The position numbers and the translations under genes are program-made. A stretch of DNA of 44,504 nucleotides, from NCBI RefSeq assembly GCF_015070855.1, contig NZ_JADDIX010000027.1:1-44504 (forward strand), written 5' to 3'. The notes under the pieces are model-generated. The model had not been told where the DNA came from and searched no databases. It saw nothing but the letters and a program-made list of their open reading frames with translations. Source of the stretch: Pseudomonas lopnurensis (GTDB lineage: Bacteria > Pseudomonadota > Gammaproteobacteria > Pseudomonadales > Pseudomonadaceae). The number at the start of each line of letters is the position of its first letter. The stretch's first letter is position 1. Positions 1 through 44,504 of the stretch are shown here, in pieces.

Positions 1-1641
1 GCCCTGGCTGGCCGAGTTGTCGAGGGTGCCGGTGATGGAGCCGGTCGCGGGATCGAAGTTCAGCCCCGGCGGCAGGCCGGCAATGCTGTAGCTCAGCGTG
101 TCGCCGTCCACGTCGCTGAACAGGTTGGGCAGATCGAGCGTCACCGCGGTGACGTCGTCCGCGTCCAGGTTGGTCTGGTCCAACGGACTGGCGGGCGCGG
201 GTGCCACCGGCGCGTCGTTGACCGGCGTGACCACGATGGCCAGCTCGGCGGTGTCGGTGCCGCCTTCGCCGTCGGAAATCGTGTAGGTCACGCTCGGCAC
301 CGTGCCGTTCCAGTCCGGCGCCGGGGTGAAGGTGTAGCTGCCGTTCGCGTTGAGCTGCAGGTCGCCCACGCCGGGGATGTTGGCGATCTGCCCGGCGCTG
401 TACAGCGTGCCGTCGCCCGTCACCACGAACTGCACGACGCTCAGGTCGTCGCCGTCCGGGTCGCTGTCGTTACCCAGCACGTTGCCGTCGACCGGGATGT
501 CCTCGGCGGTGCTGGCGCTGTCGTCGCTGGCCACCGGCGGCGGGTTGCCCACCGTCCAGGTAAAGCTCTGCGAAGTGCTGTTGCCAGCGGCGTCGGTGGC
601 GGTGACGGTGACCTGGTACTGGCCACCCGTTCCGCCCTGGCTGGCCGAGTTGTCGAGGGTGCCGGTGATGGAGCCGGTCGCCGGGTCGAGACTCAGACCG
701 TCCGGCAGACCGTCGGCGCTGAAGGTCAGTTGGCTGGCATCGGAGAAGTAGGCGCTCAGATCCAGGCTGACCGGGTCCGCGTCGAGGTCGTTGCGGTCAG
801 CGATCTGCAGCGTGTCGGGCGGCAGGTTGTCGACAGGCTTGTCATCGTTGGCGCTGCCGCTAGCCCCGGAAGGCGTGGTGACCGTGGCCTCGACGACCAC
901 CTGGCTCTGTCCCGGCGAGACCGGCACTTCGACCGGAACGCCGTTCACCAGGTCCTGCGCGGTGACCGGGCGGTTGAGCAGTTCGTTGCCGTTGCCGTCC
1001 CGGACCACCAGGATGTCGCCCTCACGCACCTTGTCGTCCAGCATGATCAGGGCGGGAACGGTGCCGTCAGGGCCAATTTCCTCGGCGCTGTACAGGCCGT
1101 CCGAACCGGCACCCTGCAGCTCGATGGCGAGGCCCGGATTACGTGCCGCCGGACCGTGTTCGTGGCGGTCGCCTCCACGATGTTCGCGCCATTCGTCCGG
1201 TTCGAAGGCGCGGTCGGGCAGGCTCATGCCCAGCGGCCGCAACAGCTCCTGGATGCGCGCGACGGTCAGCGGGGTGATGCCGTCGGCTTCGATGATTTCG
1301 GCGATGCGCACCAGTTGCACGAAGTTATGCCCCTCGGGAACGGGGCCATCATCCTGGGCGGATCTGGCCTGGGCGCCGGGCTGCACCGGAGCCGCTGGCT
1401 GCATGGCAAGCTCTTGGACCGAAGCTTCGGGCACGACGGTCGTCAGGGGTATGCTCTGCTCGCCGACGAGGCTCAGGATGCGGTTGTCGCCGAAATCGAG
1501 GTCCAGCCGGGCACCAGGAGCGGTGACCAGCATCTCGTCGCCCCGCAGGCGATCGCCGACCCGCAGTTCGCGGCGCATGCCATCGGCCGCCTGGGCCCAG
1601 GCCTGACCAACAAGGGATACAACGGTTGCCGGACTATTCAT
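1..1641 (-). CDS. Large LapA/BapA-type repeat adhesin, N-terminal part only
   Basis: Secreted giant adhesin for surface attachment and biofilm, inferred from its own sequence and the type I exporter genes directly upstream. The gene is open to the left edge, so about 547 residues are visible and the C-terminal secretion signal lies outside. No Sec signal is present. Residues 1-60 (MNSPATVVSLVGQAW...) resemble the N-terminal retention module of LapA-like proteins. An Ala-Ala pair in a PAAP context at residues 82-85 could be a LapG-type cleavage site, but it is not the usual TAAG/PAAG. From about residue 270 come Ig/cadherin-like domains (GLPDGLSLDPATGSITGTL; EDIPVDGNVLGNDSDPDGDD). The repeat period is 633 bp (211 residues); positions 1-47 and 634-680 are identical. 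Start 1641 is chosen because GAGG lies at the right spacing; in-frame ATGs at 1662 and further upstream lack a good ribosome-binding site. Confidence 0.85.
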   Translation of the reverse strand, partial: MNSPATVVSLVGQAWAQAADGMRRELRVGDRLRGDEMLVTAPGARLDLDFGDNRILSLVGEQSIPLTTVVPEASVQELAMQPAAPVQPGAQARSAQDDGPVPEGHNFVQLVRIAEIIEADGITPLTVARIQELLRPLGMSLPDRAFEPDEWREHRGGDRHEHGPAARNPGLAIELQGAGSDGLYSAEEIGPDGTVPALIMLDDKVREGDILVVRDGNGNELLNRPVTAQDLVNGVPVEVPVSPGQSQVVVEATVTTPSGASGSANDDKPVDNLPPDTLQIADRNDLDADPVSLDLSAYFSDASQLTFSADGLPDGLSLDPATGSITGTLDNSASQGGTGGQYQVTVTATDAAGNSTSQSFTWTVGNPPPVASDDSASTAEDIPVDGNVLGNDSDPDGDDLSVVQFVVTGDGTLYSAGQIANIPGVGDLQLNANGSYTFTPAPDWNGTVPSVTYTISDGEGGTDTAELAIVVTPVNDAPVAPAPASPLDQTNLDADDVTAVTLDLPNLFSDVDGDTLSYSIAGLPPGLNFDPATGSITGTLDNSASQG

Positions 1642-1699
1642 ATCGACCTCATTCGTTTCCATGTCGATGGACGCGGCGTCCATCGACGCCACTGATTTG

Positions 1700-3151
1700 T
1701 CAACGCTCGCTCAGGGCATTGCCCTTGGCGCGCAGGATGGGTTTGAGCAGGTAAGCCAGAATGGTTTTCTTGCCGGTCATGACGTCCAGTTGCGCGGTCA
1801 TGCCGGGGATCACGGCGAACTGCGTGGCGAACGCCGAATCGGAGCTCATCGCCCGAACCAGGTAGTAAGTGTTGTCGCGCTCGTCGGTGATGGTGTCGGC
1901 GCTGATGTGCTGGAGCGTCGCCGGCATGCCGCCGTAGATGGAGAAGTCGTAGGCATGCAGCTTGATGGTGGCGGGCAGCCCCGGGCGCAGGAACGCGATG
2001 TCCTTGGGCGATATCTTCGCTTCGACCAGCAGGCGGTCGTCGGCGGGGACGATTTCCATCACCGCGTGCCCCGGCTGCACCACCCCACCGATGGTGTTGT
2101 AGAGCACACGCTGAACGGTGCCCTTGACCGGCGAGCGAATCTCCGAGAACTTGACCCGGTCCGCCAGGCCGTCGACGTTCTTGCCCAGACTGTTGAGCTG
2201 AGAGGAGGCCTCGCTCAGTTCGGCGTGCCACTGGTTGCGCATGCTGTGCGCCACTTCCGCGATCCGCCCCTCGGCCTCCTGGATGCCAGCCTCGATCTGG
2301 CGGACCTTGGCCGTGGCCTGGCGGCGTTCGCCGTCGGCATTGGCCTGGTCGCGCTCCAGACGCAGGATGTCCATTTCCGACACCGCGCCGGATCTGAGCA
2401 GTGGCCGGGTGACACTCAGCTCGCGGGTCGACATCTGGTAGGCCTGTTGCGCCGTGCGCAGCCGCGCCTGGGCCTCCTCCAGCTCCCGCTGGCGTTGGCT
2501 GCGCTGCTCGCGCGCGATGAACAGGCGCTGGTTCAGTTCCTTGAGGCTTTCCTGGTAGTAGTCCTGTTCCTGGGCGACCACCCGTGTTTGATCGGGAGAA
2601 AGCGTCTGGCCGACCTGCGGCTCGTAGGGCTTCTCCTCGATAAGCGCGTTCAACCGTTCGACCTTGGCGCGCAAGGCGAAGACCCGGACACTGCTTTCCT
2701 GGAAGCTGGCGACGAAACGGGTGGGATCGATACGCACCAGCAGGTCGCCCTTGTCGACCGCATCGCCTTCGCGGACGAAGACCTCCTCGACCACGCCACC
2801 ATCCACGGACTGGACGATCTGCAACTGCCGTGAAGGAATGATCTTGCCTTCACCACGAGTCACTTCATCGACGCTGGCGAAGGCGGCCCAGACCAGCAGG
2901 GCCAGGAAGGTCAGCACGATTCCGTAGAGCAGGCCGCGGGCCCGCAGGATGCGCTGGTTCTCGAGCGCCTGCTCGGCATCTCTGCGCCAGTCCGGCGAGC
3001 CGTTGCCAAAAGCCGCGAAGAACGGCCCGAACAGGCGGTCGATGCCTTGTCGCCCGTGCACACCGACGGCCGCCAGCAAGCGCAGGCGCTCGAAAGCCTG
3101 GCGCTCGACCTGTTGCCGCTCGGCCTGCTGGACGATATCCCCTTCGCTCAT
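1700..3151 (-). CDS. lapC: Type I secretion membrane fusion protein (HlyD/LapC family)
   Basis: Periplasmic adaptor that links the inner-membrane ABC exporter to the TolC-like outer-membrane channel during adhesin export. The 483-residue product has a cytoplasmic N-terminus of about 75 residues and one membrane segment near 76-94 (LLYGIVLTFLALLVWAAF). A lipoyl/barrel-sandwich half follows (GEGKIIPSRQLQIVQSVDGG; FVREGDAVDKGDLLVRIDP). A long alpha-helical coiled-coil hairpin spans about 150-330, then the second barrel half (RSPVKGTVQRVL) and the HlyD C-terminal region. It starts inside the exporter gene through an ATGA overlap at 3148-3151, which implies translational coupling, and ends 58 bp before the adhesin start. 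Length and architecture fit HlyD/LapC. The symbol is by analogy with the Pseudomonas Lap system. Confidence 0.9.
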   Translation of the reverse strand: MSEGDIVQQAERQQVERQAFERLRLLAAVGVHGRQGIDRLFGPFFAAFGNGSPDWRRDAEQALENQRILRARGLLYGIVLTFLALLVWAAFASVDEVTRGEGKIIPSRQLQIVQSVDGGVVEEVFVREGDAVDKGDLLVRIDPTRFVASFQESSVRVFALRAKVERLNALIEEKPYEPQVGQTLSPDQTRVVAQEQDYYQESLKELNQRLFIAREQRSQRQRELEEAQARLRTAQQAYQMSTRELSVTRPLLRSGAVSEMDILRLERDQANADGERRQATAKVRQIEAGIQEAEGRIAEVAHSMRNQWHAELSEASSQLNSLGKNVDGLADRVKFSEIRSPVKGTVQRVLYNTIGGVVQPGHAVMEIVPADDRLLVEAKISPKDIAFLRPGLPATIKLHAYDFSIYGGMPATLQHISADTITDERDNTYYLVRAMSSDSAFATQFAVIPGMTAQLDVMTGKKTILAYLLKPILRAKGNALSER

Positions 3152-5280
3152 CCGGCCGCCCTCTTGATGCTGCCCCGCTCCAAGGCCTGCAGGACGGCCT
3201 GCTTGGGCCCGTCGGCAATGACCCGTCCTGCATCGAGGACGATCAGGCGATCGACCATGTCGAGCAGGCTGGTGCGATGGGTGATCAGCAGCAGGGTCTT
3301 GCCCTGGCTGAACTGCCCCAGCGCCTGGCTGACGTGGTTCTCCATGACGCTGTCCATGGCACTGGTCGGCTCGTCCAGCAGCAGGATGCTGCTGTCCGCC
3401 ATCACCGCACGCGCCACGGCTATGGCCTGGCGCTGACCACCCGACAGGCGGCGTCCGCCCTCGCCCACTGGCATCGAGAGACCATCGGCGTGAGAACCGA
3501 CCAGGGACTTCAGGCCGGAAACCTGAAGGGCTTCCAGCAGCCTGTCGCGATGGGGATTCTCGATACCCAGGGTGATGTTGTCGTACACGCTGCCAGCGAG
3601 CAGCTGGATGTCCTGCGGGACATAACCAGTACTGCGGCGCAGCTCGGCGACATCGAACTGCTCGATATGTACGCCGTCGATGAAGATGCTCCCGGAAGTT
3701 GGCCGGTACAGGCCGAGAATGAGCTTCTCCAGGGTGCTCTTGCCAGAGCCGACGCAGCCCAGGATACCGACCCGCTCGCCAGCGCGGATGTGCAGCGATA
3801 GGTCGCGCAAAGCCGGCCGTTGTTCGTTGGGGTAGCTGAAACCGACATTGCGCAGCTCGATCTCGCCACGCAGCCTGGGATGGCCGATCGGCAGCTTGCC
3901 GGGCGCTCGCTCCTGCTCGTGGACCATGATCTGCTCGAGCGCGCCCAGGGCGGTGACCGCCTGGTAGTACTGGGTCAGCAGCGAGGCGGTCTGGGCAACC
4001 GGAGCCATGGCCCGCGACGACAGCATGTAGGCGGCGATCAGCGCGCCCTGGCTCATCTGACCGTCGATCACCAGATAGACCCCGACGATCATCATGCTCA
4101 CCGCCACCACCTGCTGCACCCAGGCGGCGCCCGAGCCGACGGAGGTGCCGAGCAGGCGCAGCTTGCCCGAGCAGCCGGACAGGAACTGGGTGGCCTGCTC
4201 CCAGGCGGTCTGCATACGACCGGTGGCGTTGAAGCACTTCAGCGTCTGCGCTGCGCCGAGGCTTTCGATCAGGCCGGCGCTGCGCTGGGCACTGGCCTGG
4301 CTGGAGACCTCCGACAGTTGCTGCATTTTGCTCTGGATCGATAGCGCATAGAAGATCACCAGCAAGGTCCCGAGCAGAATCGGGATCGCCATGTAACCGG
4401 AAATGATCGCGATGATCAGGATAAATAGCAGGAAAAACGGCAAGTCGATCAGCGCAGTGACAATCATCGAGCCGATGAAGGCGCGCACCGACTCGAAGGC
4501 CTGCACGCTGGAGGCGAACGAGCCGATCGATTGCGGGCTGTGCTCCAGGCGCATGCCCAGAATGCGCTCCATGATCCGCGCCGACAGGGTGACATCGGCG
4601 CGCTGCGCCGCCAATTCGACGAACCAGCTGCGCAACATGCGCAAGACCAGGTCCGCGCAGATAATGATCAGCACGCCGACAGCCAGCACCCACAGGGTAT
4701 CGGTGGCGTGGTTCGGCACCACCCGGTCGTAGACGTTCATCACGAACAGCGGCATGGCCAAGGCGAACAGATTGATGAAGAAGGCTGCCACCAGCACATC
4801 GCGATAGACCCGCCGGTTGGCCTTGATCACGCTCCAGAACCAGTGCCCTCGCAAAAGCTCGGGCGCGTCCTGCCGCCCCTGGCTGTCCAATTGGAAGTCA
4901 CGCCGGCAATAGATGACCAGTCCCGAATAGCTATCGAGAAAATCGCTCTGCGGCAGATCCATGGGCTGCATATCGAGTTCCGGCAGGCGCACCCGCATCT
5001 GCTGGTTCGCCGGGTCGACACTCTCCAGCAGGCAGGCCCGATTGCCTTCGAGCAGCACGATGCACGGCAAGAGCAACGCGTTGATGCGCGCCAACGGCTG
5101 GCGGACCAGGTTGGCGGACATTCCCAGACGCTTGGCCGCCCTGGGGAAGACGGACGGCGGCAGGCGACCCGACACCAGTGGCAGACCATCGGTGAGCGCG
5201 TCACGACTGGTCGCCATGCCATGGGCACTGGCCAGCCAGAGCAGGCAGGCACTCAAGGGATCATCGGGCAAGGTTTCCAT
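3148..5280 (-). CDS. lapB: Type I secretion ABC exporter, LapB-like, with degenerate C39 domain
   Basis: Inner-membrane ATPase/permease that powers one-step export of the adjacent adhesin. The 710-residue product has three parts: an N-terminal C39-peptidase-like domain (about 1-130), a six-helix ABC transmembrane domain (about 155-440) and a nucleotide-binding domain (about 470-700). The Walker A is GCVGSGKST near 505-513, the signature is LSGGQRQ near 612, the Walker B is SILLLDEPTS and the switch histidine lies in LLITHRTS. The N-terminal domain reads CLLWLASAHG where a true C39 peptidase has a catalytic cysteine context, so it is probably non-cleaving, as in LapB and HlyB; this is family knowledge applied here. 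The second Walker A residue is Cys where Arg is common. The gene overlaps lapC by 4 bp and follows the outer-membrane gene by 54 bp. Confidence 0.92.
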   Translation of the reverse strand: METLPDDPLSACLLWLASAHGMATSRDALTDGLPLVSGRLPPSVFPRAAKRLGMSANLVRQPLARINALLLPCIVLLEGNRACLLESVDPANQQMRVRLPELDMQPMDLPQSDFLDSYSGLVIYCRRDFQLDSQGRQDAPELLRGHWFWSVIKANRRVYRDVLVAAFFINLFALAMPLFVMNVYDRVVPNHATDTLWVLAVGVLIIICADLVLRMLRSWFVELAAQRADVTLSARIMERILGMRLEHSPQSIGSFASSVQAFESVRAFIGSMIVTALIDLPFFLLFILIIAIISGYMAIPILLGTLLVIFYALSIQSKMQQLSEVSSQASAQRSAGLIESLGAAQTLKCFNATGRMQTAWEQATQFLSGCSGKLRLLGTSVGSGAAWVQQVVAVSMMIVGVYLVIDGQMSQGALIAAYMLSSRAMAPVAQTASLLTQYYQAVTALGALEQIMVHEQERAPGKLPIGHPRLRGEIELRNVGFSYPNEQRPALRDLSLHIRAGERVGILGCVGSGKSTLEKLILGLYRPTSGSIFIDGVHIEQFDVAELRRSTGYVPQDIQLLAGSVYDNITLGIENPHRDRLLEALQVSGLKSLVGSHADGLSMPVGEGGRRLSGGQRQAIAVARAVMADSSILLLDEPTSAMDSVMENHVSQALGQFSQGKTLLLITHRTSLLDMVDRLIVLDAGRVIADGPKQAVLQALERGSIKRAAG

Positions 5281-5307
5281 GACACGACTCTGGCGATAGA
5301 CGATTGA

Positions 5308-5328
5308 AGGGCCCGCCAGGCGGGCCCT
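5308..5328 (-). terminator. Strong GC hairpin between the outer-membrane gene and the exporter gene
   Basis: A perfect 10-bp inverted repeat (AGGGCCCGCC / GGCGGGCCCT) with a single-base loop lies 6 bp past the TAA of the TolC-OmpA gene and 27 bp before the exporter start. There is no T-run. It could be a partial terminator or an mRNA processing or stability stem that adjusts the ratio of channel to exporter. Function is inferred. Confidence 0.45.
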
Positions 5329-5334
5329 GTCCCA

Positions 5335-7161
5335 TTACTCGGCGCGCCGTATCTGCATTTCGACCCGGCGGTTGTCCGCACGGCCCTGAGGCGTGTCGTT
5401 GCTGGCGATCGGCTGCTCGGCGCCGACGCCCGAGACGGCGATGATGCCCCGTGCCACCCCGTTGCCGACCAGGAAGTCGCGCACCGCCTCGGCCCTGGCC
5501 AGGGACAGCTCGCGATTGAGGGCCGCGCTACCGGTGCTGTCGGTGTGACCGACGATGCTGATCGCCTGCAGCTCGCCGCCCTGCTCGCGCAATTGGTCGA
5601 CGAGGGCTTTCAGGCGGGCCACCGAGCCTGCCTTGATGACCGCGCTACCGCTGTCGAACAGGGCATCGCCGCTCAGCTCGACGGTTTGCGCCGGCTCGAT
5701 CGTCCGCAGGTAGTAATCGATGTTCAGTTGCGCATCGGCGACCGCCGCGCAGTAGCGGCTGGAAGCCGGGGCGATCTCGCCGTTGCGCAGGTCTTCCAGG
5801 GTCGGGATCTGCTCGCTGGACAGCGACAGGGTCTGCAGCAGTTGCCCCATGCTGTGCAGTGTCTGCATCTTGGCGATATGCAGGTCGTAACTACCGTTGA
5901 CGTAAGCACGCTCGGCCTGGAACGACTCGTTCTCGGAATCCAGCACGTCGAGGAGCGAGCGGCGGCCGATGTCGAACTGCTCGCGATAGGCGACCACGAC
6001 ATTGGCGGACGCATCGCGGTGCGTGGCCAGCGAGGCGCGCTTCTGGCTCTGGTTGAGCACGTCGGTATAGGCGATGGTGGCGGTCTGGCGCAGGTCCACG
6101 CAGGCCTTGTCGCGCAGGCTCTCGGCCTGGTTGATGCGGCGGTAGGCGGCCCGCTCGGCGGCTCGATCGCTGCCACCGCGGTACAGGTTGTAGCGGGCAC
6201 GGACCTCGACGACGTTCTCGCTCCCGTAGGAATCGGGGTCGATGCGGTTGTCGAAGCTGTTGTTGTTCTTGTAGATGCCCTGACGCAGACCCAGCTCGAA
6301 AGTCGGGTAGCGGTTGGCCTCGCTTTCCCGCAGCGCCGCCTCGGCTGCCCGGGTGTTCTCCAGTGCGGCGTAAAGAGCCGGGTTGTTGGCGTACCCGGTC
6401 TTCAGGACGCTTTCCAGGCTGGCGGGCAACTGCTCTGCCGGCACGTCGAAAGGCTCCATGCCATCCGCCGGGCTGCGGCCCGTGAGCCGCTGGAAACGGG
6501 CCGTGACGCTCTGAAGATTGGCGATCTCGGTCATCAGGTTGCTGCGCGCCAGCGAAAGACGACCCTCGATCTGCTGCAGATCGGCGCGGTTGCCGACGCC
6601 ACTGCCCGCACGCTCCTCGACATGCGCCTGCACTCGCAGATGGTTGGCGACATTCTGCTGCGCCAGCGCCACCAGTTCGCGATGACGCAGTACGTTCAGG
6701 TAGGCCTCGCTGGCCTCCAGCGCCTTGCTCTCGGCATCATCCAGCAGTTCGTAGTAGCGCACGCGGCTGGTGTGCTCGGCCCTGGCCAGGCGATTGCGGA
6801 CCCTGAAGCCGTCGAACAGCATCTGGGTCAGGGAGATTTCCGCATAGTTGCGCGAGTAGTCGCTACGATTGTCGAACTCCCGATTCCCCTGACCGATGGC
6901 CGTATTGATGTCCAGCGAAGGCAAGTAGCCGCCAAAGACTTCGCGGCTGTCCTCGGTGGAAGCATGGAAGGCTTCAAGCCGTGCCTGGATCTCCGGATTG
7001 CCGTCGAGCGTTTCCCGGACGACCGCCGGCAGGTTGTCGTTCTGGGGCACCGCAAGGGCTGCGAACGGGGTCATGCAGAAGAGGCCGAGCGCCACCAGCG
7101 AGGCGGCCTGGCATCCACTCGGGAGTCGAAAATCACTCAGCTTGCAAGAGGCAACGCGCAT
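5335..7161 (-). CDS. lapE: TolC-family outer-membrane secretion channel fused to an OmpA peptidoglycan-binding domain
   Basis: Outer-membrane exit duct for the adhesin system. The 608-residue product has a signal peptide (cleavage likely after AALA, near residue 38). A TolC/AggA-type outer-membrane-factor region follows at about 45-455, with two repeated coiled-coil halves (TQMLFDGFRVRNRLARAEHT; FDIGRRSLLDVLDSENESFQ). The C-terminus is an OmpA domain at about 490-605: FDSGSAVIKAG, then VGHTDSTGSAALN, then LSLARAEAVRDFLV and ADNRRVEM. The usual TolC partner is 430-480 residues and lacks this tail, so this is a genuine domain fusion in one uninterrupted frame. The start at 7161 has GGAG about 6 nt upstream; an in-frame ATG at 7173 is possible but has a weaker site. 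It is the first gene of the secretion operon. The symbol follows LapE/AggA by analogy. Confidence 0.88.
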   Translation of the reverse strand: MRVASCKLSDFRLPSGCQAASLVALGLFCMTPFAALAVPQNDNLPAVVRETLDGNPEIQARLEAFHASTEDSREVFGGYLPSLDINTAIGQGNREFDNRSDYSRNYAEISLTQMLFDGFRVRNRLARAEHTSRVRYYELLDDAESKALEASEAYLNVLRHRELVALAQQNVANHLRVQAHVEERAGSGVGNRADLQQIEGRLSLARSNLMTEIANLQSVTARFQRLTGRSPADGMEPFDVPAEQLPASLESVLKTGYANNPALYAALENTRAAEAALRESEANRYPTFELGLRQGIYKNNNSFDNRIDPDSYGSENVVEVRARYNLYRGGSDRAAERAAYRRINQAESLRDKACVDLRQTATIAYTDVLNQSQKRASLATHRDASANVVVAYREQFDIGRRSLLDVLDSENESFQAERAYVNGSYDLHIAKMQTLHSMGQLLQTLSLSSEQIPTLEDLRNGEIAPASSRYCAAVADAQLNIDYYLRTIEPAQTVELSGDALFDSGSAVIKAGSVARLKALVDQLREQGGELQAISIVGHTDSTGSAALNRELSLARAEAVRDFLVGNGVARGIIAVSGVGAEQPIASNDTPQGRADNRRVEMQIRRAE

Positions 7162-7965
7162 AGGGGTCTCCATACGACCTAGGGCTCAATATCGTGTTTC
7201 GGCGGAATCGGAATTCAGCGGTGGCATTCGCCGGTGTGGAATACCGCCTTGCCAGGAGCAGCCGACGGCAGCGGGCATCGCGGATGCGGCATGTGTCGTG
7301 CGGTCTTGCCAGGAGCCAGGCGATGGCGCCGGCCGGGAAATCCTTCGCCCATCGCTGGAACCTCAGGAAAACCCCTGACGCTTCCTGTACGGCTGGCGAT
7401 GGAAACCGCGTCCCCATTCGGAAGCCGGGCCGACTCTCCGGACGCGAACGATCGTTCGGCTCGTCCGGCAGTTCGAACCGCTCCGCTTCTTTCCAAGGGA
7501 CTTGCCATCATCGGGCCACTGGCACGAACGCTGCGGAAGTTCGGTCATATGGGATCCACCGACAAGACGTCGGCGCCCAAAACAGCGTTGCATGGATGTG
7601 CCTGGATTTACCCGCCAGCAAAGATCCGAAGGAGACGCGGACAACCGGTATACGACCCGAAAGCCGCATGGCACTTGGCCACCAGCCGGATCTTCGGTCC
7701 GGGTGGAGGCTTTGTCTGCTGGCACAGACAAGACCTTCGGGAAAATGCAATGCAGCCGCTGGGCGCGCAAAGTAATGCCGCTTTCCCTGCCCAGAAGAGT
7801 GCATCGGGCAGTTGGCATTGAGTTCGGAACCCGCTTCGGAGAGTCAGGAAAGAATGGAGCCGTCATGAGTGAACGTGACGGCACTGCTCTCGCTCGGCGC
7901 CGGACCCGACGAAGAATCAGCCTGTGCGGATTGCCGCGTAACGGCACCAAGACGATGTCGGCAGG
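7162..7965. other. 804-bp gene-free region upstream of the adhesin secretion operon
   Basis: No frame here has convincing codon use, start context or a recognisable product; the several overlapping open frames on both strands look like chance. The region sits between the start of the secretion operon and the stop of the response-regulator gene, so it probably holds the promoter and long leader of the operon. The one strong structural signal is a palindrome at 7438-7468, reported separately. I could not assign a promoter with confidence. Confidence 0.5.
7438..7468. promoter_or_regulatory. Long perfect-core palindrome upstream of the secretion operon
   Basis: A 14-bp perfect palindrome, CGAACGATCGTTCG (7445-7458), is nested inside 7-bp arms CCGGACG (7438-7444) and CGTCCGG (7462-7468). 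It lies about 280 bp upstream of the TolC-OmpA start in otherwise gene-free DNA. It could be an operator for a dimeric regulator or an RNA hairpin in a long leader. No regulator is identified from sequence alone. Confidence 0.4.
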
Positions 7966-8751
7966 TCATTCCGCAGAGGTCGTCTGGATCTCCTGCATCT
8001 GATGGCGGAACTGGGTGGGTGTTATCCCCAACCGTTCGCGAAAGGCCGTACTGAAGTTGCACGCGCTGCTGAAGCCGACGAGATCGGCCACATCCTGAAC
8101 ACTCAATCGACTGTCGGCGAGCAGCTCCTGACTGCGACGCAGGCGTGCCTCGCGAATGTAGGCGAATACCGTCAAGCCCAGATGCTTGCGAAAGAGCGCC
8201 GACAAGCGCTTGTCGTAGGTACCCACCTTGCGGGCAATCCCGGACAAGTTAGGAAGTCCGCCGAGATGCTGCTCGATGTAGCGTAGCGCCGCACGCAGCA
8301 TGATCTGCTCGTCATCCAGAAGCAGAGCGGATGCTTCCTCGGCAGGCTGGCCGCCATTGTGGTTCGCCAGTTTCAGATGGATGCGGATACGCGCCAGCAC
8401 CTCCTCCGGCTCGAATGGCTTGAGGACATAGTCGACGCCACCGAGACTGAGACCTTCCAGACGCTCTTCCAGCGAACCTGCCGATGTCAGGAAGATCACC
8501 GGAATACGGCATGTGGAAGGTGCTTCACGCAGAAGCCGGCAGAGCGTGAAACCATCCATCTGCGGCATGCACACGTCCAGCAGAATCAGATCGGGGCGCA
8601 ACGCCAAGGCGCGCTGGTAACCCTGATAGCCGTCCCTGGCGACAGAAAGACGCCAAGGCTGCGCGCGCAGCAGCACAAGCAAGGCTTTCATATCTTCTGG
8701 CATGTCATCGATCACCAAAACGTGTGGTGTGCGATTAAGCCACTCGCTCAT
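7966..8751 (-). CDS. Response regulator with AraC-type DNA-binding output
   Basis: Cytoplasmic two-component transcription factor of 261 residues. The receiver domain (about 8-130) has the acidic pair Asp15-Asp16, the phosphoacceptor Asp59 in LILLDVCMPQMDG, Thr89 in VIFLTSAG and Lys111 in VLKPFEP, so it should be phosphorylatable. A linker leads to an AraC-family double helix-turn-helix (about 160-255), ending in the typical DLVGFSSACNFSTAFRERLG and TPTQFR. The ATG has a good purine-rich site (GGGGAGTAG). No histidine kinase gene is adjacent, so the partner is unknown. It is transcribed toward the adhesin secretion operon and is divergent from a LysR gene, which makes control of the secretion operon plausible but unproven. 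Confidence 0.88.
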   Translation of the reverse strand: MSEWLNRTPHVLVIDDMPEDMKALLVLLRAQPWRLSVARDGYQGYQRALALRPDLILLDVCMPQMDGFTLCRLLREAPSTCRIPVIFLTSAGSLEERLEGLSLGGVDYVLKPFEPEEVLARIRIHLKLANHNGGQPAEEASALLLDDEQIMLRAALRYIEQHLGGLPNLSGIARKVGTYDKRLSALFRKHLGLTVFAYIREARLRRSQELLADSRLSVQDVADLVGFSSACNFSTAFRERLGITPTQFRHQMQEIQTTSAE

Positions 8752-8890
8752 CTACTCCCCTCCCCCTGCATCCATGCCGCTTTCAAGCGCTACGACCATG
8801 TCGTCCGCTCAAGCAAACTCAAATTCCGCCGCGGCAAAAAACCCTTTCGGAAGCGGCCCTTACCATAGCGAACTAAACCGGAGGGGAAAC

Positions 8891-9850
8891 ATGGGAAATC
8901 GTCCCAGCAGGAGCAACACAGCTTTCCATATCCAACAAACCTCGGCCGCGCCACTGGAACATCTGTATTGGTTCATCCAGGTAGTCGAGGCGGGCAGCCT
9001 TTCGGCCGCGGCCAGGCGCACGGGGGTCGGCAAGTCCAGCCTGAGCCGCAGGCTGATGCAGTTGGAAAGGCGTCTCAACGTCCAGCTGCTCAATCGAAAC
9101 ACGCGCGGCTTCGTACTGACCACCATAGGCGAGCAGATCTACCGGCATGCCCTGGACATGCTGGCCGCAGCAGAGGCTGCCGAACGCTACGCTCAGGAAG
9201 CCTCGGACAGCCATACGGGACTGCTGCGCATCGTCGCACCTTCCATCCTGCACAGATGGTTGTTGAACCGCCTCAGCGCCTTCACGATGGCTCATCCACG
9301 CGTGCAGTTCGAGCTGTCTGCGGCAGATACCTGCACCGAGCTGATACCCCGGCGCCTGGACCTGTCATTGAGCCTGGAAAGCCCCAGGGACAGCAGCGAG
9401 ATCGTATCCCGCCCACTGGCGTTGCTGGATAACGTGATCGTCGGCACTCCGGCCCTGGTTCGCAACCTGAAGCACCCGCGGAGCCTCTCCGAGATAGCCG
9501 AGCCAATCCTTCTTTCCAGCAGCCTGAAATCCAGGTGTGCCGCCCTGCCACGACCCGGCCCTCCAATATTGAGCGCGGACAGCCTGCTCACGCTGCTTGA
9601 GGCTGCGAGGGCCGGTTATGGGCTCGCTTGTCTGCCACACTTTGCCTGCATTGACGATCTGCACAGCGGCGCATTGCAGATAGCCTGTCCCGACGAAACC
9701 GTAGAGCCATCCATGCTTTACGCCCTGACGCCATCCCATCGCGGTATAACGCCCGCGGTGCGAAGCCTGATCCAGCACATCCGGGCGGAGCTCGCCATGC
9801 GCAACGAAGAATGGATCGGCGCAATACCGGATACCCGAACCTGCGCGTGA
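8891..9850 (+). CDS. LysR-family transcriptional regulator
   Basis: Predicted DNA-binding regulator of 319 residues. After an N-terminal extension of about 20 residues, the winged HTH reads FIQVVEAGSLSAAARRTGVG then KSSLSRRLMQLERRLNVQLL (about 28-70), followed by a substrate-binding effector domain from about 110. The subtype with SSLSRRL and a short effector domain resembles LysR regulators such as DsdC/AaeR-like proteins, but the ligand cannot be named. The start is set by a strong GGAGGGG at 8879-8885. It is divergent from the response regulator across 139 bp, so the two may share a control region. No obvious target lies downstream; a 255-bp spacer without recognisable features separates it from the next, convergent gene. 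Confidence 0.85.
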   Translation: MGNRPSRSNTAFHIQQTSAAPLEHLYWFIQVVEAGSLSAAARRTGVGKSSLSRRLMQLERRLNVQLLNRNTRGFVLTTIGEQIYRHALDMLAAAEAAERYAQEASDSHTGLLRIVAPSILHRWLLNRLSAFTMAHPRVQFELSAADTCTELIPRRLDLSLSLESPRDSSEIVSRPLALLDNVIVGTPALVRNLKHPRSLSEIAEPILLSSSLKSRCAALPRPGPPILSADSLLTLLEAARAGYGLACLPHFACIDDLHSGALQIACPDETVEPSMLYALTPSHRGITPAVRSLIQHIRAELAMRNEEWIGAIPDTRTCA

Positions 9851-10105
9851 CCGCTGACGCCCCCGAGCGCCGCTCGGCGACAGGCAGGATCTGCGTTTCG
9901 GCGAGGCAGCCGCGGGTTCCATGGCGAGTGTTTCCCACGTACGACGCGCCGCATGCTTCAGCGCCACCCCTGTTCAGGAGCGGCAGGATCAGGTCCAGCC
10001 AGTCCAATCAGTGGCTGACCGGCCTCCGGGGCAGACGCGGCGAGAGAAAAGCGAGCAGGGCAAGCTGCCAGCTACAGGTAAACCCGTGCGCGTGGTTTCC
10101 GTTCC

Positions 10106-10774
10106 TCAATCCAGCTGCCGCAGGCGCGCCTCGAGCAGCGCCGGGAAGCGCTTGAACCAGGTCTGGTTCAGCGGCGATGGGTGCGGTAGCGGATGCAGGA
10201 CGAACGCACGGGCGTGGCCCTGCTCGTCCTGCAGTTGCACGTCGATGTCGGCCGTGAAGCGGTCTTCGCGCAGCCAGAAGGCGTCCAGGCGCTGGCGCTG
10301 CTCGCGCGGCTGGTCGATGCCGAACCAGAGGAAGGCCTCGCGGCCGAGCGTGACGATGTGCCGGCCCTGCCAGCCGTCCACCAGCAACTGGCGCATCAGC
10401 GGATGGAAGCGGCGCTTGACCGCCATCGACCAGGCCTTGTTGCCGAGCGGCTTGTACGGCACGGTGTTGATCCAGAAATAGTGCTTGCCGAGCGCCCTGC
10501 CAGCCTCGAAATCCGGCATCTCTTCGCCGTGCACGTGGCGGTAGAGCACGCGCCGCACGATCTGCCCGCCGGAGCCGATGAAGGGCTCGCCATGGCGTAC
10601 CTCCTCGCGGCCCGGGTCGCGGCCGAAGAAGCAGATCGGCGCATCGGCGTCGCCCAGGCCGATGATCGGCTCCAGCGGATCGCGCTCGAAGCTGCGGTAG
10701 GCCTGTTCGTCGATCCCCGCGGTTTTCTCGGCGAGGCCGCGGAAGGCCTGGCGCTGTTCGGTATCCAGAGGCAT
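10106..10774 (-). CDS. Uracil-DNA glycosylase superfamily protein
   Basis: Probable base-excision or nucleotide-processing protein of the UDG superfamily, 222 residues. Motif 1 is at about 50-71 (FFGRDPGREEVRHGEPFIGS), resembling the GxxPGxxE...GxPFxG pattern of family 4/5-like enzymes. WINTVPYKPLGNK in the middle resembles the second conserved motif, and the C-terminal HPSP lies at about 198-201 in HPLPHPSPLN. No four-cysteine iron-sulphur pattern typical of family 4 is visible, so it may belong to the less characterised UDG-like branch. The ATG has AAGGAG at a 7-nt spacing. It stands alone, with palindromic repeats upstream. Activity on uracil is inferred from family only. Confidence 0.78.
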   Translation of the reverse strand: MPLDTEQRQAFRGLAEKTAGIDEQAYRSFERDPLEPIIGLGDADAPICFFGRDPGREEVRHGEPFIGSGGQIVRRVLYRHVHGEEMPDFEAGRALGKHYFWINTVPYKPLGNKAWSMAVKRRFHPLMRQLLVDGWQGRHIVTLGREAFLWFGIDQPREQRQRLDAFWLREDRFTADIDVQLQDEQGHARAFVLHPLPHPSPLNQTWFKRFPALLEARLRQLD

Positions 10775-10823
10775 TCGGGGCTCCTTGGAAGCTGTCTAGC
10801 TAGTCGGGTGACCGGGCGTACGG

Positions 10824-10923
10824 GTAGGTTGGGCTGAACGCAGTGAAGCCCAACTGGAATCGGCATGCACCCGTTGGGCTTCGTCGCTACGCTCCTCAGG
10901 CTACGCGCCCCGACCCAACCTAC
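10824..10923. repeat. GTAGGTTGGG-type palindromic repeat, copy 1
   Basis: A 100-bp element begins GTAGGTTGGGCTGAACGCAG and ends in the near-complementary CCCGACCCAACCTAC, with TTGGGCTTCGTCGCTACGC between. The same family recurs at 10994, 31812, 41004 and in the array from 44060. It lies between the UDG-like gene and the DUF3299 gene. Confidence 0.85.
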
Positions 10924-10993
10924 GCTCCTCAGGCTCCGCCCGACCCACCTGTGCCCCGTCCCAACTTACAGCCCATGCACGAACGGCGTACGG

Positions 10994-11089
10994 GTAGGTT
11001 GGCGTTGAGCGCAGCGAAGCCCAACAGGCACGGCACGCGTTGGGCTTCGTCGCTGCGCTCCTCAGGCTACGCGCCCCGACCCAACCCAC
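10994..11089. repeat. GTAGGTTGGG-type palindromic repeat, copy 2
   Basis: Second copy of the family, 70 bp after the first and in the same orientation. It begins GTAGGTTGGCGTTGAGCGCA and ends CCCGACCCAACCCAC, directly against the stop of the DUF3299 gene at 11096. The pair fills nearly all of the 321-bp gene-free interval 10775-11095. Confidence 0.85.
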
Positions 11090-11095
11090 AACGCC

Positions 11096-11632
11096 TCAGA
11101 GATCATCTTCGTCGACCAGTTCGACGGTGCCGGCGTCGAGCGCGTAGGCCGCGTCGGCCAGGTCGTTGCTGACCGGTTCGACCTTCAGCCGTCCGTCGAC
11201 CCACAACGGCGCGTAGATGTCGTCCAGGGCGATGCCCTGCGGGTAGCGCACCAGTACGATCTGGTTCGGCGGCGGTGGCGGTACGTGGATGCAGGCACCC
11301 GGATAGGGCACCAGGAAGAACTCGGTGCTGCGCCCACGGGCATCGCTTTCCAGCGGCACCGGATAGCCGCCGAGGCGAACCTCGCGGCCGTCCAGCGCCG
11401 CCACGGTCTTGGCCGAATACATCACCGCCGGCAACCCGGCCTCCTGCCTGAGGCCGCCCTGGTCGCTGAAGCCCAGGTTCTCGGGGGTCGAGTGATCGAT
11501 CTCGGGCATTTCCTCCAGCGCCTGGCGATCCTCGGGCGGCATCAGTTCGAGCCAGTCGAGTTCCGGCAACGCGGCGTGGGCGGTGGGGGCGAGCGCGAGG
11601 CAGCAGAGCAGCGAAACGATGAAAGGGCGCAT
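11096..11632 (-). CDS. DUF3299 domain-containing exported protein
   Basis: Exported protein of 178 residues and unknown function. The signal peptide is clear (MRPFIVSLLCCLALAPTAHA, cleavage near 20). The mature part matches what I recall of the DUF3299 family: MYSAKTVAALDGREVRLGGY, then FFLVPYPGACIHVPPPPPNQ, then a beta-rich C-terminus. Family members are often next to lipoprotein or metal ABC-transporter genes, but here it precedes a GlsB-type membrane protein gene and purK/purE runs behind it on the same strand. The acidic tail DEDDL is short. The ATG has no strong ribosome-binding site. The pattern GACIHVPPPPPNQ is the most diagnostic feature. Confidence 0.8.
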   Translation of the reverse strand: MRPFIVSLLCCLALAPTAHAALPELDWLELMPPEDRQALEEMPEIDHSTPENLGFSDQGGLRQEAGLPAVMYSAKTVAALDGREVRLGGYPVPLESDARGRSTEFFLVPYPGACIHVPPPPPNQIVLVRYPQGIALDDIYAPLWVDGRLKVEPVSNDLADAAYALDAGTVELVDEDDL

Positions 11633-11684
11633 GAGGGGCTACGTGCGAGGAAAATGGGGCCGCGAGGAACGGCCCCGCGACGGG

Positions 11685-11936
11685 TCAATGCTTGCGGCTG
11701 GTCACCATGCCGTAGATCACCAGCAGGATGATCGCACCGACCACGGCGCCGATAAAGCCCGCGCCCTCGCCGGCCTGGTACAGGCCGAGCGCCTGGCCGC
11801 CGTAGGTGGCCAGCAGCGAGCCGCCGATACCCAGCAGGATGGTCATGATCCAGCCCATGCTGTCGTCGCCGGGCTTCAGGAAACGCGCGATGAGGCCGAC
11901 GATCAAGCCGATGATGATGGTGCCGATGATGCCCAT
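11685..11936 (-). CDS. GlsB/YeaQ/YmgE-family stress-response membrane protein
   Basis: Small integral membrane protein of 83 residues. It starts MGIIGTIIIGLIVGLIARFL, then KPGDDSMGWIMTILLGIGGS, a glycine-rich segment and a final helix (FIGAVVGAIILLVIYGMV): three membrane segments with the conserved ARxxxPG..G pattern of the transglycosylase-associated/GlsB family. Members are often induced by envelope or acid stress; the exact role is unknown. Start 11936 is preferred over an upstream in-frame ATG at 11972 because GAGGAG lies 8 nt upstream and the family starts at MGI. It lies 52 bp downstream-side of the DUF3299 gene on the same strand, and the two may be co-transcribed. Confidence 0.88.
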   Translation of the reverse strand: MGIIGTIIIGLIVGLIARFLKPGDDSMGWIMTILLGIGGSLLATYGGQALGLYQAGEGAGFIGAVVGAIILLVIYGMVTSRKH

Positions 11937-12021
11937 GGATATGCTCCTCAGGTCCGAAAGGTGGGTAACCAATGGGACCCGGAGGCTCCGGCACCGTTCG
12001 CCGCAGCCGGACGGCCGGGCG

Positions 12022-13107
12022 TCACGGGTGGGGAATCAGCGTCTCCACGGCGGTGATCTGCCGGTCCAGGGTGGCGCGGTCGGGGCAGCGCAGCGTCGCG
12101 TGGCCGACCTTGCGTCCGGCCTTGAAGGCCTTGCCGTAGTGGTGCAGGTGACAGTCCTCGATGGCGACTACCCGGGCCACCTCCGGCACCTCGCCGATGA
12201 AGTTGAGCATGGCGCTCTCGCCCAGCTTGGCGGTCGAGCCCAGCGGCAGGCCGGCGACGGCGCGCAGGTGGTTCTCGAACTGGCTGCACTCGGCGCCTTC
12301 GATGGTCCAGTGGCCGGAGTTGTGCACGCGCGGGGCGATCTCGTTGGCCTTCAGGCCGCCGTCCACCTCGAAGAACTCGAAGGCCAGCACGCCGACGTAG
12401 TCCAGGCGCTCCAGCACGCGCCCGACATAGTCCTCGGCCAGCGCCTGCAGCGGGTGGTTGCTGCTGGCCACCGACAGCCGCAGGATGCCGCTCTCGTGGG
12501 TGTTGTGCACCAGCGGGTAGAAGCAGGTTTCGCCGTCGCGGCCGCGCACGGCGATCAGCGAGACCTCGCCGGTGAACGGCACGAAGCCTTCGAGCAGGCA
12601 CGGCACGCTGCCCAGCTCGGCGAAGGCACCGGCGACATCGGCCGGCTTGCGCAGCAGCTTCTGGCCCTTGCCGTCGTAGCCCAGGGTGCGGGTCTTGAGC
12701 ACGGCCGGCAGGCCGATGCTGGCCACCGCGGCGTCGAGATCGGCCTGCGACTGGATGTCGGCGAAGGCCGGGGTGGGGATGCCGAGGTCCCTGAACATCG
12801 ACTTCTCGAACCAGCGGTCGCGGGCGATGCGCAGCGATTCGGCGCTCGGGTAGACCGGCACGAACTGCGAGAGGAAGGCCACGGTCTCGGCCGGCACGCT
12901 CTCGAACTCGAAGGTCACCAGGTCCACCTCGTCGGCCAGCCGGCGCAGGTGGTCCTTGTCGTCGTAGTCGGCGCGGATGTGTTCGCCGAGGGCCTGGGCG
13001 CAGGCGTCCGGCGCCGGGTCGAGGAAGGCGAAGCTCATGCCCAGCGGAGTGCCCGCCAGGGCCAGCATGCGGCCCAGCTGGCCGCCACCGATCACACCAA
13101 TTTTCAT
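12022..13107 (-). CDS. purK: N5-carboxyaminoimidazole ribonucleotide synthase
   Basis: Purine biosynthesis enzyme that uses ATP and bicarbonate to carboxylate AIR to N5-CAIR in the cytoplasm. The 361-residue product shows the N-terminal preATP-grasp motif IGVIGGGQLGRMLALAG, the ATP-grasp core (LKTRTLGYDGKGQ near 140-155; LLEGFVPFTGEVS) and the metal/ATP site FEFFEVDGGLKANEIAPRVH near 260-280, ending in GKxxKxGRKxGH-type residues (KAFKAGRKVGHATL). Length and order are those of PurK. It follows purE with 60 bp between stop and start on the same strand, the standard purEK operon. It is one of three bicarbonate-linked activities in this window, with carbonic anhydrase and pyruvate carboxylase. 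Confidence 0.97.
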   Translation of the reverse strand: MKIGVIGGGQLGRMLALAGTPLGMSFAFLDPAPDACAQALGEHIRADYDDKDHLRRLADEVDLVTFEFESVPAETVAFLSQFVPVYPSAESLRIARDRWFEKSMFRDLGIPTPAFADIQSQADLDAAVASIGLPAVLKTRTLGYDGKGQKLLRKPADVAGAFAELGSVPCLLEGFVPFTGEVSLIAVRGRDGETCFYPLVHNTHESGILRLSVASSNHPLQALAEDYVGRVLERLDYVGVLAFEFFEVDGGLKANEIAPRVHNSGHWTIEGAECSQFENHLRAVAGLPLGSTAKLGESAMLNFIGEVPEVARVVAIEDCHLHHYGKAFKAGRKVGHATLRCPDRATLDRQITAVETLIPHP

Positions 13108-13167
13108 AACTCACGGCCCTTCGTTAGGCGGCCATCCGCGCGCGCCGATGGCAAGTGTAGAACCCGC

Positions 13168-13656
13168 TCAGCCGCGCGGGTCCGGGTTGTCCAGCACGGT
13201 CTGGGTCTGCTCGTCGCGGAATGTCTTCAGCGCGGCGTGGTACTCGGGGAATTCATGGCCGAGGATGCTCGCCGACAGCAGTGCCGCGTTGACCGCCCCG
13301 GCCTTGCCGATGGCCAGGGTCGCGACCGGCACGCCAGCGGGCATCTGCACGATCGACAGCAGCGAATCGACGCCGGACAGCATCGACGACTGCACCGGCA
13401 CGCCGAGCACCGGCAGATGGGTCTTGGCCGCACACATGCCCGGCAGATGCGCGGCGCCGCCGGCACCGGCGATGATCACGCGCAACCCGCGGGCTTCGGC
13501 CTGTTCGGCGTACTGGAAGAGCAGGTCCGGGGTGCGGTGGGCGGACACCACCGTCACTTCATGGGGGATGCCCAGTTTTTCCAGCATGTCGGCGGTGTGG
13601 CTGAGGGTGGACCAGTCGGACTTGGAGCCCATGATCACGCCTACCAGTGCGGTCAT
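13168..13656 (-). CDS. purE: N5-CAIR mutase (phosphoribosylaminoimidazole carboxylase catalytic subunit)
   Basis: Converts N5-CAIR to CAIR in de novo purine synthesis. The 162-residue product begins [20 protein letters not shown], with the class I PurE GSxSD phosphate-binding loop, [18 protein letters not shown] with the catalytic His, and [11 protein letters not shown] near 75-85. A longer open frame runs upstream to 13869, but the length of known PurE and a GAGAGG about 8 nt upstream fix the start at 13656. It is the first gene of purEK, upstream of purK on the same strand. The 213 bp upstream show no purine-regulon box that I can call with confidence. Confidence 0.97.
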
Positions 13657-13869
13657 CGTCGTGCCTCTCTTCGGCGCCTGCGGGCGCATCAGGAACAACG
13701 GCCGCGCTGATGCCAGCGCGGCCGTGCAGGAAACATGGCCGGAACCGGTCCGACCGAGGGCCGCGCAGTATAGCGCAAGCCCCGTCCCGCCGGCACCCGC
13801 GACCATGCGTCCGGCAGGACATCGCGTGCGCCCGAAGAGCCGACAACGGTGCTGGAGGCTGAACGACAA

Positions 13870-14223
13870 GCGATCCGAGCCCGGGCGAAAGCTGCAACGC
13901 TGTTCACTTCAGGCTGACATCCTGCTCACACGCTGGATGCAAGGGCACATGTAGGAGCGGGCCGCGCCCGCGATTCGCGCGCGGGGCGCGCTCCTGCAGA
14001 ATTCTGTGAAAACGGCATTGCGGGCGAACCGGCATTCTTGCCCCGGGAGCCCTTTCGTCCAGCCTTCCGGCCCCCAGCACCTTTATCGAATGGAAACAAC
14101 GCCATGGCGCGATCGCCCCGGGCGCCTGGCAAAGTCCGGCAGAGCCACTAAAGTTGCCCGAAGTCAATTGCGAACCCGTCCAGAAGCGCAGACTGGGCGT
14201 TCCCATGCACAGGAGACTCCCCC
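13870..14223. other. Divergent spacer between purE and adhP
   Basis: Gene-free interval. It holds one REP-like palindrome (13951-13998) and, near its right end, AGGAG for adhP at 14212-14216. I looked for a sigma-54 promoter and an Anr box ahead of adhP and found neither in convincing form; a TGGCA...GGCA string near 14126 has the wrong GG-GC spacing. Confidence 0.5.
13951..13998. repeat. REP-like palindrome
   Basis: About 48 bp beginning GTAGGAGCGGGCCGCGCCCG and closing with GGGGCGCGCTCCTGC. This is the common Pseudomonas GTAGGAGC...GCTCC REP form with a GC-rich stem. Confidence 0.75.
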
Positions 14224-15252
14224 ATGACCCAGACCATGAAAGCCGCCGTGGTGCACGCCTTCGGCGAACCGCTGCGGATCGAGGAAGTGAAGGTCCCGCT
14301 GCCCGGCCCCGGGCAGATCCTGGTGAAGATCGAGGCCTGCGGCGTCTGCCATACCGACCTGCACGCAGCGGAAGGCGACTGGCCGGTGCGCCCCAGCCTG
14401 CCGTTCATTCCCGGACATGAGGGCGTCGGCTACGTCGCCGCCGTCGGCAGCGGCGTGACGCGGGTCAAGGAGGGCGATCGCGTCGGCGTGCCCTGGCTGT
14501 ATACCGCCTGCGGCTGTTGCGAGCATTGCCTGACCGGCTGGGAAACCCTCTGCACCGCGCAGCAGAACACCGGCTATTCGGTCAACGGCGGCTATGCCGA
14601 GTACGTCCTGGCCGACCCCAACTATGTCGGCATCCTGCCCAAGGCGGTGGCGTTCGACGAGATCGCGCCGATCCTCTGCGCCGGGGTCACGGTGTACAAG
14701 GGCCTGAAGATGACCGACGCCCGGCCCGGCCAGTGGGTGGTGATTTCCGGTGTCGGCGGGCTGGGCCACGTCGCGGTGCAGTACGCGCGGGCGATGGGGC
14801 TCCACGTGGCGGCGGTGGACGTCGACGACGCCAAGCTGGAACTGGCGAAGACGCTCGGCGCCAGCCTGACCGTCAATGCCCGCAGCGAAGACCCGGTGGC
14901 GGTCATCCAGCGCGAGATCGGCGGCGCCCACGGCGTGCTGGTCACCGCGGTCTCCAACAGCGCCTTCGGCCAGGCCATCGGCATGGCGCGCCGCCGCGGC
15001 ACGGTGGCGCTGGTGGGGTTGCCGCCGGGCGACTTCCCCACGCCGATCTTCGACGTGGTGCTCAAGGCCATCAGCATTACCGGCTCGATCGTCGGCACCC
15101 GCGCCGACCTCCAGGAAGCACTGGACTTCGCCGCCGAGGGCCTGGTCAAGGCCACCATCCATGCCGGCGAGCTGGACGACATCAACCAGATATTCGACCA
15201 GATGCGCGCCGGCACGATCGAGGGGCGCATCGTGCTGAACATGGGCGCGTAG
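14224..15252 (+). CDS. adhP: Zinc-dependent alcohol dehydrogenase
   Basis: Cytosolic NAD-dependent medium-chain alcohol dehydrogenase interconverting primary alcohols and aldehydes. The 342-residue product has the catalytic zinc ligands Cys42 (ACGVCHTD), His65-Glu66 (PGHEGVG) and Cys152. The structural zinc loop has Cys96, Cys99, Cys102 and Cys110 plus a further Cys98 (CGCCEHC...WETLC), and the NAD-binding Rossmann motif is [13 protein letters not shown]. Length and motifs match the AdhP / P. aeruginosa AdhA type. AGGAG lies at suitable distance from the ATG. The gene is divergent from purE and convergent with the following LysR gene across a repeat-filled spacer. No regulatory site was identified. 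Confidence 0.95.
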
Positions 15253-15253
15253 G

Positions 15254-15490
15254 GCTTTTCGCAGGCGCCGGCGGGCTGGCCGGTACCGCTTGATCGCTCC
15301 CATGCTCCGCGTGGGAGCGCCAGCTACGACGCTCCGCGTCGCTGGACGCAGAGCGTCCACGGCAGGGTCACCACGCGGGAGCGTGGGAACCATCGAGCGC
15401 TTTTCGCAGGCGCCGGCTGGCCGGCGATCCCGACTGCCCGAACGCATCGCCGGCAAGGACTCGGCGTCCCCCCCGGGCTCCTACATGTCG
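15254..15490. repeat. Nested palindromic repeats between adhP and LysR gene
   Basis: Two copies of the 19-mer GCTTTTCGCAGGCGCCGGC (15254-15272 and 15399-15417) flank a different palindromic element (about 15292-15395). That element carries GCTCCCATGCTCCGCGTGGG and, near its end, CGCGGGAGCGTGGGAAC. The right copy continues into a REP pair (GGCCGGCGATCC ... GCATCGCCGGCAAGGACTCG). It looks like one repeat family inserted into another, and it fills the space between two convergent genes, where it may also stop transcription. Confidence 0.75.
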
Positions 15491-15502
15491 CCACAACGGG
15501 CC

Positions 15503-16429
15503 CTAGCGTTCGAGCGGCGCGGCGGGCGGCTGGCCGGCGCCGCTTTCCAGCTTGCGCCAGAGCAGCCGTACCGGCGCCTTGCGCACCAGCGCGCAGCGGT
15601 ACAGGCGGATCTCCAGCGGCAGCCGCCAGTGCGCCCCACCGCTGATCACCAGTTCGCCCCGCGCCAGCTCGGCGCTCACGCTCAGGCGCGGGACCCAGGC
15701 CAGGCCGAGCTTCTGCATCGCCATGCTCTTCAGGCTGTCGGCCATGGCCGTCTCGTAGACCGTGGTCGAGCGCAGCCCGCGCTGGCGCAGCAGCGCGTTC
15801 ACCGAGCGCCCCAGCGAGGCGCCGGCGCTGTACGCCAGCAGCGGCACACTCTGCCCGCCGTCGGGATCGAACAGCGGCGCGCCGGTCTCGCCCGTCGCGC
15901 ACACCGGGACGATCTCGGTACGCCCCAGCGCCAGCGAGGGGAACAGCTCGGGGTCCATCTGCAGGGTCGCCTCCGGATCGTGGTAGGCGAGGATCAGGTC
16001 GCAGGCGCCTTCGCGCAGCGAGTGCACCGCCTCGCCGACGTTGGTCGCCACCAACCGGCTGTTGACCGGCACGCCGTCGCGGCGCAACTGCGCCAGCCAT
16101 TCGGGGAAGAAGCCCAGCGCCAGCGAATGCGCCGCGGCGACCTGCAGCACCTCGCCGCGCTGGCCCTCGAGGTTGTGCAGGTAGCGCACCACCTCGCCGA
16201 CCTGCTCGACCATGTTGCGCGCCGTGACCAGGAACAGTTGGCCGGCCTCGGTCAGTTCCACCGGCGTGCGCGAGCGATTCACCAGGGTCAGCCCCAGGCT
16301 GTTCTCCAGGCTGCGGATGCGTCGGCTGAACGCCGGCTGGGTGACGAAACGACGCGCCGCCGCCTGGGAAAAGCTGCGTGTCGCCGCCAGCGCGACGAGG
16401 TCTTCCAGCCATTTGGTCTCGATGTTCAT
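15503..16429 (-). CDS. LysR-family regulator divergent from aspA
   Basis: Predicted transcription factor of 308 residues. The HTH at about 7-65 reads WLEDLVALAATRSFSQAAAR then FVTQPAFSRRIRSLENSLGL, with the effector domain from about 90. It starts with GGGAGGG well placed before the ATG at 16429. It is transcribed away from aspA across a 179-bp spacer that holds nested inverted repeats, so it most likely controls aspA and its own gene; the ligand may be aspartate, asparagine or fumarate, which is inference from context. From memory it occupies the position of PA5428 in P. aeruginosa. The C-terminus is proline/alanine-rich (GAGQPPAAPLER). Confidence 0.87.
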   Translation of the reverse strand: MNIETKWLEDLVALAATRSFSQAAARRFVTQPAFSRRIRSLENSLGLTLVNRSRTPVELTEAGQLFLVTARNMVEQVGEVVRYLHNLEGQRGEVLQVAAAHSLALGFFPEWLAQLRRDGVPVNSRLVATNVGEAVHSLREGACDLILAYHDPEATLQMDPELFPSLALGRTEIVPVCATGETGAPLFDPDGGQSVPLLAYSAGASLGRSVNALLRQRGLRSTTVYETAMADSLKSMAMQKLGLAWVPRLSVSAELARGELVISGGAHWRLPLEIRLYRCALVRKAPVRLLWRKLESGAGQPPAAPLER

Positions 16430-16464
16430 GCGGCCCTCCCGGCGCTGCCCCTGTGCGCAATAAC

Positions 16465-16543
16465 GCTCGTCGGCCGGGCGGCGTCACAGCCTCATTATGC
16501 CGATCATGCATGGGCCAGCTTATAACGGCATTGGCCGACGAGC
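16465..16543. promoter_or_regulatory. Nested inverted repeats in the LysR-aspA divergent promoter region
   Basis: An 11-bp perfect inverted repeat GCTCGTCGGCC (16465-16475) / GGCCGACGAGC (16533-16543) encloses a second, 6-bp pair ATGCCG (16497-16502) / CGGCAT (16526-16531). The inside is AT-richer (CATTATGCCG, CTTATAACGGC). The position in a divergent spacer suggests regulator binding sites; which arm binds what cannot be told from the sequence. Confidence 0.5.
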
Positions 16544-16608
16544 GGCCGGAGCCCTTATGTTAGCGCTCATCGCGGCAGTTGCCGCTTCCTCCCCGGATAA
16601 GAGTCCTC

Positions 16609-18033
<1,425 letters not shown>

Positions 18034-18046
18034 GCCGGCGCTCGCC

Positions 18047-18868
18047 TCATTCGATCTCGAACAGGCCGTCGCGGATGTGCGACGCGCCCAGGCGCGCGCG
18101 GATCTCGGGGTCGATGCGCGGATCGTCCGGGGCGTAGAGCATCACCTGGCGGTAGGCATTGACCCGGTTGATCGCGCTGCCCAGGTATTCCCAGACCACC
18201 CGGGTGCAGGCCGGGGTGCGGCGGTCGCCGCTGGACACCCCGGTCTTCAGGCCGTTGAGGCGGCCGATGCGGCTCTTGAAGCTGGGAATGAGGATGGTCT
18301 GGCTCATCTCGTTGCCGGTCAGCGACTCGTAGTCGATGAGAAACAGCCGGTCCTGCAGATAGAACGCGGCACCCAGGTAGCGACAGCGCACCACCCAGTC
18401 CTCGGCCTGGGGATCGTCGGCACGCGACTGTTCCTGGCGCTCCTGGCGCTCGAAGACGAAGCTGCCGCGGTCCTCGCGCAGATGCACCAGCGACAGCAGG
18501 ATCTGCCCCGGCACCGACAGGCAGTTGGCGTACTCGAAGTAATAACCGCAGTAGCGCGACAGGCTGCTGGCGTTGTCGCGCAGCGGCTGCAGCAGCTCCA
18601 GCAGTGGATCGCTGGCGGCGATGCGCTCCTGGTCGTGCCGGCGCAGGCCGATCAGTTGGGCGAACTGCTCGCTGGGCAGGCCCAGCTCATAGGCCTCGAC
18701 GCCGAAGAAATCGCAGATACGCTTGAGGTTGTGCGCCGTCGGCCGGCTCTGGCCGCTCAGGTACTTGTTGAACTGCGCACGGTTGATGGACAGCTTGCGG
18801 CAGACCTCGGCGATCGAGCGGTAGTGGCTGCAGAGCAGCTTGAGGTTGGCGCCGAGATGGTCGTACAT
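18047..18868 (-). CDS. XRE-type helix-turn-helix transcriptional regulator
   Basis: Predicted regulator of about 273 residues. The N-terminal Cro/CI-type HTH lies at about 1-62 (NLKLLCSHYRSIAEVCRKLS then INRAQFNKYLSGQSRPTAHN). About 200 residues without a family name I can give follow, including WVVRCRYLGAAFYLQDRLFL; this part could bind a small molecule. Start 18868 (MYDHLGANL) is preferred on HTH position; an in-frame ATG at 18910 would add 14 residues. It is divergent from the symporter gene across 151 bp and convergent with aspA 13 bp away. Regulation of the amino-acid symporter or asparaginase is a reasonable inference. The regulator type differs from the usual LysR/GntR of this neighbourhood. 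Confidence 0.82.
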   Translation of the reverse strand: MYDHLGANLKLLCSHYRSIAEVCRKLSINRAQFNKYLSGQSRPTAHNLKRICDFFGVEAYELGLPSEQFAQLIGLRRHDQERIAASDPLLELLQPLRDNASSLSRYCGYYFEYANCLSVPGQILLSLVHLREDRGSFVFERQERQEQSRADDPQAEDWVVRCRYLGAAFYLQDRLFLIDYESLTGNEMSQTILIPSFKSRIGRLNGLKTGVSSGDRRTPACTRVVWEYLGSAINRVNAYRQVMLYAPDDPRIDPEIRARLGASHIRDGLFEIE

Positions 18869-19019
18869 GCGCGGGTCCCATTGGTGCGAGCTATGCGAGT
18901 CTAGCATCAACTCGCGTCAGGTCGCCGCGACCCGCGCAATTGCATGGGCGCGGCGCCTGGCCAACCATTGCCCGCTTGCGCTTTTCTTCACTGGCAAAAC
19001 AACAAGAGATCGTCCCGCC

Positions 19020-20438
<1,419 letters not shown>

Positions 20439-20445
20439 GGCTTTT

Positions 20446-20520
20446 GTAGGAGCCGGCTTGCCGGCGATCCGTCGTGTCGGCCGATCGCCGGCAAGGACTG
20501 GGCGCCCCCCAGGCTCCACA
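20446..20520. repeat. REP inverted pair between symporter and asparaginase
   Basis: Begins GTAGGAGCCGGCTTGCCGGC, continues to GATCGCCGGCAAGGAC and ends CAGGCTCCACA. Two REP units are in head-to-head arrangement, able to fold into a long stem in the transcript between the two genes. It starts 8 bp after the symporter stop. Confidence 0.8.
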
Positions 20521-20562
20521 GGGATCGCATTAGCCCCAACCCGTTTCGTTCGAGGAGACCCC

Positions 20563-21555
20563 ATGCCGGCCTGCAGAAAACTCCTGGTGCTGTACACCGG
20601 CGGCACCATCGGCATGCAGCAGAGCGCCGCCGGGCTAATGCCCGCCTCCGGTTTCGCCGACCGGCTGCGCGCCCAGCAGGGCCTGCAACCCGAGCTGGAC
20701 CTGCCCGACTGGCGGTTCCACGAACTGCTGCCGGCCATCGACAGCGCCAACATGAACCAGCGCAACTGGCTGGCCATGGTCGAGGCCATCCGCAGCGGCG
20801 TCGAAGCGGACGGCTGCGACGCCGTGTTGGTGCTGCATGGTACCGACACCCTGGCCTACAGCGCCGCGGCGCTGAGCTTCCTGCTGCTGGGGCTGGACGT
20901 GCCGGTGCTGCTGACCGGCTCCATGCTGCCGGCCGGCGTGCCGGGCAGCGATGCCTGGGACAACCTGTTCGGCGCCATGCGGGCATTGCGCGACGGTGTG
21001 CCGCCCGGCGTGCACCTGTATTTCCACGGTGCCCTGCTGCATGGCGCGCGCGCCAGCAAGCTGGGCACGGCGACCCTCGACGCCTTCGCCGAACAGCCAC
21101 GCCAGCGCCGCGGCCAGCGGGCAGCGGCGATCCCGCCCGCCATCGACTACCGCGCAGCGCGCCATCCGGTCAGCCTTGCCGTGCTGCCGCTGTTTCCCGG
21201 CGTACAGGCCGCGCAGCTACGGGCACTGCTCGCCAGCGGCGTGCAGGGCCTGGTGCTGGAGTGCTACGGCAGCGGCACCGGGCCGGCGGACAATGCCGAG
21301 CTGCTGGCAGCGCTGCAGGAGGCGCGGGCGCGCGGCGTGGTGCTGGTCGCGATCAGCCAGTGCCCGCAGGGGCACGTCGAGTTCGGCCTGTATGCCGCCG
21401 GCAGCCAGCTGGCCGCCTGCGGCCTGCTGAGCGGCGGCGGGATGACCCGCGAAGCGGCGCTGGGCAAGCTGTTCGCCCTGCTCGGCGCCGGGCTGGCAGC
21501 GGCCGAGGTGGCGCACTGGTTCGCCCTGGACCTGTGCGGCGAGCGCGCGGACTGA
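20563..21555 (+). CDS. ansA: Type I (cytoplasmic) L-asparaginase
   Basis: Hydrolyses L-asparagine to aspartate and ammonia. The 330-residue product has the two asparaginase catalytic triad regions: LYTGGTIGMQ with the nucleophilic Thr12, and LHGTDTLAYSAAALSFLL with Thr94-Asp95 (HGTDT from residue 92). A later GLVLECYGSGTGP matches the substrate-flap side of the active site. There is no signal peptide, so it is cytoplasmic. The start has an ideal GAGGAGACCCC before ATG. It lies downstream of an AGCS symporter and near aspA; together they would take asparagine to fumarate with release of two ammonia. It is convergent with the histidine kinase gene, with a 6-bp gap. Confidence 0.93.
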   Translation: MPACRKLLVLYTGGTIGMQQSAAGLMPASGFADRLRAQQGLQPELDLPDWRFHELLPAIDSANMNQRNWLAMVEAIRSGVEADGCDAVLVLHGTDTLAYSAAALSFLLLGLDVPVLLTGSMLPAGVPGSDAWDNLFGAMRALRDGVPPGVHLYFHGALLHGARASKLGTATLDAFAEQPRQRRGQRAAAIPPAIDYRAARHPVSLAVLPLFPGVQAAQLRALLASGVQGLVLECYGSGTGPADNAELLAALQEARARGVVLVAISQCPQGHVEFGLYAAGSQLAACGLLSGGGMTREAALGKLFALLGAGLAAAEVAHWFALDLCGERAD

Positions 21556-21561
21556 CGACCG

Positions 21562-24057
21562 TCAGTCTTCACCGGCACCGTCGGGCGCACGCGCCAGCTC
21601 GATCCAGAAACGACTGCCGACACCCGGCTCGCTGTGCAGCCCCATCTGACCGTCCATCAACCTGGCGAACTCCAGGCACAGCGACAGGCCGATGCCGGTG
21701 CCCTGGATCATGCTGTTCTCCCTGCCCAGGCGCTGGAAGGGTTCGAAGACCTGCGCCTGCTGCCGTGGGTCGATGCCCAGGCCGGTGTCCTCCACCAGGA
21801 TGCGCACGTAGTCGGCGCCGGTTTCCACGCGCAGGCCGATGCGCCCCTGCGGGACGTTGTACTTCATCGCGTTGGACAGCAGGTTCAGCAGCACCTGGCG
21901 CAGCCGCCGCGGCTCGGCGCGCGCCCGCAGCCCTTCCTCCGGTAGCGCCAGCTCCAGTTGCAGGCCGCGCTGGCGGATTTCCAGGGCGATCAGCTCGGCG
22001 CACTCGCGGATCAGGCCGCGCACTTCCACCGGCCGCAGTTCCAGGCGCGGAGGCTCCGTCTGCAGGCTCGACCACTCAAGGATCTCCCCCAGCAACTGGT
22101 TGAGATGGCGGCTGGCGAGGAGGATTTCGTCCAGGTATTCGGCGGCTTCGGACTGGCTCTCGTCGTCGCAGTCCATGCGCATCAGTTGGGCGAAGCCGAG
22201 GATCGCATTGAGCGGGGTGCGCAGCTCGTGGCTGATGCCCGAGAGCAGGCGGCTCTTCGCTTCGCTGGCGGCCTGCGCCTGCCGCGTCGCCGCGCGCAGC
22301 TCCGCCTCGACGCGCTTGAGCGCGTCGATATCCACATGGGTGCCGGCCAGGACCCAGGCCAGGCCGGTCTGCGGGTCGCGCTCGAGCACCCGGCCGCGCG
22401 TCAGCAGCCAATGGTACTGGCCCATGGCGTCGGCGAAGCGGTACTCGGCCTCGTAGCGCTGCTGCAGCCCTTGCTGGATCCGCTGCACCTGGGCGAACGC
22501 CGCCGGCAGGTCGTCGGGGTGGATGCGCTGGCGGAACCGGTCGCCGCTGAGTTGCCCGGACGGCAGCCCGAAACGCCCGACCATGCCGCCGCGAATCTGC
22601 AGCATCCCGTCGCGCAGGTCGTATTCCCAGAGGCTTTCGGTGGCGCTCTCCAGCAACAGCTCCAGGCGGCTCTGGCTGTGCGAGCGCTGTGCCTCGCTGC
22701 GTTCCAGGTGTTCGCCGATGGCCAGGGTGTGCCGGGCCATCTCGTCCAGTTCGCGGATCTGCGCGTCCACCGGCTGCGGTCGCCAACGGCCCAGGCCGAT
22801 CTCGCCCATCGCCCGCGAGATGCCGGCGATCGGCCGCAGCAGCGCCTGGCTGAGCTGGCGCGCGCGCAGCCACATGAGCGCGAAGAAACCGACATAGAAC
22901 AGCACCAGCCCGGCGATCAGCAGGTAGCCGATATGCTGGTAGCGGCTGGCCAGGGCGTTGGTCTGGCGGAACACCTCGGCCTCGTCGACCACCGCCAACA
23001 GGTGCCAGCCGGTCGGCACCACCGTGGTCCAGGCCACCAGCTGCGGGCGGCCGCCGAGCATCACTTGCTCCACGCCCTGGCTACGCCCGGCGATGGCCGC
23101 GGCCAGCCCGGACGTTTCCGGACGACGGTCGAGGCGGAAGTCCTCGGGCTTGAACGTCTCGTGGCGGATCGCGTCCAGGTAGGTGTGATCGGTCAGCTCG
23201 GCGATACCGAAATCCACCTCGCCCGGCCCGGGCAGGGCCATGATCGACAGGTCGTCGCTGACCAGCATGGCGTAACCGCTCCAGGGCACCCGCAACTGGC
23301 CGATCTGCTCGAGGATGCCGCTGACGGTGATGTCGATGCCCGCCACCCCTTCGAGGAAGTCGCCGCGGTACACCGGGGCGGTGGCCGACATCATCCAGCC
23401 GTGCCCGGCGGGGTCGAGATAGACCTCGGTCCAGACCACCCCGCGCGCGGGATTGTGCTCGGCATCGGCCAGGTAATAGAAGCTGTAATCGGGGATGACC
23501 ATGTCCGCCGGGTACTGGTCGAGGGTGAGGAACCACGGATAGATGTGGTTGAGGCTGTCCCAGCTGTTGAAGTACAGGCTGGCCACCAGCGGATTGCGTG
23601 CCTTCAGCTCCTTCATCAGCGGTTCGAGGCGGCGCAGCCGGGCCACCTTGTCCAGATCCTGCCGCGCGGCCGGGGTGGCGCTGGAATAGAAGACCGCCGC
23701 GCCCCCGTCGTCGACGGGGCTGTAGCGCACGCCGCCGGGGCTCAGCGCCAGGGCGGGCGCTGGCGTCGGCTCGCCTTCGAGCAGGGCATTGGCGGTGAGG
23801 TTGCGGTACAGCTCGGTGAGCGCGGCGACCTGGTTCAGTTGCTCGTTGATCAACCGCGACTCCAGTCTGACCGAGGCCTGCAGGTCGTTCAGCGCCGTCT
23901 GCCGCAGATGCTCGATCTGTGCATCACGGATGGCACCGTTGGTCAGCAGATAGATGGCGATCAGCGCCGTTTCCACCAGGATCAGCGGAATCAGGGCACT
24001 TCTAACGAAGGCGCGCCAGATCCATTGGCGCAACCCGATAGGATGTCTCTTGGGCAC
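21562..24057 (-). CDS. Membrane sensor histidine kinase with periplasmic dCache and cytoplasmic PAS
   Basis: Two-component sensor of 831 residues. One membrane helix lies at about 18-40 (SALIPLILVETALIAIYLLT). A periplasmic region of about 330 residues has the shape of a dCache domain (YFNSWDSLNHIYPWFLTLDQ; GVAGIDITVSGILEQI; VVPTGWHLLAVVD). The second helix is near 385-405 (LIAGLVLFYVGFFALMWL). A PAS domain follows (WEYDLRDGMLQIRGGMVG...), then HisKA with GISHELRTPLNAILGF and His near 608, and HATPase with NLLSNAMKYN, VEDTGLGID and GTGIGLSLCLEFAR. No receiver domain is attached. The start is GTG with GGAG 6 nt upstream. It is divergent from a solute-binding protein gene, so that protein might present a ligand to it. 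No response regulator gene is adjacent. Confidence 0.9.
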   Translation of the reverse strand: MPKRHPIGLRQWIWRAFVRSALIPLILVETALIAIYLLTNGAIRDAQIEHLRQTALNDLQASVRLESRLINEQLNQVAALTELYRNLTANALLEGEPTPAPALALSPGGVRYSPVDDGGAAVFYSSATPAARQDLDKVARLRRLEPLMKELKARNPLVASLYFNSWDSLNHIYPWFLTLDQYPADMVIPDYSFYYLADAEHNPARGVVWTEVYLDPAGHGWMMSATAPVYRGDFLEGVAGIDITVSGILEQIGQLRVPWSGYAMLVSDDLSIMALPGPGEVDFGIAELTDHTYLDAIRHETFKPEDFRLDRRPETSGLAAAIAGRSQGVEQVMLGGRPQLVAWTTVVPTGWHLLAVVDEAEVFRQTNALASRYQHIGYLLIAGLVLFYVGFFALMWLRARQLSQALLRPIAGISRAMGEIGLGRWRPQPVDAQIRELDEMARHTLAIGEHLERSEAQRSHSQSRLELLLESATESLWEYDLRDGMLQIRGGMVGRFGLPSGQLSGDRFRQRIHPDDLPAAFAQVQRIQQGLQQRYEAEYRFADAMGQYHWLLTRGRVLERDPQTGLAWVLAGTHVDIDALKRVEAELRAATRQAQAASEAKSRLLSGISHELRTPLNAILGFAQLMRMDCDDESQSEAAEYLDEILLASRHLNQLLGEILEWSSLQTEPPRLELRPVEVRGLIRECAELIALEIRQRGLQLELALPEEGLRARAEPRRLRQVLLNLLSNAMKYNVPQGRIGLRVETGADYVRILVEDTGLGIDPRQQAQVFEPFQRLGRENSMIQGTGIGLSLCLEFARLMDGQMGLHSEPGVGSRFWIELARAPDGAGED

Positions 24058-24275
24058 GACTGGCTCCAGCGAACCGCAGGCGGAGCGCTAAATGAGAGTT
24101 CTGGGCAGCGCCGGATCATATCACCGCGCTCGCGAAAACCCATTCCCGCCAGTTGACCGGGCCATGCCCGAAGGCGAAAGCATCAGCGTGCGATCACGCC
24201 GGTGGCGAGACATGCGTGCGCCCGCTACCCTTGCCTGGGCCACAATAAAAACAAGCGCATCGAGGAGCCGATGTC

Positions 24276-25085
24276 ATGGCCAGATCCAGCACAGCCGGAG
24301 CGCTGTTCGCCCTGCTTCTGACGGGCGCCGCCAGCGCCCATGCCGAGCTGCCGAACGACTACCGGATCGTCCTGCAGACCGACAACTTCCCGCCCTTCAA
24401 CATGGCGCCGAACCTGAAGAACTTCGCCCGCGGCGACGAGGTGGAGGGAATCGGCACCGACACGGTGCGGGAAATCTTCAAACGCGCCGGCATCGCCTAC
24501 AGCCTGGCCCTGCGCGGTCCCTGGAACAGGCTCTACGAGCAGACCCGGCAGGAAGCCGATCACGGCCTGTTCTCGGTCGCCCGCACCGAGCACAACGCCG
24601 GGCTGTTCAAGTGGGTCGGCCCGCTGGCGCACTACGACAGCGTACTGCTGGCGCTGCCCGAACGCGGCCTGAAACTGCAGAGCCTGGCCCAGGCCGCGGA
24701 CTACCGGATCGGTGGCTACCGGAACGGCAGCGTGAATCTCTACCTCGAAAGCCAGGGCCTCGAGCCGGGCGACAGCCTCAGCGATCCGGAAAACCTGCGC
24801 AAGCTGCTCGGTGGGCGGATCGACCTCTGGGCCGCCGCCGACCCGGTGTGGCGCTACTACGCGCGCCAGCAAGGGGTGGCGGAGCAGCAGTTGCAGGTGG
24901 TGCTGAGCTTTCGCAGCGAGCCGGTCTACCTGGCGCTGAGCCGCGATACCCCGGACGAAGTCGTCGAACGCCTGCAGCAGGCGCTCGACGCGGTCATCGC
25001 CGAAGGCTACGCCGGCTGCAGCCAGACTCCGGATCTGTGCTACCTGATCCGCGACCGCGGCAAGGCGCTCGCCGGCGGCCGCTGA
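24276..25085 (+). CDS. Periplasmic solute-binding protein, family 3 type
   Basis: Exported binding protein of 269 residues with a signal peptide (MARSSTAGALFALLLTGAAS, cleavage near AHA-23). The mature part starts as a family 3 amino-acid-type binding fold (YRIVLQTDNFPPFNMAPN; GIGTDTVREIFKRAGIAYSL; then a second lobe to VVERLQQALDAVIAEGY). Two cysteines near the C-terminus (CSQTPDLC) could form a disulphide. There is no permease or ATPase gene beside it, so it is an orphan; proteins of this kind in pseudomonads can be sensors' partners or transporters' loose components. It is divergent from the dCache histidine kinase over 218 bp, which supports a sensing role by inference. The start has GAGGAG 9 nt upstream. 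Confidence 0.85.
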   Translation: MARSSTAGALFALLLTGAASAHAELPNDYRIVLQTDNFPPFNMAPNLKNFARGDEVEGIGTDTVREIFKRAGIAYSLALRGPWNRLYEQTRQEADHGLFSVARTEHNAGLFKWVGPLAHYDSVLLALPERGLKLQSLAQAADYRIGGYRNGSVNLYLESQGLEPGDSLSDPENLRKLLGGRIDLWAAADPVWRYYARQQGVAEQQLQVVLSFRSEPVYLALSRDTPDEVVERLQQALDAVIAEGYAGCSQTPDLCYLIRDRGKALAGGR

Positions 25086-25095
25086 ACGCGCTCAG

Positions 25096-25146
25096 AGCCT
25101 GTTTTCAATGCAGCAGGGCCGAGGCGCAGCAGATCGTAGACAGGCG
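25096..25146. repeat. Small inverted-repeat element bounded by CTCAG direct repeats
   Basis: A 51-bp segment with ends AGCCTGT (25096-25102) and ACAGGCG (25140-25146), imperfect inverted repeats. It is flanked on both sides by CTCAG (25091-25095 and 25147-25151), which could be a target duplication. The right flank contains the stop codon of the carbonic anhydrase gene. No coding capacity. Short length makes chance possible. Confidence 0.5.
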
Positions 25147-25147
25147 C

Positions 25148-25849
25148 TCAGCCCTGCAGGTAGCGAGGCTTGGGCGTGGCCATCGGCAGCGGGCCGTCGC
25201 CGATCAGGCGGAACTCGCCCTTTTCGGCGTCGTAGCCGCGGATTTCGCTGGTTTCGATGTCGTACAGCCAGCCGTGGATGAACAGCTGGCCGCTGGCCAG
25301 GCGCGCCGCCACCGAGGGATGGGTGCGCAGGTGGTCGAGCTGGGCCACGACGTTCTCCTGGGTGAGGATGCCCAGGGTGTTGTGGTCGGCACAGCCGCAG
25401 TTCTGCTCGACGACGATCTTCGCCACCTCGGAATGCCGCAGCCAGGCCTTCACCGTCGGCATGCGCTCGAGTTCGTCGGGGTTGAGCACGGCCTTCATCG
25501 CACCGCAGTCCGAATGCCCGCAGACGATGATGTGCTGCACGCCGAGGGCCATCACGGCGAATTCGATGGCCGTGGAAACACCGCCGTTCATCTGCCCGTA
25601 CGGCGGCACCACGTTGCCGACGTTGCGGGTGACGAACAGGTCGCCCGGCGCGCTCTGGGTGATCAGTTCGGGGATGATCCGCGAGTCGGCGCAGGTGATG
25701 AACATCGCACGCGGGGTCTGTTCGTGGGCCAGTTTCTTGAACAGCTCGCGCTGCTGCGGGTAGATTTCCTCGCGAAAGCGCTTGACGCCGCCAACGATCA
25801 GGTCGAGCGCCTCCTGCGCGGTTTCGGTGTTTTTCTGTTGCTCGTTCAT
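25148..25849 (-). CDS. Beta-class carbonic anhydrase
   Basis: Interconverts CO2 and bicarbonate in the cytoplasm. The 233-residue product carries the beta-class zinc ligands Cys53, His112 and Cys115 (ITCADSR; VCGHSDCG) and the Asp55-Arg57 dyad. The sequence NVVPPYGQMNGGVSTAIEFA lies between. It resembles the Can/CynT branch, and no signal peptide is present. It is the third gene of a minus-strand run with a PII-like protein (43 bp upstream) and an SbtA-like bicarbonate transporter, and downstream of pyruvate carboxylase, a bicarbonate user. This suggests it balances imported bicarbonate with CO2 for carboxylation. Which gene symbol applies cannot be decided from sequence alone. Confidence 0.95.
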   Translation of the reverse strand: MNEQQKNTETAQEALDLIVGGVKRFREEIYPQQRELFKKLAHEQTPRAMFITCADSRIIPELITQSAPGDLFVTRNVGNVVPPYGQMNGGVSTAIEFAVMALGVQHIIVCGHSDCGAMKAVLNPDELERMPTVKAWLRHSEVAKIVVEQNCGCADHNTLGILTQENVVAQLDHLRTHPSVAARLASGQLFIHGWLYDIETSEIRGYDAEKGEFRLIGDGPLPMATPKPRYLQG

Positions 25850-25892
25850 GTTCGATCTCGATTGCAGGATGGGGGCCTGGGTGCCCTAGAAG

Positions 25893-26195
25893 CTAGAATT
25901 TTTCCGGCCGCAGCACGTCCACCTCGGCGAGATAGCAGACCATCGCGAAGTGTTCGTAATAGCGTGCCTGCAGATGGGCGGCGATGCGTTCGGCCAGCTC
26001 GCGGCCACAGATCACTTCCAGGCGGATGTTGCCGTCGGTGTTCCATTCGGCGCTGCGCACGCCCCGGCTGCCGCTGCCGCGCGCATCGGACAGGGTCCAG
26101 CCGGGCGCGCCCAGGGTCTGCAGATCACTCACCAGCTTGTGCTCGAGGGCCGCTTCGCAGATCACGGTGAGCAGGGTGCGCTTGTGTGCGTTCAT
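25893..26195 (-). CDS. PII-like signalling protein (SbtB-like)
   Basis: Small trimeric PII-superfamily regulator, 100 residues. It begins MNAHKRTLLTVICEAALEHK, has a T-loop-like stretch ARGSGSRGVRSAEW near 38-51, then NIRLEVICGRELAERIAAHL and a final beta strand. The context is decisive: its ATG follows the stop of the SbtA-like transporter with a single base between, as for sbtA-sbtB pairs. In cyanobacteria SbtB binds adenine nucleotides, including cAMP, and inhibits SbtA (family knowledge). The CGPxGC-type redox C-terminus of some SbtB proteins is absent; this copy ends VLRPEKF. The T-loop is short and lacks the uridylylated Tyr of GlnB. Confidence 0.82.
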   Translation of the reverse strand: MNAHKRTLLTVICEAALEHKLVSDLQTLGAPGWTLSDARGSGSRGVRSAEWNTDGNIRLEVICGRELAERIAAHLQARYYEHFAMVCYLAEVDVLRPEKF

Positions 26196-26196
26196 C

Positions 26197-27138
26197 TCAG
26201 AGTCCCCAGGCGATCAGTTGCTCGGCCATCGCCAGGTAGAGCGGTATGCCGATCAGGATGTTGAACGGAAAGGTGATGCCCAGCGAGGCCGTCAGCGACA
26301 GCGACGGATTGGCCTGCGGCACCGCCAGGCGCATCGCCGCCGGCACCGCGATGTAGGAGGCGCTGGCCGCGAGCGTGGCGAGCATCGCCGTGCCGCCCAG
26401 CGACAGCCCCATGAAACGCGCCAGCATGGCGCCGACCAGCGCGCCGACCAGCGGCATGATCACGGCGAAGGCCGCCAGCTTCAAGCCGTAGCGCTTCAGC
26501 GAACCCAACTGGCCGGAGGCGATCAGGCCCATTTCCAGCAGGAAGAACGCCAGCACCGGCTTGAACATGCTGGTGTACAGGGGCTCCAGCGGCTTGATCG
26601 CCTCCTTGCCGGCGATGGCACCGATCAGCAGGCCGCCGAGCAGCAGCATGATGCTCTTGCCGAGAAAGATCTCGCGGCCCAGCTCCTTCCAGTCGGTGTC
26701 CTGCGATATCCCCTTGGCCAGCAGGATGCCGACCAGAATCGCCGGAATCTCGAGAATCGCCACGAACAGCGGCATATAGCTCTCGAAGAAGATTTCCCGC
26801 GCCGCCAGGTAGGCCACCACCACCGCGAAGGTACCGGCGCTGACCGAGCCATAGTGCGCCGCCACCGCCGCCGCATTGACGCGGTCAAAACGCAGGCCGC
26901 GCAACAGGCCGAAGGCGAGCACGGGCAGCAACACGCCCAGCGCCAGCACCAGCAGCGACTGGCCGAGCAGCGCGGGACTGGCCTGCTCGGCCAGTTCCAC
27001 CCCACCGTGCAACCCGATCGCCAGCAGCAAGACGATGGACAGCGTCTCATAGAGCGCCGGCGGCAGCTTCAGTTCGCTCTTGAGCAAACCGGCGAGCAGG
27101 CCGAAGACAAAGAACAGCACGACCGGGTCGATACCCAT
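26197..27138 (-). CDS. sbtA: Sodium-dependent bicarbonate transporter family permease (SbtA-like)
   Basis: Inner-membrane transporter of 313 residues with about ten hydrophobic helices in two halves, matching the SbtA/DUF897 family. It starts MGIDPVVLFFVFGLLAGLLK and contains HYGSVSAGTFAVVVAYLA, then LEIPAILVGILLAKG in the first half and AASASYIAVPAAMRLAVPQA then FPFNILIGIPLYLAMAEQL in the second. These two SVSAGTF/ASASYIAVPAA regions align with the ion-binding crossover of SbtA, from memory of the family. Start with GGAG 7 nt upstream. First gene of a transporter - PII-like - carbonic anhydrase run; a terminator at 27199-27223 separates it from the pyruvate carboxylase genes upstream, so it probably has its own promoter in the 60 bp between. 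Confidence 0.88.
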   Translation of the reverse strand: MGIDPVVLFFVFGLLAGLLKSELKLPPALYETLSIVLLLAIGLHGGVELAEQASPALLGQSLLVLALGVLLPVLAFGLLRGLRFDRVNAAAVAAHYGSVSAGTFAVVVAYLAAREIFFESYMPLFVAILEIPAILVGILLAKGISQDTDWKELGREIFLGKSIMLLLGGLLIGAIAGKEAIKPLEPLYTSMFKPVLAFFLLEMGLIASGQLGSLKRYGLKLAAFAVIMPLVGALVGAMLARFMGLSLGGTAMLATLAASASYIAVPAAMRLAVPQANPSLSLTASLGITFPFNILIGIPLYLAMAEQLIAWGL

Positions 27139-27198
27139 CTACTTCTCCACAGCATTAAGGCATTGATCCCGCACGTCGCATTCCAGGCGATGGCGCCC

Positions 27199-27223
27199 AA
27201 AAAAAGGGAGCCGCACGGCTCCC
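27199..27223 (-). terminator. Rho-independent terminator after the pyruvate carboxylase B gene
   Basis: On the minus strand an 8-bp perfect stem, GGGAGCCG / CGGCTCCC (27206-27213 and 27216-27223) with a 2-base loop, is followed by seven T. It lies 37 bp past the stop of the pycB gene and ends about 60 bp before the sbtA start. It is the clearest intrinsic terminator in the window. Confidence 0.9.
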
Positions 27224-27259
27224 AAGGGGACTCGCTGGACAGGCCTGCCGGGATTCGAC

Positions 27260-29068
27260 TCAGGCCTCGATTTCTATCAAGACTTCTCCCGGGTTCACCC
27301 GGTCACCTTTGGCGACATGAACGGCCTTCACGGTGCCGCCGATCGGCGCCTGAATTTCGGTTTCCATCTTCATCGCCTCGCTGACCAGCACCGCCTGACC
27401 GGCCTTGACCAGGTCACCCTCGCTGACCAGCACCTCGACGACGTTGCCCGGCATGGTGGTGCTGACATCGCCCGGCGCGCTGGCCTGCTTGCGCTTGCTG
27501 CCGGCGCCGCCGACGAAGTCGTTGAGCGGCTCGAACACCACCTCCTCCGGCATGCCGTCGATGGACAGGTAGAAGTGGCGCTTGCCCTCGGCCTTGACGC
27601 CGACGCCGGTGATGTCGACGCGGTAGCTCTCGCCGTGCACGTCGATGACGAACTCGGTCGGCACCCCGCCCTGGGCCGGTACCGCGGTGCCGTCGGGGAT
27701 CGGCAGCAGCACCTCCGGCTGCAGCGTGCCGGCCGCGCGCTCCTCGAGGAACTTGCGGCCGATGTCGGGGAACATGGCGTAGGTCAGCACGTCCTCCTCG
27801 CTCTTGGCCAGGTCGCCGACGTCCTTGCGCAACTTGTCCAGCTCGGGCGGCAGCAGGTCGGCCGGACGGCACTCGATGACGTCCTCGCTGCCGATCGCCT
27901 GCAAGCGCAGACGCTGGTCGACCGCGGCCGGCGCCTTGCCGTAGCGGCCCTGCAGGTAGTACTTCACTTCGGTGGTGATGGTCTTGTAGCGCTCGCCGGC
28001 GAGCACGTTGAAGAACGCCTGGGTGCCGACGATCTGCGAGGTCGGGGTGACCAGCGGCGGGTAGCCGAGGTCCTTGCGCACCTTGGGAATCTCGGCCAGC
28101 ACCTCGTCCATGCGGTGCAGCGCGCCCTGCTCCTTGAGCTGGTTGGCGAGGTTGGAAATCATCCCGCCCGGCACCTGGTTGACCTGCACGCGGGTGTCGA
28201 CGCCAGTGAATTCGCTCTCGAACTGGTGGTACTTCTTGCGCACCGCGTAGAAATACAGGCCGATCTCCTGGATCAGTTGCAGGTCCAGGCCGGTGTCGTA
28301 GGGCGTGTCGCGCAGCGCGGCGACCATCGACTCGGTGCCCGGGTGGCTGGTGCCCCAGGCCATGCTGGAGATGGCGGTATCGATGCGGTCGGCGCCGTTC
28401 TCCACCGCCTTGAGCTGGCACATGCTGGCCACGCCGGCGGTGTCGTGGGAGTGGATCGCCACGTCCAGTTCCGGCAGCGCCGCCTTCAGCGCCCTGACCA
28501 GCTCGCCGGTGGCGTAGGGCGTGAGCAGCCCGGCCATGTCCTTGATGGCGATGGAGTCGATACCCATGGCCGCCATCTGCCGCGCCTGCTCGACGAAGGC
28601 CTCGACGGTATGCACCGGGCTGGTGGTGTAGGCGATGGTGCCCTGGGCGTGCTTGCCGGCCTTCTTCACCGCGCGGATCGCGGTTTCCAGGTTCCGCACG
28701 TCGTTCATCGCGTCGAAGATGCGGAACACGTCGATGCCGTTCTCGGCGGCCTTGGCGACGAATGCCTCGACCACGTCGTCGCTGTAGTGGCGGTAGCCGA
28801 GCAGGTTCTGCCCGCGCAGCAGCATCTGCAGGCGGGTGTTGGGCAGCGCCGCCCTGAGCTGGCGCAGGCGCTCCCAGGGATCCTCCTTGAGGAAGCGCAC
28901 GCAGGCGTCGAAGGTGGCGCCACCCCAGACTTCCAGCGACCAGTAGCCGACGCGATCGAGCTTGTCGCAGATCGGCAGCATGTCTTCGGTGCGCATGCGG
29001 GTCGCCAGCAGCGACTGGTGGGCGTCACGCAGAATGGTGTCGGTGACCGTAATTTTCTTTGTGTTCAT
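27260..29068 (-). CDS. pycB: Pyruvate carboxylase subunit B (carboxyltransferase plus biotin carrier; OadA-like)
   Basis: Transfers the carboxyl group from biotin to pyruvate, giving oxaloacetate, with the biotin carboxylase encoded just upstream. The 602-residue product has the carboxyltransferase TIM barrel (about 5-290; TDTILRDAHQSLLATRMRTE; LEVWGGATFDACVRFL; AIHSHDTAGVASM), a PYC/OADA conserved region (about 300-460) and a C-terminal biotinyl domain with EAMKMETE, biotinylated Lys near 567. The sodium-pumping decarboxylase uses the same alpha subunit, but no membrane beta/gamma genes are present and a biotin carboxylase partner is, so carboxylase is the better call. The start at 29068 has AAGGAGACAGAC before ATG. 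It is followed by a strong terminator. Confidence 0.93.
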   Translation of the reverse strand: MNTKKITVTDTILRDAHQSLLATRMRTEDMLPICDKLDRVGYWSLEVWGGATFDACVRFLKEDPWERLRQLRAALPNTRLQMLLRGQNLLGYRHYSDDVVEAFVAKAAENGIDVFRIFDAMNDVRNLETAIRAVKKAGKHAQGTIAYTTSPVHTVEAFVEQARQMAAMGIDSIAIKDMAGLLTPYATGELVRALKAALPELDVAIHSHDTAGVASMCQLKAVENGADRIDTAISSMAWGTSHPGTESMVAALRDTPYDTGLDLQLIQEIGLYFYAVRKKYHQFESEFTGVDTRVQVNQVPGGMISNLANQLKEQGALHRMDEVLAEIPKVRKDLGYPPLVTPTSQIVGTQAFFNVLAGERYKTITTEVKYYLQGRYGKAPAAVDQRLRLQAIGSEDVIECRPADLLPPELDKLRKDVGDLAKSEEDVLTYAMFPDIGRKFLEERAAGTLQPEVLLPIPDGTAVPAQGGVPTEFVIDVHGESYRVDITGVGVKAEGKRHFYLSIDGMPEEVVFEPLNDFVGGAGSKRKQASAPGDVSTTMPGNVVEVLVSEGDLVKAGQAVLVSEAMKMETEIQAPIGGTVKAVHVAKGDRVNPGEVLIEIEA

Positions 29069-29083
29069 GTCTGTCTCCTTGGA

Positions 29084-29166
29084 GCTGCAAGCTTCAAGCT
29101 TCAAGCGGCAAGTAAAAGCACGCGGGGCTCTTGCTTGATGCTTGCGGCTTGCAGCTTGCCGCTGCT
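29084..29166. repeat. CTGCAAGCTTCAAGC-type repeat in the pycA-pycB spacer
   Basis: The spacer between the two carboxylase subunits carries GCTGCAAGCTTCAAGCTTCA on one side and GATGCTTGCGGCTTGCAGCT on the other, roughly complementary. The same 7-bp motif family is expanded as a tandem array at 35458-35499. Confidence 0.6.
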
Positions 29167-30582
29167 TTACAGGCCTGCATGGGCGGCGATGGCGGCGGCG
29201 ATGGCCAGGGCCAGTTCGCCCGGCTTGCGTTTGATCGAGTAGTTCAGCAGTTCCGGATGGTTGTCGACGAAGCTGGTGTTGAACTGGCCGCTGCGGAAAT
29301 CCGGGTTGGCGAGAATCTGCTGGTAGTAGGTGGCAGTGGTCTTCACGCCCTGCACGCGCATGTCGTCCAGTGCGCGCGAGCCACGCGCCAGCGCCTCCTC
29401 CCAGGTCAGCGCCCAGACCACCAGCTTCAGGCACATCGAGTCGTAGTACGGCGGAATGGTGTAGCCGGTGTAGATCGCCGTGTCGGTGCGCACGCCGGGG
29501 CCGCCGGGGGCGTAGTAGCGGGTGATCTTGCCGAAGCAGGGCAGGAAGTTGTTGCGCGGGTCCTCGGCGTTGATGCGAAACTGCAGGGAGAAACCGCGAT
29601 ACTGGATGTCTTCCTGCTTGACCGACAGCGGCAGGCCGGAAGCGATGCGGATCTGCTCGCGGACGATGTCGATGCCGGTGATTTCCTCGGTGATGGTGTG
29701 CTCCACCTGCACACGGGTGTTCATCTCCATGAAGTACACCTGCCCGTCGGCGAGCAGGAATTCCACGGTGCCGGCGTTCTCGTAGCCCACGGCCTTGGCC
29801 GCGCGCACGGCGAGGTCGCCGATGTAGGCGCGCTGCTCGGGCGTCAGCTGCGGGCTCGGGGCGATTTCGATGAGCTTCTGGTTGCGCCGCTGGATCGAGC
29901 AGTCGCGCTCGAACAGATGCACGGTGTTGCCGAAACTGTCGGCCAGCACCTGCGCCTCGATGTGCTTGGGCTCGACGATGCATTTTTCGAGGAAGACCTC
30001 GGCGTTGCCGAAGGCCTTGGTCGCCTCGGAGATCACCCGCGGATAGGCCGATTCCAGCTCCGCCCGCGTGTTGCAGCGGCGGATGCCGCGGCCGCCGCCG
30101 CCGGAGGTGGCCTTGAGCATCACCGGGTAGCCGATGCGCTCGGCCTCGCGCAGGGCCTCGGCGAGGTCGGCGACGTTGCCCTCGGTGCCCGGCGTGACCG
30201 GCACGCCGGCCTTGATCATGCTGCGGCGGGCTTCGGTCTTGTCGCCCATGCGGCGAATCACTTCCGCGCTGGGGCCGACGAACCTGATCCCGCGCTCGGC
30301 GCAGATGTCGGCCAGTTCGGCATTCTCGGAGAGGAAACCGTAGCCGGGATGCAGCGCATCGCAGCCGGTTTCCACGGCCAGGTTGACCAGTTTGCGCGGG
30401 TTCAGATAACCGGCCAGCGGGTCCTCGCCGATGAAGTACGCCTCGTCGGCGCGCTTGACGTGCAGGGCATGGCGGTCGGCCTCGGAAAATACCGCCACCG
30501 AGCGAACGCCCATTTCGGCGCAGGCACGGACGATACGCACCGCAATTTCCCCGCGGTTGGCGATCAGCAGCTTCTTGATCAC
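29167..30582 (-). CDS. pycA: Pyruvate carboxylase subunit A (biotin carboxylase)
   Basis: Carboxylates the biotin carrier of subunit B using ATP and bicarbonate. The 471-residue product starts at GTG 30582 (VIKKLLIANRGEIAVRIVRA), with GAGG upstream. ATP-grasp features are clear: GGGGRGIR near 160-170, EKCIVEPKHIEAQVLADSFG near 195-215, ERDCSIQRRNQKLIEIAPSP, and EMNTRVQVEHTITEEITGID near 285-305. The length equals PA5436 as I recall it, and the gene order A then B with a 98-bp spacer is the same. AccC would be similar but is normally paired with accB, not with an OadA-like gene. A divergent LysR gene lies 242 bp away and shares an AT-rich spacer with a clear dyad. Confidence 0.93.
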   Translation of the reverse strand: MIKKLLIANRGEIAVRIVRACAEMGVRSVAVFSEADRHALHVKRADEAYFIGEDPLAGYLNPRKLVNLAVETGCDALHPGYGFLSENAELADICAERGIRFVGPSAEVIRRMGDKTEARRSMIKAGVPVTPGTEGNVADLAEALREAERIGYPVMLKATSGGGGRGIRRCNTRAELESAYPRVISEATKAFGNAEVFLEKCIVEPKHIEAQVLADSFGNTVHLFERDCSIQRRNQKLIEIAPSPQLTPEQRAYIGDLAVRAAKAVGYENAGTVEFLLADGQVYFMEMNTRVQVEHTITEEITGIDIVREQIRIASGLPLSVKQEDIQYRGFSLQFRINAEDPRNNFLPCFGKITRYYAPGGPGVRTDTAIYTGYTIPPYYDSMCLKLVVWALTWEEALARGSRALDDMRVQGVKTTATYYQQILANPDFRSGQFNTSFVDNHPELLNYSIKRKPGELALAIAAAIAAHAGL

Positions 30583-30712
30583 GCTGTCTTCCCTCGGATC
30601 GTTGAGCAGGCGACCCGATGCCGGGCCGATGATCACTCGCATTCGTAACGAGCGATTTCCACCCTACGCCCCTTGAGGGAATTACTGAAAATGAATAATT
30701 GTTTGCTTGAGG

Positions 30713-30728
30713 ATAAGTAAATACTTAT
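30713..30728. promoter_or_regulatory. Perfect dyad in the pycA-LysR divergent promoter
   Basis: ATAAGT-AAAT-ACTTAT is a perfect inverted repeat in the AT-rich part of the spacer between pycA (30582) and the LysR start (30825), a region unusually AT-rich for this genome. It is the best candidate binding site for the divergent LysR regulator, by position. Confidence 0.6.
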
Positions 30729-30824
30729 GGGTAACGGTCCTTCGGCGTAATCTTGGCCGAACGGCCAGGGCAACGGCAGCGGCGTGTTGCCGCTGCCCTG
30801 GTGCGACGAACGACGGAGAACAGG

Positions 30825-31766
30825 ATGCGAAAATCGCTGATGCGCATGACATTGCGCCAGCTACAGGTGTTCCGTGCGGTCTGCGAGAGCCGCTCCTACA
30901 GCCGCGCCGCGGAAGAAATGGCGCTGACCCAGCCGGCCGTGAGCCTGCAGATCCGCCAGCTGGAAGAGCTGGTCGGCCAGCCGCTGTTCGAATACGTCGG
31001 CAAGAAGCTCTACCTCACCGACGCCGCCGAAGCGCTGCAGCGCGCCAGTACCGACATCTTCGGCCGCCTGGACAGCCTCGACATGCAGCTTTCCGACCTG
31101 CTGGGCTCGCTGCAGGGGCAACTGAACCTGGCGGTGGAATCGAGCGCCAAGTACATCACGCCGCACCTGTTCGCCGCCTTCAGGCGCCTGCACCCGGAAG
31201 TCAGCCTGCAACTGGTGGTGGTCAACCACGCCCAGGCGGTACGCCGCCTGAACCTCAGCCGCGACGACCTGCTGATCATGAGCCAGGTGCCCCAGGACAT
31301 GCCGCTGGATTTCCTGCCCTTCCTCAACAACCCCATCGTCGCGGTGGCGCCACCGGACCATCCACTATGCGCACGTGGCGAGCTGCAACTGCAGGACCTG
31401 AGCCCCTACCCGCTGCTGGTGCGCGAAAGCGGCTCGGGCACTCGCAAGGCCTGCGAGGAATATTGCCACCAGAAACGCGCGCATTTCGCCCAGACCCTGG
31501 AGATCGGCTCGCTGGATGCCCAGCGCGAGGCGGTGATCGCCGGCCTCGGGCTGGCCCTGCTGCCGCGCCATGCGGTGCACCAGGAACTGACACGGGGCCT
31601 GCTGCGCGAATTGCCGGTGGCGGAGCTGCCGCTGTTTCGCAGCTGGTGCGCGGTCAACCTCCGCGGCCGCCGCCTGTCGCCGGTGGCCCAGGCGTTCCTC
31701 GGCTTCATCCGCAGCGAGCGGGAGCTGATCGCCGGGCTGGCCAGACGCTTCGAAGCGGCCGGCTGA
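30825..31766 (+). CDS. LysR-family regulator divergent from pyruvate carboxylase (PycR-like)
   Basis: Predicted activator or repressor, 313 residues. The HTH at about 7-65 reads MTLRQLQVFRAVCESRSYSR then AAEEMALTQPAVSLQIRQLE, with the periplasmic-binding-type effector domain from about 95 (QGQLNLAVESSAKYITPHLF), the CbbR/CysB-like subfamily layout. The start is chosen by GGAGAACAGG before ATG; an upstream in-frame extension to 30753 lacks support. It is divergent from pycA, in the position of PA5437 in P. aeruginosa (from memory), so it probably controls the carboxylase genes. The C-terminus is typical of the family. The following 227 bp contain a palindromic repeat and the convergent cadA gene. 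Confidence 0.9.
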   Translation: MRKSLMRMTLRQLQVFRAVCESRSYSRAAEEMALTQPAVSLQIRQLEELVGQPLFEYVGKKLYLTDAAEALQRASTDIFGRLDSLDMQLSDLLGSLQGQLNLAVESSAKYITPHLFAAFRRLHPEVSLQLVVVNHAQAVRRLNLSRDDLLIMSQVPQDMPLDFLPFLNNPIVAVAPPDHPLCARGELQLQDLSPYPLLVRESGSGTRKACEEYCHQKRAHFAQTLEIGSLDAQREAVIAGLGLALLPRHAVHQELTRGLLRELPVAELPLFRSWCAVNLRGRRLSPVAQAFLGFIRSERELIAGLARRFEAAG

Positions 31767-31811
31767 AACGTGTCGCACGTCGAGCAACAGCCGATACCCG
31801 AGCGTTCGCGG

Positions 31812-31912
31812 GTAGGTTGGCGCTGAGCGAAGCGAAGCCCAACGGGCACGGGCACGAACCCGTTGGGCTTCGTCGCTGCGCTCCTCAGGCTACGCGCCCC
31901 GACCCAACCTAC
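31812..31912. repeat. GTAGGTTGGG-type palindromic repeat, copy 3
   Basis: About 101 bp beginning GTAGGTTGGCGCTGAGCGAA and ending CCCGACCCAACCTAC, with TTGGGCTTCGTCGCTGCG between. Nearly the same as the copies at 10824 and 10994. It lies between the LysR gene and cadA, which converge here. Confidence 0.85.
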
Positions 31913-31993
31913 GGCGTACGGTGCCCATTGCAACACGCAAGTGGGGCATAGTCCTTACAAGGACCACGGTTGCGCTGGCCCGCCATTGCCCGC

Positions 31994-34192
31994 TCAGGCG
32001 CGCAGCAGGCGCAGGCCGTTGAACACCACCAGCAGGCTCACGCCCATGTCGGCGAATACCGCCATCCACATGGTCGCCTGGCCGGTCAGGGCGAAGCCCA
32101 GGAACAGCGCCTTGATCACCAGGGCCAGGGCGATGTTCTGCCGCAGGATGGCAACGGTGGCGCGCGACAGGCGGACGAAGGCGGGAATCTTGCGCAGGTC
32201 GTCGTCCAGCAGCGCCACATCGGCGGTTTCGATAGCGGTGTCGGTGCCGGCGGCGCCCATGGCGAAGCCGATCTCGGCCTTGGCCAGGGCCGGCGCATCG
32301 TTGATGCCGTCGCCGACCATGCCCACCGCCCCCCCTTCGGCCTGCAGGCGCGCGATGGCCTCGAGCTTGTCGGCCGGCAGCAGGTTGCCGAAGGCTTCGT
32401 CGATGCCCACCTGGGCCGCGATGGCCTGCACCGTGTGCGGATTGTCGCCGCTGAGCATGGCGGTCTTCACCCCCAGTTCGTGCAGTTCGGCGATGGCCGC
32501 GCGGCTGGATTCCTTGACCGTGTCGGCCACGGCGAACAGCGCCAGCGGACGCGTCTGGTCGCACAGCACCACCACGCTCTTGCCCTGGCGCTCCAGGCCA
32601 TCCAGGCGCGCTTCCAGCTCGGCGCTGCACAGGCCCAGCTCCTCCACCAGACGGTGATTGCCGAGCTGATAATCCCGCTCCGCCACCCGGCCACGCACGC
32701 CGCGCCCGGCCAGGGCCTGCAGGTTCTCGACCGCCAGCAGCTCGATGCCCTCTTCGCGCGCCCGGCTGGCCAGCGCCTGGGACACCGGATGGTCGGAGCG
32801 CGCCGCCAGGCTGGCAGCCACCGCGCGGAGGGTGCCGTCGGCATCCGCCACCAGTGCCTGGTGGTCGGTCTGACGCGGCTTGCCGTGAGTGAGGGTGCCG
32901 GTCTTGTCCAGTGCCAGGCGGGCCAGGTGCCGGCCGTTTTCCAGATAGACCCCGCCCTTGATCAGGATGCCTTTGCGCGCCGCCGCCGCCAGGCCGCTGA
33001 CGATGGTCACCGGAGTCGAGATCACCAGCGCGCAGGGGCAGGCTACCACCAGCAACACCAGGGCGCGGTAGATCCAGTCGAACCAGGCGCCGCCCATCAG
33101 TAGCGGCGGCAGCACGGCGACGGCCAGGGCGAAGAGCACCACCGCCGGGGTATAGACCTGCGAGAAGCGGTCGACGAAGCGCTGGGTCGGCGCCCGGGAG
33201 CCCTGGGCCTGCTCCACCGCATGGATGATGCGCGCCAGGGTGGTGTCGCCAGCCAGCGCGGTGCTGCGATACTCCAGCTCGCCGGCGCCGTTGAGGGTGC
33301 CGGCGAACAGCGTGTCGCCCGGCCCCTTGTCCAGCGGCAGGCTCTCGCCGGTGATCGGCGCCTGGTCGACCGTGGAGCGGCCGACGAGCACCTCGCCATC
33401 CAGCCCGATGCGCTCGCCGGGACGCACCCGCACCCGTGCGCCCAGCGGTACCTCGGCCAGCGGCAGGGCCCGCCAGCTGCCGTCGGCCTGCAGCACGCTG
33501 GCCTGCTCTGGAGCCAGCTCCAGCAAACCGCGAATGGCATCGCGCGCGCGGTCCAGGGACCTGGCCTCGATCAGCTCGGCGACGGTGAACAGCACCATGA
33601 CCATGGCCGCTTCCGGCCACTGGCCGATCAGCAGCGCGCCGGTCACCGCGATGCTCATCAGCGCGTTGATGTTGAGATTGCGGTTCTTCAGGGCGATCCA
33701 GCCCTTGCGGTAGGTGCCGAACCCGCACAGGCCGATGGCCACCAGCGCCAGGGCGAAGACCGGCCAGCTACCGTCCTGACCGCTGAAATGCACGAGCTCG
33801 GCGCCCAGCGCGGCAGCCCCGGCCAGCGCCAGGGTCCACCAGCGCCGGCGCGATGCGGCGGCAGGCGGCGGCGCGGCACCAGCCAACGTACCCTGGCGCT
33901 CGGCGCTGAAGCCCAGCTCGCCGATGGCGGCCAGGGCCGCCGGCAGCGCATCCGCGGTGTGTTCCAGAGTCAGCACACGGTTGATCAGGTTGAATTCCAG
34001 CGCCTCGATGCCCGGCATGCCGCCGAGCCGGTCGCGGATCAGGCGCTCCTCGGTGGGGCAATCCATCTGCTCGATGCGCAGGCGGGTGCGCTCGGTGGCG
34101 CCACCGGACTTGGCGCGCACGCCGAGCGCGGCCTGCCCATCCTCGTGGCGCCGTTGCGGGTTGGGGTGGTTCTGTCCACAGCACTGACTCAT
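31994..34192 (-). CDS. cadA: Zn/Cd/Pb-exporting P1B-type ATPase
   Basis: Inner-membrane efflux pump for divalent soft metals, 732 residues. The N-terminal heavy-metal-associated domain has the variant motif RIEQMDCPTEE (about 40-50) rather than GMxCxxC. Then come the transmembrane helices, the actuator loop (PITGESLPLDKGPG), the ion-site CPC in VVACPCALVIS near 384, the phosphorylation site LDKTGTLTHGK near 425 and the hinge VGDGINDAPALAKAEIGFAM. CPC with a preceding DCPTEE domain is typical of CadA/ZntA Zn/Cd/Pb pumps. The start at 34192 (MSQCCGQ) has GGAG about 9 nt upstream; a longer in-frame start at 34216 exists. The region upstream carries a MerR-type promoter shared with the divergent cadR. 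Confidence 0.94.
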   Translation of the reverse strand: MSQCCGQNHPNPQRRHEDGQAALGVRAKSGGATERTRLRIEQMDCPTEERLIRDRLGGMPGIEALEFNLINRVLTLEHTADALPAALAAIGELGFSAERQGTLAGAAPPPAAASRRRWWTLALAGAAALGAELVHFSGQDGSWPVFALALVAIGLCGFGTYRKGWIALKNRNLNINALMSIAVTGALLIGQWPEAAMVMVLFTVAELIEARSLDRARDAIRGLLELAPEQASVLQADGSWRALPLAEVPLGARVRVRPGERIGLDGEVLVGRSTVDQAPITGESLPLDKGPGDTLFAGTLNGAGELEYRSTALAGDTTLARIIHAVEQAQGSRAPTQRFVDRFSQVYTPAVVLFALAVAVLPPLLMGGAWFDWIYRALVLLVVACPCALVISTPVTIVSGLAAAARKGILIKGGVYLENGRHLARLALDKTGTLTHGKPRQTDHQALVADADGTLRAVAASLAARSDHPVSQALASRAREEGIELLAVENLQALAGRGVRGRVAERDYQLGNHRLVEELGLCSAELEARLDGLERQGKSVVVLCDQTRPLALFAVADTVKESSRAAIAELHELGVKTAMLSGDNPHTVQAIAAQVGIDEAFGNLLPADKLEAIARLQAEGGAVGMVGDGINDAPALAKAEIGFAMGAAGTDTAIETADVALLDDDLRKIPAFVRLSRATVAILRQNIALALVIKALFLGFALTGQATMWMAVFADMGVSLLVVFNGLRLLRA

Positions 34193-34220
34193 GACATCGA
34201 TCTCCTGCATCCACATTGCG

Positions 34221-34252
34221 GAGTAGGCACCCTGAAGCCACTATAGGGTCAA
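34221..34252 (-). promoter_or_regulatory. MerR-type cadA promoter and CadR operator
   Basis: On the minus strand a -35 TTGACC and a -10-like CTACTC are separated by 20 bp, the over-long spacing that MerR-family activators correct. Within the spacer lies the dyad ACCCTATAGTGGCTTCAGGGT-like sequence (outer arms ACCCT/AGGGT, 34229-34249), as in known CadR/ZntR/PbrR promoters. It is located between cadA (start 34192) and cadR (start 34273), so CadR can control both. Confidence 0.85.
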
Positions 34253-34272
34253 GCATCTGTGCGGAGGTGGAG

Positions 34273-34725
34273 ATGAAAATCGGTGAACTGGCCAGATTGA
34301 CCGCCTGCCCGGTGGAAACCATTCGCTATTACGAGCGCGAAGGCCTGCTCGACGCGCCGGCTCGCAGCGAGGGCAACTACCGCATCTACGACGAACGCCA
34401 TCTCGAGCGGCTGACCTTCGTCCGCAACTGCCGGCTGCTCGACATGACCCTGGAGGAAATCCGTGATCTGCTGCGCCTGCGCGACCGGCCCGAGGAAAAC
34501 TGCGGCGGCGTCAATGCCCTGATCGACGCCCATATCAGCCACGTGCAGGCGCGCATCGCCAGCCTGCTGGCGTTGCGCGAAGAGCTGCTGGACCTGCGTC
34601 GATGCTGCGTGACGGCCGATGACGGCCAGCCGTGCGGCATCCTCCAGCAACTCAATCTCAGCGGCGCGGTCAGTCTGCCGGAGCAGGAGCCACCGTCACA
34701 CGTCGGCAGGAGCCATGGCCATTAG
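34273..34725 (+). CDS. cadR: Cd/Pb-responsive MerR-family regulator
   Basis: Metal-responsive activator of the adjacent efflux gene, 150 residues. The HTH is MKIGELARLTACPVETIRYY then EREGLLDAPARSEGNYRIYD, with a dimerisation helix to about 108. Metal-ligand cysteines are Cys77 (EENCGGVN), Cys111-Cys112 (RRCCVT) and Cys121 (QPCGIL); CadR of P. putida uses Cys77, Cys112 and Cys119 (family knowledge), so the layout agrees closely. The C-terminus SHVGRSHGH is histidine-rich, as in CadR of pseudomonads. The start has GGAGG just upstream. The stop codon TAG is part of a TTAG flank of a 140-bp inverted-repeat element that begins at the next base, so the gene is intact but its downstream region is displaced. 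Confidence 0.93.
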   Translation: MKIGELARLTACPVETIRYYEREGLLDAPARSEGNYRIYDERHLERLTFVRNCRLLDMTLEEIRDLLRLRDRPEENCGGVNALIDAHISHVQARIASLLALREELLDLRRCCVTADDGQPCGILQQLNLSGAVSLPEQEPPSHVGRSHGH

Positions 34726-34865
34726 CAGGCCGTTGAAAAGCATAGGCGAGGCAGCCAGCGCAAGGCAAAAACAGGCGAAAAAGCGCAGTTTACGAGATGT
34801 AAATGAGCATTTTGAGCCTGTTTTTAACGCCGCGATGGCAACGCAGGTAATTTTTCAACAGCCTG
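34726..34865. mobile_element. 140-bp MITE-like inverted-repeat element
   Basis: Terminal inverted repeats CAGGCCGTTGAAAAG (left) and the complement of TTTTTCAACAGCCTG (right) match in 13 of 14 positions over CAGGCYGTTGAAAA. A second internal pair reads AAAAACAGGC / GCCTGTTTTT. TTAG directly flanks both ends (34722-34725 and 34866-34869), consistent with a 4-bp target duplication. The element is non-coding and sits immediately after the cadR stop codon. The transposase that would move it is not in the window. Confidence 0.8.
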
Positions 34866-34934
34866 TTAGGGGCTCGCCCGATGATACGGACGCGGGCCAT
34901 GCGACCGGGCGGCGATCCGTTCAGCCCAGTCTGG

Positions 34935-35008
34935 GCGCTTGGTGGGCTGAAGCCCACCCCAGGGTGGGAATGGTGCAAGGCCGGTAGGGTGGGCTTCAGC
35001 CCACCAGA
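34935..35008. repeat. GGTGGGCTGAAGCCCACC palindromic repeat pair
   Basis: Two units, GGTGGGCTGAAGCCCACC and GGTGGGCTTCAGCCCACC-like, about 40 bp apart, ending 3 bp before the stop of the small minus-strand gene. Either hairpin could act as a terminator for cadR or for that gene. Confidence 0.65.
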
Positions 35009-35010
35009 AC

Positions 35011-35208
35011 CTAGCGCGCCGCCTGCGCTGTTATCCGCTCGCTGCGCAGGTAGCCGGCAACGAGCGGCTCGGGGAAATCGACCAGTTCCTGCTGCAGCCG
35101 GCGTTGCTCGGCGTAGGACTCGATGGCACGGCGAAAGCGCATGCGGCGCAGATCTTCCTGCTGACGGCGGGTCTTGGAATCGGTGGCGTGCGGCTGATAA
35201 CGCGACAT
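35011..35208 (-). CDS. Small basic hypothetical protein
   Basis: A 65-residue protein I do not recognise (MSRYQPHATDSKTRRQQEDL..., ending RSERITAQAAR). It is rich in Arg and Gln, with a predicted helical middle part (RRMRFRRAIESYAEQRRLQQ), without membrane segments, cysteines or signal peptide. The ATG at 35208 has GGGAG at 9 nt spacing, which supports real translation; a longer in-frame start at 35247 lacks comparable support. It could be a nucleic-acid-binding or regulatory small protein, but nothing in the sequence proves this. It lies between cadR and hexR, bracketed by repeats on both sides. Confidence 0.6.
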   Translation of the reverse strand: MSRYQPHATDSKTRRQQEDLRRMRFRRAIESYAEQRRLQQELVDFPEPLVAGYLRSERITAQAAR

Positions 35209-35581
35209 CACGGCTTCTCCCAATAGGCGGGTCGGGAGCATCAGCATGACGGCCGCGTATGACGGTCCGATGAAGGCGCGCGAGAGCCAGCCGCCACAGT
35301 GATGGTAAGGAACCAGCCGGCTGGCGATCGGCGGTTCGACAGGATGACTCAGACGAAGCTTATTCAGCCATTACAGGGATGCTGGCCCAGCCAAAAAGTA
35401 CGTCCTTCCTTTGCCTCGGTGGAAAACGCTTCGCGGTTTTCCACCCTACGGCCTGCTGCAAGCTGCAAGCTGCAAGCTGCAAGCTGCAAGCTGCAAGCTG
35501 ATCAGCGTGCCGGTCGGCCTCCAAACCCTGCCAAAGGCTCCGAGCCGCTTTTGCTCTTGCTTGCAGCTTGTGGCTTGAAAC
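35209..35581. other. Repeat-rich spacer before hexR
   Basis: No gene is supported. It contains a GGTGGAAAACGCTTCGCGGT hairpin with TTTTCCACCCTACG on its other arm (35419-35450), a perfect 7-bp tandem array (35458-35499), and a partly complementary AAGC-rich stretch (35549-35583) that runs into the hexR stop. These can fold together into a long hairpin downstream of hexR. Confidence 0.7.
35458..35499. repeat. Perfect 7-bp tandem repeat, six copies of GCAAGCT
   Basis: Six uninterrupted copies of GCAAGCT in gene-free DNA just beyond the hexR stop. The same motif occurs without expansion in the pycA-pycB spacer. Confidence 0.95.
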
Positions 35582-36445
35582 TTATGGCTCGTTCTTCACC
35601 GATTTCGGCGACAAGCGCAGGCTGCGCAGGCTGCGCTTGACGCTTTTCAGGTGGTTGACCAGGCTCGGCCCGCGCGCCATGGCCACGCCCATGGCCAGCA
35701 CGTCGATCACCACCAGGTGGGCGATGCGCGAGGTCAGCGGCGTGTAGATCTCGGTGTCTTCCTGCACGTCGATGGCCAGGTTGATGGTCGCCAGCTCGGC
35801 CAGCGGGGTCTGGCTGGGGCAGAGGGTGATCAGCGTCGCGCCGGTCTCGCGCACCACGTTGGCGGTGATCAGCAGGTCCTTGGAGCGCCCCGACTGCGAG
35901 ATGCAGATCGCCACGTCGGTGGGCTTGAGGGTCACCGCCGACATCGCCTGCATGTGCGGGTCGGAATAGGCCGCGGCGCTGAGCAACAGGCGGAAGAACT
36001 TGTGCTGGGCGTCGGTGGCCACCGCGCCGGACGCGCCGAAGCCGTAGAACTCCACCCGCTCGGCCTGGGCGCAGGCGGCGATGGCGCGCTCCAGCGCCTG
36101 CGGGTCGAGGCGCTCGCGCACCTCCATCAGCGTATGTAGGGTGGTGTCGAAGATCTTCAGGCTGACGTCCATCACCGAGTCGTTCTCGCTGATGGCGAAC
36201 TGGCCGAAGCTGGCGCCGGCGGCCAGGCTTTGCGCGAGCTTGAGCTTGAGGTCCTGAAAGCCCAGACAACCGATGGCCCGACAGAAGCGCACGATGGTCG
36301 GCTCGCTGACGCCCACCGCATGGGCCAGGTCGGCCATGGAACTGTGCATCACCGAGGCCGGGTCGAGCAGGACATGGTCGGCCACCTTCAGCTCCGACTT
36401 CCGTAGCAGGCTTCTCGATTGGGCGATGTGTTGCAGCAGATTCAC
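35582..36445 (-). CDS. hexR: RpiR-family regulator HexR
   Basis: Repressor of glucose catabolism genes in pseudomonads, responding to KDPG (family knowledge). The 287-residue product has an N-terminal RpiR HTH at about 1-77 (LLRKSELKVADHVLLDPASV; HAVGVSEPTIVRFCRAIGCL) and a SIS sugar-phosphate-binding domain at about 120-260 (VEFYGFGASGAVATDAQHKF; VAICISQSGRSKDLLITANV). It is divergent from zwf, with a candidate operator (36524-36536) between them. P. aeruginosa carries two such regulators, at PA3184 and PA5438; by neighbourhood this is the PA5438-like one, so a paralogue elsewhere in the genome is possible. The C-terminus (KRSLRSLRLSPKSVKNEP) is basic. Confidence 0.9.
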   Translation of the reverse strand: MNLLQHIAQSRSLLRKSELKVADHVLLDPASVMHSSMADLAHAVGVSEPTIVRFCRAIGCLGFQDLKLKLAQSLAAGASFGQFAISENDSVMDVSLKIFDTTLHTLMEVRERLDPQALERAIAACAQAERVEFYGFGASGAVATDAQHKFFRLLLSAAAYSDPHMQAMSAVTLKPTDVAICISQSGRSKDLLITANVVRETGATLITLCPSQTPLAELATINLAIDVQEDTEIYTPLTSRIAHLVVIDVLAMGVAMARGPSLVNHLKSVKRSLRSLRLSPKSVKNEP

Positions 36446-36523
36446 GGTCCGGACTCGCTATGATCACGTCCAATGGTCGGAGGCAGCATGCCGGCCGACC
36501 GTCGGCGGGTTGTAGTGGGGTCG

Positions 36524-36536
36524 GTAGTTATACTAC
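36524..36536. promoter_or_regulatory. Candidate HexR operator between hexR and zwf
   Basis: GTAGT-TAT-ACTAC is a perfect dyad, and the run GTAGTTATACTACA resembles the TGTARTnnnnAYTACA-like sites reported for HexR in gammaproteobacteria. A half-site TTGTAGT lies at 36510-36516. The position, 88 bp upstream of hexR and 107 bp upstream of zwf, fits control of both. Confidence 0.65.
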
Positions 36537-36642
36537 ATGCCATAGCATATCGCCCAACAATCGGCCGGTTTATCCAGGCAATCGCGGCCATTCGAGCGCA
36601 TAGCGCGATTGCCCTGCTGTTTTATCTACGAGGAGTGATGCC

Positions 36643-38085
36643 GTGTCGATTTCCTGTGACATGCTCGTGTTCGGCGGTACCGGCGACCTGACCCTGCACA
36701 AGCTGCTGCCGGCGCTCTATCACCTGCACCGCGACGGCCGCCTGCATGCCGACGTGCGGATTCTCGCGCTGGCCCGCAAGAAGCTCGACCGCGACGGCTA
36801 TCTGGCCCTGGCCGAACGCCACTGCCGGGCCCAGGTGGCACGTGCCGATTTCAGCCACGACGTCTGGCAGGCCTTTGCCGAACGCCTCGACTATTTCGCC
36901 ATGGATGCGACCCAGCGCGGCGAATTCGTCCGCCTCGCCCACCACATCGGCCAGGCCGAAGGGCGCGTGCGGGTCTATTACCTGGCCACCGCGCCGGACC
37001 TCTTCGAACCCATCGCCGCCCACCTGGAAAGCGCCGGGCTGGCTGGCGCCGAGGCGCGCATCGTGCTGGAAAAGCCCATCGGCCATTCGCTCGATTCGGC
37101 GCTGGCGATCAATGCGGCGATCGGCACGGTGTTCGCCGAGCCGCGCATCTACCGGATCGATCATTACCTGGGCAAGGAAACCGTGCAGAACCTCATGGCC
37201 CTGCGCTTCGCCAACGCGCTGTTCGAGCCGATCTGGCGCGCCGGGCACATCGACCACGTGCAGATCACCGTGGCCGAAACCCTCGGCGTGGAGAACCGCG
37301 GCGGCTACTACGACCGCGCCGGCGCCATGCGCGACATGCTGCAGAACCACCTGCTGCAACTGCTCTGCCTGGTGGCGATGGAGGCCCCGGTGCGCTTCGA
37401 CGCCGAGGCGGTGCGCAACGAGAAGGTCAAGGTGCTCGAGGCCCTCAAGCCGATCACCGGCATGGACGTGATGGACAAGACCGTGCGCGGCCAGTACGGC
37501 GCCGGGCAGATCGGCGGGCACGACGTGCCGGCCTACTACTTCGAGAACGCCATCGACAACGACAGCGACACCGAGACCTTCGTCGCCGTGCAGGCGGAAA
37601 TCGACAACTGGCGCTGGGCCGGCGTGCCCTTCTATCTGCGCACCGGCAAGCGCATGGCCAGGAAGCGCTCGGAAATCGTCATCACCTTCAAGCCGGTGCC
37701 GCACCTGCTGTTCAAGAAGGGCGAGACCAATCGCCTGGTGATCCGCCTGCAACCGGAAGAGAGCATCAGCCTGCAGTTGATGGCCAAGGCGCCCGGCAAG
37801 GGCATGCAACTGGAACAGGTCGAGCTGGACCTCAACCTCGCCAGCGCCTTCAGCAGCACCCGCCGCTGGGATGCCTACGAGCGCCTGCTGCTGGACGTCA
37901 TCGAAGGCGACTCGACGCTGTTCATGCGCCGCGACGAGGTGGAAGCGGCCTGGCGCTGGGTCGACCCGATCCTGCGCGGCTGGCACGGCTACTATCGCAA
38001 ACCGCGCCCGTATCCGGCCGGCCACGATGGCCCGGAGCAGGCGCACCAGTTCATCGAACGCCAGGGTCGCAAATGGTGGCACTGA
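36643..38085 (+). CDS. zwf: Glucose-6-phosphate 1-dehydrogenase
   Basis: Oxidises glucose-6-phosphate to 6-phosphogluconolactone and yields NADPH or NADH; entry to the Entner-Doudoroff and pentose phosphate routes. The 480-residue product has the dinucleotide motif VFGGTGDLTLHKLLPALY near 8-26 (Leu and His in place of the commoner R-K/L) and the catalytic signature RIDHYLGKE at 171-179 with His174. FYLRTGKRMARKRSEIVI lies near the beta+alpha domain. It starts at GTG with GAGGAG about 8 nt upstream. It is divergent from hexR. From memory this is the PA5439-like copy, so a second zwf may exist in the genome; its preferred cofactor cannot be read from sequence here. Confidence 0.93.
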   Translation: MSISCDMLVFGGTGDLTLHKLLPALYHLHRDGRLHADVRILALARKKLDRDGYLALAERHCRAQVARADFSHDVWQAFAERLDYFAMDATQRGEFVRLAHHIGQAEGRVRVYYLATAPDLFEPIAAHLESAGLAGAEARIVLEKPIGHSLDSALAINAAIGTVFAEPRIYRIDHYLGKETVQNLMALRFANALFEPIWRAGHIDHVQITVAETLGVENRGGYYDRAGAMRDMLQNHLLQLLCLVAMEAPVRFDAEAVRNEKVKVLEALKPITGMDVMDKTVRGQYGAGQIGGHDVPAYYFENAIDNDSDTETFVAVQAEIDNWRWAGVPFYLRTGKRMARKRSEIVITFKPVPHLLFKKGETNRLVIRLQPEESISLQLMAKAPGKGMQLEQVELDLNLASAFSSTRRWDAYERLLLDVIEGDSTLFMRRDEVEAAWRWVDPILRGWHGYYRKPRPYPAGHDGPEQAHQFIERQGRKWWH

Positions 38086-38694
38086 GGTACAGCCAGGGCA
38101 TTTCCGCGCCATTCGCCGCAGCCCCCGCATAGTGCGAGACAGAGCGGATCGTGCCACTTTCGCTTCGGCTTAGTTCTCGCCACCGAAACGGCCCGATATA
38201 ACTCCCGGGATGATCGGATAATTGTCCTCTGGCAATTTCCGCATACGCTCCGAAATATAGCCGGACGATGGCGCCGTGCCAGGCGCGAATATCCGGCGCT
38301 CGCATCTTAGTTCATCGCCGCGAATATCGCCGGTTATCCACATTCATACTTGAGTCGCTCCGAGCGTATCGACGACGGTCATCAGAGAACCCCATCATCC
38401 GCCGGAAAACCAGTGAATACGCGGCCTGCAGCGCCATGAGCAGCAGACCCCGGCAGACTTTCGTGGCGCGCCGCAATGCCTGCAACTGTCGGCAGCGCAA
38501 CTATCGACAAGATATCGACATCAGCGGCGGTGAAACGACTTGAAATATTCGGCGCAAACTAACTGATAACCGGGCAATTTCATGGATATATACGGAACCT
38601 GGCCGGACGACATATCCGGATGACGGGTTGAGAAAACTTTCCCGATGTGTTTAACCTGAAAAAGGATTCAATCAACAACCCCAAAGGATGTGTT
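38086..38694. other. 609-bp AT-enriched region upstream of the ectoine operon
   Basis: No gene is supported; open frames here lack plausible codon use. Composition is more AT-rich than the surroundings. It contains repeated AATAT(C/A)-CCGG-like motifs (38196, 38254, 38288, 38323, 38543, 38612) and, close to ectA, a promoter-like pair (38628-38655). It probably carries osmotic control of ectABCD-ask. No EctR (MarR-type) gene accompanies the operon. Confidence 0.6.
38628..38655 (+). promoter_or_regulatory. Candidate sigma-70/38 promoter of the ectoine operon
   Basis: A -35 TTGAGA (5 of 6 matches) at 38628-38633 is spaced 16 bp from TTTAAC at 38650-38655. The -10 is weak, so this is only a candidate. 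If real, ectA would be read from the TTG at 38695 with a short leader. Confidence 0.4.
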
Positions 38695-39243
38695 TTGAGT
38701 TTTGCTACCGTAACGCTCCGTCGTCCAACCGACGGCGACGGTCATACCCTTCATCAGCTGGTCGCGCGCAGCCAGCCCCTCGATACCAATTCGGTCTACT
38801 GCAACCTGCTGCAGTGTTCCGATTTCGCCGATACCGCCATCGCCGCCGAAGACGCCCAGGGCCGACTGGTCGGGTTCATCTCGGGCTATCGCCCGCCGTC
38901 GCGGCCGGACACGCTGTTCGTCTGGCAGGTCGCCGTGGATAGTTCGATGCGCGGCCAGGGCCTGGCCCTGCGCATGCTGCTGGCGCTGACCACCCGGGTG
39001 GCCCGCGAGCACGGCGTGCGCTTCATGGAAACCACCATCTCGCCGGACAACGCGGCGTCCCAGGCATTGTTCAGGCGCGCCTTCGCCGAACTCGACGCCG
39101 AATTCGCTACTCGGACGCTGTTCTCCCGCGCCGCGCATTTCGCCGGCCAGCACGAGGACGAGGTGCTCTATCGCGCCGGTCCATTCGACGCCTCCATTCT
39201 GGACGCCTCCCACCTAGAAGAAGAGCTCAAGGAGCATGCATGA
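38695..39243 (+). CDS. ectA: Diaminobutyrate acetyltransferase
   Basis: Acetylates L-2,4-diaminobutyrate to N-gamma-acetyl-diaminobutyrate in ectoine synthesis. The 182-residue GNAT protein has VTLRRPTDGDGHTLHQLVAR at the N-terminus, NSVYCNLLQCSDFADTAIAA, then acetyl-CoA motif A VAVDSSMRGQGLALRMLLAL and motif B ETTISPDNAASQALFRRAFA. The frame opens at a GTG at 38647, but the TTG at 38695 (MSFATVTL) gives the family length and has AAAGGA 7-8 nt upstream; I therefore choose TTG. It overlaps ectB by ATGA at 39240-39243. First gene of ectABC-D-ask. The 38086-38694 region upstream probably holds its promoter. Confidence 0.92.
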   Translation: MSFATVTLRRPTDGDGHTLHQLVARSQPLDTNSVYCNLLQCSDFADTAIAAEDAQGRLVGFISGYRPPSRPDTLFVWQVAVDSSMRGQGLALRMLLALTTRVAREHGVRFMETTISPDNAASQALFRRAFAELDAEFATRTLFSRAAHFAGQHEDEVLYRAGPFDASILDASHLEEELKEHA

Positions 39244-40517
39244 AAACGTTTGAACTCAACGAATCCAAGGTTCGCAGCTACTGCCGTTCTTTCCCCGTGG
39301 TGTTCAAGCAGGCGCGCGGCGCCGAGCTGGTCACCCGCGAGGGCAAGCGCTACATCGATTTCCTCGCCGGTGCCGGCACCCTCAACTACGGGCACAACCA
39401 TCCGCTGCTCAAGCAGGCGCTGCTCGACTATATCGAGCAGGATGGCATCACCCACGGTCTGGACATGTACACCGAGGCCAAGGAGCGCTTCCTCGACACC
39501 TTCAACCGGCTGATCCTCGAACCGCGCGGCATGGGCGACTACCGCATGCAGTTCACCGGCCCGACCGGCACCAACGCGGTCGAGGCGGCGATGAAGCTGG
39601 CGCGCAAGGTCACCGGACGCAACAACATCATCAGCTTCACCAATGGCTTCCACGGCTGCAGCATCGGCGCGCTCGCGGCGACCGGCAACCAGCATCACCG
39701 TGGCGGCTCCGGCATCAGCCTCACCGATGTCAGCCGCATGCCCTACGCCAATTATTTCGGCGACAAGACCAACACCATCGGCATGATGGACAAGCTGCTC
39801 ACCGATCCCTCCAGCGGCATCGACAAGCCGGCGGCGGTGATCGTCGAGGTGGTGCAGGGCGAAGGCGGCCTGAACGCCGCCTCGGCCGAATGGATGCGCA
39901 AGCTGGACAAGCTCTGCCGCAAGCACGACATGCTACTGATCGTCGACGATATCCAGGCCGGCTGCGGTCGCACCGGCAGCTTCTTCAGCTTCGAGGAAAT
40001 GGGCATCCAGCCGGACATCGTCACGCTGTCCAAGTCGCTGTCCGGCTACGGCCTGCCGTTCGCCATGGTGCTGCTGCGCCAGGAACTGGACCAGTGGAAG
40101 CCGGGCGAGCACAACGGCACCTTCCGCGGCAACAACCATGCCTTCGTCACCGCCGCCGCGGCCATCGAACACTTCTGGCAGGACGACCGCTTCGCCCAGA
40201 GCGTGCGCGCCAAGGGCAAGCGCATCGCCGACGGCATGCAGCGCATCGTCCGCCGTCACGGCCCGGATTCGCTGTTCGTCAAGGGCCGCGGCATGATGCT
40301 CGGCATCAGTTGCCCGGACGGCGAGATCGCCGCAGCGGTGTGCCGCCATGCCTTCGACAACGGCCTGGTCATCGAGACCAGCGGCGCCCACAGCGAAGTG
40401 GTCAAGTGCCTCTGCCCGCTGGTCATCAGCGACGAGCAGATCGACCAGGCGCTGAACATTCTCGACAAGGCCTTCGCCGCCGTGATGGGCGAGCAGGCCG
40501 CCGACCAAGCATCTTGA
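39240..40517 (+). CDS. ectB: Diaminobutyrate-2-oxoglutarate transaminase
   Basis: PLP-dependent aminotransferase making L-2,4-diaminobutyrate from aspartate semialdehyde and glutamate. The 425-residue product is a class III aminotransferase: [20 protein letters not shown] near 40-60, [20 protein letters not shown] near 110-130, [35 protein letters not shown] near 230-245, and the PLP-binding Lys265 in [15 protein letters not shown]. Length and sequence agree with EctB. The start overlaps the ectA stop in ATGA, implying coupling, and the stop is 10 bp before ectC. It uses the aspartate semialdehyde made after the dedicated aspartokinase further down the same run. Confidence 0.97.
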
Positions 40518-40527
40518 GGTAACCGCA

Positions 40528-40932
40528 ATGATCGTACGTACCCTCGCCGAGTGCGAGCAGACCGACCGCAAGGTCCACAGCAAGACTGGCACCTGGGACA
40601 GCACGCGCATGCTGCTCAAGGACGACAAGGTGGGCTTCTCGTTCCACATCACCACCATCTACGCCGGCAGCGAGACGCACATCCACTACCAGAACCACTT
40701 CGAGTCGGTGTACTGCATCAGCGGCAATGGCGAGATCGAGACCCTCGCCGACGGCAAGATCTACAAGATCGAGCCCGGCACGCTGTACGTGCTGGACAAG
40801 CACGACGAGCACCTGCTGCGCGGCGGCAGCGAGGACATGAAGCTGGCCTGCGTGTTCAATCCGCCGCTCAACGGCAATGAAGTGCACGACGAAAGCGGGG
40901 TCTATCCGCTGGAGGCGGAGGCGATCGCATAG
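40528..40932 (+). CDS. ectC: L-ectoine synthase
   Basis: Cyclises N-gamma-acetyl-diaminobutyrate to ectoine. The 134-residue cupin begins [20 protein letters not shown], with [20 protein letters not shown], the cupin metal-site region [20 protein letters not shown] (about 51-70) and [15 protein letters not shown] near 90-105, as in EctC. Length is typical (128-137 residues). The gene follows ectB by 10 bp with GAGGT a few bases before the ATG. Repeats follow its stop and separate it from ectD by 179 bp. Position and sequence leave little doubt of function. Confidence 0.97.
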
Positions 40933-41034
40933 GGCGGGTTTAAACCCGCCGACCAGGGTGTCGGCCAAACCCATGCCTGGCGGGTTGCACCCGCCCTACA
41001 ACTGTAGGTTGGGTTGAGCGAAGCGAAGCCCAAC
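40932..41034. repeat. Palindromic repeats inside the ectoine operon (ectC-ectD spacer)
   Basis: A REP-like pair (GGGCGGGTTTAAACCCGCC and CTGGCGGGTTGCACCCGCCC) is followed at 41004 by a shortened GTAGGTTGGG-type copy ending CGAAGCCCAAC. The stems could protect ectABC mRNA from decay or reduce read-through to ectD. Confidence 0.75.
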
Positions 41035-41111
41035 AAGCGAAGCCCGACAAACCGAGGACAAGCCGGCGCCCATCAGACAAGCCGACAACAGAGCGGACGG
41101 AGGACACAGGA

Positions 41112-42029
41112 GTGACGACGCAAGACATCGACCTTTATCCCTCGCGCCAGGATGACCAGCCCAGCTGGCAGGAGCGCGCCGACCCAGTGGTCTACCGCAG
41201 CGACCTGGAGCATGCGCCGATCGCGGCCGAGCTGATCGAGCGCTTCGAGCGCGACGGCTACCTGGTCATCCCCAACCTGTTCAGCGCCGAGGAAGTCGCG
41301 CTGTTCCGTGCCGAACTCGAGCGCTTGCGCGAGGACGAGGCAGTCGCCAATTCCGGCAAGACGATCAAGGAGCCCGACAGCGGCGCGATTCGCTCGGTAT
41401 TCGCCATCCACAGCGACAACGAGCTGTTCGCCCGCGTCGCGGCCGACGAGCGCACCGCCGGCATCGCCCGCTTCATCCTCGGCGGCGACCTCTACGTGCA
41501 TCAGTCGCGGATGAACTTCAAACCCGGCTTCAGCGGCAAGGAGTTCTACTGGCACTCGGACTTCGAGACCTGGCACGTCGAGGACGGCATGCCGCGCATG
41601 CGCTGCCTGTCCTGCTCGATCCTCTTGACCGACAACGAGCCGCACAACGGCCCGCTGATGCTGATGCCCGGCTCGCACAAGCACTACGTGCGCTGCGTCG
41701 GCGCCACGCCGGAGAACCACTACGAAAAGTCCCTGCGCAAGCAGGAGTTCGGCATCCCCGACCAGCACAGCCTGAGCGAGCTGGCCGAGCGCTTCGGCAT
41801 CGACTGCGCCACCGGCCCGGCCGGCAGCGTGGTGTTCTTCGACTGCAACACCATGCATGGCTCCAACGGCAACATCACGCCGAGTGCGCGCAGCAATCTG
41901 TTCTACGTCTACAACCACGTGGATAATGCCGTACTGGCACCATTCTGCGAGCAGAAGCCGCGTCCGGCGTTCGTCGCCGAACGCGAGCATTTCGAGCCGC
42001 TCGAAATCAAGCCGCAACAGTATCTCTGA
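41112..42029 (+). CDS. ectD: Ectoine hydroxylase
   Basis: Iron(II)/2-oxoglutarate dioxygenase converting ectoine to 5-hydroxyectoine. The 305-residue product has the iron triad His148-x-Asp150 (FYWHSDFETWHVEDG) and His249 (CNTMHGSNGN), and the EctD signature region FYWHSDFETWHVEDGMPRM then RCLSCSILLTDNEPHNG. Arg259 (ARSNLFYV) is placed to bind 2-oxoglutarate. Positions are within two residues of those known for EctD (family knowledge). It starts at GTG with GGAGG upstream. It follows ectC after a repeat-bearing spacer and precedes ask by 151 bp on the same strand, so separate promoters for ectD or ask are possible. Confidence 0.96.
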   Translation: MTTQDIDLYPSRQDDQPSWQERADPVVYRSDLEHAPIAAELIERFERDGYLVIPNLFSAEEVALFRAELERLREDEAVANSGKTIKEPDSGAIRSVFAIHSDNELFARVAADERTAGIARFILGGDLYVHQSRMNFKPGFSGKEFYWHSDFETWHVEDGMPRMRCLSCSILLTDNEPHNGPLMLMPGSHKHYVRCVGATPENHYEKSLRKQEFGIPDQHSLSELAERFGIDCATGPAGSVVFFDCNTMHGSNGNITPSARSNLFYVYNHVDNAVLAPFCEQKPRPAFVAEREHFEPLEIKPQQYL

Positions 42030-42180
42030 GACGATCGGGCGCGTCTGAATGACGGGCCCGATCCCGGCTTGGCCGCTCGCTTGCGGCCCAGGGACGATTT
42101 CAATTCCAGCTCGTTGATCGACAGGTGCGCCGGCCGCGCCCGGCCGTCAACGGCCTGCCAGATTCGGACGCAATAAAAGC

Positions 42181-43611
42181 ATGCATACCGTGGAAAAGAT
42201 CGGCGGCACGTCGATGAGCCGCTTCGAGGAAGTTCTCGACAACATATTCATCGGCCAGCGCGAAGGCACGACGCTGTACCAGCGCATCTTCGTCGTCTCG
42301 GCCTACAGCGGCATGACCAACCTGCTGCTGGAGCACAAGAAGACCGGCGAGCCCGGCGTCTACCAGCGTTTTGCCGACGCGCAGAGCGAAGGCGCCTGGC
42401 GCGAGGCGCTGGAAACCGTGCGCCAGCGCATGCTGGCCAAGAACGCCGAGCTGTTCAGCTCCGAATACGAGCTGCACGCCGCCAACCAGTTCATCAACTC
42501 GCGCATCGACGATGCCAGCGAGTGCATGCACAGCCTGCAGAAGCTCTGCGCCTATGGCCATTTCCAGCTCTCCGAGCACCTGATGAAGGTGCGTGAGATG
42601 CTCGCCTCGCTCGGCGAGGCCCACAGCGCCTTCAATTCGGTGCTGGCGCTCAAGCAGCGCGGCGTCAATGCGCGCCTGGCCGACCTCACCGGCTGGCAGC
42701 AGGAGGCGCCGCTGCCGTTCGAGGAGATGATCGCCAGCCATTTCGCCGGCTTCGACTTCGACCGCGAGCTGGTGGTCGCCACCGGTTACACGCATTGCGC
42801 CGAAGGCCTGATGAACACCTTCGACCGCGGCTACAGCGAGATCACCTTCGCCCAGATCGCCGCCGCCACCGGCGCCCGCGAGGCGATCATCCACAAGGAA
42901 TTCCACCTCTCTTCCGCCGACCCGAACCTGGTCGGCGCCGACAAGGTGGTCACCATCGGCCGCACCAACTACGACGTCGCCGACCAGCTGTCGAACCTCG
43001 GCATGGAGGCCATCCACCCACGGGCGGCCAAGACCCTGCGCCGCGCCGGCGTCGAGCTGCGCATCAAGAATGCCTTCGAGCCGCACCACGCCGGTACCCT
43101 GATCAGCCAGGACTACAAGTCCGAGAAGCCCTGCGTGGAGATCATCGCCGGGCGCAAGGACGTCTTCGGCATCGAGGTGTTCGACCAGGACATGCTCGGC
43201 GACATCGGCTACGACATGGAGATCAGCAAGCTGCTCAAGCAGCTCAAGCTCTACGTGGTGAACAAGGACTCGGATGCCAACAGCATCACCTACTACGCCT
43301 CCGGCTCGCGCAAGCTGATCAACCGCGCGGCGCGGCTGATCGAGGAGCAGTACCCGGCCGCCGAGGTCACCGTGCACAACCTGGCCATCGTTTCGGCGAT
43401 CGGCTCGGACCTCAAGGTCAAGGGCATCCTGGCCAAGACCGTGGCGGCGCTGGCCGAAGCCGGCATCAGCATCCAGGCGATCCATCAGTCGATCCGCCAG
43501 GTGGAGATGCAGTGCGTGATCAACGAGGAGGACTACGATGCGGCGATCGCCGCGCTGCACCGTGCGCTGATCGAGCCGGAAAACCACGGCGACGTGATCG
43601 CCGCGGCCTGA
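42181..43611 (+). CDS. ask_ect: Ectoine-specific aspartokinase
   Basis: Phosphorylates aspartate to supply aspartate semialdehyde for ectoine. The 476-residue product has an aspartokinase kinase domain with KIGGTSM at 7-13, MIASHFAGFDFDRELVVATG and RGYSEITFAQIAAATGAREA, and C-terminal ACT domains (about 320-470). This N-terminus and the absence of the long feedback-control insertion fit the Ask_Ect branch, which is usually less inhibited by threonine and lysine (family knowledge). It completes ectABCD-ask, which is typical of P. stutzeri-like organisms. A 151-bp spacer with a GGCCGC/GCGGCC hairpin precedes it. Its stop is 193 bp before the small YdcH gene. Confidence 0.95.
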   Translation: MHTVEKIGGTSMSRFEEVLDNIFIGQREGTTLYQRIFVVSAYSGMTNLLLEHKKTGEPGVYQRFADAQSEGAWREALETVRQRMLAKNAELFSSEYELHAANQFINSRIDDASECMHSLQKLCAYGHFQLSEHLMKVREMLASLGEAHSAFNSVLALKQRGVNARLADLTGWQQEAPLPFEEMIASHFAGFDFDRELVVATGYTHCAEGLMNTFDRGYSEITFAQIAAATGAREAIIHKEFHLSSADPNLVGADKVVTIGRTNYDVADQLSNLGMEAIHPRAAKTLRRAGVELRIKNAFEPHHAGTLISQDYKSEKPCVEIIAGRKDVFGIEVFDQDMLGDIGYDMEISKLLKQLKLYVVNKDSDANSITYYASGSRKLINRAARLIEEQYPAAEVTVHNLAIVSAIGSDLKVKGILAKTVAALAEAGISIQAIHQSIRQVEMQCVINEEDYDAAIAALHRALIEPENHGDVIAAA

Positions 43612-43804
43612 CTGGCCGAGTCCGGGCGGCGGTCCCTGCGCCGTCCGGACCGGCGCACGAACATGCATGACGCCGATCAATACCGCCTGGCGGGCAGCGG
43701 GCCAGTATGAAGCCAGGACGCAAGCCAAGGCCTACCCGCCGCGCAGCGTGCGGTGGCGTGTTCCCTGACTCGCGCTTCGTCCCAGCCATGCATCAGGAGC
43801 CCGC

Positions 43805-44023
43805 ATGTTTCCCGAATACCGCGAACTGATTACCCGCCTGAAGTCCGAAGACACGCATTTCAACCGCCTGTTCGACGAGCACAACGAACTGGACCAACGC
43901 ATCAAGAACATGGAAGCGCGCATCACCCCCGGCACCGCGGCCGAGATCGAAGACCTGAAGAAGGAAAAGCTGCTCATCAAGGATCGGCTCTACAGCCTAC
44001 TCAAGACCGCAGCCGTCGCCTGA
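43805..44023 (+). CDS. YdcH-family small protein (DUF465)
   Basis: A 72-residue protein of the YdcH/DUF465 family, function unknown. It reads MFPEYRELITRLKSEDTHFN then RLFDEHNELDQRIKNMEARI, ending DLKKEKLLIKDRLYSLLK; the pattern HFxxLFDEHNELDxxIxxxE and KxxKLxIKDxL is the family mark. It is predicted to be wholly helical and probably coiled coil. The start is an ATG preceded by AGGAG at about 8 nt. It stands alone after ask, with a repeat array beginning 37 bp after its stop. There is no clear reason to link it with ectoine. Confidence 0.92.
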   Translation: MFPEYRELITRLKSEDTHFNRLFDEHNELDQRIKNMEARITPGTAAEIEDLKKEKLLIKDRLYSLLKTAAVA

Positions 44024-44059
44024 CCCTGGCAGGGCGCACGCCTTGGCCACTACACAGTC

Positions 44060-44504
44060 GTAGGTTGGGTTGAGGAGCGAAGCGACGAAGCCCAACGCTA
44101 CAGCGCATCCAGCGACACCGGAACCCGCTTTGTCGTCGTGCCGCCCATTGTTGGGCTTCGCTTCGCTCAACCCAACCTACGGGCCCGGCCAGCGCAGCAC
44201 GTAGGTTGGGTTGAGGAGCGTAGCGACGAAGCCCAACACCATCCGTGCATCCGTGCATTCGGCGGTACTGGAACCCGCTTTGTCGTCCTGCCGCCCATTG
44301 TTGGGCTTCGCTTCGCTCAACCCAACCTACGGGCCCGGCCAGCGCAGCACGTAGGTTGGGTTGAGGAGCGTAGCGACGAAGCCCAACACCATCCGTGCAT
44401 CCGTGCATCCGTGCATCCGTGCATCCGTGCATCCGTGCATCCGTGCATTCGGCGGCACTGGAACCCGCTTTGTCGTCCTGCCGCCCATTGTTGGGCTTCG
44501 CTTC
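44060..44504. repeat. Array of GTAGGTTGGG-type repeats with internal 8-bp tandem repeat
   Basis: Hairpin units alternate: GTAGGTTGGGTTGAGGAGCG (44060, 44201, 44351) facing TTGGGCTTCGCTTCGCTCAA (44151, 44301, about 44491). The copies at 44201 and 44351 start exactly 150 bp apart and share the same intervening sequence (CCCGCTTTGTCGTCCTGCCG). Within them ATCCGTGC occurs as 2 copies (44241-44256) and 7 perfect copies (44391-44446). The array continues past the right edge. Confidence 0.9.

Follow-up and report, generated by a model that had tools for sequence, protein, structure and literature searches.

SbtA-PII and carbonic anhydrase genes share a place between pyruvate carboxylase and purE-purK genes in Pseudomonadaceae: a candidate bicarbonate-supply cluster

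In Pseudomonadaceae, the gene of a predicted Na+/bicarbonate symporter of the SbtA family and that of its PII-like partner are found together with the genes of two bicarbonate-consuming systems, the two-subunit pyruvate carboxylase (PycA-PycB) and PurE-PurK. We consider it probable that this cluster pairs the supply of bicarbonate with its use, and that import by SbtA, gated by the PII-like protein, would feed both pyruvate carboxylase and PurE-PurK. In a more specific form, to which we incline with less assurance, heterotrophs of this family would have a dedicated bicarbonate-assimilation cluster in which pyc and purEK flank a slot where a carbonic anhydrase (CA) and a PII-gated, Na+-driven SbtA substitute for or join each other, and PII signalling would steer anaplerosis and purine synthesis, not photosynthesis. 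The best evidence that the cargo of the pump may be bicarbonate is the location of CA and pump in one place between two bicarbonate-consuming systems, a reading of gene order.

The window, that is, the whole stretch of 44,504 nucleotides that was analyzed, belongs to Pseudomonas lopnurensis. Its minus strand carries pycA (29167-30582), which encodes the biotin carboxylase subunit of a two-subunit pyruvate carboxylase, and pycB (27260-29068), which encodes the carboxyltransferase-biotin carrier subunit, of 602 aa from the ATG of MNTKKITV, with HMGL-like, PYC_OADA and Biotin_lipoyl domains. PycA exceeds the NCBIfam cut-off for PRK07178 (980.5 bits on NF005525, cut-off 768), and PycB those for PRK09282 (940 bits on NF006761, cut-off 402) and oadA (855 bits on TIGR01108, cut-off 756.5); given that PycB is also above the oadA cut-off, the name pyruvate carboxylase rests on the adjacent PycA. 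Both subunits are thus encoded side by side, and the open reading frames and the family models agree with the preliminary description, which had placed a two-subunit pyruvate carboxylase directly upstream of sbtA on the same strand. The gene of a LysR-type regulator (30825-31766, plus strand, frame open from 30753; PF00126 and PF03466) diverges from pycA, and its best NCBIfam match is CbbR, with 209 bits, under the cut-off of 450. A divergent LysR gene next to pycA-pycB is the known arrangement of the two-subunit pyruvate carboxylase locus in Pseudomonas.

A terminator-like hairpin followed by a T-run (27206-27223, minus strand) stands between pycB and the sbtA-family gene (26197-27138, minus strand). 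The product of the latter, of 313 aa, has the SbtA fold, its residues 5-305 give a full-length match to the Sbt_1 profile (PF05982, 5e-112), and it is a predicted Na+/bicarbonate symporter. The gene of the PII-like protein (25893-26195, minus strand; 100 aa; PF00543, 8e-22) follows after a single base, 26196, and a beta-CA gene (25148-25849, minus strand; Pro_CA domain, PF00484, 4.6e-49) lies downstream of it; both the 1-bp gap, from the end of the transporter at 26197 to the start at 26195, and the position of the CA gene had been claimed before and hold. The nearest solved relative of this CA is the carbonic anhydrase 5swc (9.5e-58), which we take to be CcaA, the carboxysomal CA of Synechocystis. 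On the strand of sbtA, 11.5 kb past the CA gene, we also found a pair that the preliminary description had missed: purE (13168-13657, minus strand; PF00731, 1.3e-61), for the N5-CAIR mutase, and purK (12022-13107, minus strand; PF02222, PF22660 and PF17769; 365 bits on TIGR01161), for the N5-CAIR synthase, which uses ATP and HCO3-. Between the CA gene and purE there are genes for a sensor kinase, an asparaginase, a symporter of the sodium:alanine type, an aspartase-like lyase and others, and ectoine-type genes occupy 38.6-43.6 kb. A promoter scan detected none (0.6 expected). The genome is of 4.9 Mb and 99.99% complete, with one PF05982 gene, two beta-CA genes and one PEP carboxylase gene; no match to the RuBisCO large subunit (PF00016) appeared in it up to an E value of 10. 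The RuBisCO of a carbon-concentrating mechanism was therefore not found, and the earlier designation of the organism as a heterotroph is strengthened to that extent, RuBisCO being the one fixation pathway on which the support draws.

The conservation of this neighbourhood was followed in the best 80 of 98 loci retrieved with the window SbtA, which are 78-96% identical to it and close kin by construction; the nearest ones belong to Stutzerimonas. Within the flank examined, the PII-like gene was observed in 80/80 of these best 80 of 98 loci, PycB in 78 and LysR in 75; as to PycB, the exceptions are L007, whose sequence starts 135 bp ahead of sbtA, and the metagenome bin L031, which shows no pyc within 8 kb. 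The proposed survey of pseudomonads for sbtA next to pyc thus gave a positive answer, the association being kept in the named Pseudomonas, Stutzerimonas and Halopseudomonas loci. The CA had been described as a member of the module, and it is present in the window, yet it is optional: a match occurs in 32 of these best 80 of 98 loci (20 on the same strand, 12 on the opposite one). A core role for CA was rejected on the other 48 of the best 80 of 98, which show no CA match in the flank, some of these flanks being short. The hairpin after pycB appears in 60 of 78 named loci and in 1 of 312 segments from within pycB, whose coding nature makes them an imperfect control. For the window itself, 4 hairpins of this kind were counted over 6.2 kb with 3.5 expected, so that the weight of the hairpin between pycB and sbtA rests on its conservation. 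Given this hairpin, one operon with pycAB is unlikely in the window, and the arrangement pycAB-sbtA-PII-CA as a single operon was not favoured; sbtA-PII-CA probably has a transcript of its own. The kin of the window thus keep this neighbourhood firmly, with CA as an optional member, and they probably transcribe pycAB and sbtA-PII separately.

A more compact organization is found in Halopseudomonas and its kin, with a single tight cluster LysR | pycA-pycB-[slot]-purE-purK, in which the bar marks divergence. L254, L079 and L081 (Halopseudomonas pelagia) carry the order LysR | pycA-pycB-sbtA-PII-purE-purK; in L254 the distance from pycB to sbtA is 32 bp, and in none of these three clusters did a terminator turn up between pycB and sbtA. 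Among 129 genomes of the family, SbtA is present in 31, PycA in 111 and PurK in 126. In 25 of the 31 with sbtA, pycA lies within 4 kb on the same strand; the six sbtA genes that are not beside pycA count against a role in bicarbonate supply. Of 110 family genomes with both pycA and purK, 85 have them within 100 kb (77 of the 85 on the same strand); in 7 the distance is larger, and in 18 the two genes are on separate contigs. In 17 genomes the gap is shorter than 6 kb.

The slot between pycB and purE was read in 16 of these 17 tight clusters (L254, L255 and L258-L271; G696 was left out), and in 10 of the 16 (L258-L264, L266, L267 and L271) the piece starts past pycB, whose presence was inferred from the distance to pycA. 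A CA gene alone fills the slot in eight (G742, G690, G681, G701, G759, G658, G754 and G722), sbtA-PII alone in four (G671, G729, G708 and G715), and CA-sbtA-PII in two (G736 and G748), while the remaining two have neither: in G695 pycB adjoins purE, and in G662 the slot holds an ORF that, from its translation read by eye, resembles a response regulator with an HD domain. The slot CAs are 73-77% identical to the window CA, and those of the eight clusters with CA alone 74-77%. Five genomes with CA alone in the slot have SbtA elsewhere, and that of L256, which was read, shares 42% identity with the window SbtA. Because the order sbtA-PII-CA of the window differs from the CA-sbtA-PII of G736 and G748, the pairings may have arisen separately. 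On a short and poorly resolved purE tree, CA changes 4 times and SbtA 3 times, both rough figures. The counts by G-handle overlap with the named sets and are not additive, and G708 and L081, with identical purE, are very likely one genome; the sbtA of L253 is broken and one open piece of it was used, and that of G759, with internal stops, was left out.

These clusters could also be read as a gene order that was inherited and means nothing for function, CA and sbtA-PII having landed by chance in a permissive spot. The region is indeed old, with pycA and purK within 100 kb in 60 of the 79 sbtA-less family genomes that have both, and in G662 a different kind of ORF fills the slot. Nevertheless, CA and/or sbtA-PII occupy 14 of the 16 slots, and proximity to purEK or pycAB also arose in distant clades of SbtA, the labels changing 11 and 3 times, respectively, along its tree, which leaves mere inheritance of gene order very unlikely. 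The shared slot favours instead the supply of bicarbonate to carboxylation, which the preliminary description had put forward with pyruvate carboxylase as the recipient; this last part needs amendment, since purE-purK belong to the same cluster and occur near sbtA more often than pycAB across the order, so pyruvate carboxylase is likely not the sole beneficiary.

This second statement comes from a survey of 293 Pseudomonadales genomes, in which SbtA was over the cut-off in 88 and the PycA type of the window in 67. Loci were fetched from 80 of the 88 genomes, the ones dropped being that of the window, G001 (borderline), and G053, G059, G117, G138, G164 and G208 (partial or weaker). In these 80 loci, purEK was beside or near sbtA in 30, distributed over 17 family codes, pycAB in 3, the PII-like gene in 24, a divergent LysR gene in 32 and CA in 2; PurE and PurK were identified with family models on one protein each and, for the rest, by similarity to those. 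The arrangements with purEK vary (sbtA-PII-purE-purK, purE-purK-sbtA-PII, purK-purE-sbtA-PII and LysR | sbtA-purE-purK), and in L083 two ORFs stand between sbtA and purEK. RuBisCO was detected in 5 of the 80 genomes and in none of the 33 with purEK- or pyc-linked sbtA. Within the stretches used for labelling, seventeen loci lack purEK, pycAB, PII and LysR (16 have no such neighbour at all and 1 has CA alone), which counts against bicarbonate supply. In a sample of the phylum, 67 genomes were over the cut-off, and 60 loci came from 57 of them. Apart from G580 and G612 these lie outside the order; the remaining 10 genomes were that of the window and nine fetched already, and second copies (7 genomes) and the fragments of G645 were left out. 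The sample gave CA in 17 of the 60 loci, PII in 33, LysR in 11, none of these in 15 and pyc in 2, both from the family of the window. PurEK was a neighbour of sbtA in 0 of these 60, a result that also counts against the supply of bicarbonate and led us to reject a universal linkage to PurEK. When 110 neighbour proteins, each standing for one cluster of immediate neighbours, were scanned with Pfam, no other frequent partner emerged among the first 25 of 164 families, which were listed without assignment to single proteins.

On the SbtA tree the window protein belongs to a starred set of 17 that includes the pyc-linked pseudomonads, L079, L081, five purEK-linked loci (76-79% identical to it) and L127 (75%). 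The pyc-linked L121 is far from these, in a clade whose SbtA are LysR-linked, and a single clade for the 12 pyc-linked rows was rejected (AU test, p 7e-62). The labels change 3 times for pyc, 11 for purEK and 11 for CA on what is a quick tree, weakly supported at 42 of its 143 inner branches, where the labels of the window and of six named rows were set by hand and the purEK of L079 and L081 was not carried. Co-occurrence beyond close relatives, on which the earlier proposal depended, was therefore encountered as a distant SbtA beside pycAB in another family (L121), in a second lineage of one genome; the search of the family around G006, which represents this lineage, retrieved 2 genomes, one of them with sbtA.

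The residues of Synechocystis SbtA that contact HCO3-, S114, Y140, S324 and S327, read S, V, S and A in the window protein, and the adjoining D325 is Y, so that both serines S114 and S324 are kept and the site is not of the cyanobacterial type. Over five pocket positions in 147 proteins, the cyanobacterial SYSDS was present in 5, SxSYA in 136 (SVSYA in the window) and a sequence one change from SxSYA in 6; two of the four contact residues are changed in 142 of the 147, which counts against import of bicarbonate. The Na+ site, where backbone oxygens make the contacts, agrees with Synechocystis at G111, A320 and S322, with Y in place of F110 and S in place of A112. This subfamily could then move another small anion, e.g. 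formate, or export bicarbonate, its place near carboxylases reflecting disposal or exchange, and the distribution of SxSYA and SYSDS agrees with such a role. With the SbtA-like protein of the heterotroph Labrenzia, no uptake of HCO3- was seen in E. coli, where growth was complemented by cyanobacterial SbtA only (partial text of PMC4275256), and in the Shewanella relative SO_3758 a point mutation brings formate tolerance, the authors' models fitting efflux better, so that it was read as possibly an exporter (partial text of PMC12093963); both reports count against import. Against another anion or export stand the common HCO3-/CO2 chemistry of the neighbours and of the slot partner (CA, PurK and PycA), the identical Na+-site residues G111, A320 and S322 and the two conserved HCO3- serines, and on balance we consider this alternative unlikely. 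The shared slot answers the Labrenzia and SO_3758 objections by context only.

The PII-like protein is classed as SbtB-like by its P-II domain and by its gene, 1 bp from sbtA; its PDB relatives are TTHA0516 and cyanobacterial SbtB. It lacks a C-terminal CGPxGC redox hairpin, which was found in 0 of the 137 proteins compared, and its T-loop is 4-5 residues shorter than that of SbtB. The hairpin is kept in some SbtB homologs only and is hence not defining (PMC8352866), so that its absence limits the function and not the SbtB-like membership. Gating of SbtA by the energy or cAMP state, as the preliminary description proposed, may occur and is regarded here as putative.

If the cluster supplies bicarbonate, SbtA would import HCO3- together with Na+, pyruvate carboxylase would fix it into oxaloacetate and PurE-PurK would direct it to purines. 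The CA would hydrate CO2 to bicarbonate when CO2 is ample, and SbtA would take over by import under CO2 scarcity or in an alkaline medium. The T-loop of the PII-like protein would plug SbtA, as SbtB does in Synechocystis, and back-leak would thereby be limited. Both PurK and pyruvate carboxylase take HCO3- as substrate, and an importer together with a cytosolic CA is expected to lose carbon by leakage, a point against this scheme (partial text of PMC10880623); action of CA and SbtA at different CO2 or pH could reconcile the two. A CA-deficient E. coli is short of HCO3- for anaplerosis and is able to grow in air with cyanobacterial SbtA (partial text of PMC4275256). If the proposed substitution in the slot is true, nature has run this laboratory experiment of SbtA rescuing a CA-less cell.

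Ectoine synthesis in Halomonas elongata draws on PEP carboxylase and on a Na+-linked carboxylation of pyruvate (partial text of PMC5231179). By analogy with this precedent, and given the ectoine-type genes of the window, Na+-driven bicarbonate entry beside pyruvate carboxylase is plausible, and so is the link of the module to ectoine that had been suggested. The same ectoine-type genes, which suggest a salt-tolerant host, would suit a Na+/bicarbonate symporter and a CA devoted to pH or Na+ balance in saline or alkaline water, the carboxylase neighbours being otherwise explained, and SbtA is reported absent in autotrophs with a pH optimum below 4.3 (partial text of PMC10880623). Such a function does not predict the repeated, partly independent linkage to purEK, pycAB and CA, and we judge it quite unlikely. 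For bicarbonate supply to carboxylases, saline habitats could still matter: CO2 is scarce there and bicarbonate and Na+ are plentiful, which may explain the presence of such genes in marine and saline heterotrophs. SbtA-SbtB has been studied as a photosynthetic system, yet 75 of the 80 SbtA-bearing Pseudomonadales genomes tested have no RuBisCO match. The common slot of CA and SbtA gives the question a directly testable form (cargo, direction, and the pathways starved without the pump), and the PII-like protein may couple carbon supply to anaplerosis in a system simple enough for study.

Among known systems, the closest is the cyanobacterial SbtA-SbtB pair (slr1512-slr1513) of the carbon-concentrating mechanism, with which the window shares the transporter fold, the adjoining PII-like gene and a beta-CA related to 5swc. 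Unlike that system, the window has pocket SVSYA instead of SYSDS, pyruvate carboxylase and PurEK as neighbours, a genome without a RuBisCO match, and a PII-like protein that differs from SbtB in the missing CGPxGC hairpin and the shorter T-loop. MpsAB of Staphylococcus aureus is a two-gene complex unrelated to SbtA. It is alike in that, in a heterotroph, its uptake of bicarbonate or dissolved inorganic carbon was proposed to serve pyruvate carboxylase along with other carboxylases, and it is interchangeable with CA in complementation; it differs in that neither a PII-like partner nor a carboxylase cluster figures in the available part of that report (PMC6689103). The Sbt-like SO_3758 of Shewanella oneidensis, also a heterotroph, has the same type of pocket (S268-A269-S270-Y271-I272-A273) and differs in having been studied for formate tolerance, its substrate and direction being unsettled in the available text (PMC12093963). 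SbtA in heterotrophs was already known, as the toolkit genes are widespread in autotrophs and heterotrophs (partial text of PMC10880623). By title or start of abstract, no paper among the matches listed places sbtA beside pyc or purEK, weak evidence given that most subscription literature lay outside the scope; the text matches for SbtA with purK were PMC10880623, which handles them separately in its available part, and PMC3610870. With the pyruvate carboxylase locus of Pseudomonas the window has in common the order LysR | pycA-pycB, to which it adds the sbtA-PII-CA block and the linked purEK. Bicarbonate supply in heterotrophs is known, and what this cluster would add is its link to anaplerosis and purine synthesis.

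The region of the window between the purE-purK pair and the carbonic anhydrase gene also carries genes of aspartate metabolism, which on family matches encode an aspartase-like lyase and an asparaginase (16579-18033 and 20368-21555, plus strand). On the same strand, the interval 38647-43611 includes genes that match three protein families (acetyltransferase, class-III aminotransferase, and amino-acid kinase with an ACT domain); it looks like an ectoine-type cluster, given that the gene order resembles that of ectA and ectB followed further on by an aspartokinase gene. An open frame of 269 codons (24276-25085, plus strand) is convergent with the carbonic anhydrase gene and is kept in some Stutzerimonas; a Pfam domain search returned no match for it. 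The gene encoding LysR is adjoined by that of a heavy-metal P-type ATPase, identified by a family match (31994-34216, minus strand), which was also found in the related locus L006.

Among the relatives, locus L003 has a glutaminase gene (PF04960; 9143-10219, plus strand) between the PII-like gene and the carbonic anhydrase gene, whereas this interval lacks it in the window; in several other Stutzerimonas loci the two genes are likewise separated by approximately 1 kb. In one assembly of Stutzerimonas chloritidismutans AW-1, sbtA is present on two contigs (L007 and L010), each of which stops near sbtA or the PII-like gene; this looks like either a duplication or a break in the assembly.

SbtA loci of another type (L103, L117, L151 and 40 other survey loci) lack the PII-like gene, and their sbtA is accompanied by a divergent lysR gene. 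The LysR proteins of these loci are related to the one encoded beside pycA, and the LysR-linked proteins account for 43 of the 147 rows of the SbtA tree, none of them also labelled PII. In survey locus L116, a biotin-carboxylase gene whose product is 47% identical to PycA is located about 5.1 kb downstream of the LysR-linked sbtA.

Among the starred clades of the SbtA tree, the one farthest from the window is formed by five SbtA proteins (survey loci L159, L160 and L161, together with L251 and L253, the latter represented by one open piece of a broken gene); in four of the five loci a PII-like gene is adjacent to sbtA, and all five proteins retain the cyanobacterial pocket pattern, SYSDS.
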